A stretch of DNA of 64,000 nt, from assembly GCA_030374765.1 (NCBI GenBank), contig JARGXX010000001.1, positions 62,001 through 126,000 of the forward strand. The letters are read 5' to 3'. Below, in pieces: positions 1-64,000 of this stretch. Below the pieces are notes generated by a model. It did not search any database, was not told where the DNA came from, and saw only the letters and a program-made list of their open reading frames with translations. This stretch comes from Agarophyton chilense (lineage: Eukaryota; Rhodophyta; Florideophyceae; Gracilariales; Gracilariaceae). Made by a program: the position numbers and the translations under genes. Within the stretch, counting starts at the first letter, position 1. The number at the start of each line of letters is the position of its first letter.

Positions 1-2
1 TC

Positions 3-1163
3 GTGAGACGGAATGCGAAACGGTTCTTAGTTTGGGAAGGAAAGCTATTCAGGCGCACTACAAAGGGTCTACGAGTCGTACCAGATGTTTCTCATAGGCA
101 GAGTATACTGAGGTCTTTTCATGACGATATCGGACACTGGGACGTCAAGGCTACAAGGAAGTTTATTACGGAGAGGTTTTGGTGGCCTACAATGTATCGA
201 GAAACTGGGGATTACGTCAAAAGCTGTGACGCTTGTCAGAGGATGGCACCACTTCCACAGTACTATACTAGCCTTCACACACCGGTTTCGTCTCTGTTTG
301 ATGTGTTTTCAATTGACTTTGCCGGTCCTTTCCAGAAGAGCAAGGCAGGAAACCGATTTCTCTTGGTTTGTGTTGAGCATCTTACTGGATGGCCGATTGC
401 CGCCCCGACAAGGAATTCAACGTCAGAAACTGTAGTAGAATTTGTGAAAAGTGGAATCATCGCCCCTTTTGGCCTTCCCCGTGTCATCGTATCCGACAAT
501 GCGACCTGTTTCACGTCCATGTCACTCGTTTCGTTCATGAAAGAGAAAGGAATCAAGTGGAAAACTGTTCTGGCTTACGCACCTATGTCCAATGGTAGGG
601 CTGAGAGAATGGTTGGTACACTTAAACGAGCTCTTGGAAAGACTGTCTTAGCCCGTGGTTCAAGCTGGGATGATGACCTCCCTTCAGTTCTATATGGATA
701 TCGACGTCGCCATCTTGCCAGCGGAATATCGCCTTTTGAATTGCTTTATGGCGTGAAACCACGTATGACATCGTATGACTCGGGTGTGGCGGTGCAGCAT
801 GGGGATTCTTCACAGATATTTAGGACCTTGGAGACTTTAGCTTCATCTAATCCTCGGGCAGCGCGTGCTGAGATGAGAGTTACTAGGGATATTCCGGAGA
901 AGAAGATAAGAAAGTTCCAGGTTGGAGATGAGGTTTTGGTGGCGAAGGGGAAGGCGCTGAATACCACAGTGAAGTGGCCGGCATTCTCCTCAAAGTACTT
1001 TGGACCTTGCCGTGTTGTCCGTGCAGATCACCCCAGGTACACTTTGGTCTCACCACACAACCGCTATACTCGTCAAGGGATACATTGTCGACGCCTCAAA
1101 ATCTATCTGCCGCGACCATTGGATGCTAAGGTTTCCGGGTTGCCGCGGCGTAGCAACCGTTGA
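3..1163 (+). CDS. Integrase region of Ty3/gypsy-like pol (partial at window edge)
   Basis: This is the C-terminal part of a retroelement polyprotein, which inserts element cDNA into the chromosome. An HHCC zinc-binding domain (H-x5-H, then CDACQ) lies at about residues 40-80. A DDE core follows, with Asp in SIDFAGPF, Asp in VSDNATCF and Glu in NGRAERMVG. A GPY/F-like module (KYFGPCRVV) lies near residue 330. The HHCC-DDE-GPY/F order is the Ty3/gypsy arrangement. The frame enters from outside the window, so the first Met is not the true start. Confidence 0.8.
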   Translation: MRRNAKRFLVWEGKLFRRTTKGLRVVPDVSHRQSILRSFHDDIGHWDVKATRKFITERFWWPTMYRETGDYVKSCDACQRMAPLPQYYTSLHTPVSSLFDVFSIDFAGPFQKSKAGNRFLLVCVEHLTGWPIAAPTRNSTSETVVEFVKSGIIAPFGLPRVIVSDNATCFTSMSLVSFMKEKGIKWKTVLAYAPMSNGRAERMVGTLKRALGKTVLARGSSWDDDLPSVLYGYRRRHLASGISPFELLYGVKPRMTSYDSGVAVQHGDSSQIFRTLETLASSNPRAARAEMRVTRDIPEKKIRKFQVGDEVLVAKGKALNTTVKWPAFSSKYFGPCRVVRADHPRYTLVSPHNRYTRQGIHCRRLKIYLPRPLDAKVSGLPRRSNR

Positions 1164-1436
1164 GCTTGGGGCTGTGTGGGTCGCGGAACGTGTGGAATGT
1201 TCCGGCACTGCTGTAACACACGTGTAGGATGTGCCAGCAGCGCCGGGAGTTCCTACATCTTTGTTGACGCCGACGTTGCAGTGGTATTCTGGTGATGTCA
1301 GGCGTAGTTGTTACATTTTAATTGGTTAGTGTGCTGCTGTACTGGCTTCTAGAAGCCAATAGAGTAACCTAGAAGCACACCGTAGTAATAAGTGAGTATC
1401 AATGCGTTGCAGCCCATTCTGTGGGTTCTAGATCTC

Positions 1437-1445
1437 TATAAAAGG
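1437..1445 (+). promoter_or_regulatory. TATA box in presumed LTR
   Basis: TATAAAAGG lies about 265 bp into the presumed LTR, the usual place for a retroelement U3 promoter. A pyrimidine-rich leader with a structured repeat cluster begins about 110 bp downstream. It is called from the consensus match and position only. Confidence 0.5.
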
Positions 1446-1545
1446 GCCTCTGAAGTCTCCGAACACCATCTCGGACGACCTCAAGCCAACAAACACCCAA
1501 TTCAACTATTTCCTTTGGCTTCGAGCCCTTCAACTATAACAAAAG

Positions 1546-1665
1546 GTGAGGCGTTTGCCGCCTAGGGTCCAGTGAGGCGCTTGCCGCTGGAGGAGCAACC
1601 CTATAATTATCTAAAATCGGTGAGGCGTTTGCCGCCGTATAGAGGACCAGTGAGGCGTTTGCCGC
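1546..1665 (+). repeat. Four copies of a 16-bp hairpin-capable motif
   Basis: The motif GTGAGGCGTTTGCCGC, or a one-base variant, occurs at 1546, 1572, 1620 and 1650. Each copy can fold as GGC-GTTT-GCC. Spacing is irregular (26, 48 and 30 bp), so this is a dispersed cluster and not a satellite. It lies just downstream of the TATA box, where a retroelement leader RNA would be. Confidence 0.7.
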
Positions 1666-2060
1666 TGGAAGGTGCACCCTCTATCAGCCCACTGTACCGG
1701 TTGAAGCGCCTTTGGCGTGGACGGGAGACGGCTTGTGTGTACCAACGGTACTGCGTCTGGCAAGGGGTCCCCCACAGAGTGAAAAGCCTGTGTCGGTCGG
1801 TAAGACCTGGAGGATTCCTGGGATTCAGTACTGGACGGGAAGCTGCCGCAAGTGGTGCCGCGTAACCTTTCCTGCAAAAGGCCAGCTTGGGTATATGAGT
1901 GAAGGCATATCTCGCTGTCATTAGCTCTCCTCGGGAAGCCTTGTAGGGATTGTATACGCGTGCTTCTGGTTGGCGCAGAAGTACGTAGGCTGCAGAAATC
2001 GTCTCACATCCGGAGTGTCTTATCGGAAGTCGGGAGTCTGACTCCTAGTGACCATTGACA

Positions 2061-2795
2061 TAAGTCTTTCGTTGCGTATCGTCCTAAGAAGATTTTGGAG
2101 AATTATCGCTAGGTTGAGCTTCGTTCTCCCCTTGTCATTTTATCTATTTTTATCTGACGGGTTGAGTATTGTCCCTGTCTTGCCGTTCTACTTATCTCTT
2201 TGCGAAACCGAACTACACTTATCTGTACGGGCCTTTTTTGGCTACGAGGGACTCCCATTTACATTGACTTTTACTGTCAAGTTGGCCCACCGCGTCACAC
2301 TCCCAAGATGGCGCCCACAGGGCAGACCGAAATTCCGGTCGACCATTTCGGTGTGGGTTGGCTAACCCTAATTTTGGGACCGAAATTTCTACCGAAATAT
2401 TACCGAACGGCACCGGCCAAAACCCACTAATGGCTCCGAATTTGTGCATCTTGTGACTGTTTTGTGACTCAGATGAAACCCACCTTTACAAGTGCTGTTG
2501 TCTCATTCGCTTGTTCTTATGGCTACCATTGTAGCCGTAAGAAATTTAGGTTCAAAAGGGTTAATTATGGATAGCCCCATTTTCATAAACACGATTCGTG
2601 AGAACCAACGCTTCTCAGCCAAAGGCTGCGAACGGTACGATGTGCTTCGGGAAAGCCCTGGCGTCTGGGTTGCTCTGAGGTGCTAAAAGGACATCAGCCC
2701 CGTCAGCCCCGTCATTGATGAGCTCTACATGATTTCGACTTTCACAATGGCATTATCTACAGTCATCAACGGAGACAACTGCAGATATCACGTAC
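2061..2795. other. Intergenic; no gene recognised
   Basis: No convincing coding frame is seen. Short GACCGAAAT-type words recur around 2325-2400 in both orientations, which suggests repeat-derived DNA. The stretch separates the retroelement from the 3' end of COQ6. Confidence 0.4.
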
Positions 2796-4265
2796 CTACC
2801 GCATTGCCTTGAGGATAACTTTCTTCAGAGGATTTGAGTAGTTCAACGCAGAAATACCTGCGCGTCTCCAAGCCCTAAAGACTGAGTTTTCAACCCCAAA
2901 GACCCGTTGAAGTCCGTGTAGCACGCCAATCATACCAAGGTTGCCAATGAGTCTTTCCGATTGATATCGCATTAAAGGAGCACCCATCTCTCCTCCAATG
3001 TCTCGCCCCGTACTCGCCGCGGTTGCTAAGCAGTCAGACAAACACTGTGCGTCAGCGAAACCCAAGTTCACGCCCTGTCCAGCTAATGGGTGAACGCTGT
3101 GCGCGGCATCGCCAACCAAAACAGTGCGCTTCTTGTGATGAACGTATTGCGGTGAGTGTCCAAGCGTCAAAGGAAAAGTTGCCCGGTTGCCAAGGATGCC
3201 GGTCGCTTCGGGCGGCGGCATGATGCTCAATTTATTGCGTTCATCGCCAACGTTCGGAAACGCTGATTGCATTGCGCTCACCATCCAATGCCACGGCGTC
3301 CCGCGCCGCCCGTCTTCATTTGGATAAAAGGAACTTGCGGTGACGGTTTCACTATCCTCATGTCCCGCAAGCACAATATTCAGCTCATTGATGAAGTCAG
3401 ATTCGTCAGCAGCAAATAGCGCTCTCGCCTCAGTTGGAGTTGTGGTCCAAATGACATTTCCAACGGGTGCTACAGTGTCTTCTGTTGCAACAGGCAACAC
3501 AGCAACAGGTCCCGTGGAGACGAAGCGTTGATATGCGGCGGTGATAACGTCGCTCATTTCGACATTAGCAACGACAGCGCTTTGCCCGTAACTATAATGA
3601 AACCAATCAGCATCACACATGGCTCGAACACGAGATCGAGACCCATCGCAAGCAGCGATGAGCCGACAACGAATAAGCTCACCTGAATCCAACTCGACAA
3701 CAGGCCACGGAGCAGAGTCATCGACAGTATTTGACTCGGTCTGATCCTGGGAATCAACGGCTTGATAAGATTCCCCACCTTGGTAGTCTATGTTCTTGAC
3801 ACTTCCGGAGATGATTCGAAGTCCTGAATTGCCATCAAGGAGGTCATTTATGCGACGAAACATGACATTTCGCAAGGTATCGTTATCTAAAACGTACCCT
3901 AGACAGTCCTGCTGAATTTCGGACGCGTCAAACACAATGGTACCGGCAGGGGTGCCAGAAAGATTTGTGTGCGGTTCCGCCAGAGGAAGTGGTGGAGGGT
4001 GATCCCAAACAAACATCTTATCGAAAACGGCGACTCGGTCGACAGGAATGCGTGGCCAGACGCCGATATCCTCCAGAAACGTCTTTGAGGACGGGGTGAT
4101 GGTGGAGGTTCTCAACGACGTTGAAGGCCATGACTCGATGGACGGCGGGGCTGGATCAACCAAAACCACGTTCAAACTTTTGGCAAACGGATGCAAACTC
4201 ACGGCGGTGGCCAACGAAGCCCCGACCAGCCCTCCCCCCACGATAAGCAAGTCGGCGCTCTGCAT
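2796..4265 (-). CDS. COQ6: Ubiquinone biosynthesis flavin monooxygenase COQ6
   Basis: A 489-residue FAD-dependent aromatic hydroxylase of the UbiH/COQ6 family, which hydroxylates the ring of the ubiquinone precursor, normally at the matrix face of the inner mitochondrial membrane. The FAD Rossmann motif is IVGGGLVGASLA (residues 8-19). The family motif RTSTITPSS lies near residue 52 and LGYVLDNDTLR near 122. The DG motif is AACDGSRSR (D207-G208) and the GD motif is VLVGDAAHSVHP (G385-D386), followed by the AGQGVNLGFAD substrate/FAD loop. Length matches the family. The protein begins directly at the FAD fold with an in-frame TAA two codons upstream, so no mitochondrial presequence is visible. 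A short upstream exon could supply one. The stop is TAG. Confidence 0.92.
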   Translation of the reverse strand: MQSADLLIVGGGLVGASLATAVSLHPFAKSLNVVLVDPAPPSIESWPSTSLRTSTITPSSKTFLEDIGVWPRIPVDRVAVFDKMFVWDHPPPLPLAEPHTNLSGTPAGTIVFDASEIQQDCLGYVLDNDTLRNVMFRRINDLLDGNSGLRIISGSVKNIDYQGGESYQAVDSQDQTESNTVDDSAPWPVVELDSGELIRCRLIAACDGSRSRVRAMCDADWFHYSYGQSAVVANVEMSDVITAAYQRFVSTGPVAVLPVATEDTVAPVGNVIWTTTPTEARALFAADESDFINELNIVLAGHEDSETVTASSFYPNEDGRRGTPWHWMVSAMQSAFPNVGDERNKLSIMPPPEATGILGNRATFPLTLGHSPQYVHHKKRTVLVGDAAHSVHPLAGQGVNLGFADAQCLSDCLATAASTGRDIGGEMGAPLMRYQSERLIGNLGMIGVLHGLQRVFGVENSVFRAWRRAGISALNYSNPLKKVILKAMR

Positions 4266-5473
4266 GAGTTAGCGCACCGTACGGTGAAATTCTCACCCGC
4301 GTTCTAACGATGAAGCAAAACGTTTTCAGGAAAGCATGTGAACGCGTCCCAAAAAGATTACCGAAAAGCACGTTATTTCCCTTCCAAGGGTACATCGGAA
4401 TTCGGAATTCAATTTGGCTCAACAAAAATTGTACACAGGACGGGTGGTCACTTGTCAACTCAGGGCGTGGCGACGAAACTAGTGCACGAAAAATCGGAAA
4501 ACGCACAACTCCGCCCCGCGCCTGCAATTTCGGTCGGCAAGTGACGCTGCATACACCTGCTACCTTCTCTCCGCTGAAGCTTGAATATCCCTCCTGATAA
4601 TGTTCGTAGAAGCACTCTCATAAGACTGATATGTACAGCCAAGAATGTAAGCTACCATTAGGCGACATGCGACAGGCAGGACCCACTGCACTTTGCGCGG
4701 TTACAGTAAATATCCAACACGCAGGGACTCACTCGCCATTAAAGCCGAAGGTGATCATCATCTTCTTAGTATGTGCTCACAAAAAGAATCTGTTCATTGA
4801 ACATTAAGCATTCTTAATTCCAAATTTCCGCGTTCTATGCAGGAACAGTGCAGAAATGCTGCGAACCAATCCCCAGTCGAGTTTCGAGGAGGGCAAGTTT
4901 GAATCAAACTACTGGATTTCGAAGTAGGCTTTCATTCAAACCCTGTGTTGCTTCAAACTTCAAGGCAACTCTGATCCCGGATACTACCTTATCAGAACTC
5001 ACATCTACACGTAGGAGTTCACTCTTAAGGCGGTGCATCTTCTAAGCCATGACACCATCCATACTGGGACATTCCTTTTCATTGATGCGATCTCTTCTAC
5101 TACACGCCACAGGCAGATAGCATGGCTCGCACCCAAGCCATTATGAGAGGTGATAGAATCAAGAATCCTACGCACTTCAACATCCATTGGAAAAAAAAAC
5201 AAATTGCACACGCTTAACATAACAATGACATCACAAAACAACCAATTCCATACATCTTGCCCCGTCCCTACTACCACGTATACTACAATACGTTTGGTCA
5301 AACTTCATTTACCCCGGACTTTCTTCCATGATGATGCGTCCGGACATTTTGTTCCCAGTTATAACACTGAGCGCAGTACAACAACTGCACACTCAAAAAA
5401 AGCGGCCAAAATGTCCAAACCAACAAACAAACAAACATCATATATCTTTATCATCGCCATCACATTTGTGTGT
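4266..5473. other. Intergenic between COQ6 and the Spen-like gene
   Basis: This is upstream of COQ6 and downstream of the Spen-like gene, both on the minus strand. No credible protein or RNA gene is seen. The stretch should hold the COQ6 promoter and any 5' exon carrying a mitochondrial targeting peptide, but no clear TATA or splice pair stands out. Confidence 0.4.
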
Positions 5474-8400
5474 TCACTTCTTCTGCGAAGCCGACTTCGG
5501 ACCCACAACAAGAAGAAGAGAGTCGTGTCCAGCAAAGTCCTGATAACGCCAAGGCAGACGTAGTTTCTTGAACACGAAAGGGTTAGGTGGGATGCACAAG
5601 GTCAAATACTTCTGCCCCTCCCACATATAGCGCCCGATTCCTAAGCGCTGCTTGTTACGCAATGATTGAAGGATACCCTTTAAATACTCCCTGCTCCTCG
5701 GTGCCCTCTTGTCCGTCGGGGTAGAATCCATACCGCTGCTCTCCTCGTCCTTGGCCTTGACCACAACAACCACGGCCTCTGAAGTCAATAAATGATCAAA
5801 TGCATCATCATCAAACCTGCCTCGAAACTCCACTTTCACGTCCGTCGGGAATGCCGCTACAGTTTTCTTCACATACTCCTCCCCCTGCGTCGCTCGAAGC
5901 ACCAAATACCCATTACAGGCCGCTTTCGTCCCCTTCGAAAGGGTGCCGGTCCATACAATAGGTGGCAGAGGATCCGTGTTCTCTCTCGTAGTGTACTTTA
6001 ACACCTGCGGCACGCATAAGCTCTCTAGGTTGCTGCAGAAATCTGCATAGTTCTGCCCATCGCTAGCCTTGGAGTCGCGACCCGTTATAGCAGAGCGAAG
6101 AGTTTCCAGCCTTTCGCAGATCCGTGGCAGCTCCGGGTCGGGTGCCCCTTTGTTTCCCTTCAAGGTAGCTGTCTCTCCAGGTGGAGGAGTCATGGGTGAG
6201 ACATAAAAACGGTCAGTTAACGCCGCTTGAAGAGAGTTAGGGACCTTACCGCTTCCCGCATTGTCGTCACATCGCTTCATTTTCTTCGCAGAAGGTCCGT
6301 CCACATCGCCGCTAGATGGTGGTGTCGGCGATGGGCGCTTCTTACTCGCTGAAGAGGATGAAAGACGAGCTGACAAGCCCCTCAGGTTTAGGGCCGATGG
6401 AAGTATCGCATTTGGCAGATCAAGAACTTGTTTCATGGTCTTCTCACCGCTTTGGCCACCATGAACCTCGACGGTACAGTCATCAATTGGGATCACGACA
6501 AGGTCCGTCAAGCCCACATGAGTGAGCGCGTTCTTCACAAGACTTTCTTCAATACGGTCATGTGGGCCGACAAACTGAACGCGCCACTCGCTTTTTCCGT
6601 TGTGTCCACGGGCGTCACGATCGGTCTCCCGTCGGCCATGGTCACCACCACTTTCGCGGCGATCGTGATCGCCACCATCAAAGCGGCGTCGATCTGGTGC
6701 ACCATCTTCATCATCGCGGCTCTCCCTATCTCGACCACCACCGCCTCCGCCGCCGCCACCGCCACCTCTGCCACCCGGACCGCCAAATTCATCATGCGGG
6801 GAGCGGCGAGAACGACCACCCATGTCATTAGAATGGTTGCGGCTGGGAATGTACGACACGGTAGCATAGCGAGAATGAAGAAGAGGCCTCCCATCAATAT
6901 CCAACAAACGAATAAGGAAGCGCGAATCCTCAATGCCAAGCAACAACTGGTCAGACTGCTTGAGCTTAATATAAAGCGACTCTACTCCATAGTTGCGACG
7001 CATGTCGTCAATGATGTCCTCCGGGATAAAGCCAGGCTGCAACTTTTGCACCCTCGCCACAGACGGCACCTCAAGCGGCAGGATATTAACTTTGCGAGTA
7101 CTGATTGTAATGGAATTCATCGCCAAAGCCTTGCTGTAAGAATCCTCATCCCGAAACACGACGACACAGGCACCGCACCGCCTACCGACCGGCATGATTT
7201 CCTTGATCCTTAATGCATCATTCAAATCTTCTAGGGTGCGGGCGAGTGTGTCCACCACGCGTTCACGATCTTCGCAGAACGGCAAATTGGTCAACACAGT
7301 GGTGACAGTTGGATCAAGCGGTGGATCAACTTTCCTCTCTCGGTCATACCTAGGTTCGACAGGTTCGCGATCGTAGCGACCGCTGCGAGAATCTCGGCGT
7401 TCACGTCCATACTCGCGTTCGCGACCGTAGCCACGTTCGTACCTCCCGTCATAGTCGCGACGATAGCGATCACGATCTCTCCTGTCGTAGTCGCGGTCAT
7501 ATTCGCGATCCCGATAATAGTCGGGAGAATAGCGGCGATCACGATGACGATCGTACAAATCATCGTATCCGGCACCTCCTCGTCGATCACGACGATCATG
7601 TTCATACCGATCGTAGCGGCGTTCACGTTCATATCGAGCAGGCGGGGATCGAGAGCGACTGTGACCTCTGCCGCCAGTAGCAGCGGAACGAGAAAAGCCG
7701 TTGCCGACATCTCCGTTGCGATCGCCGTCAGCTCGACGATCATAACGTCTCGGAGAGTCATTCCTCACTCTCCTATCATACTCCTCCCTTCCATGGCGGT
7801 CTAAATCGTCCCTGGAACGCTCGGCATGGCGATCTGTAGAGTCCCTGGGATCAACGACGCGTTCCTCTCTGCCACGCTCATCCCTTGAGGGGCGCTCTTC
7901 GCGATGAGGACGCTCCTCCCTATCTCTGTCCCTTTCTCTCTCTCTCGGGCGTTCATCTCTTGGTGGTTCATCACGGAAACGCTCGTCTCTCAAGCGGTCA
8001 TCTCTGCCGGCTATGCGTCTGTCGCCATCAGACGGCAGCGGCGGCGGCGGCATACCATTGTCACGATAGTCGCGCGTGCGCGGAGTGCCGCGCCCCTGCG
8101 CAGTAGCAATGCATATGGTGAGCCCCGGCAGCGATCGGTCCTTGTCCAAAGCACGTCGAAACGACTGCTCATCGGCAAAATCAACAAACCAGGTGTTCAT
8201 ATCCGGCGGCCCACCCTTCACCGGGCGCGAACGTGCTTCCACTATGTTGCAACCGCGGAATAGCTCCCTGACGTCTTTCTCGTCGGACGGTCGCGGCATA
8301 CCGCGCACACACACGGTGCGTTGGTCCTCCGGCATAGTGGAGACCCTTAGCTTTCTGCCGCGGAACTCGGCGCCGTCTAGATCGAGTGCAACGTCGACGG

Positions 8401-8740
8401 AGCGAAGGTCCAATACATAGACGTACGCGTTGCCATTGACGCGGTTTCCGGGGGACACCTTGACGAGGGAGACGTGCTTAACGTCAACGCCGGACACGCG
8501 GAAGAAGTCCTCAATGTCCTGCTCAGTGGTGTTGTAGTCTAGGTTGGCCAACAGGATGCGTGGGGGTGGGGGTGGGGGAGAGGCATCGGGGGCGCCGCGC
8601 GGTGGGGGCGGCGGGGTGAGGGAGGTTTGGTCGCGACGGTCGTCGGGAACGGCAGAGAGGCGCGGTTTCTTGCCGGGGCGCGGGTCTCTCAAGCGGTCAT
8701 GCGACCATTCTGGGTCGCGCTCGGCGTGCTCGTTGACCAT
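5474..8740 (-). CDS. Spen/RBM15-like RNA-binding protein (RRMs + SPOC)
   Basis: A 1,088-residue nuclear RNA-binding protein. After a proline-rich leader come RRM1 (61-136, ILLANLDYN) and RRM2 (141-214, TVCVRGMP). A long Arg/Asp/Glu/Tyr-rich low-complexity stretch (220-470) follows, then a third RRM-like domain (480-556, VTTVLTNLPF). A Gly run (659-669), another RD-rich stretch and a possible fourth RRM-like fold (717-780) come next. The C-terminal 160 residues (about 926-1080) match the SPOC pattern: VWTGTLSKG, a hydrophobic mid-strand, then YLTLCIPPNPFVFKKL. RRMs plus SPOC define the Spen family, whose RBM15 branch recruits the m6A methyltransferase and whose others bridge RNA to co-repressors. 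The start ATG is the first in frame and the stop is TGA. A generic SR-like protein is the alternative if SPOC is misread. Confidence 0.78.
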   Translation of the reverse strand: MVNEHAERDPEWSHDRLRDPRPGKKPRLSAVPDDRRDQTSLTPPPPPRGAPDASPPPPPPRILLANLDYNTTEQDIEDFFRVSGVDVKHVSLVKVSPGNRVNGNAYVYVLDLRSVDVALDLDGAEFRGRKLRVSTMPEDQRTVCVRGMPRPSDEKDVRELFRGCNIVEARSRPVKGGPPDMNTWFVDFADEQSFRRALDKDRSLPGLTICIATAQGRGTPRTRDYRDNGMPPPPLPSDGDRRIAGRDDRLRDERFRDEPPRDERPRERERDRDREERPHREERPSRDERGREERVVDPRDSTDRHAERSRDDLDRHGREEYDRRVRNDSPRRYDRRADGDRNGDVGNGFSRSAATGGRGHSRSRSPPARYERERRYDRYEHDRRDRRGGAGYDDLYDRHRDRRYSPDYYRDREYDRDYDRRDRDRYRRDYDGRYERGYGREREYGRERRDSRSGRYDREPVEPRYDRERKVDPPLDPTVTTVLTNLPFCEDRERVVDTLARTLEDLNDALRIKEIMPVGRRCGACVVVFRDEDSYSKALAMNSITISTRKVNILPLEVPSVARVQKLQPGFIPEDIIDDMRRNYGVESLYIKLKQSDQLLLGIEDSRFLIRLLDIDGRPLLHSRYATVSYIPSRNHSNDMGGRSRRSPHDEFGGPGGRGGGGGGGGGGGRDRESRDDEDGAPDRRRFDGGDHDRRESGGDHGRRETDRDARGHNGKSEWRVQFVGPHDRIEESLVKNALTHVGLTDLVVIPIDDCTVEVHGGQSGEKTMKQVLDLPNAILPSALNLRGLSARLSSSSASKKRPSPTPPSSGDVDGPSAKKMKRCDDNAGSGKVPNSLQAALTDRFYVSPMTPPPGETATLKGNKGAPDPELPRICERLETLRSAITGRDSKASDGQNYADFCSNLESLCVPQVLKYTTRENTDPLPPIVWTGTLSKGTKAACNGYLVLRATQGEEYVKKTVAAFPTDVKVEFRGRFDDDAFDHLLTSEAVVVVVKAKDEESSGMDSTPTDKRAPRSREYLKGILQSLRNKQRLGIGRYMWEGQKYLTLCIPPNPFVFKKLRLPWRYQDFAGHDSLLLVVGPKSASQKK

Positions 8741-9783
8741 GGTGGAAAAGCGGGGGCGCGAGGCCGGTGGAGGATGTTAAAGGGGTAAATGGGGGTTGGA
8801 GAAGGGGGAAGGCTCGAAGATTTGTCGGGCACGCAGCGGTGAGTGCCAAAGAGGGGAAGGGGAGATTTGGGGTTGACGAGGACGGAGACGCGCGAGGCGG
8901 TAGCTGTCTAACTGTTTGACTCTTTGCCTGACTGTGCGCACACCAGAAATGTACGGATAGCAGGCGACGCCAAAACAAACAGGCAGCACAAGACAGCGCG
9001 AAGCGAGAGCGCGATGTCAACCACGACGAAGACTCGCAGCAGCCGAGGCACGACAAATGTTGGAGGTCTGGGATGGGGTAGACGAGGGAAGCGGGTGGAC
9101 GGAGAAGCGGGTGGACGGGGAGTCTCCGCGGCGGCGACGCAAAAAAAGAGCTTGTGGTAGAAGCAGCGGGTGCTACAGCGCAGCACAAGTTCGCGCGCAC
9201 TGTCGCAGCAAACGCGCCCGTCGCCGTCGCGCGCGGAAAAAGAACACAAAAAACGCGGCGCCCGGCGCGCTGCAGGCGTGCCTGCTCCACAGCACGGCTC
9301 CACGCCGCGGAGGGGCGCGAATTTGTGAAAACAAACCGAAAAGACTGTGAAAGTTGTGTGTAATCATCTGCTCGCCAAACGAAAACTAGCTGTAAGCGGG
9401 AAGGCGAGTTGGAAACGTGTCATACGTGCCCACCGAGTGCGCTTGTGCATACTGTAACCCATACACACGTGTCATATGCGATGTTGAACATTTGTAGCGC
9501 TTTGCTTGGTTGGTGTTAGGGGAAAGCACGTGCACGGTGCGTCACGGCGCGTGCGCATCTCAAACGCGCGGCTGCATGCCACGTGTGCGCACTACTGGTC
9601 GGAAGTATGACTTCAGCGCTGCAGCGCCATTAACAGCGGAGCGTTAGAATGCACGTCTCTCTCCCTCACCCGGGAACCCTCGCCTGTGCGGACTGCGGGA
9701 ATCCGCCCCCGCCGCTCCCACCATTGCCTTCTCCTTCCTCCAATTTCCCTCTCCCTCTCCCCCTCCCTCCACGAACGCTACCC
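8741..9783. promoter_or_regulatory. Divergent promoter region, CpG-rich
   Basis: About 1 kb separates the start codons of two divergent host genes, the Spen-like gene (-) and the hydrolase (+). It is GC- and CpG-rich with pyrimidine tracts just before each start. Long frames here are low-complexity shadows. No TATA box is evident, so a CpG-island-like bidirectional promoter is the simplest reading. Confidence 0.45.
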
Positions 9784-10821
9784 ATGCCGCTGCGCGCGCT
9801 CGTGCACCTGTCGCTGTTCGTGCTGCGACTGGCGTCGCACGCCACGTTCCTGCTGGAGGCGCAGCGGCTGCTGCTGCGCGTGCTACAGCCGGTGGCGGCG
9901 AACCGCCTGCCGTCCATGGAGCAGCGGCTGCTGTCCAGCGTGCGCACGCCGCTGGCGCACTTGTTCGTGCCCGACGCCCACGGCCACTCCATCCACGTGA
10001 TCCACGCCGCGCATGCGACGCCCACGCACCACGTCGTGCTGCTGCACGGCCACTCCATGTCCGCCGCCTTCTGGTACCGCAACTTCGACCACCTCGTCGC
10101 CCTGCGCTGCTCCGTCTGGGCTATCGACCTCTTGGGCTGGGGTCGTAGCGAGCGCCCGCCCTTTCGCGGCTCCTCGGCCCATGATAGCGTGCAATGGTTT
10201 CTGCAATCGCTCTCCGCCGTCATTGACGCGCTGTGTCTGCCCGTCTTCACCCTCGTCGGCCACAGTCTGGGCGCCTATCTCTCCATCGAGTACACCAAGC
10301 AACATCCGGACCGCGTGCGCCATCTCGTCATGCTCTCGCCAGCCGCCTCGGTGCGCCCCATACCCGTGTCTCGTGCCGTCTACTTTTGGCTCCCGCCGCA
10401 ACGCATTGTGCGCCGCGGCGGCCTGCTTGGCTTTTTGCTCTTCTCGCTCAAGTACCCGCGTGCTGAGAGTTACGTTCGCGACCGCCTGCGCGAGTACACG
10501 TACCACCTGGCAGCCCAGATGCCGCCCAGCGGCGAAACCGCCGTGCGCCCTATCATTCGCTTTTGCAGCCTCAAGCGCGCCGAGTGTGTGCGCCCCATCG
10601 TTGAGGTCCTGACGCTTTTCCCTGTCCCGGTCACCATTGTTTGCGGCAGCGTCGACTCCTCCATGCCCGTCGAGGGCGTCTATGAGCTTTACCACAGCAT
10701 GAGCGCTTTAGGCTTTGATGTCGCTCTCCATGTCGTCGACGGCTCTGATCATTGCCCTATGCTGGAGAAGCCGCACGAGTTTTTGAACATCATGTCTTCC
10801 GTTCTCAAGACTGAGCTTTGA
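9784..10821 (+). CDS. Alpha/beta-hydrolase, ABHD4/ABHD5-like
   Basis: A 345-residue alpha/beta-hydrolase. It has an oxyanion motif VLLHGHSMS (about residues 85-93), the strand and loop AIDLLGWGRSERP, nucleophile elbow LVGHSLGAY (Ser161), acid Asp291 in CGSVDSSMP and His323 in GSDHCPMLEKP, so the Ser-Asp-His triad is intact. LLGWGRS and the HPDRVRHLVMLSP helix resemble the ABHD4/5 (CGI-58) group of lysophospholipid hydrolases and acyltransferases. The HxxxxD acyltransferase motif reads HCPMLE, without the Asp. A hydrophobic helix lies near the N-terminus. An upstream in-frame ATG at 9649 would add 45 residues, but that leader is a CT-rich proline run typical of 5' UTR, so 9784 is preferred. 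Stop TGA. Substrate unknown. Confidence 0.82.
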   Translation: MPLRALVHLSLFVLRLASHATFLLEAQRLLLRVLQPVAANRLPSMEQRLLSSVRTPLAHLFVPDAHGHSIHVIHAAHATPTHHVVLLHGHSMSAAFWYRNFDHLVALRCSVWAIDLLGWGRSERPPFRGSSAHDSVQWFLQSLSAVIDALCLPVFTLVGHSLGAYLSIEYTKQHPDRVRHLVMLSPAASVRPIPVSRAVYFWLPPQRIVRRGGLLGFLLFSLKYPRAESYVRDRLREYTYHLAAQMPPSGETAVRPIIRFCSLKRAECVRPIVEVLTLFPVPVTIVCGSVDSSMPVEGVYELYHSMSALGFDVALHVVDGSDHCPMLEKPHEFLNIMSSVLKTEL

Positions 10822-13321
10822 CCTTGGGGTTTTTGTTTCAGTTGTATCGTATATATGTATTGTCCGTGTATAGCAGCATTGATCTTCCGGGCTCTGGTTT
10901 TCTCGCCGTTGTTTTGTTTATTTATGGTGACACCGCGTCTTCTCACTTGGCCCATCACTTGGCCCCTCACGTTCACCCCATTTGAGCCCCTCAATGTAAA
11001 GTGCAATCGCTTATCGCCCATCAAACCCTCCGTAATGCTGCTGCTCCTGTTGCGCTTGCATTACACTCCACACCAGCATGCAGCTCACATCGGGACCGCG
11101 GTCGTCTGTACGCAATCATATCGGTTGCATTAACCTTTGTCCAACTCACGCGCAAATGTATTGTTTTCACCCAGGGAATGGTCATTCCGCTCGTATTGCT
11201 TTGCAACGCAGGCTTGCGCACGCGAGCACATTGCAATAGCTTCCCATGTATAGCATTTGGTTTCGCCTCGTTTCAAATCAACAGCTCCGCTGTGACGCTC
11301 ATTTCTTTGCTCCATCCTCGCCCAGGAACCGATTCCTTCAGCGTAACATCTTTCGCTCCGATCAACTCTCTTTTTCAACTTGCTCTACGGCTGTCACCCC
11401 ATATCATATTCGCAAACATACTATCTCAGGGCTCTCTCCAACCCCTCTCGCCCAAGTCCACGTTGACCATGATCTGGCTTTGGGAAATACTTCTTCTCTT
11501 CTGTGCCATTGTTTTTGCTTTTGTTGCTCAGCGTCTTCTCCAACACGATCATCCCTCTTTTTGCCGCGTAGTCAATCGGAACGGGCAGCGTACCATCTCA
11601 TCACAAGGCAACCGGATATCTAACGTCGCGAAAGCTTTTCAAACAATAATGCAAGTCACAGAAAAATAGTAATGCCAAGACGGCATTACTAATTTTCTGT
11701 GACTTCGAAAAGCTTTCATTTTTCCATCCATGTAGTTCATTTTTCTTTGTGCATCCTTGGTATTTTTCCCTGAAAATGTAGAGCTGTCGAAGGAAGCGTC
11801 TGAGACTTTTTGACTACATGAATAAGAGAATATACATGTATCAGATCTGGCTTCTGCAAGAAAAACAAGGATTGAGATAAATCGCGAGAGAAGCCGTCCT
11901 TATCTCACATTTCATCATCGACTTGTTCACACCCTGGGCCCTCAAAATTTCCTATTGTGCAATAGAGTTTTGTCGCCACCCAACCGATCGTTTGGAAGAA
12001 AAGACCAAAGCCATCGTTGAAATTGGCATGGTCGGTGCGATGGGCCTCGAATTCGGGTCTATCTTATGGAACTTCACGCTCGTAGCACTAAATGTGCGCA
12101 GCAGCAATCTTGAAAGTGACGGCCTCATGAGAGCCCTATTGATAATGATTTCTGAGGTGACCGAAATAACGGAGGTTGTAGCCTGCCAGACACTTTTTTG
12201 TATTATGGTGCCGACTGTGACACGCTCTAGAGGAAGACGCATGTACAAGGTAATCCTCTTACCTTCGTATATGGCACTTTTACGGAGCGGCGTGGGATGC
12301 GCCGCATGTGATTTAGGGTCGTTTTTTTCCATGGAATCTGATACGGATTTCACGATTTTTCCAGAAGCTGGGCACGTGTATTGGTCTTGGTGTGGCTGCT
12401 CTCGCTCTGCACTGGGAATGACACGAGTGACTGGCAATCTTGATCTTGATGACGACCTGAAATGCTCCATTCCACAGAGCTGAAAGCACTGAGGATCAAC
12501 ACAGACGAGAGTCCATGCCGGCAGCAGCCTGATCATGTGCGTGACTTTTGTCCGGCGCGGAAGATCCAAGAACTTGCCAAAGCGGCCGGTTTGCGTTCCG
12601 ATCGCGGTTGCCTCAGACCGTCGAGGTGTGTCATTCATGGAAAGGTTCATACTGTAGAGATATAGATGGGAACGCGCTAAACTATGAAGAAGATGAGCAC
12701 GTGCAAAACTGATGATGAAGATAAGAACTACGAAGGTAGAAGAAGACGAGTACAGCGCGTGGCGGCCCCGAGGGTGCGAAGGTAATACTTTACGAACTGT
12801 AACGGCACGTGCGCCACACGCACTGCATGATCGAGTGTTTCGATTTCATCTCGCTATCATCTGCCGCCAGTGTCAGCAAGAGCGGAGCAGACTAATGCAA
12901 CTACACATACCACGGAAGTGCAAGCGACCCCGCCGACTTGCCGGACCTCGTTCCCGGCTGGTGAACATTTTTCACCGAGGACGTGACAGCGCTTTGTATT
13001 TGGAGCAGCGCCCGCGCCGTGCGGCACTCGCTTCCACGTCGCGTGTCGCCTCTCGCCATCGGTGCTACCGTAGTTGCCGGGGAGCTCATTGTTCTCGGTC
13101 AGCGAGACGACATACCTTTGCAATTATGATTGCTCTGTACCCCTCTACGGCGCATTTTGCATCCCGTCGCCGGAGCGCCACGAGCGCGCGCAGGTGCATT
13201 GTGAGCGGCACCTGTCTTCACTTCGTATGTCGCTCCTTCCTGCCTCCTTGGCGTCGATTGTGCCGGACAGGAAAGTGTTTTCTCGTTGTTCTCGCACCAA
13301 GCGTTGTCAACTTTATCCGCC
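10822..13321. other. 2.5-kb gene-poor region with one strong hairpin
   Basis: Overlapping frames on both strands (for example 11923-12483 + and 11952-12650 -) show no recognisable domain or convincing composition. The clear structure is the inverted repeat at 11631-11716. The last part should contain the promoter of the repeat protein that starts at 13322. Confidence 0.4.
11631..11716. repeat. Long hairpin (24-bp stem, 5-nt loop, outer 10-bp stem)
   Basis: Positions 11653-11676 pair with 11682-11705 at 23 of 24 bases around a 5-nt loop. An outer arm, 11631-11640, pairs perfectly with 11707-11716, leaving a 12-nt bulge on the left. It lies about 0.8 kb downstream of the hydrolase. It could be a small hairpin RNA precursor, a tiny MITE, or a 3'-end structure; sequence alone does not decide. 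Confidence 0.8.
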
Positions 13322-15076
13322 ATGCCCGTCGGCTTCGGAAAAAGCCGCCCATCGAAGGTACCCCCGCGTATAAAGCGCATCCTCCATTCCATGACACGCA
13401 CCCCGGCCGAAATCCTGGGTGAGTGCCCATTGCCACCTCTTTCGCCACCCCCATTCCGACCATCCCCTATTTCCTATGAAGCTGCCCTTGCCATCACGCT
13501 TCGCTTTCCTGATCCCATCACTATACTGGGAGAAGAGCCGCTTCCAAAGCACTTGCCGCTTCCAAGGCACTTGCCACCTATCAAGCCAAAGCTCAAGAAT
13601 CAGGCCCGGCTCTCCAGCGTTAAAGAGCAGTCAGTCGCTCCGCGGAAGAGAAAGAGGAAGGAAACCGACGCTCCTTCCGTCAAAACTACTGGTTTGAAGA
13701 GTGTTCTACCCCCGCTTCTACCGAAGAAGGGTGAAAGGAAAAAGAAGAAGTCGAGGTCCACGCTGCGTCGGAGCGAGTCGGAGTCTACTGCCTCTAAAGC
13801 ACCCAAGAAGCCTACTGCCTCTGTCCTTCTTTCGCCTCCCGCAGCTCGTGTTCTGCGTTTCTGCGCTGCTCCCGAGGCGGCCAAGAAGCCCTCATTTCCC
13901 ATCCCACTTTCGCGCCCTGCGGCTGATCGTCCCCGCGCCACTGTTGCTTCCACGCCGTCCAAGGAACTTCCTGCTTTCGCCCCGCTTTCACGCCCTGTGG
14001 CTCTCGTTCCTCGTTCCAAACCTGCTCCGAAAGAATTAATTTCACTTGAGTCGCCTAGAAAAAACGATTCTTCAAAGCTCAGCGCGGTCGAGGAGGAACA
14101 GAAAGTCCAGGGAACGACGCGGAAAAGAAGAAGAGATGGTGATTCTGAGAGAGAACGCAAGCAAGATACAGTTCACAAAAAGCGCAGAAGACATACCGAT
14201 CCTGCTCAAGCACAGAATAAGCAAGAAGAGGTCTCGAATAGCCATAAGAGACTCCCTCCCAAAGGTCTTTTTTCGTTCAGATCAGTTCCAGCTGAAAAGA
14301 TTTTGGGAGGACGTAAGCATATGATAACTAATGCACAGCGAGGGGGTGGCTACTCCAGTATGGAATATAAAAAGAAAGGAGAGAACAATCTTCATAAGAT
14401 CATGTCCACTACAATCTCACTTAATGATAAGAGGCTCTCTCCCAAAGGTCTTTTTTCGTGCAGATCAGTTCCAGCTGAAAAGGTTTTGGGAGGACGTAAG
14501 CATGTGATAACTAATGCACAGCGAGGGGATGGCTACTCCAATATGAAACATAAAACGAAAGGAGAAAACAATCTCCATAAGGTCATGTCCACTACAGTCT
14601 CACTTAATAATAAGAGGCTCCCTCCCAAAGGTCCTTTTTCGTTCAGATCAGTTCCAGCGGAAAAGATTTTGGGAGGACGTAAGCATGTGATAACTAATGC
14701 ACAGCGAGGGGGTGGCTACTCCAATATGAAACATAAAACGAAAGGAGAAAACGATCTCCATAAGGTCATGTCCACTACAGTCTCACTTAATGATAAGAGG
14801 CTCCCTCCCAAAGGTCCTTTTTCGTTCAGATCAGTTCCAGCTGAAAAGATTTTGCAAAAAAGTAAGCATGGGACAACAAATGCACAACAAGAGGGGGGCT
14901 TCTCCGATATGGAAATTAAAAGAAAAGGAGAGAACAATCTCCAAAAGGGCAAGTCTACTAAAGTCTCCAATGATTATAAGGGGCCTCCTCCCAAAGGTCA
15001 ATTTTCGTTCAGATCAGTTCCAGCTGAAAAGGTTTTGCGAGGAAGTAAGCATGGGACCACAAATAGTCGTTTTTAA
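13322..15076 (+). CDS. Basic nuclear-type protein with five 61-residue tandem repeats
   Basis: A 584-residue protein I do not recognise. The start at 13322 has a good context (CCGCCATG); another in-frame ATG lies at 13286. The N-terminal part has two ILGExPLP motifs (PAEILGECPLP and ITILGEEPLP), then basic clusters (PRKRKRKE, KKGERKKKKSR, KKRRRHTD) that look like nuclear localisation signals. Three Pro/Ala-rich segments follow (PLSRPAA and PLSRPVA types). From about residue 309 come five repeats of 61 residues with the core RLPPKGxFSFRSVPAEKIL, then KHxxTNAQ. The fifth breaks off after about 29 residues and the last three residues plus the stop come from an inserted element. The FSFRS-AEK core faintly recalls TPX2-type microtubule-binding motifs, but this is speculation. 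Confidence 0.75.
   Translation: MPVGFGKSRPSKVPPRIKRILHSMTRTPAEILGECPLPPLSPPPFRPSPISYEAALAITLRFPDPITILGEEPLPKHLPLPRHLPPIKPKLKNQARLSSVKEQSVAPRKRKRKETDAPSVKTTGLKSVLPPLLPKKGERKKKKSRSTLRRSESESTASKAPKKPTASVLLSPPAARVLRFCAAPEAAKKPSFPIPLSRPAADRPRATVASTPSKELPAFAPLSRPVALVPRSKPAPKELISLESPRKNDSSKLSAVEEEQKVQGTTRKRRRDGDSERERKQDTVHKKRRRHTDPAQAQNKQEEVSNSHKRLPPKGLFSFRSVPAEKILGGRKHMITNAQRGGGYSSMEYKKKGENNLHKIMSTTISLNDKRLSPKGLFSCRSVPAEKVLGGRKHVITNAQRGDGYSNMKHKTKGENNLHKVMSTTVSLNNKRLPPKGPFSFRSVPAEKILGGRKHVITNAQRGGGYSNMKHKTKGENDLHKVMSTTVSLNDKRLPPKGPFSFRSVPAEKILQKSKHGTTNAQQEGGFSDMEIKRKGENNLQKGKSTKVSNDYKGPPPKGQFSFRSVPAEKVLRGSKHGTTNSRF
14246..15064 (+). repeat. 183-bp in-frame tandem repeat, 4.5 copies
   Basis: Units begin at 14246, 14429, 14612, 14795 and 14978, a period of exactly 183 bp (61 codons) each time. 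Units 2 and 3 are nearly identical and units 4 and 5 more diverged, which suggests recent amplification or gene conversion. Unit 5 stops at 15064, where the 859-bp insertion begins. Confidence 0.95.
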
Positions 15077-15923
15077 TTAAGCTAAAATGGAGCATATTTT
15101 TAAACAAGGGTAGTTTTCCCAAATCCGCTGCTTAAAATAGCAAGAGCTAAACTATTATTTTTCGAGCTTGTTTGAAATAACCAAGATTTTAAGAGCGCGT
15201 TTCCCCGGATTTCACTAATTGCCTACTTTTGTTCCTGATCTATGCCGACCAGGACCACCTACACTTTACTTATCTCAAGACCTAGCTACAATGATCGCAC
15301 AGAGTAAAAACCATTTCTTTGGTGTCCAGTTTTCTCTTCTTAGATGCCCTTTCTTACTCTGCACTGGGTTTCCGTCGGACATTCATTACCTTGACTATCT
15401 TGTTTTGTGTTATTGTATAAAGTAAATTGCAATGATTTCGCGAGAAATGTATAGTTTTTTTTAAAAGGCATTAAACCAGAGTCTTGCTCTCGTATTTCTT
15501 AATACACATAAAGTTCTGAGCATCAAGCGTAAATTTTTTTTGTTCTCACGCAAGAAAATCATTTTCCGGGACCATCTTGGTCGCTGTCGCTGCTACTTAT
15601 GTCCACTAAAGTATCAAGACAAGTTGTGGTAGTCAGAAAAACCCCCAGTTGCATAAGCATGTCTGTGTGTAGGGAGGTCTGCGAGATTGGTTTGACATCA
15701 TTTACACAAAAAAAAGATCTATCGCTCAACGTCTGGTTTTCAGCTTACGCTTTGTTCTACATACGCATGCCCCCCACATACATCTTAATTGATGTGAATG
15801 ATATTATTATACGTTTAATACAAACGAAAAGTTGTCGAGAGTTTTTCTTTCATTTCAAAATAAGAACTGAGCTGAAAATAATACTCTAAATCGTAAGAAA
15901 GAACTCCTTAATTGAAAAGTGCT
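15065..15923. mobile_element. MITE-like insertion inside the 183-bp repeat array
   Basis: This 859-bp AT-rich block interrupts repeat unit 5: the array sequence stops at 15064 and resumes at 15924. Its ends are imperfect inverted repeats, with 15065-15081 matching the reverse complement of 15907-15923 at 13 of 17 positions. Flanking AAT and ACT could be a decayed 3-bp target duplication. It has no long reading frame, so it looks like a non-autonomous DNA transposon. Terminal AG...CT with a 3-bp duplication would suit a PIF/Harbinger-type element, but that is weak. Confidence 0.65.
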
Positions 15924-16186
15924 ACTGCAAAACGGGAGGGTGGCTTTTTCGATGGGTAAAATAACAGAAAAAAAAATACAATCTCCAAAACGTCATATCT
16001 ACTAAAGTCTCAAATGATTATAGGGGTCCTTTTCCTACAAGTCAACTTTTTGCAGATCAGTTTCAACTGATACGATTTTTGCAACAAAGTAAGCATATGA
16101 CAACTAATGCAAAACAAGAAAGTGGCTTCTTTATTTTAATTAAAGACAAGAAAGGATAGAAAAATCCCCAAAACTTCATGTTCAGG
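15924..16186 (+). pseudogene. Decayed continuation of the 183-bp repeat array
   Basis: About 1.4 further repeat units can be aligned by eye. TGCAAAACGGGAGGG matches the middle of a unit, the ACAATCTCCAAAA stretch at 15978 matches the end of unit 4, and AATGATTATAGGGG at about 16013 matches the start of unit 5. Substitutions and small indels destroy the frame. The original array therefore had at least six units, and the distal part decayed after being cut off by the insertion. Confidence 0.8.
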
Positions 16187-18010
16187 TGTGTACCGGCCAA
16201 TTTTGTCGCAGCACTTTGATCCAGCAATCCAAAGTTGACAACTGAAATCACTCACTCAACGCAACGTACTGGGAAGAATTTTGTGTCACCATTGTTGTTG
16301 TCTGCCGCAAATCGGGTTCCGCAGTTTACTCAGTACTCTCCAACAAATAAAACTATCAAAAACACAGCTCCAAAAACTAGATTCTGAGGGAAGAAGGTTT
16401 TTAAAGCATGTTGACACGCTCACAGAACTTGGTTATTCTTTTTCATCTTAAAAAAACCACAACGATTTCGAAGAGACAGCACTTCTTCTTTATAACGGTC
16501 TAAAGCCCCCAATTACGAGACTGTAGGGGTTACACTAATTAAAGCACTTCTTTTTCTTTCAAAAAGGCAAAAACTTTTTAAGCCATTGCCGAACTAAATC
16601 GTTGACGGTACGGCGGCTCTTTCTCGCAGTCGGGGAAGCTCTCGAAGACGAAAAGCGTTTGTCAAGTCACATCTTAGCACGAAAGATTCAGCATCTTTAT
16701 TTGTTTGTGTCCCACATTTGCAGCGGAGAACTTTTTTTTAAATACTTTACGACAGGGAGCATTGTCGGTACATGTTAAGGGAGGTACTGAGGAACAGCAA
16801 CCTCTGTTTTGCGAGATGTATGTTTATCTTCAATAAACTCAGGCCGTTCAAACATTATGATTGGGCATCTTACTTGTTCGGTAAGCGTTGCTTTTACGCC
16901 AAGCAGATCCAGGAGCACACTCACTTATTCTTCCAAAACCACGGCAAGTCCGAATTGCGCGAGTTTTTGTTTCCTTTTATTCCGGATAACTTTGCAGTGG
17001 CTCGGTTTCCAATAGCTTTGGACGTCACAACTCTCGGACAACAAAATCATTGCTTGAGCCAGTCGCTGTAAGCTGGCGCTCTGTGGTCGAAGATTTCTTT
17101 TAAGTGCTTTTAAAAGCGTTTGGGGGTTTGCAAATATGTTCGCAGCTCCCTGGTAGCGCTGCAGAATTTTAGAGATTGCGGCTGACATTGCAACAATATC
17201 GGTCGTGTCGCAGCAAACATATACACCTGCTGGAAACAATGCAGCTTCCGGTTCTGTTTTCGATCCCGACCAAATATTGTACGCAACAGCCCTCAAAATG
17301 GAAGCTTCTAGCATTCTCATTGGTTGAGCATGGCCATCCCCAACTATTATTTCTGAAACTCTTGTCCATGAAATGTAGCTTCTACATCAACTCATTTACA
17401 GAGGGTCTCCATCAATGGCGATGCATCGTTTTTTCGAGGTCAAAAAAGGTGTTCGGTGTTTTATTCAAATTACATCTCAAGAAAGAGACAGAGCTACGAC
17501 CGCGGAAACACATTAATTCCTGTGAATGGAAACTAGAAAAAACGCTTTGACATAATAAAGGCAACTTTTACGACGGTTTGGATCGCAACACATTGAAAAA
17601 TTGAAAACATCAGAGTGAATGCGGCTGGCTCGCTTTCGAAATCAACAAGTCCACAAAATCTATGATCTTACACAAGTTTTTACGAAGATTGCGAATGGAG
17701 TACAGAGCGATAAAAATTCGACATTGAGATGAAGAATGTATTGAGCATTCACATCGCGAGGGATCGGCTGTAAATGAAGAAAAGACTTTGACGAAGAGGA
17801 TTAAGGTCACGATAGCAATTTATTTGCACAATTATGGGTACATTGTTCTTTTGTTCGACACTTTAGAGTTAGATTAGACTTATGAAGACGAGCAGCCCGG
17901 TTATGAGATCAATGTAGTATAGTGAGCTACACCGATGATGTAATCCTGCCATGTGTTAGACCTGGGTGTTTGCCGTCATGCGCCGTGTACCACATTGGTT
18001 TGGTTTGCAA
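16187..18010. other. AT-rich gene-poor region
   Basis: Mostly AT-rich DNA without recognisable genes, apart from an unidentified frame on the minus strand at 16925-17320. It ends at the left inverted repeat of the 9.3-kb transposon. Confidence 0.4.
16925..17320 (-). CDS. Unidentified reading frame, possible gene remnant
   Basis: A 131-residue frame on the minus strand that I do not recognise. Composition is protein-like and not low-complexity: LEASILRAVAYNIWSG, then PAGVYVCCDTTDI, then a basic helical segment. The same frame stays open about 70 bp upstream of the first ATG (VSEIIVGDGHAQP), so the ATG may not be the true start. It could be an exon or remnant of a larger protein, possibly from a mobile element. 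Chance ORF remains possible. Confidence 0.25.
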   Translation of the reverse strand: MRMLEASILRAVAYNIWSGSKTEPEAALFPAGVYVCCDTTDIVAMSAAISKILQRYQGAANIFANPQTLLKALKRNLRPQSASLQRLAQAMILLSESCDVQSYWKPSHCKVIRNKRKQKLAQFGLAVVLEE

Positions 18011-18040
18011 CTAGCTTCGTCTGTGTTTTCGAAAAGCTAG
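18011..18040. repeat. Left terminal inverted repeat, palindromic
   Basis: The 30 bp begin CTAGCTT and end AAGCTAG, so the end is itself a hairpin. Positions 18018-18040 are repeated inverted at 27223-27245. The exact outer boundary may extend further left. Confidence 0.75.
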
Positions 18041-19686
18041 GATGGGGTGCTTTATTTCTAGTTGGAATGAGCTAGAATATCTATGCTTAGCATTCAATAA
18101 AACGCAGAATTTTGATGCCAGAATATCTAGCGCAAAAATACTAGCCCAAGTGAATTTTGGGGAGAATGTAGAAAAATAGCAAACATCCATACTAACATCG
18201 GCACACTAAGAAAAATAAAAATAACTTGAGAGATATCCTCCGATACTCATTCATCCTAGACCACCAATTCTGCAAGAAATGAAATAAATACTGAATACTG
18301 TCTAGCGTATGATCATTCATTTCGTGCAGGTACTATAGCTAGAATGTACCACTCAAAGACACTTCCAATTCTCTTTAATGCCTTCTAATGACCCTAATGG
18401 CCATTTCATAATTCTGCAATACTGAAATAGAGACCCAGAACATGTCCCCGTTGCACGTGGTATGAGATATTCCCACTTCATATGTGAGGACCCGCTTCGC
18501 ATCACGTTTTCCGATCGTTGCGCTTCACTTTGCGTCGCGCGGTCGCGCGGATAACTTCGCATCGCGCTTCGCGCGCCGCGATCAACTTTCCATTCTCTGA
18601 GAACCGTCCAAGTGGTACCACAATCTTATCCTTCATCTTCTTAAATCACAAACTACTATATAACTAGGTAGACATATTAAAATCACACAAGTTAGAACCC
18701 AATTACTCGCTTCATTCAGGCAAATTCTATATTAACCAACTTACATCAGCCAAACATGTGCTCCTTTTCTTACCTCCACTTTTGCGTTCGAATCAATAAA
18801 CAGACAAAATTCCGATCTCCGTCACATAACAAACCCAAACCACATCAGCACGACACTCACCTCTATAGCGACCACTTATCCCATCTCTCGTTCAATCTTG
18901 CCCAATTTTGCGCAACCCACTCACCCGCTGACCCTCCACCCCACGCTTCATCACCCATCTATTTCCTCTCATTCTGCCGCTCGCCTATGACCACAAAGTT
19001 TCAAGGCTTCAGATCAACAAAGACCACGTACATCCCAATCGCAAGCTGTTCAACCCGTCTCCTTCCACATCACAACCCATAAAGTAACCCTTCACTCGAG
19101 CTCCGCACGTTCGCACATAAACATAATCCAAGTCAACATTCGTGAGACCCACGCGGAAACGTACTCAATACCGCTTCTCACGCACCTCACAAAGGCGAAA
19201 TGTCCACAAGGTCTTGAAGAAGTCCTATCACAGGATCCCAAGATGCCAATACAGCTTGTCCGGTCACTAGGAAGTCACCATAACTTTACTCAGAATCAAT
19301 AAAACTACACGCCGCCGCTCTAAAAATATACAACTTTGAATATTTTTGTTCCTACCCACATTCCAAGCCCCATACGTGCCTTGTCTGTCGAGCTGCACGA
19401 CTTGTGGGCGTCTCTGGCGCGTCTCTGGCGCATCAGTTGACCTTAGTGAGTACGTGTGATAAGTTTAAACTCTCCCCACCGTCCTCGTCCTGCATCTCCC
19501 TTACCTCCAGCTTGTATATATTCTCCTCCTTTCACCTCGTCCTAAATCTTTCTCACCTCCCCGATTTACATTCATAGATCGCGCGCAGGCGCCCTTCGCA
19601 CCATGCAGCCTTTTCGCTTCTTAAGGTGCACCTTCCATACAAAAGACCACACCTCCCTTGTCCAACACCAGCGCCGGTGTCGCTAA

Positions 19687-22600
19687 CGCCCCACCCGAAA
19701 CCCCTTCCTCGCCACCACCCCGAAAGATGGCACTCAATTCCCACCTCCCACGAAGATCCCACGCGTTCAGACCGCAGACACCCGCTCCATCCATATCTCA
19801 AACCGCCTTTCCAACAACGTTCCGCTGGTTGAAGAGCACGACTACCATTCCACACACCTCGCTCTGGCCGTACGTTTCGCAGACGCCGCCCACATTCTCC
19901 ACGCTTCTCTTCGCTCCCCTTCTCCCAGCCCTTGCCCACCCGTGAAGCTCCATCCCATCGTCTTTTACATCTCATTAATCGCCACCAAGCTCGGCAAACG
20001 CAAAGCCAACGAACTCATCATCCTTCTCAAGGACCCCGAGTACTCCCAAACACTCATCCAACAGGTAACCTTCGTCTCCAACTGCCTTCAACTTCATTCC
20101 AAACTATTCGGGGACACTTTCGGCTCCATCGGCTTCAAATCCACAACCGTTTGTCACAATCCCTCAAACATCACTGCAACTCTCTACCTCAAAAACCCCC
20201 GTCCATGTCCTTTTCCAGCGACTCCGCTACGCCAATCGCGCTAACACCTTCTTCCAACCCTTCAGGTAGTGTTCTTCAGATGGTTCTCCTGCCCACGCTC
20301 ACCCCATGGCTTCAAAACTTGGCACATGTGTCTACCCGGACCTCCAACACCATTTTCTACTCTCAAGACTCAGATGTTATTTGGCACAACGCCGATATCA
20401 CTGGCATGGAATCATTAATTGGCTCCATCCAGCTCTCCTCAGACAAGTCGTCCCCCTCCCTCAAAAGCTCCTCTATCACCTCCTACCACCTTCACATCAC
20501 CCTCCTCAACTTTTCAGACTCCTTCCGCCGCCATTGCATCTCTCGCAACTACACCCTCCTCTGCTACTTCCTCACCTCGATCGACGCCCCTTCCTCCCCA
20601 TCCGACGAGGACTCCATCGAAGGCCACCCTCTTTCTTCAGTCATCAGCCACACTAACCGAATGGAACCCATCCAAGAATCTCTGCAAACCATCTTCGAAC
20701 CCATCGCTGCAGTCGCCCTCAAGGGTTTCCCTTTCCGTGATAAAGACCAGGTCATCCGAAAGTGCTACCCAGTCATCGCAAACTATGCTGCAGACATCTC
20801 TAAAGCAAAAGACATCCTCGCCATCCTACACGGCACAAAATCATCCAAGCCCTGCCACAGATGCCTAACACCTCGCTACGACCTCAACCTCCACCTCACT
20901 TCCTTATCCCCTCGAACCGTTTCTCACACCCGTCACACCAGGTTCACACACGATGCTCTTCTCAAAGATGCTAACGACGCCGAACAATTTCGCCGACCTA
21001 GCGTAGCAAGAACTCTCAGAGACCAGGCAGCATCTCTCCTCCACAAAAACTCCCTCTCCGCGTACCACTCCTTCTTCAAAACATATCCCTTTCCTAACAT
21101 ATCCCCACTCCTCACTCCTTACTCTATCTTCTCCTTCGAACCCCTTCAAAACTTCCATATCGGTATCTCAAAACTCGTCAAACTGGAATCCATCAAACGC
21201 TTGAAGTCCGACAGCCCCGTCACCACTGTGGCGTCCTTCAGAGCCTCCTCGAAATCCTTCAAAGCCTCCTCGAAATCCTTCAAATCCATCCGAAGCTCCC
21301 TTCTCACCCACGCGAACAACATCCTCGCAGATATCAAAGTCATCTTTTCCGCACCCTGATTGCACATCGACTTTTTCACACCGGACAAGGATACATCCCT
21401 AAACGGTTTCCTCACAACGGATGGCATCAAAGGCATGATCGATGCAAAAGACTACCGCGCTGTCGATATGGTCTTCCCCTTCATAGGTGCTTTTCTCGAC
21501 CGTTGTTGCGGTGAAATTGACACAGCTCCCATCACCTCCATCTTCACGGCATACGCAGACCTCTTCACCACCGCACTCTACCACAACCTCACCTCAGAAT
21601 GGAGCGACCAACGACTTTGCGAACTCCAAGAACTCAGCAATCACTTCAATTCTCTCTGCGTCTCCCTCCTCGCCCCTTTTCAAGCGTCTCACATCGGAAC
21701 ACTCAAGTTCCGCCTTCTAGACCATACCATTGCTGACATTGAACTATACGGAGGTCTTCAATTCACTGTCGCCGGCATCTACTAACACGCATACCCCTTC
21801 TTCAAAAACCACTACCGAAGCACATCCCGAAGATCTTCAACCGCTCCCAGAGAAACAATCGACGCAATTCAACTCACTGAAGGCTTCCCAAACTCAACCT
21901 CCATTCCCCACCACATTTCCTCCTCCTCAAACTCCTCCTTCTGTCTTGCTCGATGGCTTTCCATGGTCCGTGACGGTAGCACCATCCTCTTCCGCGACAT
22001 CATCACCGCAACGAAGTACCTCCGTGCAAACCAAACCTGCTCAAATGCCTCTCTCTCAAACATCTTCACCTCTTTTACCCTCTCTTTCATCACCCCAATC
22101 TCACGCGACGCCATTTCACCCTTTCACGACCTGTGCCTCGAAGCTCTCGTACTCTCTTCCTCTTCCCTGTCTCTCTCCTCTCTTACCTTCTCCCTCGTCA
22201 ACTCTGCCTTCATCCACAGCGGGTTCACCACCATCTCGCAAGACGTCGACCAAACATTCAACTGCATCCGCTTCAGAGAACCACCAGTCCCCGTCATAAA
22301 GCGCATATTTGCCACCCCAGCCTTCGGTCCTTCCAAACTTCCAAAGTCCTCCCATATTCTCGTCTCCAGTAATCCACCACCTAACTGCAACTTCCCCACT
22401 GTTTGGGTCTGCAAGCTCCTCGCCCTTCTTCGCTTTCCCAAAAATGATGAAGATCCTCACGAACGCAAGTGCGCTTTCGTCCTTTTCTTCGAACGCACAA
22501 CTGCCCTCGATCACGTGGGCCAAACCCTGAAGTGAATCACTCTCCGTTGGGCAACAGACAATGAACGGGACCACACCATCCTCTCCGCTGGAAACAGATT

Positions 22601-22796
22601 CCCACGCTCTGGATCCTATGTTGCACCCTGTTTCGGTGTCCCTCCCTTCTCCACCATCCTCAGTTCCGTCCATCTGGTTCGCAAGAACTACCCAGCACGC
22701 CCTTTCTTCCCGCCCCTCCCCTGACATGAACATCGCTTCTATATCAACAGATTTTACCGCGACCCACGAACGGGAGCTTGTTTTTCTACGAAATAA
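19687..22796 (+). pseudogene. Decayed CACTA/Plavaka-like transposase
   Basis: Coding potential runs through the whole stretch, first in one frame (19687 to about 20244) and then in another to TAA at 22794-22796. The second part holds in-frame stops at 21357, 21783, 22533 and 22722, so it is a pseudogene of roughly 1,000 codons. Transposase features are KCYPVIANYAADISKAKDIL followed by SKPCHRC, the Asp-plus-Cys-pair region of the Tnp2/Plavaka fold. Next comes TLKFRLLDHTIADIELYGG, matching the conserved K-F-H-L-x-H-x-DI-x-G block, and a C-terminal NRFYRDPRT. The minus-strand transposase at 60.4-63.2 kb has the same motif order (GDQPAISK, PCHEC, FHALLHL). Its role would be element excision and insertion. 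Confidence 0.6.
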
Positions 22797-22844
22797 TCAA
22801 CTTAAAACAAATGAAACCCATCTTTGGATTATAAATTTAGAGTA

Positions 22845-25133
22845 ATGCGACGCAAAAAAGCAAACGCAAAGGACAGAAGGCTAATTCGGAGGTCTTGGAA
22901 ACCCAAGCCGCCTGTTACGGCTTCTAGCAGGAACAAGGGGATGCCTAAAACGCGCAGCGGTGCAACGCGGGCGAAGAAGGTAGGAACCCCACCATGGAAG
23001 CCGAAACCTGACGAACGGGTAACTCTGTTGTTGACCACGCCCAGTGGTGAGAAGAAGTTCGTTGGGAAGGCATTTGTAAGGGGTGCGGTTGATGGGACCG
23101 GGGGGGGGCTTACGAGAGATTGGGTGAGAGAGATGCATGGTCACAAACTGGTCGGAAAGGCGAAGGAGGAACTAGTGGTGTTATGAAAGGTTTTGATTCA
23201 GGATGAAAAAGAAATGGATTACCGTTATTCATTCAAAACCACAGATACCGTACCGAAAAGTCTGGGAGATATGGAGAGCAACTCTTACTATTGCTGGGAC
23301 GTGAAAAAGATGAAACGTTATGGTGGCGAAATGGCGACTCTTTCACTGAAGCCGTCCTCCGCTCCGTCTGTAACTCCATCCAAGAAGCCCTCCGCTTAGT
23401 CGGTGATGGTTAACAGCCCAGTGGAGGCGAGAACGATCCCTGAGCTTATCAGCTTGAGCGACGACAAGGACGATCAGGTACACCGCGCAACTTTGCGTCC
23501 CAGTTTCAAGACGATTATCACCAGCGGGCAGGCCGAGGTTGTGACATTGAGGGGTTCAAGAAAAGGACACAGCGCGTCTCCGAGAAAGTAACCTTTGAAT
23601 ATCGCCGGGGGCAGTGGACTAAGAACTCTACAAACACAGTCCCCGGAGACTTCTGTTTTGCCAAAACCGAAGGCTTTGGCGATGGCTGCGATCACTGGTG
23701 GAGATGGAGGTCAGAGCCGAGCAGTGTATCAGGCTGAAGTGGCAGAAGCTATTGTGGAGGGGGTAAGCAGAGCCCCGATGTAAGTAGAGTACGCACAGCT
23801 CCCTGTTTAGGAAGGAGAGGGCAATGATTATGGTGAGGTGAAGTTCGTGCGATCGATGGTATTGGCTACGGAGGCAGAGTTTCAATTGTTCGAAAACGGA
23901 GATTAGCCGCCTCCTGATAATATCCACGAGAGTCTACTGGATTCGGACTTCAACCTGAACGACTACACATACGACACGTATGTCGTGGACACTCGCCTTA
24001 TCAAGATTCCGGATAACGGTGCGCGAGAGGTCAACCCAGTCCACAAGTAAGAAGTTCAGGAGCAAATTGAGCTCTACGGAAGCTTGGGGTCCGTTGGAAA
24101 TGTGAGTGTAACGATTTTGGGTCCGAAGAAGGTAAAGGACAAATGGTTCGAGGGGAATCAAATCGTCGTGGAAGGTAGTTTGGCGGATGGCTAACATCGC
24201 TTGATTTTGAACCTCGAACGCATGGAGGGGAATGCCAAAGTCCGAGGTATCCTGCGCCAGCTAAGGTTATCGTTCTGGAGAAGGAAAGATGGGCCGCCAA
24301 TGACCATGGCTGCTGTGATACCCATTGAAAATGAGCTCAACGATACGCTTGCTGCGGCATTGGTGATGTCATTTCGAGACAAACTCCATTCCAATCAGTC
24401 GTTTATGCGAACTCTTCAGAACGTGGACTTGAAGAAAGTGACGCTCACAATGCTTCGTAGTGCAATGTTGAAGCGCAAAATTATAGGGTCAACGGACGCG
24501 AATAAAAAATTGCGCTCGGTGGACCTCGGTTTGCAAATGTATCTGGTAAAGGACTTTATGACCAGGATGAATGAAATGTGCTTGAAGTATTCTGAGCTGA
24601 GTATTACACATTTTTCGAGTGACACGTTCTTCAAACTGAGAGGGGACGCTATGGATTTCGCGCTGAAACCCCTGAAAAAGCACTACAATGTGCGACGGGC
24701 ATCGAGAAAAACTCCAAAGGGCAGGTTTCAGGACATGAGGTTGCATTTCTTTAGATGTTGCAAGCAGGGCTATGAGCTGTGTAAACATGTGGCGAAGATG
24801 AAGAACATAGGGCTTCCAAACGTGTTCGACAGGCAACTGGAGATAGAAACCCTTACGATTACCGTCCAAGAATAGGTCACCAGACACACTGCGAGACTGA
24901 AAAAGGCGGTCACTCCTGCAATTTGGGAAGAGAAGATATCGAAGAGGCTCACGCATCTGAAGAAGAAACTCGGAACATCGTTTGATGTGGTCGTTCAACC
25001 TCCTGCTCCGGCCCCTGTTCTTTCTGCTGCATCTTCTATGCCTGTAACTCTTCCGACCCCGCAAGGGCAAGCTGTGTCCAAGAGATTTCTGGAGGCTAGC
25101 ATCCGAGGTTCAATAAGGAGAGTTAGTGATTAG
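22845..25133 (+). pseudogene. Second protein of the 9.3-kb transposon, unrecognised, interrupted
   Basis: From ATG 22845 to TAG 25131-25133 one frame carries protein-like sequence over about 760 codons, interrupted by roughly eight stops (the first a TGA at 23184, the last a TAG at 24873) without an obvious frameshift. The N-terminus is very basic (RRKKANAKDRR). The middle is acidic and hydrophilic. The best-preserved piece (24201-24875, 224 residues) is Lys/Leu-rich with LNDTLAAALVMSFRDKL and FFRCCKQGYELCKHV. The C-terminus is a helix plus a Pro/Ala/Val linker. I do not recognise a domain. By position it could be a TnpA-like DNA-binding accessory protein. Confidence 0.45.
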
Positions 25134-27216
25134 AAGTACTTTTCAATAATGGAGAGCAGTGAAATACATTGAAAACGAAGCACTGTTCCAATTCAAGTTG
25201 GTTTACAAAGCGCTTAGAGGCTAGGTGCCGTTCCCTTCAATCCTCATTCATAACTACGATCTATAACGTTATCCGCTTCTCTTCTTGACATGAGTACATC
25301 GCTCTACACCATCTGCTTTGTTTTCTGTACCTTTCCTCTTCCCTTCAGTCACCGGCAAAAAAATTACAGTCGCATCGGCTTGTCCACCTGCTCCGACCTG
25401 GTCACCGCTCATTCCGGCCGTCCTGTCCGCCAGCTGCCCCTGAATATAAACTACCTCCATGAACTGCTTGTCGAGCTCATATACTCTATGTTGCAGATCA
25501 TTTTGATTTTGATTCAGAAGAATGAATGTATTTGGATACATGACGAAGGTGTGGGAGGTCACGCAGTACGAGTGGGTTGTCCAAGGATTGGGAGTCAGAG
25601 TAGTTTGGGTGCAGTAGCTGGTCGATATGGGTCATTTCTGCTTTCCATGCATTGGTTAGAATAGTACAGGCCCCTAATCATGTGAGTTTTTGGTGTCCTT
25701 TGCAGAATTCGAGCTTCAAGCAATTGTTAAAACTGAGGAAAGTTTTGTGAGGGAGAATGTTAAAGTCGAAGGTGGCTGAGACGTCATGGTGGAGGAGGAT
25801 GTGTCATTGGGAGTGAGAGTGTGCGAAGACCAATTTTAGAGCTGAGAGATGAATTGTGGTCTTTTTGATTGGAAAGGGCGCGAGAAAGAGGGTGTAGTTG
25901 TGTTTTTATGGACATAGAGAGATGTTTATTGAAGTAGAGGAGTGCAAGTAAAACTAACAAGATAGAGGGTATGCCTAGAGCGTTGTTCTACGTGTTGTGA
26001 AGGGGATTTGTTTCATATAAAATATGGGGTAGTGTTACATAAAAAGGAAAGATATGGGAGACAATGTGCTGTAGAGTACAAGTGATGGTAGAGATGCAGA
26101 AGGTGATAGGAGAAGGTGAAGGTGGGTATAAGTACAAGGAAAATTGTTATTTATAATAATGAGGGACGTGGGATGGCTGCCGAGGAAGGAAAAATGAGTT
26201 TGGTCGGTGTTAAAAGCGCAAGTATGAGGCGTAGAAGGGATTAAAATGAATGAGAGAGGAAAGGGCTGACAGAAAATTGAATGGATATGCCGAAAATGGT
26301 AGAACGTTTGGGAATACAAGGTTCGGGGGTGCTTAGATGTGAAATAAAATGGCGGCGAATTGAATGCGTGGGAGCAGTTGTAACGCGTGCCGTGTTGTAT
26401 TGTGGCCGTTTGCGGTCGATCTGTGTTGTCTTTCGAGCTGTGCCGCTGGTTTCGGGCCATGAGAAGCGACTGTAGCAGGTAACGCGCCGCTGGGAAGAGT
26501 TCTTTGCGGTGAAGAGAATGCGTAGGAGGATGAGAGTTGGAGGTAGTGGTTGTGTTGTGAGGTAGGGCGATGGGGAAGGTGGTGAAAGGATATATGTGCG
26601 TGGGATATTAGAGATAATGACGGCGTATGCGGTGACGACATCTGCGGGTTGAGGTAGGAGGAAGAGAGTTCTGAGGCGAAGCTATGGAGGTGGAGGATTA
26701 GAGGGGTGTTTCGGAGAAGAGCGGTGGACGGCGGGGTTGAGATGTCACTCGTGTGGGTGGGTGGTGGAAGTTGAGAATTGGGAGGTTAAGTGGTACGAGT
26801 TCTGGAGCTCGGAGTAGGGGGGTTGATGGGGAAGAGAAGAAGGAGGAGGAAGGGTTTGTAGAGCGGATTGCGTGGAGTGGGCAGGAGGATGAGGGGTGCA
26901 AGCGCAGGGAGGACGAGACCAGGTCGTATTATGGATGGTGGTTTTGGGAGGTATCATTCTGATATGGGTAGGTGTGAGGATATTTGAGCCAGACTGTTGT
27001 CATTCACATCTAGCGCTTGGCATCCAAACATAGGCGGTAAACTAGCAAGTGCTCCTGCTTTCGTATCCCATTCATAATGTGTAGGATTTTGAGAAAGAAT
27101 CAAAAGTCAAAAGTAGCTGGCGCTCTAAAACATAAACAGAAATTGCCTCTACATCCGCGATACGTCATGTTTCGCAGAATTTTTGCCGCATATCTTGCCG
27201 CACACTAAACTAGCAG
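25134..27216. other. G-rich right subterminal region of the 9.3-kb transposon
   Basis: There is no gene here. The plus strand is strongly purine/G-rich, mirroring the C-rich left subterminal zone at 18.7-19.6 kb. Frames are low-complexity Ser/Pro/His shadows. Confidence 0.5.
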
Positions 27217-27271
27217 CTAATACTAGCTCTTCGAGAACACAGACGTTAGCTCTTCGCTGATCTAGTATTAG
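27217..27271. repeat. Right terminal repeat, palindromic
   Basis: CTAATACTAG at 27217-27226 is the exact reverse complement of 27262-27271, enclosing the inverted copy (27223-27245) of the left-end sequence. Both element ends can therefore fold as hairpins. Confidence 0.75.
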
Positions 27272-27289
27272 TTAGAAAGAATTTAGTAG

Positions 27290-28320
27290 AAAGTGAGGCG
27301 GAAGTCAAGTACAGCCCCACGGGGCCACGTGGCGAGAAGCGCCACCGTCAGTCGGTTTGCTGATGAGATATATATCTTTACCAAGCATGGTCACCCTTGT
27401 TACTATTGTAAAGACAAGCACCTAGTAGACTACTTTTGGTTTCTACAGACGACCATAAAAGTAAGTATAGTTTTCTTACGGTTTACCAGACCCACGTGCG
27501 CTGTGCATCACCGTCTACCAAAGTAGTCTCAGTACGCCCGCCGTTCCCGTTGCACTCTTCAGTGGCTGTTGCTGCCACACCTCACAGGTTTTTCCATCTT
27601 CTCCTCCTAGGTCGAGCCCTTGCGCGCTCCCGGGAACCCTTTGGTATTATACCGCCGCTACCATTTTTGTTTATATCACATTTTGGTCTCCCGACATAAA
27701 TTTCGGTGTTCCCCACGTATGGAATTTAAAGGAAAGATTTGGTGTTGAATACGTACAGTTTGGTGAGGGAGTCACTGAAATAGCAACTGCTGACTCATTT
27801 GTTTATCCCAATGGACAAATCATCGAAAAACTCACCGGGACGAGTCACTAGGGCGCCCAGTGCACCAGTTGGTGGTTTCCCCCACGGGGAGGACTCGCAC
27901 AATTAATCCTGCACAACCGGTAGGAACTTCTTCGGAAGCCGAGAACCACTCAGGTCGATACAACTGGACGAAAGACAGAAGTTCCCTCGACAGAAGCCCG
28001 AAAAACTGTAGTATTCTACTATGTCGGGGAATCCGATAGGTTGGTTTTTCGCGAAGTTGCGGTTGGAACTCATAAGTGAGTGTTATCATCAGCATTGTCT
28101 TTTGAAACGGCATCCCGCATAGGATGCCTAGAGGCAGAATGTCTTAGTGGAACACGTGGCGTCATGGGTCGAGTGGCTTACGACGGCGCGCACATAGTTG
28201 CGACCCTTCCTAGGGGAATGCCATATTGGCAACGGCGCATGTAGTGGCGATCCACGTGGAGGGCTTTACTACCCTTTGTAGCTAGACGTCCATTAAGAAC
28301 CACACCCATACAGTGGTTTG
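27290..28320 (+). mobile_element. LTR-retroelement remnant with gag-like fragment (fossil)
   Basis: A coding-like remnant with several breaks. It starts with a possible zinc-knuckle-like piece (PCYYCKDKHLVDY) and continues with protein-like but degraded sequence to about 28.3 kb. It is followed by an AT-rich TATA-like stretch and a strong hairpin. The gag/LTR reading rests on the knuckle-like motif and context only. It looks old. Confidence 0.3.
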
Positions 28321-28362
28321 GCTAAGTTGCTGACCACTGGGTATTATTTATATATTTATTTG

Positions 28363-28409
28363 GGCACTCACCCTGGCACACAGTATATAGTGTACCAGAG
28401 GTGAGCGCC
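28363..28409. repeat. Hairpin with GGTGAGCGCC arm
   Basis: An inverted repeat of about 19-20 bp (two mismatches and one indel) folds around a central AGTATATA. Its outer arm CTCACC/GGTGAGCGCC is shared with a hairpin at 56675-56716. Confidence 0.7.
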
Positions 28410-29557
28410 GACTCCAAGTAAAGTAGACAACATGGGCATCATGACTATTTTGTTCCTCGCTTAGGATTCCTTAACCGGAGATCCGGACGAGCTATAATAG
28501 ATAGTCAGCTCCCAACCACTTCACGAGCCGTCTCGTACCTACGTTCCATCAACGCTTTACAGTTGCACTGTTCACCCTCGCTGGCGAGGAGTGGCCTTAC
28601 ACCCCACTTCCAGCTCGCTGGTGTTGTAGCTCTACCACCCCTTTTCCTTCGCCGCAAGCGACCCATCGGCAGTCCGAACGCTGTCGCAGGTGTCGGCTCT
28701 CTCCGTTAGAGCGGATACTACACATCGGCACCGCAATTGAACATGCGTTTCTCAAGAAGTGCTCCAACATTAATCTCTAATTCCATAAGGGACCCGTGAC
28801 CGCTGTACTATTCTCATGATAGCAATCTAGCAATCAAGTCGCAATGAACTGCGTATGTCTTGGTATCGATGGAAAGGCATTGTTTTCTGAACGTTTGCTT
28901 GTCCACAGAACATCTTTCTGCTCCAATAATCGTTGATACGGTTCATTCGTGAAAGAGAGGCTGCTGTTTCTAGGCCAAGAAAGGCTCTAAGCTCTATAGG
29001 TGTGAGAGTTCTTTTCTATCGTTTGAGAAGATCTTTGTTTGTCCAAGCTTTTATACATTCTATGAATGAATTGTTAAGGAAAAAATTTGTAAGTCTTCAG
29101 TCCTTTTGCTAGCTGTGTAGGGCTCGTTGCACAATACCAATTTTCAAAATTTAAAGACCAGCTCTGGATGTCCACTTTTGACAGTTTGGCCATTTTTTGA
29201 CGTAATTGACATCCACGAAAAGTAGTAAACTAATGTCAAAGCATTCATACATTTCTTATTGTTCCGTGCTAAGATATTTCTCATTTCAATCAGCATGCAT
29301 AAACTCGGTGCCTGAATCATCGGGCGACAGAACGAAATGTCGTACAATCACCTCTGGGGTATGCTACAAAGGTCAGACCTTTTGCCACTATACGACACGA
29401 AACTGTTGTTGTCAGCGTTGGTACTGGTTTGCATAATTTGGTCATGAAACTGTTTCTATGTTTGACCGTTCTGCAAGGACCCACCCTGAAGTGTTACGGT
29501 AGCCCAATGAACAAAAAGAAAGCGTGTTCCAAATACCAAAAAAATCTGTTCGGCGTA
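28410..29557. other. Intergenic, repeat-like debris
   Basis: No gene or RNA was recognised. The first part is GC-rich and resembles LTR/leader debris; the rest is AT-rich. Confidence 0.35.
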
Positions 29558-30837
29558 AAGTCTGTTTCAAAAACATATCCCTTGCAATTTTTTTTTCGTA
29601 AAATGCCTTTTCGACTACAGTACACTCAATAAAAACAACACATGAAAAATATCAAGTCAAAATACTGTTTCAAAAACATATCCTTTCATCCGTCATATTC
29701 TTTATAGCGCGCTTTCAGTAGTTTATTTTCGCTTTTTCAACCCGAATGAAACTTATAGAGCGCCTATATTCGGTTAGAAATGAATTAAAATTAGAGATAA
29801 TGTTGTCACAGTATTTTTTGATACCTATTTTTGAGTAAGAAACTGTATTGAACAGTCTAATTTACCGATAAACCATCATATCTAGCACTTTATGCGTGTT
29901 TTTAACAAAGTGTACATCAGAAAGTCATCATGGGAGGTCCATGCCAGTCATATTTAAACGAGTCATGTACTGTTTCTTAACATTTGACTCTTTTACAAGC
30001 CCAATGTCCTGCTAAAACCCCTTATTTAATTCATACTTAAAGTAGAAAAAAGTAGCACATAACTTTCTAACACTTTATCACAACGTTTTTAGGTCATTAT
30101 AGCTTTAAAAAACTCTATTCCAGTTGGCGTTTCTTAAGGTTTGCCATCTAAAACAATCTCGGATGTTTAACAAAAACAATTTCTTACAAGAATCAAATTT
30201 GTTTTGCAATTATCGTGTTAATAAAAGTTATAGAAATATGGTCCGTCCATGTTCACTTTTTCTGTCCAAAGAAATATCTTGTTTTCGTACTCTTTTTTAA
30301 TGATCCTTTTCTAAGGAACACAACGCACGTTTTCCTTTATGGTGCGTTTTCAAAAGAAGACTTCTTTTTTGTTGCATTGTTTAACCAATTGTCACTTTTT
30401 GCTTTGCCTCATATTTTAGAACATTTTACATTCAAATACAGTTTTGTTGTAATTATTTTTGCACCCTGACGTATCACAGCACTGATAACGCTTACTTCTA
30501 CGTGTTTTGTTGTTAGAAAAGAATGCGGTATGGCTCAAGCATTGCTTGAATTTATACCAAACAGTTTTTTTTGTATTAATTTTTTGTTTTTGGGCTTTTA
30601 TTAGTTTTTGGGCTATAAAAGTTGGGACCATGCCTTTGTGGTCCAAATTAATATTTTTCATATGCTTTTGGAGAGATAAAGGTACACAAGTCATAATGGG
30701 GCTCTATATCGTATAAAGATATGTTTAAGAAACAAGGTTTCTGACTTGGAAAGGTTTTATTCGTTGAGAAATTGGTTCTACAGTACAGAAAAGGCAATTT
30801 TCGGCCCGCTTTTAGGAAGGGATATATGTAAACGCCA
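29558..30837. mobile_element. Decayed Tc1-like element with IR/DR ends
   Basis: At 29558 a TA is followed by AAGTCTGTTTCAAAAACA, nearly the same end as the Tc1-like element at 32816. A second copy of the repeat lies about 100 bp inside (about 29663). On the right, degraded reverse copies occur near 30718 and 30820, again about 102 bp apart. Total length (1.28 kb) equals that of the other element. No transposase frame survives. The family call rests on the ends and spacing. Confidence 0.55.
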
Positions 30838-31260
30838 TATCCATTCAAATTTAGTTTGAAGACACAACGCGGGTGGCTTTAACCCAAGGGGACACAAGTA
30901 GTAGATATGCTCTCGAGAGTACCAGCCCAGGATAGGGCAAAGAAAAGAAGTCAATGAAATTCGACAGAATGAGTGAGTGTAATGAATAGGGAGTGCGAAT
31001 GATAAGATGACCAATAAATATATGGCAAGCAGAGGCGAAAGAATAAAGGTGTGATGTAATAAATGAAATGTGTGAAGGCGTATACCACGATTTGAAGACT
31101 GGGTTTATATATCGCAAACGTTCTAGAAAATAGTATTGATTTTTTTTCTGACGCCGGCACGATGACGACGAATTTTATAATGAAATCGGAGATAGTGGGC
31201 TTCGGGAAAGTTTATATCGCATACAGGGCATCAGACGTCGGTGTCTTTGTAATAAGCGCG
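30838..31260. other. Intergenic between Tc1 relic and zinc-finger gene
   Basis: AT-rich with no recognised gene. It would hold the 3' UTR of the minus-strand zinc-finger gene. Confidence 0.35.
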
Positions 31261-31626
31261 TCATAGTGCGTTTTTGTGCTTACGACCGCCTATGTGTACC
31301 TCTAATTGGCGCTGGATCTGCACGTTGAGGCTACAAACGGCACAGCACTTCAGGGAGAGTTTTTGAGATGGAGGACGGCGGCGACGCTTCTCACGCTGAG
31401 TAACGACCCGAAGGATGTGACGGGCGCGCGGGTTGATAAGGGGTTTGGTAGACAGAGAAGAGTCGGTTAGGGGTGTGGCTTCCTTGGTGACGCTGACAGC
31501 TTCCACCTTCGAATCGGAACCTTGCACAGTTGAGTATTCGCTGGAAGAAATTGAAGACGTTGGCACTTCATGCAAGACAAAAAAGTCAGTACTTGCACAC
31601 AATACCAAAAGAGCAGTGAAAGTCAT
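31261..31626 (-). CDS. Small U1-type C2H2 zinc-finger protein
   Basis: A 121-residue frame ending in a zinc finger of the U1/matrin (zf-met, JAZ-like) type: C95-x2-C98-x12-H111-x5-H117, with the typical QLEVHIGGRKHKNAL ending. Such fingers bind dsRNA or are found in splicing factors. A basic stretch (REKRRRRPPSQK, residues 78-89) precedes it and a Ser/Thr-rich linker fills the middle. The first 20 residues are hydrophobic (TALLVLCAS), like a signal peptide, which is odd for a nucleic-acid-binding protein. The true start may be further in or supplied by an upstream exon. Confidence 0.5.
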   Translation of the reverse strand: MTFTALLVLCASTDFFVLHEVPTSSISSSEYSTVQGSDSKVEAVSVTKEATPLTDSSLSTKPLINPRARHILRVVTQREKRRRRPPSQKLSLKCCAVCSLNVQIQRQLEVHIGGRKHKNAL

Positions 31627-32815
31627 TTACTCTTGAACGAATGCCGAATGGCCGTAGGGTGTGAGCCCTACGCCGTATCAAACGGTTATGTTCACAACAG
31701 GAGGTGCTAAACATTCCCACGAGAGTGACGGGTTCGCGGAAAATGTCGGCGCAGTCGCGGTAGAAAGCGGACCCAACACCAAGAAAAGAAAGAAAAGGAA
31801 CAGAGTTGATGGAAAAAGAGGCACAGACTGTGCTAAGATATAGTTTCGGTGCCAGAGAAGGGGGGGGTGAGCCGCTTTTTGTCGAGCTGACTTGACCAGA
31901 ATTGGTCAGAGCCAACCGAGTTCGGCCATATATACACAATTTTGAAGAAGGCCGGCGCGAGAATTAGTGCGGCTTCCGGCCCGGTACCGGCCAGCCTGTC
32001 CAAATTGCGCGCTTTTCTCGACACAAAACGCATTTGCGTTTCGTACTGAATTTGTGGCTCTAAATAATTCTTCTGTATACAGCGTTGCGTTCAAAGAATA
32101 GCTTAATTCCTATATTAGTTGAGTGAAACTGTAGGACTGATGCGCGTCGCTTACGTTCATATACACGAAGCGGCACGCGTTTCACTCGTGCGTTTTATGT
32201 CGAGACCTACAGTACAGTGTGACTTTGTGTACTGTAAGACACAATACTTAGGGCTACTGTAATTATTTGAGGGCGCCGGCGCGCAGAATCTGCGAGCCGG
32301 ACGCTCGCCGCCGCATATATGTATCGATTGCGTCTGTCAAAAAGGGGAGAGAGAGAAAGGAAGAAAGAGAGTAAAGAATAAGGTTTTTTGAAACCATGTT
32401 CTGTGCAAGCGTCTCAGCGCGGGCCCTTTCTTCGTTCCCACACCCCCTCAGACCAAGCCTTACAGCCAACCAGTAGATTGGACTACTCGTGTAACGGCTT
32501 TGGTATCAACGGCGTCCCACGACATTTTATACGCCTCACAATATGGTTTTTGAAACGCACTGTACAAGCCAGTTACAATTTGGTTGGTATTCCTTTTGAA
32601 CGTACTATGTTCTGAGAAAGTCAATCAATTGCCGCTATTCTGTGAAGAAGATCATTGCCTCATGTGACTGGGAGTTGTCTTATCCAATCATCGTACACCG
32701 GTTATCTCCAATATATAAATATAATTAAAATATGTTGCGCAACAAGTGACTCTAATTGCTCAAGATGCTACAAAGAATTGGTATGAGCCTTTCGGGTTTC
32801 AATTTTCTAACATGT
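31627..32815. other. Intergenic with short inverted repeats
   Basis: No gene was recognised. Small palindromic features occur: TGACC/GGTCA around 31893-31908, and ACTGTAGG near 32129 with its complement CCTACAGT near 32206. The latter may be ends of a short MITE, not established. Confidence 0.35.
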
Positions 32816-34114
32816 ACAGTGCGTTTCAAAAACATATCCCTTTACAAAAACTGCGCCAAAAAGGCATTTCACGTACTGTAGAGCACATTTCACAACAAAT
32901 AAAAATTACTAAGTCAATAACACTGTTTCAAAAGTATATCCTTTATACAATCATTCGCTCAATTATGGCTCGTGGCGCACCTCTGACACGCTCTGAACAG
33001 CTGGAAATCATGGAATTAGTAGGCCAGGGTATGATTCCAGCAGATATAGCCCAAAAACTCAAGCGCAGCCCAAAAACAATCAGCAACTTCATCAAAAACC
33101 CCGCTACATACGGAACAAAGCGTTCAACCGGCCGTCCTACAGCACTATCCCCGGCCGATAAGCGTGGAATTAAGCGGGAACTATGCCGCAACACTTCATC
33201 TTGCGGGAAAATTGTCAAAAATCTAAATTTGCCTCTATCAAGATCTACAATATGGCGTGAAGTCAACCGTCAAAATTTGTTCAAGTAAACAAAAATGAGG
33301 AAAACTTTTTTTAAAAGATAATCACAAGAAAAATCGAGTTGAATGGTGTGCTCAAAAGGCTTATTGGAAAACGGAATGGAAAAATGTTATCTTTTCCGAC
33401 GAGAAAAAGTATAACCTTGATGTTCCAGATTGCTATAAATTTTATTGGCATGATCTACGAACAGAAAAGAAGGAATTTGTGATTAGGCATTCAGGAGGCG
33501 CATCAGTAATGATTTGGGCTGGAATATCTACGAAAGGAGCAACTGATATGGCTTTTGGTGAAACTACAATGAACTCTGAGAAGTATGCTGAGGTTCTAGA
33601 AAACTATCTTTTACCTTTTTCATACTGTATGCACGGAGAAGAATTCATTTTTCAGCAAGATAATGCACCTGTGCATAAGTCTAATTCTATGAAACAGTGG
33701 TTCAATAGTCTAAATATGTCGGTTATGGAATGGCCTGCGCGCTCTCCTGACCTCAACCCTATCGAAAGCATTTTGGGAATGTTGGCCCGAATGGTTTATG
33801 GGCAAGGAAGGCAATTTGATACAGTTTTTTATCTGAAAAATTGTATCAAAGATTGCTGGGAAAAGATTGACTGTAATGTTATCAATCCTTTTATAGAATC
33901 AATGCAAAAGCGTTGTATAAGTGTTATACAGGCTAGAGGAGCAAAAATAAACTACTGAACTCGCGTTAGAATAAAAAGGATGCAATAAAGGTTATGATTT
34001 TGAAACAGTTTTTTTACTTGAAAGTTTTTTCACACTGATTTTGTTAGTTTTACTGTAGCCAAAACGTCGATTTTTGGAAAAGTTGCGCGAGGGATATGAT
34101 TTTGAAACAGACTT
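32816..34114 (+). mobile_element. Tc1-like DNA transposon with IR/DR ends
   Basis: A 1.3-kb element flanked by TA on both sides (32814-32815 and 34115-34116). Each terminus has two direct copies of a GTTTCAAAA-x-CATATCC repeat: outer and inner copies 102 bp apart on the left (32823 and 32925), and likewise on the right (34089 and 33988, reversed). This is the IR/DR arrangement of Tc1 elements such as Sleeping Beauty. It encodes one transposase, now interrupted. AATAAA lies at about 33984 near the gene's end. Confidence 0.88.
32965..33958 (+). pseudogene. Tc1-family transposase, interrupted
   Basis: The N-terminal part (to 33288) has a helix-turn-helix (LTRSEQLEIMELVGQG, then IAQKLKRSPKTISNFI) and a basic linker GTKRSTGRPTAL before a second HTH. 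The catalytic part, in another frame, has FSDEKKYNLD (first Asp), QQDNAPVHKS (second Asp) and ARSPDLNPIE (Glu). There are 34 residues between the second Asp and the Glu: DD34E, as in Tc1. An in-frame TAA at 33286-33288 is followed within about 30 bp by a frame change at a T/A run, so this copy should be inactive by itself. The catalytic triad is intact, so decay looks recent. Confidence 0.88.
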
Positions 34115-34239
34115 TACATACGAGTTAAGGATTTGGGAGTGAAATGGTTAACAGCAAAGCAGAGGGCCCGGGTTTGGATATGAGCCAAACTCAGATCATG
34201 TTTAGCTATTTATTCCTTTCACCACCTTCCCGAAAATAA

Positions 34240-35826
34240 ATGCGTTCGCACTTGGGAACTTTCACTCGGAGCCCTTTGGTTGGACTTGGTTGGTTCCCCC
34301 ACCGATGTTCTGTCGCACTCAGAATGACCTCTTCAAAGACAACTGCTGGTTCTTCCAAACCACACCGGCCCATTCCCACACTAGAATTGAAAGATCCGAC
34401 GCTACTTCCGGCGGCTTCTTTCATCAATAACTCACAAGCACCTGTAAGAACCTCTCAAGATCTTCGAGTTTGTAATCCGTTCAACAATGCCATCGTCAGT
34501 CGAGTTACGCAAGCGTCAAACTCTGATGTGGCCTATGCTATTGAAACGGCTGACCTGGCTCAAAAGGAATGGCGGAAATCGTCGGTAGAAATTCGCTCAT
34601 TGCTGTTGCGAAAATGGCACCAACTGATCAAGGATGCTCGAGAAGATCTTGCGTATATTATCGCTCTTGAAAACGGGAAACCTCTTTTGGAAGCACTGGC
34701 TGAGGTTGACTACTCAGCAAGTTTTTTTCTCTGGAACTCGCAAGAAGCTCTTCATTCACTCTATACATCGGCATTACAGACCCCAGAAAGTCAAATTCAA
34801 GTAACCCATCAGCCTATTGGAACCGTTCTTGCCGTAACACCATGGAACTTTCCTTTAGCAATGCTGGCGAGAAAGCTAGCTCCCGCGATCGCAGCGGGTT
34901 GCTCTGTTATTGCAAAACCATCTGAAGAGACCCCGTTGTCTGCGCTCGCCCTTGCAGAATTGGGACGTCGTGCAGGACTCCCAGCAGGTCTCTGCAACGT
35001 TTTGGTTACTTCGGAAAGTGAGCTAGTGGTGGATCAGATTCTTAACGCAAACTGTATCCGAATGGTGACATTCACTGGGTCGACCGTTGTGGGGAAGTCA
35101 ATCGCAGCTAAAGCTGCACAACGTGTTCTACGAGTTGCCTTAGAGCTTGGAGGAAATGCTCCATACGTTGTTTTTGACGATGCTGATATTAAAGAAGCCA
35201 TCGACGGTCTTCTCCAGAATAAATTTCGAGCTTCTGGACAAACATGTATTTCAGCGAACCGAGTGTTCGTTCAAGATGGTATCTACGACAAATTTATTGA
35301 AGGAGCAAGACGCTCCTTTCAAGAACTTGTGGTTGGAAATGGGTTAGATGATGGGGTGCAAGTAGGTCCATTAATCAGTCAAAAGGCTCTGAAAAAAGTA
35401 GAAACACAAATAGATGATGCAACTACGAGAGGAGCAAGGGTAGTTATGGGAGGTGAGCCCGATGGAAATCTATTGCCTGTCACTCTACTCGCGGATGTCA
35501 CGGATGATATGGAATGTGCGAAAGCTGAAACTTTTGGCCCTGTGGTTCCGGTCTTGGCTTTCCAGAGCGAGGAAGAGGTTTGGGAGAGAGCAAATCTAGG
35601 AGATGCCGGACTCGCAGCATATGTCTACACAAAGGATCTAGGTAGAGCGATGAGGGGAATTCGTGAATTAAACTACGGTATGATCGGAGTAAATAGTATA
35701 TCCATAGGTGCTGCATCTACCAGTTTTGGGGGTACCCGTGAAAGCGGTCTTGGGCGTGAAGGTGGGCTTTCGAGTGTTCATGAGTTTGTTGAAAGTAAGT
35801 ATTCAATGATTAAATTCGGACCATGA
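34240..35826 (+). CDS. Succinate-semialdehyde dehydrogenase, NAD(P)+-dependent
   Basis: A 528-residue aldehyde dehydrogenase of the SSADH (GabD/ALDH5A1) type, oxidising succinate semialdehyde to succinate in the GABA shunt. The substrate-side Asn203 is in TPWNFPLA and the cofactor Lys226 in AKPSEETP. The NAD loop is FTGSTVVGK, the general base is Glu302 in LELGGNAP, and the nucleophile is Cys336 in SGQTCISANR. The C-terminal motifs ETFGPVVPV and GGTRESGLGREGG favour SSADH over other ALDHs. The first 30 residues (basic, hydrophobic, no acids) look like a mitochondrial presequence. The second Cys of the human redox switch is Ser here (QTCIS). It is convergent with the next gene, only 134 bp between stops. 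Stop TGA. Confidence 0.93.
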   Translation: MRSHLGTFTRSPLVGLGWFPHRCSVALRMTSSKTTAGSSKPHRPIPTLELKDPTLLPAASFINNSQAPVRTSQDLRVCNPFNNAIVSRVTQASNSDVAYAIETADLAQKEWRKSSVEIRSLLLRKWHQLIKDAREDLAYIIALENGKPLLEALAEVDYSASFFLWNSQEALHSLYTSALQTPESQIQVTHQPIGTVLAVTPWNFPLAMLARKLAPAIAAGCSVIAKPSEETPLSALALAELGRRAGLPAGLCNVLVTSESELVVDQILNANCIRMVTFTGSTVVGKSIAAKAAQRVLRVALELGGNAPYVVFDDADIKEAIDGLLQNKFRASGQTCISANRVFVQDGIYDKFIEGARRSFQELVVGNGLDDGVQVGPLISQKALKKVETQIDDATTRGARVVMGGEPDGNLLPVTLLADVTDDMECAKAETFGPVVPVLAFQSEEEVWERANLGDAGLAAYVYTKDLGRAMRGIRELNYGMIGVNSISIGAASTSFGGTRESGLGREGGLSSVHEFVESKYSMIKFGP

Positions 35827-35960
35827 ATAAATAATAGAAGAGAAGAACGTTTAGAACTGAAACAAGGAAGCCATATCTTTCACTGCGTTAGAATTCTACG
35901 TATTTGAGGTAAAAGATTCACCAGATCTCGGACCTCCACGTCAACGCTTTGAGAGATACA

Positions 35961-37052
35961 CTACTTCTGCCAAGGAAGGCTGTCAAGGTTCACATTGCCT
36001 CCGCACAGTATTATTCCAACACGTTTAAAGCCCAGATTCCTGAACTCTGTTGAACGAGCTGCTGCAACCCCAACTCCAGAACTCGGCTCAATGACAATCT
36101 TCATAAACTCCCACACCATCTTTGTGGCCTGCAAAATTTCTTCCTCAGAAACTGTGATAATTCTGTCGACCAATCTTGACACAACTTCCCACCCAAGGTT
36201 CCCGATCCCTGTTTTCAACCCATCTGCGACCGTTTCGGAAGCGCCTGAAACCGGGACTCTTTCGTTCTTTTGAAAGCTTTGAAAAGCTCCACACGCGAGT
36301 TCAGGTTCCGCACCAATAACTACAATACTAGGATCAAATGATTTCACAGCGATTGTGATGCCCGAAATGAGTCCTCCGCCTCCTATAGGAACGATGATTG
36401 CTTCGAGATTGTGGGCTTGATGAATTAATTCGAGACCAATTGTTCCTTGACCAGCCACAACATACGGGTTTTCAAATGGGTGCACCAGAGTTCCTCGTTC
36501 AATCTTTCGCACTTGCTCAGCCGTCTTCATTCTATCATGAGAATTGGGTTTACAAAACGTAATCTGGCCCCCGTAGCTCTTCACAGCTTGAACCTTCACG
36601 TGCGCCGCATTGTCAGGCATGACTACATGGGCCCTGACATCATGCAAGGCAGCAGCTGCTGCAATGGCTTGCGCATGGTTTCCAGATGAATGAGTGACAA
36701 CGGAAGTGCCCTTGGTGACGCCACTTTGAAGAGAAGAGATAGCATAGTACGCGCCACGAAACTTAAATGAGCCAGTCCTTTGAAAGTTCTCGCACTTGAA
36801 ATAGAATTCAGTTTGACATGAAGACAATGACCGATTCACAAGAGTACTGGTGATTACAGGGGTGAGATGTGCCTTGTCTTTCATCACCTCAGCGGCTTGT
36901 TGAATGTCATACAGAGACACTCCAGAAGCGGTAGATGCTTCTCTGACGAGGTCCAGGGAAGCAGTTTCTGTTGCCATAGTTTCGTAGTCGGCGGATAGTG
37001 CAATCGTCTGGACTTCTTTCAGTGATTTCGCGGAGCGGGCCTCATAGGACAA
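35961..37052 (-). CDS. Serine racemase / threonine dehydratase-like PLP enzyme
   Basis: A 363-residue fold-type II PLP enzyme. The PLP lysine is K97 in GSFKFRGA. The substrate loop is SSGNHAQA (Ser123), and the phosphate-binding loop is PIGGGGLIS (about 222-230). The stretches ETVADGLKTGIG and IEPSSGVGVAA, and the ending GGNVNLDSLP, resemble eukaryotic serine racemase more than biosynthetic threonine deaminase, and there is no ACT domain. In the racemase metal site (E-x3-A-x-D) Glu249 and Ala253 are kept but the Asp position is Gly (EPELACG), so divalent-ion activation may be lost. Activity could be racemisation or beta-elimination of serine/threonine. About 30 extra N-terminal residues are present; M26 is an alternative start. 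Confidence 0.85.
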   Translation of the reverse strand: MSYEARSAKSLKEVQTIALSADYETMATETASLDLVREASTASGVSLYDIQQAAEVMKDKAHLTPVITSTLVNRSLSSCQTEFYFKCENFQRTGSFKFRGAYYAISSLQSGVTKGTSVVTHSSGNHAQAIAAAAALHDVRAHVVMPDNAAHVKVQAVKSYGGQITFCKPNSHDRMKTAEQVRKIERGTLVHPFENPYVVAGQGTIGLELIHQAHNLEAIIVPIGGGGLISGITIAVKSFDPSIVVIGAEPELACGAFQSFQKNERVPVSGASETVADGLKTGIGNLGWEVVSRLVDRIITVSEEEILQATKMVWEFMKIVIEPSSGVGVAAARSTEFRNLGFKRVGIILCGGNVNLDSLPWQK

Positions 37053-37325
37053 GGCTATCGAATGAGCTCAAATGTGGGATAATGATGTCTGTGGTTTGAG
37101 GCAAATGCGTAACTCGATAATTTTATTGTCTTTGACGTTTCGGACAATGACGCACATGTAGCGTAGATCCGCGTTGAAGGCGGCAAGCAAATAACACAAT
37201 GGCACTCTTTGAGGACAAGTAGTAAAACGCAAGCAACACATCACTCGTGCCCTATCATGCACAACCGCGCGATACATGAATCACGCTGCTCATCACTTTG
37301 CCAAAGAGAGGGACAAAACGCGTAA

Positions 37326-37880
37326 TCACCTCCTCCGACAGGCTGCACAACAAAGACCAAAAGGCTTCCCTTTCTCACTAGAATCCTCATTGTTTTCAAT
37401 CTCTTCCAGCGCAGCGTTTGTGTTCACGCTCTCGTCGACAGGAACGAAAATAGAAGAACTATTTGCATTTTTGACAAATGGATTAAGAGGGCCGAAGTCT
37501 GCGTCCGTATTCTGCACAGTGGAGATGTTCTGCGGTTTAAAGTCTAATTCGTTACCTGAAACACTGATGCCAACGTAGCACCATAAGTTACGAACCGGTT
37601 GCGGGTCGGTGATAATCGTTCCGTTGCGATAAAGATAGAATCTTTGTGAGATGGGAAAGAAACCGTAAACATCGAAAAATATGGTAGGCGACTGCAGTAC
37701 GGCGGTGAGCGCGATGGATGGAACTCTCGGTTGATGACAATATGCTCGTAGACCTGTCTCAGACACACAACCTTTAAAACGAGTGCAGGTAAAAGTTGTG
37801 CCTGTGGAGCGAGTAAAGTAGAGCAGGAATGCGAGAAGCAATAGCGTTGGGCCACAGTGAATGCTGGTGACGCCTGTCAT
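37326..37880 (-). CDS. Hypothetical secreted or membrane-anchored protein
   Basis: An unrecognised 184-residue frame, taken from the ATG at 37880. The N-terminus (TLLLLAFLLYFTRSTG) has the shape of a signal peptide. The mature part has paired cysteines, possible N-glycosylation sites (NGT, NIS, NSS), an acidic tail and a C-terminal CCAACRRR. An in-frame ATG at 38000 would add 40 residues and bury the signal. It is upstream of, and co-oriented with, the serine racemase gene. No family is assigned, and chance ORF is possible. Confidence 0.4.
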   Translation of the reverse strand: MTGVTSIHCGPTLLLLAFLLYFTRSTGTTFTCTRFKGCVSETGLRAYCHQPRVPSIALTAVLQSPTIFFDVYGFFPISQRFYLYRNGTIITDPQPVRNLWCYVGISVSGNELDFKPQNISTVQNTDADFGPLNPFVKNANSSSIFVPVDESVNTNAALEEIENNEDSSEKGKPFGLCCAACRRR

Positions 37881-38697
37881 AAGAGAAAGGATGTGGTCGT
37901 GAACACAAAACAAAATGATGAGGTGCAAAATCGATTGGCAGTCACTGGAATGCAGGTTGCAACTGCGGGTATGGCGATTGCTTAAATGCAACATTGCCAC
38001 GGAGAGGGCTCACATCTGCGGGGTGTGCAAACGGCAGGAAAGACGACCTTGCGTATGGGGTTGGGGGGGGGTGTTCTCGAGAAAGGCATGCGACTGCTCT
38101 CGATGATTCACGCTGCACAGATATCACTTCATACAATTGTTGGCAGCCAACGTGCCACTGACGTCAGCAAAGGTTCTCGGTAATTTTGGAAAGCGGATCA
38201 AGGATCGGGCCTTCCGATCTGGTGTTTGATCCCCCGCCAACTGCCTCGGTGATCCTCATTAAAGCCCGTCGTCCGTGGCTCGGCCGCTGCGCCCAGTGTC
38301 GAAGCAAGTCCCTGGTCATCCGTTGCCAAACATGGTGTGATCGCGTCTGCTCCGCCATCCATTTTGAAGCCTCTCGATGTCAATTGCTTGCAGGTGCTCG
38401 TTCCTGACGATGACGGCAATATTGCGTTCGGCTGTGACGGCCTAGATCCGAACCTCAGTTGTAAGTTGATCCCTTTGGAAACACTTTTGGCCTTGACGAA
38501 ATCCACACCTAAGTCAGTTCTGCTTCGGAGATCGCACCGAAGCGTGCGTACCTTGAAGAGATGCGGTTTTACCTGAGCCTCTACCCCTATCTCAGAGCAT
38601 TTTGTGCTCCCTGTTTCTATTCTAACCTTGACGAATATGAGTATTTTCCTTCTTGAACTTTACCAGTGCTGTATTGAGTGAGCTCACCTCTTCGAAT
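37881..38697. other. Intergenic with possible splice signals
   Basis: No firm gene. From about 38390 the plus strand has exon-like pieces next to splice-like sites (TTGCTTGCAG before 38395; GTAAGTTGATCC near 38461). These may be upstream exons of the candidate gene at 38698, but phases do not join cleanly. Confidence 0.25.
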
Positions 38698-39351
38698 ATG
38701 GAAATTAACATGGATTGTAAAGCAAAACGGATCCGAATACGTAAGTTGTGTGGTTCATTTGCTCACGGTTCAATCTTCGTGATGATATCTCAAGCAATGT
38801 AATATCTTTCTGACATCTCTACAGAGATAACATATACGATGTTACCTTTGAAGAAAGATGCTTCTAACAATATCTGAAATGGATCTAATTTTCTCTTTTC
38901 TTGTTTGTAGTTCTAACCACCATGTCTGATCCATCCCCTGAAAGTTATGTACTCGCAATCTTCTATTTTTATGTGCTGAAGTGGGTTGTGTTGCGGGCGA
39001 ATGCGAGCCGTGGGCCTCTCGAACAATTTCTCCTCTGCAATGCATTAGAACGGTAGGTTCAATAAGATGGAATAGTCACAGCAGCTGGATGGATTCGATG
39101 ATGACAGACACCTAATTTACTTCTGACACTTCTCAAATGAGGCGCAGAAAAACTGCCCGATGACGGCATTTCCTAGGTTATCCCTGGCTGAGAATTATAA
39201 TCTGCTTTCTATGATGTCATCGCATACTTCAACTCTAACATATTTGCTTATTCGTCTTTGCAGGTCGAAGAAGGGAATTCAACGCACCATTGCAGTAAAA
39301 TGGTTCGAAATAGGGTCTGTTTCCCCAAACTGTTGTTGCGTGCCACCGTAG
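38698..39351 (+). CDS. Possible three-exon gene (90 residues), unknown
   Basis: Exons 38698-38740, 38911-39052 and 39264-39351 would be joined across introns GTAAGT...TTTGTAG (170 nt) and GTAGGT...TTTGCAG (211 nt), both with pyrimidine-rich acceptors. Both joins preserve one frame from ATG 38698 to TAG 39349, giving 90 residues. The product starts MEINMDCKAKRIRI, has a hydrophobic segment (SYVLAIFYFYVLKWVVL) and ends SPNCCCVPP. I recognise no domain. A start at ATG 38922 (context ACCACCATG) would make the first intron untranslated. Introns are otherwise hardly seen in this window, so this call needs transcript support. Confidence 0.35.
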
Positions 39352-40082
39352 TAGATGTGGCGTGGGTGTAAAGTGAAAGAAGGCTACGAATTATAGTTAA
39401 ATTCGTTATCGTGGGATTATACCTTCCACGCAACTTTGGAAACTTTAGAACCCTCAAATTGCTGATGAAAATATAAATATGTTTCGGCACATTTCACCTT
39501 TGTGGGTACCGTACTGGGTGAGATGCGATTTTAGTTCCTGTTATCCCTCACGTGTACTCATTTCAAGTCCAAGACTCCCTTCGTTCGACAGGGGTTTTCG
39601 AACCTAAGTGAAAAGCAGGGAGGCCTTTGCAATAGTGAATGTCGATACCACGTCGCACACACGAGGGGTAGGAGGAAAAAGGAGGAAAACGGGGAAAATG
39701 TCTACGATGGCCGTGAGTGACGCCAATATGGTTGATGCCACGTGTTCTCCGGCAGCGCGACAGATTTCTGCATCTTGTACAGAAATCTAATATCAGTTGA
39801 TCCAAGGTGAGTTGAGTTGGCCGCAGCGATGTGCTCGGGTGTTTTCAGCGTCACACTTTTGCAACCATATTGTAATAGCTTGATGGCCAGTTAAGCGTGA
39901 AAGAGAAACATGCACGGGAGTGAATACCTGAAGATTTCAACCCTCTGCCTTTGCACATCTGAACCTTTCCGCGTACTCTCGCATGCAATTCGCTTCAGCA
40001 ATCGAGTGCTCCGTGTCGATCTACTGGCAGCCTCAAATAGTCGAAACCAGTCATTCGGAAACAATTGTGACGATTCTCAACA
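39352..40082. other. Intergenic upstream of the aminotransferase fusion gene
   Basis: No gene recognised. It presumably contains the promoter of the gene at 40083. Confidence 0.35.
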
Positions 40083-42737
40083 ATGTTAACTTTCATCCAT
40101 TCCTACGGGGCATTCTCATTAGCTGACCTTCGCACTTCGGCGAGTACGTTCAAGGGCCGTCAGATTCCCAAGCACATCGTTGCATCCTTCCCAAAATCTC
40201 GACTTCTGTCGGAATTATCCGGTTCCACAAGATGCAGGGGAGATAGCTTTCCACCTCCAAACAAGAACAAGAGGTCGAAGTCTCGGCCACAGAAGACTGA
40301 AGACTTATTATCTAGTTTTAGCATATCAAGCGCGATCGAAGATTTTCAAGAAAAGTTTGGAAAATCCCCGCCCAAGAGCAACGGCAAGGCTAGACCCCAA
40401 AGCTCGAAGTCGAAGAAATCAAATACGTCTTTTCATCAAAGAACTCTGGAAACGCCTCTTGAACAGCAAAACCTGGATACATCTCTCGAAGAACAAACTC
40501 CAGGCCTTTTAAGAGAAGAACTTGAGCTTTTTGGATTACTTGATGAAGAAGACGGAGTTGTCCCTCCCCCCAATGCGAAAGAAATTCTGTCTTCGTCTAG
40601 CGACATAAATCTTGAGAAACAGAACGACGACGAACTGCGGTCTCTAACAGGTATATCACAGTTGGGACTGAGCAAGGATACCCTCCGCTCGGATGGGTAT
40701 CGCCGCTCCCAAATGGACCCCCGGAAGGCCGACCCAGAAAACATGAAACAGAGACTGGACAAGGTGAAACAACGTCGCAAACGTCTGGCAGCAGAGCGTG
40801 GTGAGGAGTCGATGAAAACCTTGCTGAATTTCGTGAACACTACTTCGGTGTCTAGTTCATCACGGAAGCTTCGCAGCGAAGACATTCCACGATTAGAGAG
40901 GCAAAACCTGAAGAAAGCGGTCCTATTCACTCTGAAGCGTTCTCGAGTGATTGACTACAATGAGGAACGCGCGAGTGCACATGGGTGCGAAATAACGGTA
41001 GGAGTCGAAGATCATCTTCGCCATATTTGGCGTGTACCAAACGTGCGACGACCGTTCGTGGCTTTGCACGAAGCGTTCTCAAGAGTAGATAACCCTCCCT
41101 GCCCAAGATGCCAGAGACGCACACCGCCGCTCAACATGCAGAATATTGACGGTATATGCGACACATGCTACAGAGAAATCTACTTGGAGTCGCCAATGGG
41201 AACAGATGTTACTAATGGCGAACAGTTTTGGGACAAAGAAGAAGTCAAGAAAGAAGAAACTCGTGCTCTTCATGAAGTTATGTCAATTATGAGGGCCATT
41301 GGGTCAAGCGGAAATCATAATAACCCTCCGCCTGGCCAAAAAAACAAATCAGACTCCACCTTCTCGGATCGCACTCAAAACGTGGCATTGAACACCAACA
41401 ACTCTTTGGACATGACAGACGGAACTGGGGGTGCAGAAAACCCACCCACGTTCGCTGAGCGCTCATTCGGGGGCCAGTGGAATATCCAAGCTTCAGATCG
41501 GTCTTTGCGGACGATCAACCCAATCCGCAATTTGGTCCAAAACATCGACGTGAAACCAAACCCAGAGAAGAGATTGATCCGTCTTTCTGTAGGTGATCCA
41601 ACTGTATATGGTAACTTGAAGGTAAGTAGAGAGGTCGTGGATCAATTTTGTGACGTAATTCGGAGCGGTAGGGGAAATGGATACTCGATGTCCATGGGAT
41701 CGCCAGAGGCACGGAAAGCTGTTGCAGATAGATATTCTACCGCAAAATCCCCGCTAAGGGCTGACGACGTTGTGTTGGCTAGTGGAACTTCTGGGGCCCT
41801 TGAAATAGCATTGGGATGCATTGCCAACGAAGGTGACAACGTCTTATTACCAAAACCAGGCTTTCCACTGTTTCGAACCATCGCCGAAGGCTACGGAATA
41901 GAATGTCGATACTATCGTGTGAATCCCGACAAGCAGTGGGAAATTTGTTTGGAAGATCTGCCTAAGCTGGTTGACTTGCGTACGAAAGCCATCGTTGTGA
42001 ACAATCCTTCAAACCCATGTGGGTCGGTATTCTCAGAGTCACATATTGACGATCTTTTGGCTTCTGCATCCGTTCTGAGACTACCCATTATTGCGGATGA
42101 AGTCTACGCGGATATGGTGTTTTCTGGTACGAAGTTCACGTCTATTGCTTCCCGTTCGAATGACGTGCCGGTACTGGCCTTAGGAGGAATAAGCAAGCAG
42201 TTTGTGGTGCCTGGATGGCGTTTAGGCTGGATACTAATTCACGATTGTCATAATATATTCACACGTGGTGAGATTAGGAAGGGCATCAGACAACTAACGA
42301 CGCGCATGTTAGTCCCGAACACACCAGTACAAGCAATGGTACCGAGCTTGCTCAAAGAAGGGATTTCCAACAAGGCTTTCCAGACAGTGATGCATGAGCT
42401 GGAGATGAACGCGAAGTTCACCGCTGAAAAACTGTCAGGGATCGAGGGTGTAAGAGTGGTAGAGCCGCAAGGGGCAATGTACTTGATGGCGGAAATTGAT
42501 GTAGACCGGCTGGGGTTGCAGGATGATATGGAATTTGTGGAGGAATTGCTGAGGGAGGAGTCAGTGTTTGTGTTGCCTGGTCAATGCTTCCAAGCGGAGC
42601 GCTTTATTCGTATTGTATTTTCTGCGCCACGTGCTATGCTGGAGGAGGCAATTGATCGCATTGAAGCGTTCTGCGAGAGGAGAATCGAGGCGTTGGCGAG
42701 CGCCGAAAGGAGCGAGGGTGTGAACAAAAGTGAGTAA
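40083..42737 (+). CDS. Tyrosine-aminotransferase-like enzyme fused to a zinc-ribbon N-terminus
   Basis: An 884-residue protein in one frame. The C-terminal half (about 480-875) is a class I/II PLP aminotransferase of the tyrosine aminotransferase group: GDPTVYGN, NGYSMSMGSPEAR, VLASGTSGALEIA, NNPSNPCGSVFS, ADEVYADMVFSG, and PLP lysine K705 in GGISKQFVVPGWRLGW. It would transfer the amino group of tyrosine or related amino acids to 2-oxoglutarate. The N-terminal 470 residues are not part of that fold. They comprise a Ser/Lys-rich leader, a basic helix (KQRLDKVKQRRKRLAAE), a compact region and a zinc ribbon, C340-x2-C343-x15-C359-x2-C362. The leader could be an organelle transit peptide. No recognised family covers the N-terminal part. 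A read-through of two genes is unlikely since no stop intervenes. Confidence 0.85.
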   Translation: MLTFIHSYGAFSLADLRTSASTFKGRQIPKHIVASFPKSRLLSELSGSTRCRGDSFPPPNKNKRSKSRPQKTEDLLSSFSISSAIEDFQEKFGKSPPKSNGKARPQSSKSKKSNTSFHQRTLETPLEQQNLDTSLEEQTPGLLREELELFGLLDEEDGVVPPPNAKEILSSSSDINLEKQNDDELRSLTGISQLGLSKDTLRSDGYRRSQMDPRKADPENMKQRLDKVKQRRKRLAAERGEESMKTLLNFVNTTSVSSSSRKLRSEDIPRLERQNLKKAVLFTLKRSRVIDYNEERASAHGCEITVGVEDHLRHIWRVPNVRRPFVALHEAFSRVDNPPCPRCQRRTPPLNMQNIDGICDTCYREIYLESPMGTDVTNGEQFWDKEEVKKEETRALHEVMSIMRAIGSSGNHNNPPPGQKNKSDSTFSDRTQNVALNTNNSLDMTDGTGGAENPPTFAERSFGGQWNIQASDRSLRTINPIRNLVQNIDVKPNPEKRLIRLSVGDPTVYGNLKVSREVVDQFCDVIRSGRGNGYSMSMGSPEARKAVADRYSTAKSPLRADDVVLASGTSGALEIALGCIANEGDNVLLPKPGFPLFRTIAEGYGIECRYYRVNPDKQWEICLEDLPKLVDLRTKAIVVNNPSNPCGSVFSESHIDDLLASASVLRLPIIADEVYADMVFSGTKFTSIASRSNDVPVLALGGISKQFVVPGWRLGWILIHDCHNIFTRGEIRKGIRQLTTRMLVPNTPVQAMVPSLLKEGISNKAFQTVMHELEMNAKFTAEKLSGIEGVRVVEPQGAMYLMAEIDVDRLGLQDDMEFVEELLREESVFVLPGQCFQAERFIRIVFSAPRAMLEEAIDRIEAFCERRIEALASAERSEGVNKSE

Positions 42738-44493
42738 CAACTTCAAGCCTACGCTGCCAAAAAAAGCTTCGATTCCATTAGCAGGAGATGATTTCGGAGA
42801 TTGTGTCATACGGAGCAGCGATATGAAAACTGACGGTTTTACCGCTGGGCACGAGCATTCTGTTTGACCGTGCGTCATCCGCGACTTCATGATAGGGAAA
42901 ACAAGCTAAGTTAAACGTTTAAAACTGTTTTCCAACAGAACGCCTTAGATCTTTTTCCATTCCAAAACAAGCTTTGAGTGGGAAAGGCTTCATCTAAGTT
43001 TCTTGTTACATAGGATGATGAAGCAATTAGCGTTTTGTGGAAAGCGAGGAAAACGCCTTCCAAATTTGATGCAGCTTTGTGGCCAAAGCAAGAAACAACT
43101 TGTGTTGCGTGGTCTATGCCGTGCTGTGCTTCTTGCAGGTGCTCGTTCCTTGTTGTGAACAAAAGGTTTCACATTACAAGAAGGGATGCGATCAGGTAGA
43201 AGCAGACTTGAATATGCACCGACGCATCGAGTATGCCTCAAAAAGGCCAAAACCAACGACGTTTGGCGATTTGGTTCCGTTTGCTCACGGAGGGGGAGGG
43301 GTTAAAAGCGTTAGGCAGCGGAAGGTGGCGTGTATTCGGTGGAGAATTATCATAATGCGGCAAAGAGGTCTGAGACGGCGGCTGTGAAGGCGGTGGGTGG
43401 TTCAACTCGTTGGGTTTCGGGTCCTGATGGTGGTAGTAATGATGACCGCACGCGCACATGCGATAGCCCCATCTGTGGCAAGTGAAAAACGGCTTGGGCT
43501 ACAACAACATCACAAAAGACAGGCGGCGGTCAGCGGACGATACAAAAACGCAGCAGGGCTGTGACGACGGGGATGGGATAAGAAAGAGAGGAGGCACGCA
43601 ACTCACCTCTGGGTTGCGAGTGACGTAGCTTACGGCGCGGCGCGGCGACTCGACAACGAAGAAGAGCGCTAGACAGAGACTCTTGATGAAGGCGGAAGAC
43701 AAGTCCCAGTAGAAGAACTCGCAACCGCGGCGCGGACGCGGGCGAGTGACGCGGCGGTTAGAAGCTGATGTGACAGCGCCCAACGGCGACGGCGGCGATA
43801 CTGGCGCCGGCGCATCGTGCAAGGAACAGGCGCCGAAGCCCATGGCGGGCGGAAGAGGGCGGAAAACGGCAGGAAGTAGCGGACGTTGGTGGGGCGCCGA
43901 CGAAGCAATAGGAGCGTAGAGGTATGAGGGCGAAGGGCATCGATCCGACGGAAAGATCGAGATCTCGCAGCGGGACGGAAACCGGTCGCAAAACGGCACG
44001 TGTCGCGTCGGCGTCGGTTTGAATTCAAAGCGCGAGCTGAGCGATGGTGCGCAGTCGGCGCGCGAATGATTGGCGGCACCCGCCGTGAAACGGTCATGCG
44101 CGCAGGCGCCACTTCCTAATTTTCAAACGGCGCCAAGCGGCGCGGCAACGACGGCTCCCCCCCACCCCCCCACCCCCCCACCACGCCTCGCAGTCGCCAC
44201 CTTGTAGCCGTTACGCCTCGCGGCGTTGCGCGCTCGCGCCCGACAACGCAGTCATGGGCTTGCCACGCCCTCCCCGCGCCCCTCCCCCCCCCTATTCCCG
44301 CTGCACCAGTAGTAGTATACATCGCGCTTGCGCATACATCCATCGCCTTCTTCCCCTTGCCTACCCCCCTCCTCCCCCTTCCCCCGTTCCCGTCCTGCGC
44401 CTCCTCCCGTCCGTCGCGTTCTCCCCTCCATCCCTCCACTACCCCCCCTCCACTACCCCCCCTCCCCCCCCAACCGGTCTGTTTGCGCGTATC
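42738..44493. other. Intergenic and CT-rich 5' region of the kinase gene
   Basis: No gene recognised; minus-strand frames around 43.5-44.1 kb are low-complexity Arg/Ser/Pro. From 44150 the plus strand is an extreme C tract, suited to promoter or 5' UTR. The frame is open back to ATG 44254, but this leader reads as proline runs. Confidence 0.4.
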
Positions 44494-47463
44494 ATGCCGC
44501 TTTTTCGTCGCAAGGACAAGCGAAAGCCGGTCGTGGATACGCATCGAGCAAGACAACTTCCTCTACGCGACAGAAACCCCCCACCTGCCCACGTGCCCCC
44601 GCAACAGCCTCGCCGGCTCAACACTGCCAGACGCGCCGATAAGGAGAACGGAAAGCCCGCCGACGACACCACGCACCGTAGATGGGCAAAGCGCGCCCCA
44701 CAGCAGGACCGGAAGCTCAATCGTCAGCGTCATCAGCCCGCAGTGCTAAAGAAATCCCTCACTACTGACCGTAGGCGCTCGGTAAAGGTTGCCGCCCCCG
44801 TTGTTGCGCAAGCACAACCCACCGCTCATAATGCTGTCAAGCACACTGCCGCTGCCCACAGAAAGCAGCGAACCAATGCAACAAATGTCATCGCTCAGCA
44901 GCAACAGCAGCAACAGCAACAACAGCAACAACAGCAACAACAGCAGCAGCAGCAACAACAGCAGCAACAACAGCAGCAACAACAGCAGCAACTCACTTGG
45001 CCTCACGTCGATCTGATACGTATTTTGAGAGCGAATGATGTCGCAGCGGCCGACATCCCCGTCAGACGAATTGCCGCCGCTGCCAGCCGCGATGATGCCA
45101 CACGCCTCAAGATGATTCGAGAGGGAGTGGCTGCCGCCTTGGTCACTTTGCTGCGAACGGAGCATACCACCATTGACATGCGTCGCAACGCCGCATTTGC
45201 CATCGCTGAACTCGCAGTCCTCGAGGCTTGTGAAGATGAGCTTGTTGCTGCCGGCTCAGTGCCACTGCTCATCTGGTTCATCAATCACGCCAACAATCGT
45301 GATCGTTCTACGCTTGCGAGTGCCTGTCGCGGCTTGCGCAATTTGTTGGGCGGCAAGCAAACTACCGCTGTCCAAGCTGTTAAGTACGGTTGCGTAGAGT
45401 ACCTCTTGGCTATTATTGACGGCCGAACCGGCAGGGAACAAGATGCGGACATTATCGTCGAAGCCACGGCCGCCCTTTCGAACCTTTGCGGCCACGGATT
45501 GCGTTTTCAGCGCTACGTCATACGACACGGCGGCCATGCTGCGCTCACCACCCTCGGTATGCGCACTGAGAACGAAGAGGCAATGTTTCACGTCGTCAAT
45601 GTGCTTGCTGAATTTGCGCGCGAGTCAAGGTGGTTGAAGGATATTATTGCCTCTGATGGCTTGAGCACAGCCTTTCGGGCGCTCCAAATTGCCAGGGATC
45701 CAGAAGTTGTCGCCGAAGCATCCCGCCTCATAGGCAACATGGCAGTCACTCAGAAGGCGCGTGTGGCTGTCAGGGAGGCCGGCGGACTTCTTGCGTTACT
45801 TGACAGATTGATGCGATGCAAGTCGTTCAAGGAGGTCGTTCCGTCTTATGATATTGTGCGGGCTGTCGCCAATGTTTGCATGGATGGCAAGGCGGCATCA
45901 GAGGCTCTCACTCAGCGCGATGCGGCTGGCGTTTTGTTGCAAGTGTTTACCGCGCCAGATGCCCCGGAGAAACTCATCCAAACGGCCTTTCGAGCGTTGC
46001 AAGTCCTCGCGCACGGCAGCAAAACCAGGCAGTCAAAAGTGCTCTACGCGATTGGCACTCAAGTTAAATCGGCTGGCCTTGCCGGGCTACCCGTGAAAAG
46101 ATTATACGACTTGCGGCAAGTCATTCTGGAAGAATACCAGGGCAGTGGCGACAGGGATCGGACCGTCGCAATGCCAGAGAGTCTGGAACGACTGTCAAGA
46201 GCATCGGTTCGACTAATCAATACCGGTGTACTCAACCACTCCAGAAGCAATCTTGCGTATTCGAAAGCCGCGGGGGCGCGTCTTATGCAAGGACATGCCC
46301 CCGCAAATGCTGTGCAAAAGGTTACAGACGCTACTTACCAGAATGGCGACCGGCCGAGCGGGCATTCGCGTCCTGGTCCAAAGAACACCAGTCTGAATCG
46401 CAGATCGAGCAGACATCCGGAAGCTTTCAAGTCTACTGGGCGAGTTGTTTCGGTTATCCATCCTCTCAAGCAAACTTCGAAAACGAAGCTCGTGGCTGAG
46501 GGGCGTGCTGATGATGATGACTCCCATGAGCTACCCCGGGGCAACGAAGAGGCTATGGAGAGCGATGCCGTCATGAGAGCACGAATGCTCGAGCGCGAAG
46601 CGGACGGCAACATGACGCAGGACTTCTTCGAAATTGGTCAGGTGCTTGGTAGAGGAGGCTATGGCGCTGTGTTTATGGCGAAGGATGTTCGGACAGGAGA
46701 GATCGTCGCCATCAAGAGGTTCCACAATAGTGGCGCGCTTGTGGATAAGAAGGCGATTAAGGAGCAGAATATCTGGAAGGGTCTGCATCATCAGAACGTT
46801 GTGGAATTCAGAGGCAGCTTTGTCGGCGATAATGGGACGCTGAATTTGGTGGTGGAGTATGTGGACGGACTGAGTCTTGCTGATCATCTTTCGCAATACA
46901 CCGCCTTCCCTGAAACTCTGGTGGCAGAAATTGTAAGACAGGTTTTGTGCGGTCTTGAGTATTTGCACGCAAATGGAGTGACGCATCGGGACTTGAAACC
47001 CGCCAACATTCTTGTGACCCGAAATGCTGCAGTGAAGATATGCGATTTTGGGGTTAGTCGATCGGAAAACGTTCAAACTATAAACCCGGGGCAACAGCAT
47101 ATGGTAGGAACTCCATGGTACATTGCCCCTGAGATGGTAGAATACAGACCATACACAACAAGCGTGGATATATGGAGTCTGGGCTGTACCGTTCTTGAAC
47201 TAGCGACAGGGAGAAGACCGTATCATGAACTGAGTGCGATGCAAGTACTCTTCCGTATGGTCGAAGACCGTCGGCCACCGATCCCATCACATTTGAGTGC
47301 AGAAGCAAAGGATTTCCTCTGCTCTTGCTGGGTATGGGATCCTCAGGAAAGACCCTCCGCGCATGACCTCTTGCGACACCCCTTCATTCTCAAAGCGCGA
47401 AAGTTTAGTGATTCCTCAAAGCAATCATCTGTCGGCACTAATGGAAGTACTATAGAGACGTGA
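44494..47463 (+). CDS. ARM-repeat protein with polyQ tract and C-terminal protein kinase
   Basis: A 989-residue protein when started at ATG 44494 (MPLFRRKDKRK); ATG 44254 would add 80 mostly proline-rich residues. The order is a basic tail, a 32-Gln run (135-166), armadillo-like helical repeats (about 168-480, for example RRNAAFAIAELAV and EATAALSNLCGHG), a disordered linker, then a Ser/Thr kinase (about 713-965). Kinase motifs are all present: GRGGYG (719), VAIK (K741), HRDLKPAN (H831), DFG (D851), GTPWYIAPEM and DIWSLGC. The kinase is STE/MAP3K-like (Cdc15/MAP3K-epsilon flavour). Those relatives carry the kinase first and ARM-type repeats after it; here the order is reversed. It probably acts as a scaffolded signalling kinase. 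It is convergent with the kinesin gene at 48415. Stop TGA. Confidence 0.85.
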   Translation: MPLFRRKDKRKPVVDTHRARQLPLRDRNPPPAHVPPQQPRRLNTARRADKENGKPADDTTHRRWAKRAPQQDRKLNRQRHQPAVLKKSLTTDRRRSVKVAAPVVAQAQPTAHNAVKHTAAAHRKQRTNATNVIAQQQQQQQQQQQQQQQQQQQQQQQQQQQQQQQQLTWPHVDLIRILRANDVAAADIPVRRIAAAASRDDATRLKMIREGVAAALVTLLRTEHTTIDMRRNAAFAIAELAVLEACEDELVAAGSVPLLIWFINHANNRDRSTLASACRGLRNLLGGKQTTAVQAVKYGCVEYLLAIIDGRTGREQDADIIVEATAALSNLCGHGLRFQRYVIRHGGHAALTTLGMRTENEEAMFHVVNVLAEFARESRWLKDIIASDGLSTAFRALQIARDPEVVAEASRLIGNMAVTQKARVAVREAGGLLALLDRLMRCKSFKEVVPSYDIVRAVANVCMDGKAASEALTQRDAAGVLLQVFTAPDAPEKLIQTAFRALQVLAHGSKTRQSKVLYAIGTQVKSAGLAGLPVKRLYDLRQVILEEYQGSGDRDRTVAMPESLERLSRASVRLINTGVLNHSRSNLAYSKAAGARLMQGHAPANAVQKVTDATYQNGDRPSGHSRPGPKNTSLNRRSSRHPEAFKSTGRVVSVIHPLKQTSKTKLVAEGRADDDDSHELPRGNEEAMESDAVMRARMLEREADGNMTQDFFEIGQVLGRGGYGAVFMAKDVRTGEIVAIKRFHNSGALVDKKAIKEQNIWKGLHHQNVVEFRGSFVGDNGTLNLVVEYVDGLSLADHLSQYTAFPETLVAEIVRQVLCGLEYLHANGVTHRDLKPANILVTRNAAVKICDFGVSRSENVQTINPGQQHMVGTPWYIAPEMVEYRPYTTSVDIWSLGCTVLELATGRRPYHELSAMQVLFRMVEDRRPPIPSHLSAEAKDFLCSCWVWDPQERPSAHDLLRHPFILKARKFSDSSKQSSVGTNGSTIET
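44896..44991 (+). repeat. CAG/CAA microsatellite encoding 32 glutamines
   Basis: 96 bp of mixed CAG and CAA codons, in frame within the kinase gene. The mixture of codons makes slippage less likely than in a pure CAG run, which suggests the polyQ tract is maintained at the protein level. Confidence 0.97.
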
Positions 47464-48414
47464 TCATCCTTTTGTTACATGTTGTACTATGAAGTTTTCG
47501 AGGATGAGAATCACCTGCCAAGACCCAAATGCGCCTTTGTTCATCTTTATTGGAAGTCTTTTCATTTTGTAACCATGAACGTCAAACCGCAAACTGCGAC
47601 GTTTTAATGCACAGGTTCAATCGCTTGATCAAACTATATAAATTTTCGCACTTTTTGGAGCAGAGCTATGTACATGAGCAGTTTAATAAAAAGGGTTTTG
47701 ACAAAACTTCATCCTGGGCTCCCTCATCAGTGCGTCATATTCGCACCCGTACAATTATTAGAACCCACGGCACTTGCACGAAGGGTAAATCAAAATAGAA
47801 ATGATTCTTCCCTGGCATTTCGCGACGAATGCATCGTTGCAGTCACGAGAGCAATTATGACATGGGAAAGGGCATGAATATCATCTATCAATCATCTTCT
47901 CTAAAGCTATGGTTCGATACAGCACACGCTTCAGCTCGGGATACGGCCACCTGTATTTGAATCTTTTCCTGTGGCTCGGATCTCACGCCAAAGACTGCGC
48001 TCAGGTCTTTGGTTTCTTTCCATGTCCATCGCGTCGCATGCGGGGGACCCCAACCAAAAGCCTTGTTGGATGATAACCTTACTGCGCGTCATTCCCGACA
48101 CAAATGGCTGTCGCGAGAGCGGCAGATATTCGTATTGTTTGACGTACTGTAGTGGGGTATGCCAGCTTGGTGAGTGTCGAACGGCAAATTTGTAGAAGAG
48201 GGGTGGCAACAAAAGACAGGCTCCCGATGTTCGCGAAATAATTAACATTCGCATGTATTGCGAAAATTTGGTTCATACAAAACTGGGAACACTGTCACCG
48301 TTAATGTCTTCGCGGGCGGTGCTGCACATATTAAGTAAAGTTAGTCTTGTTCTGTACAAAAAAGGAAACGTTCATCCAATAGACACAAAAAGTAGAGCAA
48401 CACATGTAGCAGCA
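47464..48414. other. Intergenic between convergent kinase and kinesin genes
   Basis: Holds both 3' UTRs. AATAAA-type words occur at about 47685. No further gene is seen. Confidence 0.4.
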
Positions 48415-50544
48415 TCAGGTAGATATATTAGTTGCCGTGGAAGGTACTTTGTGCCCGCCTATCATCCGGTCATACACGCCTTTCTGCGTATACCCATAAC
48501 CGTAAAAGTTCTTAAAGGCCTTCCAACCTTTCGGTTTCTTCTTAGGTTTCTCAGCCGAAGAAGTATCACGAGAATCGTCACTTATTCTGATCGACAACTC
48601 AGATGTTACCATCGCGAGTTTATGACGCTCCTCCTCAGAATCTGTTTCATCATCGCCCATTATATCAGCAAGAATAGAATGGTCCGTCTCTGCTTCGGAG
48701 TCATCTATTTCAGCGACCATATCCTCAGGAAGTGGTCTAGGTCTTCGAGACACCGAGCGTACGGACCGCTGCCCGTTTAAAGTAATTCCCTCATTCGTAC
48801 TGTCCATCGTATCCGCCTCAAGACGAGCAGTGGACACACCTCTCGCATCCGTGATAACCGAAAGATCCGACACATTACTTTCCCTCCGTTCCTGACTATC
48901 ACTAGTCAAATCCGCCAGAGCATCAGTGCTCACCAGATCATCAAATGCGTTCTTGCTTCCCGGTAGCCAAGATTGCAAGCTCTTACTGAGCTCTTCGAGA
49001 TACCCCTCAGCCTTCTTGACGTGGGCGCCCTTCTTTCTCGAAACCTCTAGCTGCTGCCGAGCTTCCTCGAGCTTCTTGAACGAAAGGGCAAGTGCTCGAC
49101 GGACAGCTCTTTCACTATGCCGTGCACGGCGCGACGATGAGCGTAATTCAAGGGCGCGCTGGCGTAGCCCACGGAACTCTGATGCTTTCTTTCGCAGCGT
49201 CGCTCTGAGATGATCATTCTCGGTCTCGACTTCATCAACATGCTCCTTGAGATACTTGACCTCCTCCTTGGCGGCCTCCAATTCGACGGATACTGCGATG
49301 GCGTTCGCGGCCTCCACGCCGGAATTGAGCTGCACGGTAGACATGTCAAGCTTGGGGCCTGAGCCGGACATCTCTGTGAAGGAACTGCTGGCTGATTGTG
49401 TATCGCCACTCCTCGCGTTGCCGCCGCTGCGCAACTCAGTTAGTTCGGATTCCATGGCTTGATATTGTTCACGCAAAATTGCAAGCTCCGTGGCAGCTTC
49501 CTTGTATTTTGAACGGTAATCAACGACTTCATTCCGAACGGCAGAATTTGTGACTTTCTTCGCTCTCTCGGCAAATTTGAGCGTGCTAACGGTCTCCTCC
49601 ACATGGGAAGCGGACGGAGTGACAGCGCACATAATAGCGGTTTTGGCATTTCCCCCCAGAGCCGGCCTCAACAAGCGGGTCAGCTTCGAATCACGGTATG
49701 GTAGATGTCCATACTTGCCAGGGTCTCCGTTTGCAGACGAGAGACGATTAATAATAGTGCCCAGCACTAGAAGCGATTTGTTAATATGTGCGCCTTCCTT
49801 TTGTCGCGCACCTTGCGCGCCAGTGGACTTCAACCTCTCCGAACCGGCAAGATCGACGAGATTGAGACTGCTGGCACGAAAACTCTGGTCGACGCCATCG
49901 CCGCCCTTTGATTCAATCTGCAAGGTGAAAATGGTGTGACTACGACTACTCCTGGCATTCATTTTGGTCTCACCGACCTGTCTTGCGGCTTGCCCCTTCT
50001 CCAAAACGGCCATAGCATCCTCATAAGTCTCTACTATGGTCTCCTCGGCATCGACGAAGACGCGGCCTGCCTTGTCCTCCCTGACAACAAGATCGCCGCG
50101 TAGCGGATTCATCAAGTCTCGAATCTTGTCATTATAAATCTCGACGTAAGCAGCGCGAATGAGGTAGGTGCGCGTCTTGGAGGCCGAGGCAGTGCGCAAC
50201 ACATGCTTGATGGCAAGCGGGGTGAGACCTGGGTCAGCGGCGTGACCCAACATGGTATGCGTCTTGCCTGAGCTTGTTTGACCGTAGGCGAAGACGGTGG
50301 CGTTGAAGCCGCCCAGGGCAGCGTCGACGATGGGGGCGGCAATACTCATGTATACTTCGTCGTTGGTGGAGTCGGGGGGAAAGATGGCGTCGTACATAAA
50401 GGTGGAGGCGGTCTTTCTGTCGTTTGCGGGGCGTTTGCGCGAGATTGTGTTGGCTTGCACAGCCCATGCGGAACCGGTGGCGGAGACCTTTTCGCGGTCA
50501 TTGAGCGGGCGGACGCGGACGCCGACGACGACGCTATCCGTCAT
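48415..50544 (-). CDS. Kinesin-7 (CENP-E)-like motor protein
   Basis: A 709-residue N-terminal-motor kinesin, taken from the ATG at 50544 (MTDSVVVGVRVRPL). An in-frame ATG at 50637 would add a hydrophobic 31-residue leader that is probably untranslated. The motor domain (about 1-330) has VRVRPLN, P-loop GQTSSGKT (88-95), switch I NARSSRSH, switch II DLAGSE and the neck-proximal TLKFAERAKKV. A coiled coil of about 200 residues follows (KYKEAATELAILREQYQAM onward), then an acidic Ser-rich tail and a basic, aromatic C-terminus (KKKPKGWKAFKNFYGYGY). The motor signature suits the kinesin-7 group, plus-end motors linked to chromosomes or division. It shares a promoter region with the divergent kinesin at 51403. 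Confidence 0.9.
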   Translation of the reverse strand: MTDSVVVGVRVRPLNDREKVSATGSAWAVQANTISRKRPANDRKTASTFMYDAIFPPDSTNDEVYMSIAAPIVDAALGGFNATVFAYGQTSSGKTHTMLGHAADPGLTPLAIKHVLRTASASKTRTYLIRAAYVEIYNDKIRDLMNPLRGDLVVREDKAGRVFVDAEETIVETYEDAMAVLEKGQAARQVGETKMNARSSRSHTIFTLQIESKGGDGVDQSFRASSLNLVDLAGSERLKSTGAQGARQKEGAHINKSLLVLGTIINRLSSANGDPGKYGHLPYRDSKLTRLLRPALGGNAKTAIMCAVTPSASHVEETVSTLKFAERAKKVTNSAVRNEVVDYRSKYKEAATELAILREQYQAMESELTELRSGGNARSGDTQSASSSFTEMSGSGPKLDMSTVQLNSGVEAANAIAVSVELEAAKEEVKYLKEHVDEVETENDHLRATLRKKASEFRGLRQRALELRSSSRRARHSERAVRRALALSFKKLEEARQQLEVSRKKGAHVKKAEGYLEELSKSLQSWLPGSKNAFDDLVSTDALADLTSDSQERRESNVSDLSVITDARGVSTARLEADTMDSTNEGITLNGQRSVRSVSRRPRPLPEDMVAEIDDSEAETDHSILADIMGDDETDSEEERHKLAMVTSELSIRISDDSRDTSSAEKPKKKPKGWKAFKNFYGYGYTQKGVYDRMIGGHKVPSTATNIST

Positions 50545-51402
50545 GGTTGCGGCGGCGCCCAACGTGAAGAAAGCGAAGAGAAAAGGGAAAGTGGAAAGAG
50601 CGCAGCAAGAAAGGCCGCAAAGCGGCGCGGGCGGCAACTAACGAGGAAGAAGGGCGGCAGGCGGGGGTGGGGCGCACGCAAAAAAGCAAGCGCGCTGAAA
50701 ACGGACACTAGGTGGCAGGTGCTCAGACGCGGCAGGCGGCGGCAGGCAGCGGAAGCAGGGGGAGCGGGCGGAAGCACGGACACGCAGTTGAGACAGCAGA
50801 ATAACGAGCAACGCAGAAGACGCGGCTTGATGGGACGACACGAGGGCCTCCTCAGCGGTAGCAGCACTCGCGCACAATGGGGCACCTGCGCTACGGCGCG
50901 AGCATGCGCCGCCTGCAACAGCAACAGCAGCCGCAGCAGCCGCGGCACGCGCCGTGCTGCTGGCACCCCGCAGCTGACGTCGCGCTGCACGCAACGTGGC
51001 ACGCTCGATTTGCGCGCCGATTTGTGCGCTGATTTGTGCGCAGCGGAGCTGCAGCACTGCCGCGCTCGCTGCGCCTCCGCGCTGGACACGTGCGCCCGAC
51101 CATTGTCGTCTTCTTTTTGTTTTGAAGTTTTAAATTTAAACCAATGCATTCCGCTCGCGCCCTTTGGCGCGCCCTTCGTGCACATTCGTCCCTGGCGCGC
51201 CCATTTGCGATTAGCTGCGCCTCTTCGCGCCAGCGCTCCCGAATCGAAACCTCCGTCATTTCATCCGCCCTCTTCCGCCCTCCCTCTTCCGCCCGCCCTC
51301 TTCCGCCCTCTTCTACCCTTTTCCGCGCCTCGACGCTCTTTCCCTACCGTTGCGGCGGCTCACCGCGCCACGCCCCGCTGGTGCCGCCCGCCGCACCCAC
51401 CG
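50545..51402. promoter_or_regulatory. Shared region between divergent kinesin genes
   Basis: 858 bp between the two start codons, GC- and CpG-rich, with a pyrimidine-rich stretch before the plus-strand start. Frames are open on both strands but are Arg/Ser/Ala low-complexity, as expected from CpG-rich DNA. Co-regulation of the two motors is an inference. Confidence 0.45.
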
Positions 51403-54400
51403 ATGGCCGACGATGGCGCCGTTGCACAGCAGCATGCTCTCTCTGCCTCTGCCTCCGCTCCTTCCTCCACTTCCTCCTCCTCCGACGCCGTTCAGGTGTC
51501 AGTGCGAGTCCGCCCGCTTAACGCGCGCGAGAAGGCCGTGCATCTCAACCCGTCGCTGCCCACTTGGCAGCTCTCACCATCCTCCGTCACCCAGAGCGTC
51601 AACCAAAAGCCAGTGCTCGCCAACTGCTTCGCCTTTGACCACGTCTTCCAGCCCGGCGTGCACAACACCATCGTATTCGATGCCATAGCCAGGCCGGTCG
51701 TCGCCTCAGCTATTGACGGCATCAACGGCGTCATCTTCGCATACGGTCAGACCGCTGCTGGAAAGACCTACACCATGTTAGGAACCGAAGAAGACCCCGG
51801 TGTTACGCGCCGCTCCATCTCCCATGTGTTTCAGTTGATTTCGCAATGCTCGAGCCGTCAGTTTCTGTTGCGCGCAAGTTACATCGAGATATACAATGAA
51901 ATCATCCGCGATTTGCTCGTTCCTGCCAATGATAACTTGCGCATTCATGAGGACGTCATTAACAAGCGTGTATTTGTCGACGCACGCGAGGAGGTCGTCG
52001 TGTGTGTAGACGATGTCATGCGCATTATTTCCGCAGGGGAGCACGTCAGGGCTGTCGGAGAGACCAATATGAACGACCGTTCTTCGCGTTCGCACACCAT
52101 TTTCACCCTCAAGATCGAATCCAGGGAGACTACTTCGGCTGACGCCGAGGAGGATGCGCTCAACATTCAGAATGACGGCGTTGCAATTCGCGCAAGCACA
52201 CTCTCCCTGGTGGATTTGGCTGGTTCTGAACGCGCCTCCTTCACAAAGGCACAAGGCATGAGACTGGTTGAAGGCGGCCACATCAACAAAAGTCTGCTTA
52301 CTTTGGGCACAGTCATTAACAAGCTCAGCTCAGGCGAATCTCGCAACGCTTCTCACATTCCATACAGAGATTCGAAGCTTACGCGCTTGTTGCAGCCCGC
52401 GCTGGGTGGAAATGCACGGACCGCCATCATCTGTGCAATCACCCCATCCACTTTGCACATGGACGAGACGCTTAGCACGCTCAAATTTGCGAGTCGCGCC
52501 AAGAAGGTCACCAATCATGCGCAAACCAACGAATTTTTGGACGACCGTGCCAAGCTGCGCCGCGCCGAGAAGCAAATTGCGACACTGAAACTCGAGGTAC
52601 AGAAGCTAAAGCAAGGCAATGGATCTGTAGATTGTTCTCATCTGTCCCACCCTTTGCAATCTATTCACCTGGACCATTCCGCCAGAATACGAGCTAGCGA
52701 AGGCAAGTTTGACAAACTCTTATCGTTTCTCATGCATAATGGACAGCTTCAAATGGAAACACCGGCTGTTGTACGGACACATAATGGAATTGGAGCATCG
52801 ATTTCTTTGCGTGATGCGTTAGATTTGTGTGTACCCAACAGACATTCCAGAACAAGTGTCACAAATGCAGATGACGGACAGGAGCAACAGCTTACAGAAA
52901 TGCGTCTCAAACTGATGCAAGCCGAAAGTGACAGACATCGTGCCCTTCTTGAAATCGAATTCGAACGTCGAGCCATGAGTGAAGAAGTCGGTGCGCTAAT
53001 CTCTTCCAGTGAACAAGCAACGCGGGAAAGATTGGCTGCGGAAAAAGAGTGCGAAGAAGCCTTGACGACATTGGCAAGAACCCAAGCGGCATCTTTGGTC
53101 GATGAGATTGTTACGGATGCCATGAACACTTCATCACTCACGACTGAAGTGAAGAAGGCCCATCGCAAACTTTCCGCCATGGAGGCTGTAAAGAAGGAAA
53201 GAGAGGAGTTGAACGCCCAACTAAGAGCTGTGCAGAAGGAGCTTTCGGACATGCGAAGGCGTGAGAAGCGTGGGATAGGTCCGGTAATGAAGGAAGTTCG
53301 TCAAGAACATAACAAGCGTGTTGAAGCGGAAACCAAACTAAAGGTAACGAGAAAGCAACTGCAAACCTTCAAGACAGAAAAGGCATCTATGATCAGAGAG
53401 AGAAATGATATGGAACGCAAAATGAAAGCATTGACGTTGGAAAATGAACGTCATAGAGGTCATACCGAAAAGGCGCAGTCCAGAATTGAGAGGGTAGTTT
53501 CTGAAGTCAAGAAGGAACTTCAAGCGTCGCTTGACGAAAAGAACAACGCATTGTCAAAGGCGCTGGAAGAGCAGTCAAAATCGACAGAGCGGCTCAATGT
53601 ATTGGAGAAGCAAGTTACCGTTCTTATGGAAACCAATGCCAGATTGTCTTCTGAGCTGAGCTCCGCTACCGATGATAAAGAGTCAGCAGAAGAGGAACTC
53701 GTGAGAATACGGGACCGTATCAAAACGCTTCAGGAACAGGTTCAAGAAGGGCGAACGTATGCAAACGGTCTAACCGAGCAGCTGGGGAAGGTGCACCTCG
53801 ATTTGGAGGAAAAGAAGTCTGAACTAGAAGAGTCACTTAGAAAAAGAAGTGAAACAGAAAAGACGGAATTACGAGCATCTCGGCAAGCTTTCACGGAATT
53901 GGAGGTTCGATTCATTCAATGCGAGAAAGCAATATGCAGTCTGAAGGATACCGTTCAGAAACGCGACGAAGGCATGGTTGCTTTAGAGGACAAGATGACC
54001 GTCATGGAAAAAGATCTTGCGGAGCATGTGCAAACAATAGAGAAACTGCGGCACACATTGAAACAAGCGAAAGCAGCTCGCGAAGCAGCAGAGGCAGAAA
54101 CGGTGTCGATCAGAAAGGAGATGTCATACGAAATTAAACAACTGCAAGGATGTCTCGAAAGTGCTCAAGAGGCAAAGAGAGAACGGAGAAGTGGGCTGGA
54201 GGATAGCTTGAAGCTTCGCGAAATGTTAGATGAAACAGAAATTTATTTGGCGGATGAAAGATCAAAGTCGAGAGCAATGAGTGAAGAAATTGAAGAACTC
54301 AGAAGAAAGGTTGAAAGTCTGTTGTCAGAAACAGAGACGAGAATGAAAGAACTTCATCGGGTAGCTAGCAAACTTCGCGCTCGGGACGAAAAAATATACG

Positions 54401-54837
54401 AGTTGGAGGATACACTAAGTGAGTGGAGTCGAGGTCAAGGCCTCGTAGCATGCTTGAGGGAACGGATAACTTCGAAAGACATGGCGCTTGAAGATATGAG
54501 GTTGCAACTGAGTGTGCTAGATAAAATTTTGAAAGAGCGAGATCTTGCCCCTATGTACAAGGACGCGGAAGAATTTATGAAACTCAGGAGTCAGGCGATT
54601 GTCTTGGAGCGAGAACGTGATGATCTGCAGAGAAAAGCAGACACCCTCGAAACGGAGAAAGTGGAGCTTATTAAAGAGACCTACAAACTTCGGAAACGAA
54701 TAAAGCTGCACGATGGAGAAAGAATCGAAAGTGCAATCAAGAGAAAGACGATTGAGCGAGAAGAATTTCAGGAAGAGAGTAGAAAGAGACAAGTGTTGCG
54801 GGAGCTTGACGTAAACAACAATAATGTAAACGATTGA
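51403..54837 (+). CDS. Kinesin-7 (CENP-E)-like motor protein with long coiled coil
   Basis: 1,144 residues from ATG 51403 (MADDGAVAQQH). The open frame extends upstream to 50278 but crosses the divergent neighbour, so that part is rejected. After a Ser/Ala-rich leader the motor (about 29-370) has VSVRVRPLN, P-loop GQTAAGKT (115-122), switch I NDRSSRSH, switch II DLAGSE and TLKFASRAKKVTNHA. From about residue 380 nearly everything is heptad-rich coiled coil (Glu/Lys/Leu/Arg), ending in a basic patch (RKRIKLHDGE). Architecture and motor resemble CENP-E: a dimer with a long stalk moving to microtubule plus ends in mitosis. It shares many motor stretches with the kinesin at 48415 (VGETKM/VGETNM, RSSRSHTIFTL, HINKSLL). 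Confidence 0.92.
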   Translation: MADDGAVAQQHALSASASAPSSTSSSSDAVQVSVRVRPLNAREKAVHLNPSLPTWQLSPSSVTQSVNQKPVLANCFAFDHVFQPGVHNTIVFDAIARPVVASAIDGINGVIFAYGQTAAGKTYTMLGTEEDPGVTRRSISHVFQLISQCSSRQFLLRASYIEIYNEIIRDLLVPANDNLRIHEDVINKRVFVDAREEVVVCVDDVMRIISAGEHVRAVGETNMNDRSSRSHTIFTLKIESRETTSADAEEDALNIQNDGVAIRASTLSLVDLAGSERASFTKAQGMRLVEGGHINKSLLTLGTVINKLSSGESRNASHIPYRDSKLTRLLQPALGGNARTAIICAITPSTLHMDETLSTLKFASRAKKVTNHAQTNEFLDDRAKLRRAEKQIATLKLEVQKLKQGNGSVDCSHLSHPLQSIHLDHSARIRASEGKFDKLLSFLMHNGQLQMETPAVVRTHNGIGASISLRDALDLCVPNRHSRTSVTNADDGQEQQLTEMRLKLMQAESDRHRALLEIEFERRAMSEEVGALISSSEQATRERLAAEKECEEALTTLARTQAASLVDEIVTDAMNTSSLTTEVKKAHRKLSAMEAVKKEREELNAQLRAVQKELSDMRRREKRGIGPVMKEVRQEHNKRVEAETKLKVTRKQLQTFKTEKASMIRERNDMERKMKALTLENERHRGHTEKAQSRIERVVSEVKKELQASLDEKNNALSKALEEQSKSTERLNVLEKQVTVLMETNARLSSELSSATDDKESAEEELVRIRDRIKTLQEQVQEGRTYANGLTEQLGKVHLDLEEKKSELEESLRKRSETEKTELRASRQAFTELEVRFIQCEKAICSLKDTVQKRDEGMVALEDKMTVMEKDLAEHVQTIEKLRHTLKQAKAAREAAEAETVSIRKEMSYEIKQLQGCLESAQEAKRERRSGLEDSLKLREMLDETEIYLADERSKSRAMSEEIEELRRKVESLLSETETRMKELHRVASKLRARDEKIYELEDTLSEWSRGQGLVACLRERITSKDMALEDMRLQLSVLDKILKERDLAPMYKDAEEFMKLRSQAIVLERERDDLQRKADTLETEKVELIKETYKLRKRIKLHDGERIESAIKRKTIEREEFQEESRKRQVLRELDVNNNNVND

Positions 54838-56674
54838 GTATAAACACTGTCAAAAGTCTAAAAGTCTACGCACATCACTAATTCTAACTCAACATTGACA
54901 AAGTGTTGAGATACTCGTTTTCTCGGAACGTGGATCAAGGATGTGGCATTTGCGCAGCAAAAATTGCCCTACGAAAGATATGAAAGGCAAGAAAAAGGTA
55001 TAGCAATCACACTGGCTTAATTTGGGACCGAGGTATATTTGGGACGTCTTTAGAATCCAAAACCTGCTTAAATCTAACTGTTTTCTAGACCACGCCCATG
55101 GCCAATTTTCTTTCCTTTCTCTCTTGAAGGACTGCACATGTGATTTATTGCTTCTCAATTTGTGCCCCCACCTTCTGTACCATCGTCTCTATAGAACAAC
55201 TTTGGCGAAGAAGAAGAGCTTTTGAGCGATTTCTTAAAACAAAAGGTTCTAGTATTATGAAACGTGATGCATCTTGATGAAATGTTCTAAGATGTAATTT
55301 GTTTAATGGTCTTGTATATTATTTGTCATGTTCTTGAATGGTCTTCTTATATTTTGTTCTACCCTGATTCAAATGCCTAACGGTTATTTAGTACGTATGT
55401 TGTCTATGCTTGTTCCCTATTTAAGTCTCACAGTTACCTAGTTGTCAAAGAGACCGACGGGCAAATCGGAGCGACCGAGACCTATTGATACAACTACTAC
55501 TGGTATCTTGCTCCAAATCAGATACTAGTTCCAATAACTTTATATTGTTATGTGCCCAGATCCAGAGTTGGTCTCCCTGCCGACAAGACCCCGTTTTTCG
55601 TAGGACACGCAGAATGTTCCCTGTACCGACGAAAATTAAACCAAGAAGAACACCCGAATTCTGTCTAACTTTCGAACTTTTTCATGATAAGTTACCATAT
55701 TATAATTCCAATAAGATCTCTGCTTAGCCACGTGGAATTATGTTACAATATTAGATTTACGTTCGAGCTAGAGATATGTGCCATTCTATTCTTGATAGAG
55801 ATATACAGTTCGGCGATGGGTGGATAACAATTGTCGAAGCTATCTACAAACGTGATTTTTTGCCTGTTTTGAGAGAAGTTTACCAGACTTTCGCCGCCCT
55901 TTTTTCTATGTAGCGAGGTACCTTTCAGATATTTAAAACTTTTGAATCCCGTTTCGTTGCCAAGTCTCCCAGTTCAACTTTTATTCTAGTTGTTCACAGT
56001 TACAAGAGACATTGAAAGCATTCATCTTACTAGCCAATTCTTCCGTCGATAACGGTCAAAGAATATCTATTTTAGCCAGAGCCTCAAATGTCACAAATCT
56101 CGCAACATCTGGTACCACTATTTAGTAATTAACGCATCCCCACCATGCATGAGTAAATTATCAAATGGTCAAATTTTCTTAAATGCGCCTACCCGATCGG
56201 CCACACCAGCCAACATAACTGTCAAGTAAACTAGCACCGGCAGAATTTCAGGGTGCAAATCAAGCGTATTTACCTCTTTGCTCTTTGTGGCGTGTTGCCA
56301 GCACCGCACGATTCGTCCTACACCGCACGATTCGTTCTGCACCGCACGATTCCTTCTTGCTGCCGGCAGCCATGTGGTACAACCGGCGGTGTCGGTGACC
56401 AAATGGTAGTTCGTAACGCGCGGGACTAGGGAGCGCACAATGGGCTCAACCTAGGAGGTGATGAACGTGGAACCTGAGAGGCGAGTAGTAGCACCGACCA
56501 CTAGGGTGCAGTGTAGCAAGGCGTGCTAACCGGTACCACGTTGGTAGTGAGTAGTAGTCGGCGCCCGCGTGCTAGGAAACCCAAAAACCTGAACGGTACG
56601 CGATGGTTGACTGTAGAAACCAAAGCGGTGCAAGAATTGTCCAGATGGTGCTTCCCTTTACCATGAGGAAGGAA
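54838..56674. other. Gene-free AT-rich region
   Basis: No gene recognised. Near 55489-55525 an inverted repeat (ACTGGTATCT with AGATACTAGT) stands out. From about 56.3 kb the base composition turns GC-rich and leads into the hairpin at 56675, probably mobile-element debris. Confidence 0.35.
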
Positions 56675-56716
56675 GGGCGCTCACCTCCCTGCCTAAGTGC
56701 AGGGGGGTGAGCCGCC
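56675..56716. repeat. Hairpin related to the one at 28363
   Basis: The left arm GGGCGCTCACCTCCCTGC pairs with the right arm GCAGGGGGGTGAGCCGCC around CTAAGT. It shares the GCTCACC/GGTGAGC arm with the hairpin at 28363-28409. Confidence 0.7.
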
Positions 56717-57359
56717 AGGCGTCCACGTGTGCACCGGGAGGAGCACATGCAGTGCCCAGATCTACTGTAAGGCCTAACCTACATGGTACAACTACAGCGC
56801 GAAAAACTACCCCCTTGGTATGTGCATCGCGGCCCCGTTAGTCCACGTGTACTCATACCCCTGAGGTGTCGCGCTAAACGTAATTATACTACAGACCCCC
56901 CTCTTACCAACAGGCACGCCCCGTGACTGTACTCCGCTCGCATTGATCCGCGCTCGCGCGCCGTGTTCCGTCCCGCTCCCGGGCTCCGTTACGACAGCCG
57001 TGGTGTTCGAGGCATTTGACCTATGCAGGGAGGGATGCGGCCTTTCGGAGATCGCCGCCACCGCGCCGATACGATTGAGCGCGACCGCTGGGTTTCTCCT
57101 CTTTTGTTGCGTGTGGCCTCACCACTTTGGGTCGAAGCACACCGGTGGGCGACTTTGCCTTCAGTCAACCAGCTTGGTAGTACCCGCCCTTACCTCGTGG
57201 AACGCTCTCGCGGGCCCCTTTTTCCTCCCTTTGCACCGAGTGGTCGTGTGCATCCAGCGAACGGCCCGCGTTTTGCGCTTCTTTGGTGGTCTGGTGCTCC
57301 ACGCGGTGTTGGCCACACGTTGCCCATATCCCTTCGGATTGTCGTCTTCTCATCGGTCC

Positions 57360-58040
57360 TGACCGCTTTGGTGGCAATGATGCGCGTTTGCGACTCCGGA
57401 GACGAGAACCCCGATGGTGCCACGCCGGCTGCGCGCCGCATCGACTTCGACTCTTTACCAAGTGGTCCTTCGCCGGAGGGGCCACCTCCGGGCGATTCCG
57501 CTCGTGGCGACGCCCCCTCATACTTTAACTTGGACAAACCGCTACGGTCGGGACAGCCACTACGGTTCGTTCCACCTCAGAGGTATTTAGGCGGGGATGC
57601 CGAGCCTCCTTCTGTCTTGCTTAGACCAGTGTGGTTTCCCTTGCGGTGGCTGTCGCGCAGTCATCCGTCGCCTTCTTTTTCCTGTTGGCCGCGCTGCGGT
57701 TTTTCTCCTTTGTCCGTTCTTCACGCCACGTGGGGTCCGGTGAGTGTCCTCCGTACCGTTTCGGTTGAGCCGCATCCAGTTGGTCGCCTTGAAGTGTCGA
57801 CCGTTTTGGTTATCAAGGTGCGCACTCATTCGCCTGACTGCGGGAACCAAGATGGTGCCACGTTGGCTGCGCGGTGCCACGGCTCGGCACATCGCCACCG
57901 ATTGGTTTGGAGTCCAAAGAGGAACAAAGTCGCCATGAGCGGTTGGGTGCGGATGCCTCTTTGCGGTTGGATTTGTGCCGCTCGCTGCGGCTAGCGAAAC
58001 CACTGCGGTTCGCGCCACCCGAAGGTTTCTTGAGCGCTAT
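57360..58040. repeat. Two diverged tandem copies, offset about 438 bp
   Basis: Two landmarks recur in order at the same offset. GATGGTGCCACG is at 57412 and 57851. CCACTACGGTTCG near 57560 matches CCACTGCGGTTCG near 57998. GGCTGCGCG and AACC flanks also align. An open frame (57023-57994) covers most of this but has no recognisable domain. It is probably non-coding or element-derived. Confidence 0.5.
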
Positions 58041-60414
58041 CTCTTTAGATGCGCTCCCGCCGAGACCATCGAGGTCTTCCATCATTCGTTTATTGTCCAC
58101 CATTCAGGTTGTGGCAGCAGTAACATTCGAGTTATCAAATTCGTCTTAGAACCCATCTGGTGCGCCAGAATATGTTCAGTGCTTTTGACAGTCATAGTCC
58201 AAACTACCACCTGTAGAGCAACGCCCAGTTAGGGGATACTTGAAGATGCAACTCATAGAATGAGGATTGAACCCTCCAAGGGTTATGACTATGATCCCCT
58301 CTAAGATGTGCTGAGGTGGCACTGTTTTCTGGTTAGAGTTCGCCTATGAAGTAAAAATTCGGATTGCCCATGGTTGGATTGGCCCCGTGATACACGTGGC
58401 TTAATTTTGGCACCGATTTTCGGATATTTGTTAGAACGTTGGACTTTTGGGCCCTGGCAGTGGGATCTCCACGTGTATGGCCTTGAGCAGGTGTGCACTA
58501 CTGTAGAGTTTAGTTAGTGGGCCCTACTTAGGGAGATGAGATCTGACAGTCCGAAGCTCAGAGTAAATGGGAACCAAGGTTGGTCTTCGATACCTCTAGA
58601 GGTTCTTCGTCGCCATCGTTTCGGCCTTACAACCCGGAACGGGCTCTGGTTAGCAATGCCTGCGTAGGGACACGACTCCACTTGGAGAGTGCCCACGTTT
58701 GGGTTCCGTGCAACCACCCCCTTGGGACCGCTCAGACGACCTGCGTGCATGATACCCCGTGGGTGTTCTGCTTACTTGTTGCGTGCTTTTTGTGTTTCCT
58801 TTCGAGGACAGGTTTTCGCCCCTGTATTGGGTTTCTTTTGTTGTTTCGCCCCTTTTCTGGTTCTCGGGTCCGGTGCCTGTTAGTGCCCGACCCTCGCCCC
58901 GTTTTTCCTCTTCACCGGATTTTCCCCCATTCTTTGGGATACCCATACCCATTCCCGATCCAACGGTTTCTACCCCTCACCTCCGTCGGTACTGCCGGAA
59001 TCCCCCGTGGGAGTTACACCCCACACTACGGGTGGAACGGAGGGCTCTGTCTCTGAGTCTGCCTCCCCCAAGGAGCAAGGCTTCGAACACCTTGAGAGCA
59101 CTTCCCGTCGCCGGTTTTTGCTCCACACCACCATGGTGAACACTAAAACACCCGTTCCTCCTCCACGAACGGCACCACGCACGAACCATAGGGGAATCAT
59201 TTCTTCGGACGGCCTCACGGCTTCAACACCAAGCGGTTGATCTGCGAAGCACGCGCTGAGGTCGTGAGCCAGCGATGCATTAGGGCGGTTTGCATTGCCT
59301 CGGACGGCGTATGCGTCCGTAGCCATCGCGCGAGGCCAGAGGTTACTTGCAAGGCGAATCAAAAAACCCCACGAGAAAATTACCCCTCCAGGTGATAGCA
59401 AAGACGCACAAAAACCTTTTGGTCTGTATCTCCGAAACGAAGGGGTTACAGAGGCTCTGACGGGCGGCTTTGCACTTGCCTTGCGATCAAAATACTTAGA
59501 TTTTTCAGCGATCGCGCGCGCGCGCACTAGGCACAATAGTGTAAACCGAATCGGTTACTTCGCCACGGCGCTCTGCATGCCACCGTCAGTTGTCTCCCCC
59601 ATTCAATATCAGATTTTGATGTTCGTCTTTTCGTTTTCGTCAAGCGCAAATTCCGGGCAAAGACCTCTAAGGGTACACCATTCCCGGTTTCTTTCTTCTT
59701 TATCCTCATTTCTGTGTCTGTTTTTGATTCCCACGCTAGTATGACCTTTCTTCTCCTACTTCTATTCGCCTTCTGGTCCCATTCTTTCTTTTTTAAACTC
59801 CATCTTCCGCTTCTGTCTTCAATGCTTCACCTTCTCGGTCTTCTTCTCGTTTTGCTCCTTTCCCCCTGTAGAATATTGGGTAGGTCCACACGGGACGTAC
59901 AGAGTGTATAGAACGTGTTGTATGCCTCCCGTACGGGCACTCTGTAAGCTCCTCATGGTATGGTGCACGCAGTGCAGAGCGAGTTTGTACATTTCACCTA
60001 TGTGTACTCCGTGTGAACTGTGTTCACACTCAAATGAAACACTCTTTAACAGGCCGTATGAGCGGTCCCCATTGGAAGAAATGGGGCATGCTAAGAACAA
60101 AGAATCTCAGGATGAGAGATTCATTGGCCCATGTGGCAACAGCGTAGGCCAACATTGTACGGTGGCAGCAATATTGGTCACGTCACGGCCAATATTGAAA
60201 CAGGTGCTTTATTTAAACATTGGATACGAAATATGGTACCGTGAGATCTATTGACTTCATTTTACCTGGATTCACATTTGCCATTCCTCCTTGTCAGCTT
60301 CTCGACGTTGCGGGGTTGCTTATTCGTCGATGACAAAGATTGAACGTTTTCGACTCGGATGTTCCCATGCTTCTCGCTTGCGCTAAAACTCCGTCCTGGT
60401 AAGAACCGGTGTCA
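58041..60414. other. Gene-free region with inverted repeats, likely element debris
   Basis: No confident gene. Inverted ATACACGTGG/CCACGTGTAT words lie at 58391 and 58470. An ACAGAGTG/CACTCTGT pair (59899 and 59938) encloses the palindrome CCCGTACGGG. A perfect 8-bp hairpin lies at 60011-60029 (GTGTGAAC, TGT, GTTCACAC). Frames near 58.6-59.5 kb may be remains of an LTR element but cannot be assigned. Confidence 0.35.
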
Positions 60415-63168
60415 TTAACGTTCCGTCTCCCTCCCAGCTACTCCACAAAGTACTCTGTTGATACCATCCCAGGAAGGCGCTCTGGGATTCAAAAGACTGT
60501 GCGTGCGGCAGAGGTCGTCTAAAAAGTATGTCCGTCGTCGACCGAGAGCCCTCCTCTCGGATCCTTCATTTCTCTCCTGGTTCCACAATCGATGATCAAC
60601 CAGACCAATGAGACGATTTATAATTGAAACATCTTCTAAAGATGCTCTTTTGAAAGCCAGAGTGGAGGCACATTCCTTGTATACCTGTCCTTGTCGTCCT
60701 TGCTTCATGTTCTCACCCCAATCAAACCACCCAACGAAATGTGTACATTGCCAATCTGGTGGTGCAAACACCCCAGTACTAAGTACCGGGGAGAGGTCAA
60801 ATTCAATCAAACGCATTAACCTCCCGTAGTACACATCAGCAGAGTTGGCTGTCTTGTCCATTTCAACCGCCACGAAGCAATTCTCCCTCATGTTTGGTTG
60901 ACGCTTTTCCCTGCTCCTCATATCCCAATACACACTTGATGTTTGTACAGTATCTCCGCTGACGAACTTTACGCGTGACCAGAGATGGCACTTCTGTAAT
61001 CTGGATGCAAGTGTTCTCGAGTCTGCATCTGACATTCCTACGTATTTTCTCACCAAATACTTCTGAATCAGCTGACGTAGGCGGAGTCCGTCGGTAAATT
61101 GTGCCAGACTCACTTGTGCGCTTGGTCCCAAGCGCTGGAAGCCTCCAGCTTCGATGATTGGTTTCTTCGAATCATCTTCAGTGACAAAGGGTGTCCTGTA
61201 GAATAGCTTGTATTCTTCCCCAAAGCAAGCGCTTTTCATCCGTGACTCCGTTGCTCGGAATCGGGAATTGTTGCGGTCCTGAACCCATCCGATACTATGT
61301 TCCAGCCAGAACTGCGATACGGCACCCAGAGGGCCGTATCGTGTCATTCCCTCGGCAAGATGCAAAAGCGCATGAAACGTAGATTTGCAGAAGCGAACGC
61401 GAGAAGGACTGTACCGAAAGTAACATTCCTCGAAATATTCAAAGAAACTGATGCAAAGTTGTCCTGTTCCATCTATATCGAAGTTTGTGAGCTTTGTCCT
61501 AAAACAAATATCCACAATTTCAGGGAAACTAAATAGACCATCCAAGTACTTTCGCGGAATTACACCATCGAAGAGCACAGTGGAGTACATAGATGTGAAA
61601 CGCTTCAGTTCAGATGCCTTCCAGTTCCTGTACCTGCTGAGTGCTCTCGGTTTTGCTGCAATTTGACCGGATATTGTTGCCCCCCATCCTACCAACTCTT
61701 TATCCAGCACGGCAATGTCGTAAGGGAAGAGCGTAAACTCATCATCCTTTGTCTCAAACATGATTTGAAGGAGATCGCGTTGAATGTTCATAAAGGTATG
61801 CATCACGTCCTGGGGGAACCAAGTATAGTTATTCACGTATGGTAACGAGAACAACAGAGTCCTCCCAGATATCCCTGATGCCAAACGAACACGATCCCGT
61901 GCCGCCTCGGTCGAACAATCTTCAACTCTTTCAATGCTTTCGCTTATAGAAGTGGGAGTTCGAAGATTTAACCTTCTTGGGTTGAAAAAAATCTTGAATC
62001 GCGAACTGCTCTCTGCAATTCTCAGTTTCGAAGGAAAGTACGTGTGTAATTGATGATTCCCACGTATCTCACACTCATGACACGGCGTTTTACCGTTTGG
62101 TCCGGCAAGGCATGCGACCTTTGAAATGGCTGGTTGATCACCTGAAAAGAAAAGAAGATGAATGCGTACTTTGCGTTGTACGCCGTCATGAAAAAGTAGA
62201 ATGCCACCCTCAGCTGCTAGAGAGCGATGAATTTCATTCAAAAGCGGGATAAGAAACGACTGCAGGTTCTTGGGCTGCTTAGGTCCCGGAATGAAAGCCA
62301 ATGGCAGCACATTGTGCATTCGATAACGACGGTTGGGAGGGAGGTTTAGGTTTAAGGCTGAGAGTATCCAAACATCGTAGAGGTTGTTCTTAAAGATTTG
62401 AAACCCGTCTGTGGACGCTCCGACGAAGATATCGTACTTCATTCCCTCCTCACCGCCGTATTTCTGCTGAAGGAGAGCGTACTGACTCCCGTGCATGTAG
62501 TCACTGAGGATTCCCTTACAAGAATCACGCGCAGATTCCCAACGATAATGATATAGCTGCTCACACATTTCTGGGTCAAGCACCATTTTTTCAATTCTTG
62601 GCAAGATTGGTAGATATTTGTACACCTCTTCAGCATCATCAAGCTCTGGCGGGGCTGATTTTCTACATACATCACAGTCGCTTGCTTGCGGTACATCTGA
62701 ACTTAATTCATTTCTTGCCGAGTTCCCCCCAACATCGAGTTCAACGAATGCCCTGTGTCCTGGGCATATAGCGTACTTCTCGAGATTACCGGACAGCCCA
62801 GTGCTTCTGCAGATGTAGCTGGTAACTGTCTTCCAGCTTTTGCAAGGGGCATCCACGATATTCAAGATATCGTCCATAACCGTAAACTCTAAATTATTCT
62901 TGTGATAGATGTCAACGACTCTTCTTTGTGCTGTGACCCAGGCACCGAGACCTCTGATTGATGATGATGCATGTTGGGTTCCGCCGATGTCGTCATTTTC
63001 GTATGAGCTACCCTCTCCTGCAACAATTTCAGAATGTTGAGAAGAGTGCAAACCTTCATCATGTGCTAGTCCGTCACCACTTGAGCTTTGATGTACTACA
63101 ACTGGTTCCACCATTCCTGTATCACCTACGGCGGAAGTCGTCTCCTTCGAGGAACCACTTTCTTCCAT
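60415..63168 (-). CDS. CACTA (Tnp2-type) DNA transposase
   Basis: A 917-residue transposase. The first Asp is D254 in ASTDGFQIFKN, followed by the family block YDVWILSALNLNLPP and NVLPLAFIPGPKQPKN. The second Asp is D344 in SGDQPAISK, with the Cys pair PCHEC (C363, C366). Later come FPQDVMHTFMNI, then FHALLHLAEGMTRYGP and FWLEHSIGWVQD, which likely carries the catalytic Glu. This is the Tnp2/CACTA order. The frame is intact, so the gene may be young or still used. The N-terminus is acidic and lacks the zinc-binding domain often present, which seems to lie upstream (63172-63959) in another frame. Terminal inverted repeats were not found. Confidence 0.8.
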   Translation of the reverse strand: MEESGSSKETTSAVGDTGMVEPVVVHQSSSGDGLAHDEGLHSSQHSEIVAGEGSSYENDDIGGTQHASSSIRGLGAWVTAQRRVVDIYHKNNLEFTVMDDILNIVDAPCKSWKTVTSYICRSTGLSGNLEKYAICPGHRAFVELDVGGNSARNELSSDVPQASDCDVCRKSAPPELDDAEEVYKYLPILPRIEKMVLDPEMCEQLYHYRWESARDSCKGILSDYMHGSQYALLQQKYGGEEGMKYDIFVGASTDGFQIFKNNLYDVWILSALNLNLPPNRRYRMHNVLPLAFIPGPKQPKNLQSFLIPLLNEIHRSLAAEGGILLFHDGVQRKVRIHLLFFSGDQPAISKVACLAGPNGKTPCHECEIRGNHQLHTYFPSKLRIAESSSRFKIFFNPRRLNLRTPTSISESIERVEDCSTEAARDRVRLASGISGRTLLFSLPYVNNYTWFPQDVMHTFMNIQRDLLQIMFETKDDEFTLFPYDIAVLDKELVGWGATISGQIAAKPRALSRYRNWKASELKRFTSMYSTVLFDGVIPRKYLDGLFSFPEIVDICFRTKLTNFDIDGTGQLCISFFEYFEECYFRYSPSRVRFCKSTFHALLHLAEGMTRYGPLGAVSQFWLEHSIGWVQDRNNSRFRATESRMKSACFGEEYKLFYRTPFVTEDDSKKPIIEAGGFQRLGPSAQVSLAQFTDGLRLRQLIQKYLVRKYVGMSDADSRTLASRLQKCHLWSRVKFVSGDTVQTSSVYWDMRSREKRQPNMRENCFVAVEMDKTANSADVYYGRLMRLIEFDLSPVLSTGVFAPPDWQCTHFVGWFDWGENMKQGRQGQVYKECASTLAFKRASLEDVSIINRLIGLVDHRLWNQERNEGSERRALGRRRTYFLDDLCRTHSLLNPRAPSWDGINRVLCGVAGRETER

Positions 63169-63171
63169 GCC

Positions 63172-63959
63172 TGGAATGGAGTGCAGAACAGGTTGAAATG
63201 CTTCACCATAGGAATCATTGGTGTTACAATTCGCGCGAGGGATCCCAATTTCCTGTTCAGATTCATCTCTGACATTACTTCCTTGATTTCACAGTATGTT
63301 GACTGAACGTTTCTTCCGGTGGTGCATTGGGTTTCTTGTACCTCATCATTTTTAGAGGATGTATCCCCTCCATTTCCTTCTAGATTGTCTTCTGGTCTAT
63401 CTTGATTGGCGGATAAACGTCCAAGGGATTGAATCGGTGGTGGTGGAGGGCTATTTTCTCTCCCAAGAGTACACTCTTCTTGTGACATAATCAAACCGCT
63501 TTTGCTTCTCGGAGACAAGTCTTCACCATGCGAGGAATTGATGGAATCCTGAATATTTCGCACTGCATCTTCTATACCAATTTCTTCGTCGGCCGCCACA
63601 GGCTCTTCGTCAGTCGGGTGCTCACTCAGGTCATCAAAACATTCGAATTGGTGTTATTTCGTTTGCCCCTCCTTCAGCTTTGGGCCCCAAGTAAACAGTC
63701 CACGTCCAACCCGTTTCCGACGCCTGTTGGCCTCCCGACGATGGTTCCGCACCGTCGACAGGCTCACTGGCTTTCCTATTCTACATCGACATTGAAACCA
63801 CGGAGGACACGCATACCGCTCCATTGTTTGAAAACATTCATTCACGGCAGTCAGTCTTACTTGCCTCACAATTTCGAGGAGCAAAATGAATTCAATTCCT
63901 GAAAAGTGAAGATGAAGACATAGAATAGAATAAACTGAAACTTGGCAGTTAGGTGGCAT
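63172..63959 (-). pseudogene. Probable 5' part of the CACTA transposase gene
   Basis: Upstream of the 917-residue frame, another minus-strand frame carries protein-like sequence. First comes a Cys/His segment (YACPPWFQCRCRIGKPVSLS, then TVRNHRREANRRRKR) resembling the N-terminal zinc-binding domain of such transposases. Then, in the same frame after a TAA at 63654-63656, comes an acidic spacer (DDLSEHPTDEEPVAADEE) running to about 63230. Introns or decay could explain both the stop and the frame change. An intron-like GTAACA...TTCCAG pair at 63227-63171 does not fix the phase (57 nt), so decay or another splice site is needed. Confidence 0.4.
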
Positions 63960-64000
63960 CGCATCTTCTTTCCATTCGAGGTCTGTTCAGAAAATATTAT

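Follow-up and report, generated by a model that had tools for sequence, protein, structure and literature searches.

The open frame, the repeat array and the inserted element

The window, a stretch of 64,000 nucleotides which comprises bases 62001-126000 of contig C1, contains an open frame (P0001) that carries a tandem array of a 61-codon unit near its end and closes inside a transposable element, beyond which lie the decayed remains of the same gene (Table 1). Contig C1 begins with a CCCTAAA-like repeat, which puts the gene about 75 kb from an apparent telomere. The genome searched for relatives is the assembly of 79.76 Mb in 135 contigs to which the window belongs. Elsewhere in the window, a CAG/CAA run detected by Tandem Repeats Finder at 44896-44992 encodes poly-glutamine within a 1124-codon frame that by eye resembles an armadillo-repeat kinase, and two head-to-head frames at 48415-50637 (minus strand) and 50272-54837 (plus strand) show kinesin-like motor sequence, likewise judged by eye. 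Phycobilisome-type genes point to a red alga as the most likely source, although glaucophytes and cryptophytes have them too; they give 15 matches in the assembly, 14 of them on contig C39, where the same match (892-aa frames) is found at 38796 and again at 224480, 185,684 bases apart, as if this plastid contig ran round its circle more than once.

Table 1. Features of the truncated gene and of the sequence downstream of it, in window coordinates.
Feature	Position	Strand	Basis or remark
Open frame P0001, 584 codons, truncated gene	13322..15076	+	translation; ATG falls at the start codons of three paralogues in the alignment
N-terminal conserved block (TRTPAxILGExPL ... SYEAALAIT ... LLGExPLPK)	13343..13711	+	paralogue identity, tblastn
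Unit 1, 61 codons	14243..14425	+	Tandem Repeats Finder and unit comparison
Unit 2, complete, 61 codons	14426..14608	+	Tandem Repeats Finder and unit comparison
Unit 3, complete, 61 codons	14609..14791	+	Tandem Repeats Finder and unit comparison
Unit 4, complete, 61 codons	14792..14974	+	Tandem Repeats Finder and unit comparison
Unit 5, first 30 codons, broken off by insertion	14975..15064	+	Tandem Repeats Finder, unit comparison, element ends
Dispersed element, 857 bp	15066..15922	.	TA on both sides (15064-15065 and 15923-15924); genome copies, end comparison
Remainder of unit 5 and unit 6, both decayed	15925..16160	+	15927-16105 shows 4 frameshifts relative to units 4-5
Relic: second short motif and first part of C-terminal domain	16163..16481	+	paralogue alignment
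Second interruption	16482..17439	.	16482-17122 is 73% identical to C105:1040705-1041344, the single other place in the genome
Relic: remaining C-terminal domain	17440..17916	+	5 stops, 3 frameshifts

Translation from the ATG at 13322 meets no internal stop in 584 codons. The product is a basic protein with NLS-like stretches, so that the description of it as a basic nuclear-type protein, given in an earlier note on this DNA, holds at the level of the sequence. The N-terminal block is 53% identical to the paralogue on C24 and C93 (residues 8-140, E 9e-23) and 43% and 42% identical to two paralogues on C105. No frameshift relative to the paralogues was found in 102 and 107 alignable residues, which are all that this comparison covers, the middle of the frame having no alignable counterpart in the paralogues.

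The array is reported by Tandem Repeats Finder at 14244-15053 with a period of 183, 4.4 copies, 89% matches, 0% indels and a score of 1221, while the remaining 16 rows for the window score only 50-132. The period of 183 bp and the preservation of the reading frame, both claimed in the earlier note, are thus borne out. Its other descriptions of the array stand in part. The core is nearly constant, as had been said, except that unit 2 has S in place of P and C in place of F. Units 2 and 3, described as almost identical, are indeed the closest pair (95.6%), but they do not form a class apart, because units 1 and 2 and units 1 and 3 are 92% identical; units 4 and 5 are 88% identical and the other six pairs 81-84%. 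An array does occupy the extent that had been given for it, 14246..15064, but this extent misses both the frame end, which is located inside the transposable element, and a remnant of the array beyond the insertion, at 15926-16108, where a sixth unit region retains 76% DNA identity to the array end.

The element interrupts unit 5, and its end supplies the stop codon TAA at 15074-15076. The match of unit 5 to the other units ends with the codon AAT at 15062-15064; the C-terminal S, R and F of the encoded protein and the TAA are contributed by the TA together with the terminus of the inserted element. The termini are the imperfect inverted ends GTCGTTTTTAATTAAG and CTTAATTGAAAAGTGC. Copies outside the window account for 18 of 19 genome match rows and fall into at least 11 places by our own grouping (C68, C22, C1, C105, C95, C80, C79, C92, C4 and two on C77). 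When 10 places were compared, nine copies were found to begin at the equivalent of window position 15062-15070 and one at 15097, and four to reach 15919-15927. Three of the nine other 5' ends are exactly TAGCCCTTTTTAATTAAG, and TA stands at the boundary in 5/9, or in 6/9 if a one-base shift is allowed; three of the four other 3' ends finish in CTA (e.g. CTTACTTAAAAAGGGCTA). TA is absent from the remaining three 5' ends and one 3' end, and a target duplication is therefore no more than possible.

The length of the insertion can also be estimated from the array itself. With 20 trial lengths of 850-869 bases, the unit-to-unit match is restored best by the removal of 861 bases (154/216 positions), compared with 126/217 for 860 bases and 130/196 for 862. 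The element plus one TA amounts to 859 bases, so that a 2-base change has to be assumed. The nearest known counterparts of the element are non-autonomous Tc1/mariner-like elements (TA target, short inverted ends). No second pair of ends of this type with at most 4 mismatches occurs within the window, including the vicinity of its DDE_3 gene. Transposon genes identified with Pfam lie in the window at 3-1160, 19833-21356, 33299-33955 and 60418-63288, and comprise an integrase (rve, H2C2), Plavaka, DDE_3 and tnp2.

The paralogous family and the decayed downstream region

The genome contains a small family of paralogues. Those that are open throughout are a C24 gene of 639 aa (C24a) and two C105 genes of 817 and 940 aa (C105b and C105c), and they have in common a conserved block at the N-terminus, a long charged middle in which 1-4 motifs of the [FL]RSxPA type occur, and a C-terminal domain, likewise conserved and some 200 residues long, which is 74% identical between C24 and C105. 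A further copy, C24b (on C24 and C93), is broken into frames of 151, 254, 287 and 227 aa. Contig C93 holds a twin of the C24 region that is 99.87% identical over 9.87 kb (regions L027 and L028, at C24:44600-54500 and C93:499200-509100; C24 measures 62.6 kb), so that C24 may represent an alternative haplotype or have arisen by recent duplication. The two C105 genes (C105:24500-39400) lie in opposite orientation, and one of them has no detectable 61-aa unit. Matches at C1:781143 (E 0.069) and on C71 (E 0.58) in the N-terminal search, and on C116 (E 0.95) in the C-terminal search, were too weak to be counted as family members.

A genome search with the 61-aa unit returned 10 rows, all within this family: five are the units of the window, four fall in genes on C24 and C93 (two per contig) and the last in a C105 gene. 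C24a, C24b and C105c each have a single segment to which the unit can be aligned, and it was not found in C105b; the homologous single segment spans the short motif GPFAFRSVPADKIL to the next motif, RKPMLRSVPAS. Since the segment is single in these three paralogues, the array is a local expansion of one segment in a truncated copy, and the proposal that it represents an independent repeat family is not supported. The short motifs, counted strictly as [FL]RSxPA, occur four times in the window protein, four times in C24a (which has four short motifs at a spacing of 42-56 residues), once in C105b and twice in C105c, compared with means of 0.003-0.004 and a maximum of 1 in 2000 shuffles of each protein. 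The core FRSxPAxKxL, which C24a, C24b and C105c share, may still be an older conserved motif.

The window gene shares with this family the N-terminal block and the [FL]RSxPA motifs in a basic middle. Its C-terminal domain is present only as relics, and the gene is for this reason termed a truncated member. Matches to the domain that contain stops were found at C1:78356-78493 and 79440-79916 (window 16356-16493 and 17440-17916). When the relic region is aligned with the C105 protein, 307 protein positions are covered and 7 stops and 8 frameshifts appear; with the C24 protein the corresponding figures are 264 positions, 7 stops and 4 frameshifts. The position of the sixth unit beyond the element fixes the order of events, with the expansion preceding the insertion.

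Selection, decay and the fate of the truncated gene

The differences between the units carry no excess of synonymous changes, an outcome that the earlier note had itself named as refuting its view of the repeat, and maintenance of the units by selection is not supported. The pairwise dN/dS of the units ranges from 0.66 to 2.21 over 10 pairs, and the maximum likelihood omega for the 61 codons, computed on a unit tree fixed beforehand as ((1,(2,3)),(4,5)), is 1.16, which does not differ from 1 (p = 0.67), while a value of 0.3 is rejected (lnL lower by 8.9). Omega is 1.34 for codons 1-21 and 1.06 for codons 22-61, and variable DNA positions between units number 11/63 in the core versus 37/120 in the rest (p 0.054), again with no synonymous excess. 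As a control, the C-terminal domain of two paralogues yields an omega of 0.168 (p 2e-18 against 1). An omega near 1 in combination with the absence of stops and indels is accounted for if the array was constrained to remain in frame, with its residues nearly free, while the C-terminal domain was attached.

The best explanation of the locus, and in our judgement a highly probable one, is that a gene from a small family encoding basic proteins has been truncated here: a segment expanded, a TA-flanked element inserted and the C-terminal domain decayed, with the 5' frame remaining open. Tandem multiplication of a 61-codon segment around one motif would have yielded six or more units, after which a DNA element bordered by TA at either end would have landed in unit 5, where its inverted end furnished a stop codon. 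The C-terminal domain would thereby have been severed and would then have decayed, as the frame upstream remained open. The middle of the family proteins, which are probably nuclear, would be an unstructured linker bearing docking motifs, and multiplication of the segment would alter the number of these motifs or the length of the spacer between them. (An AlphaFold model of the array has a mean pLDDT of 35; it was built without an alignment and is thus no demonstration of disorder.) The shortened protein, if it is made, would lack the C-terminal domain but retain the docking motifs and the N-terminal part, and could compete with the full-length paralogues.

Whether the open 5' frame is still in use can be approached by comparing the two halves of the locus. 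The stop rate of the relic predicts 7-8 stops in the 307 codons that precede the array, where none is observed, and the array, with 55 parsimony changes, contains 0 stops and 0 indels compared with 5.4 lesions expected under neutrality (2.74 stops and 2.65 indels, the latter from the ratio 67/1390 in the element copies; P 0.0046), both figures presupposing that the two halves have had equal time to decay. Given equal decay time, the missing stops suggest that the shortened protein may have continued in use. The stronger proposition, that the truncation created a working gene, a short multi-motif form which has been maintained and which antagonises the intact paralogues, is tentative and on balance improbable.

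The same figures count, on the same premise, against the reading of the whole locus as a dead pseudogene, in which the open 5' frame would be due to luck or to a recent death of that part. This reading agrees with the many breaks in the C-terminal domain, with the two interruptions of the locus, with the unit omega of about 1 and with the existence of a likewise broken family copy on C24. It also agrees with the estimate for the window branch of the N-terminal block (92 codons), 0.485, which is indistinguishable from 1 (lnL -865.71 vs -866.41); a single omega for three genes in this block is 0.32. We consider it doubtful.

Searches for named families and comparison with known systems

The protein, the unit and the paralogues had no match above the cut-off in Pfam or in NCBIfam, the latter being a bacterial and archaeal collection, and the assertion that the repeat matches no known family is correct within Pfam, PDB sequences and NCBIfam. 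A scan of viral contigs gave 166 pattern matches and no relative, and a search of literature available in part brought up no publication on this gene family. The weak matches that did appear were put down to chance, in the case of FGGY_C_2 (17.6 bits against a cut-off of 27, E 0.0032) and Zip (8.8 bits against 35.1, E 1.2) on repetitive basic sequence; K-box, SpoIIE_N and BRE1, ribosomal protein L3 and others among PDB sequences (best E 0.038) and a polysaccharide deacetylase model (E 0.19) were likewise taken as chance.

A very improbable reading is that the family consists of AF4/FMR2-type elongation scaffolds, in which the C-terminal domain would correspond to the AF4 homology domain and a kinase would be recruited through the LLGExPLP motifs. 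It was suggested by a resemblance, judged by eye, of the C-terminal domain to AF4 family C-termini, and local alignment scores lie somewhat above those of shuffles (reached by 16/300 and 10/300 shuffles). The global scores are not above shuffles (z -0.6 and 0.5), hhalign with an AFF4 chain assigns probabilities of 2.9% and 1.8% to a stretch that is not colinear, and Pfam listed no AF4 family at E<=10 for either the proteins or the domain. PF18876 has no match in the genome at E<=10, and the control genomes are blank too.

Least probable of all, and scarcely credible, is a TPX2-like protein in which each unit would bind a microtubule, a guess made in the earlier note; FSFRS-AEK bears a slight resemblance to plant TPX2 motifs. 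Neither the protein nor the unit has a TPX2 match in Pfam at E<=10 (the filters of HMMER remove most matches above about E 0.1), and the single PF06886 match in the genome falls below the cut-off on another contig (C95, E 0.0046, 23.1 bits vs 25), although this genome search taken alone is not strong because 14 control genomes gave no match either.

What was put forward as a new repeat family is thus converted into an ordered series of ordinary events, namely duplication, unit expansion, insertion and decay, and a small protein family has been uncovered that drew no name from Pfam, NCBIfam or PDB sequences in the searches performed. Should the truncated frame be in use today, the locus would clearly exemplify the making of a shortened protein by the end of a transposon.

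Among systems with which the locus can be compared, the closest are the paralogues themselves (C24a with its C93 twin, C105b, C105c and the broken C24b), which share with the window gene the N-terminal block, the basic middle, the [FL]RSxPA motifs and the C-terminal domain, but in which the unit occurs once or was not found, as opposed to at least six times, and three of which are open through the C-terminal domain. The inserted element resembles non-autonomous Tc1/mariner-like elements in the TA that flanks the window copy, its imperfect inverted ends and its dispersed copies, and is set apart by its 857 bp and by the lack of a further pair of ends in the window at up to 4 mismatches. With the TPX2 family (PF06886) the likeness lies in the basic character of the protein and its series of short aromatic-arginine motifs, although no profile match connects that family with the window protein.
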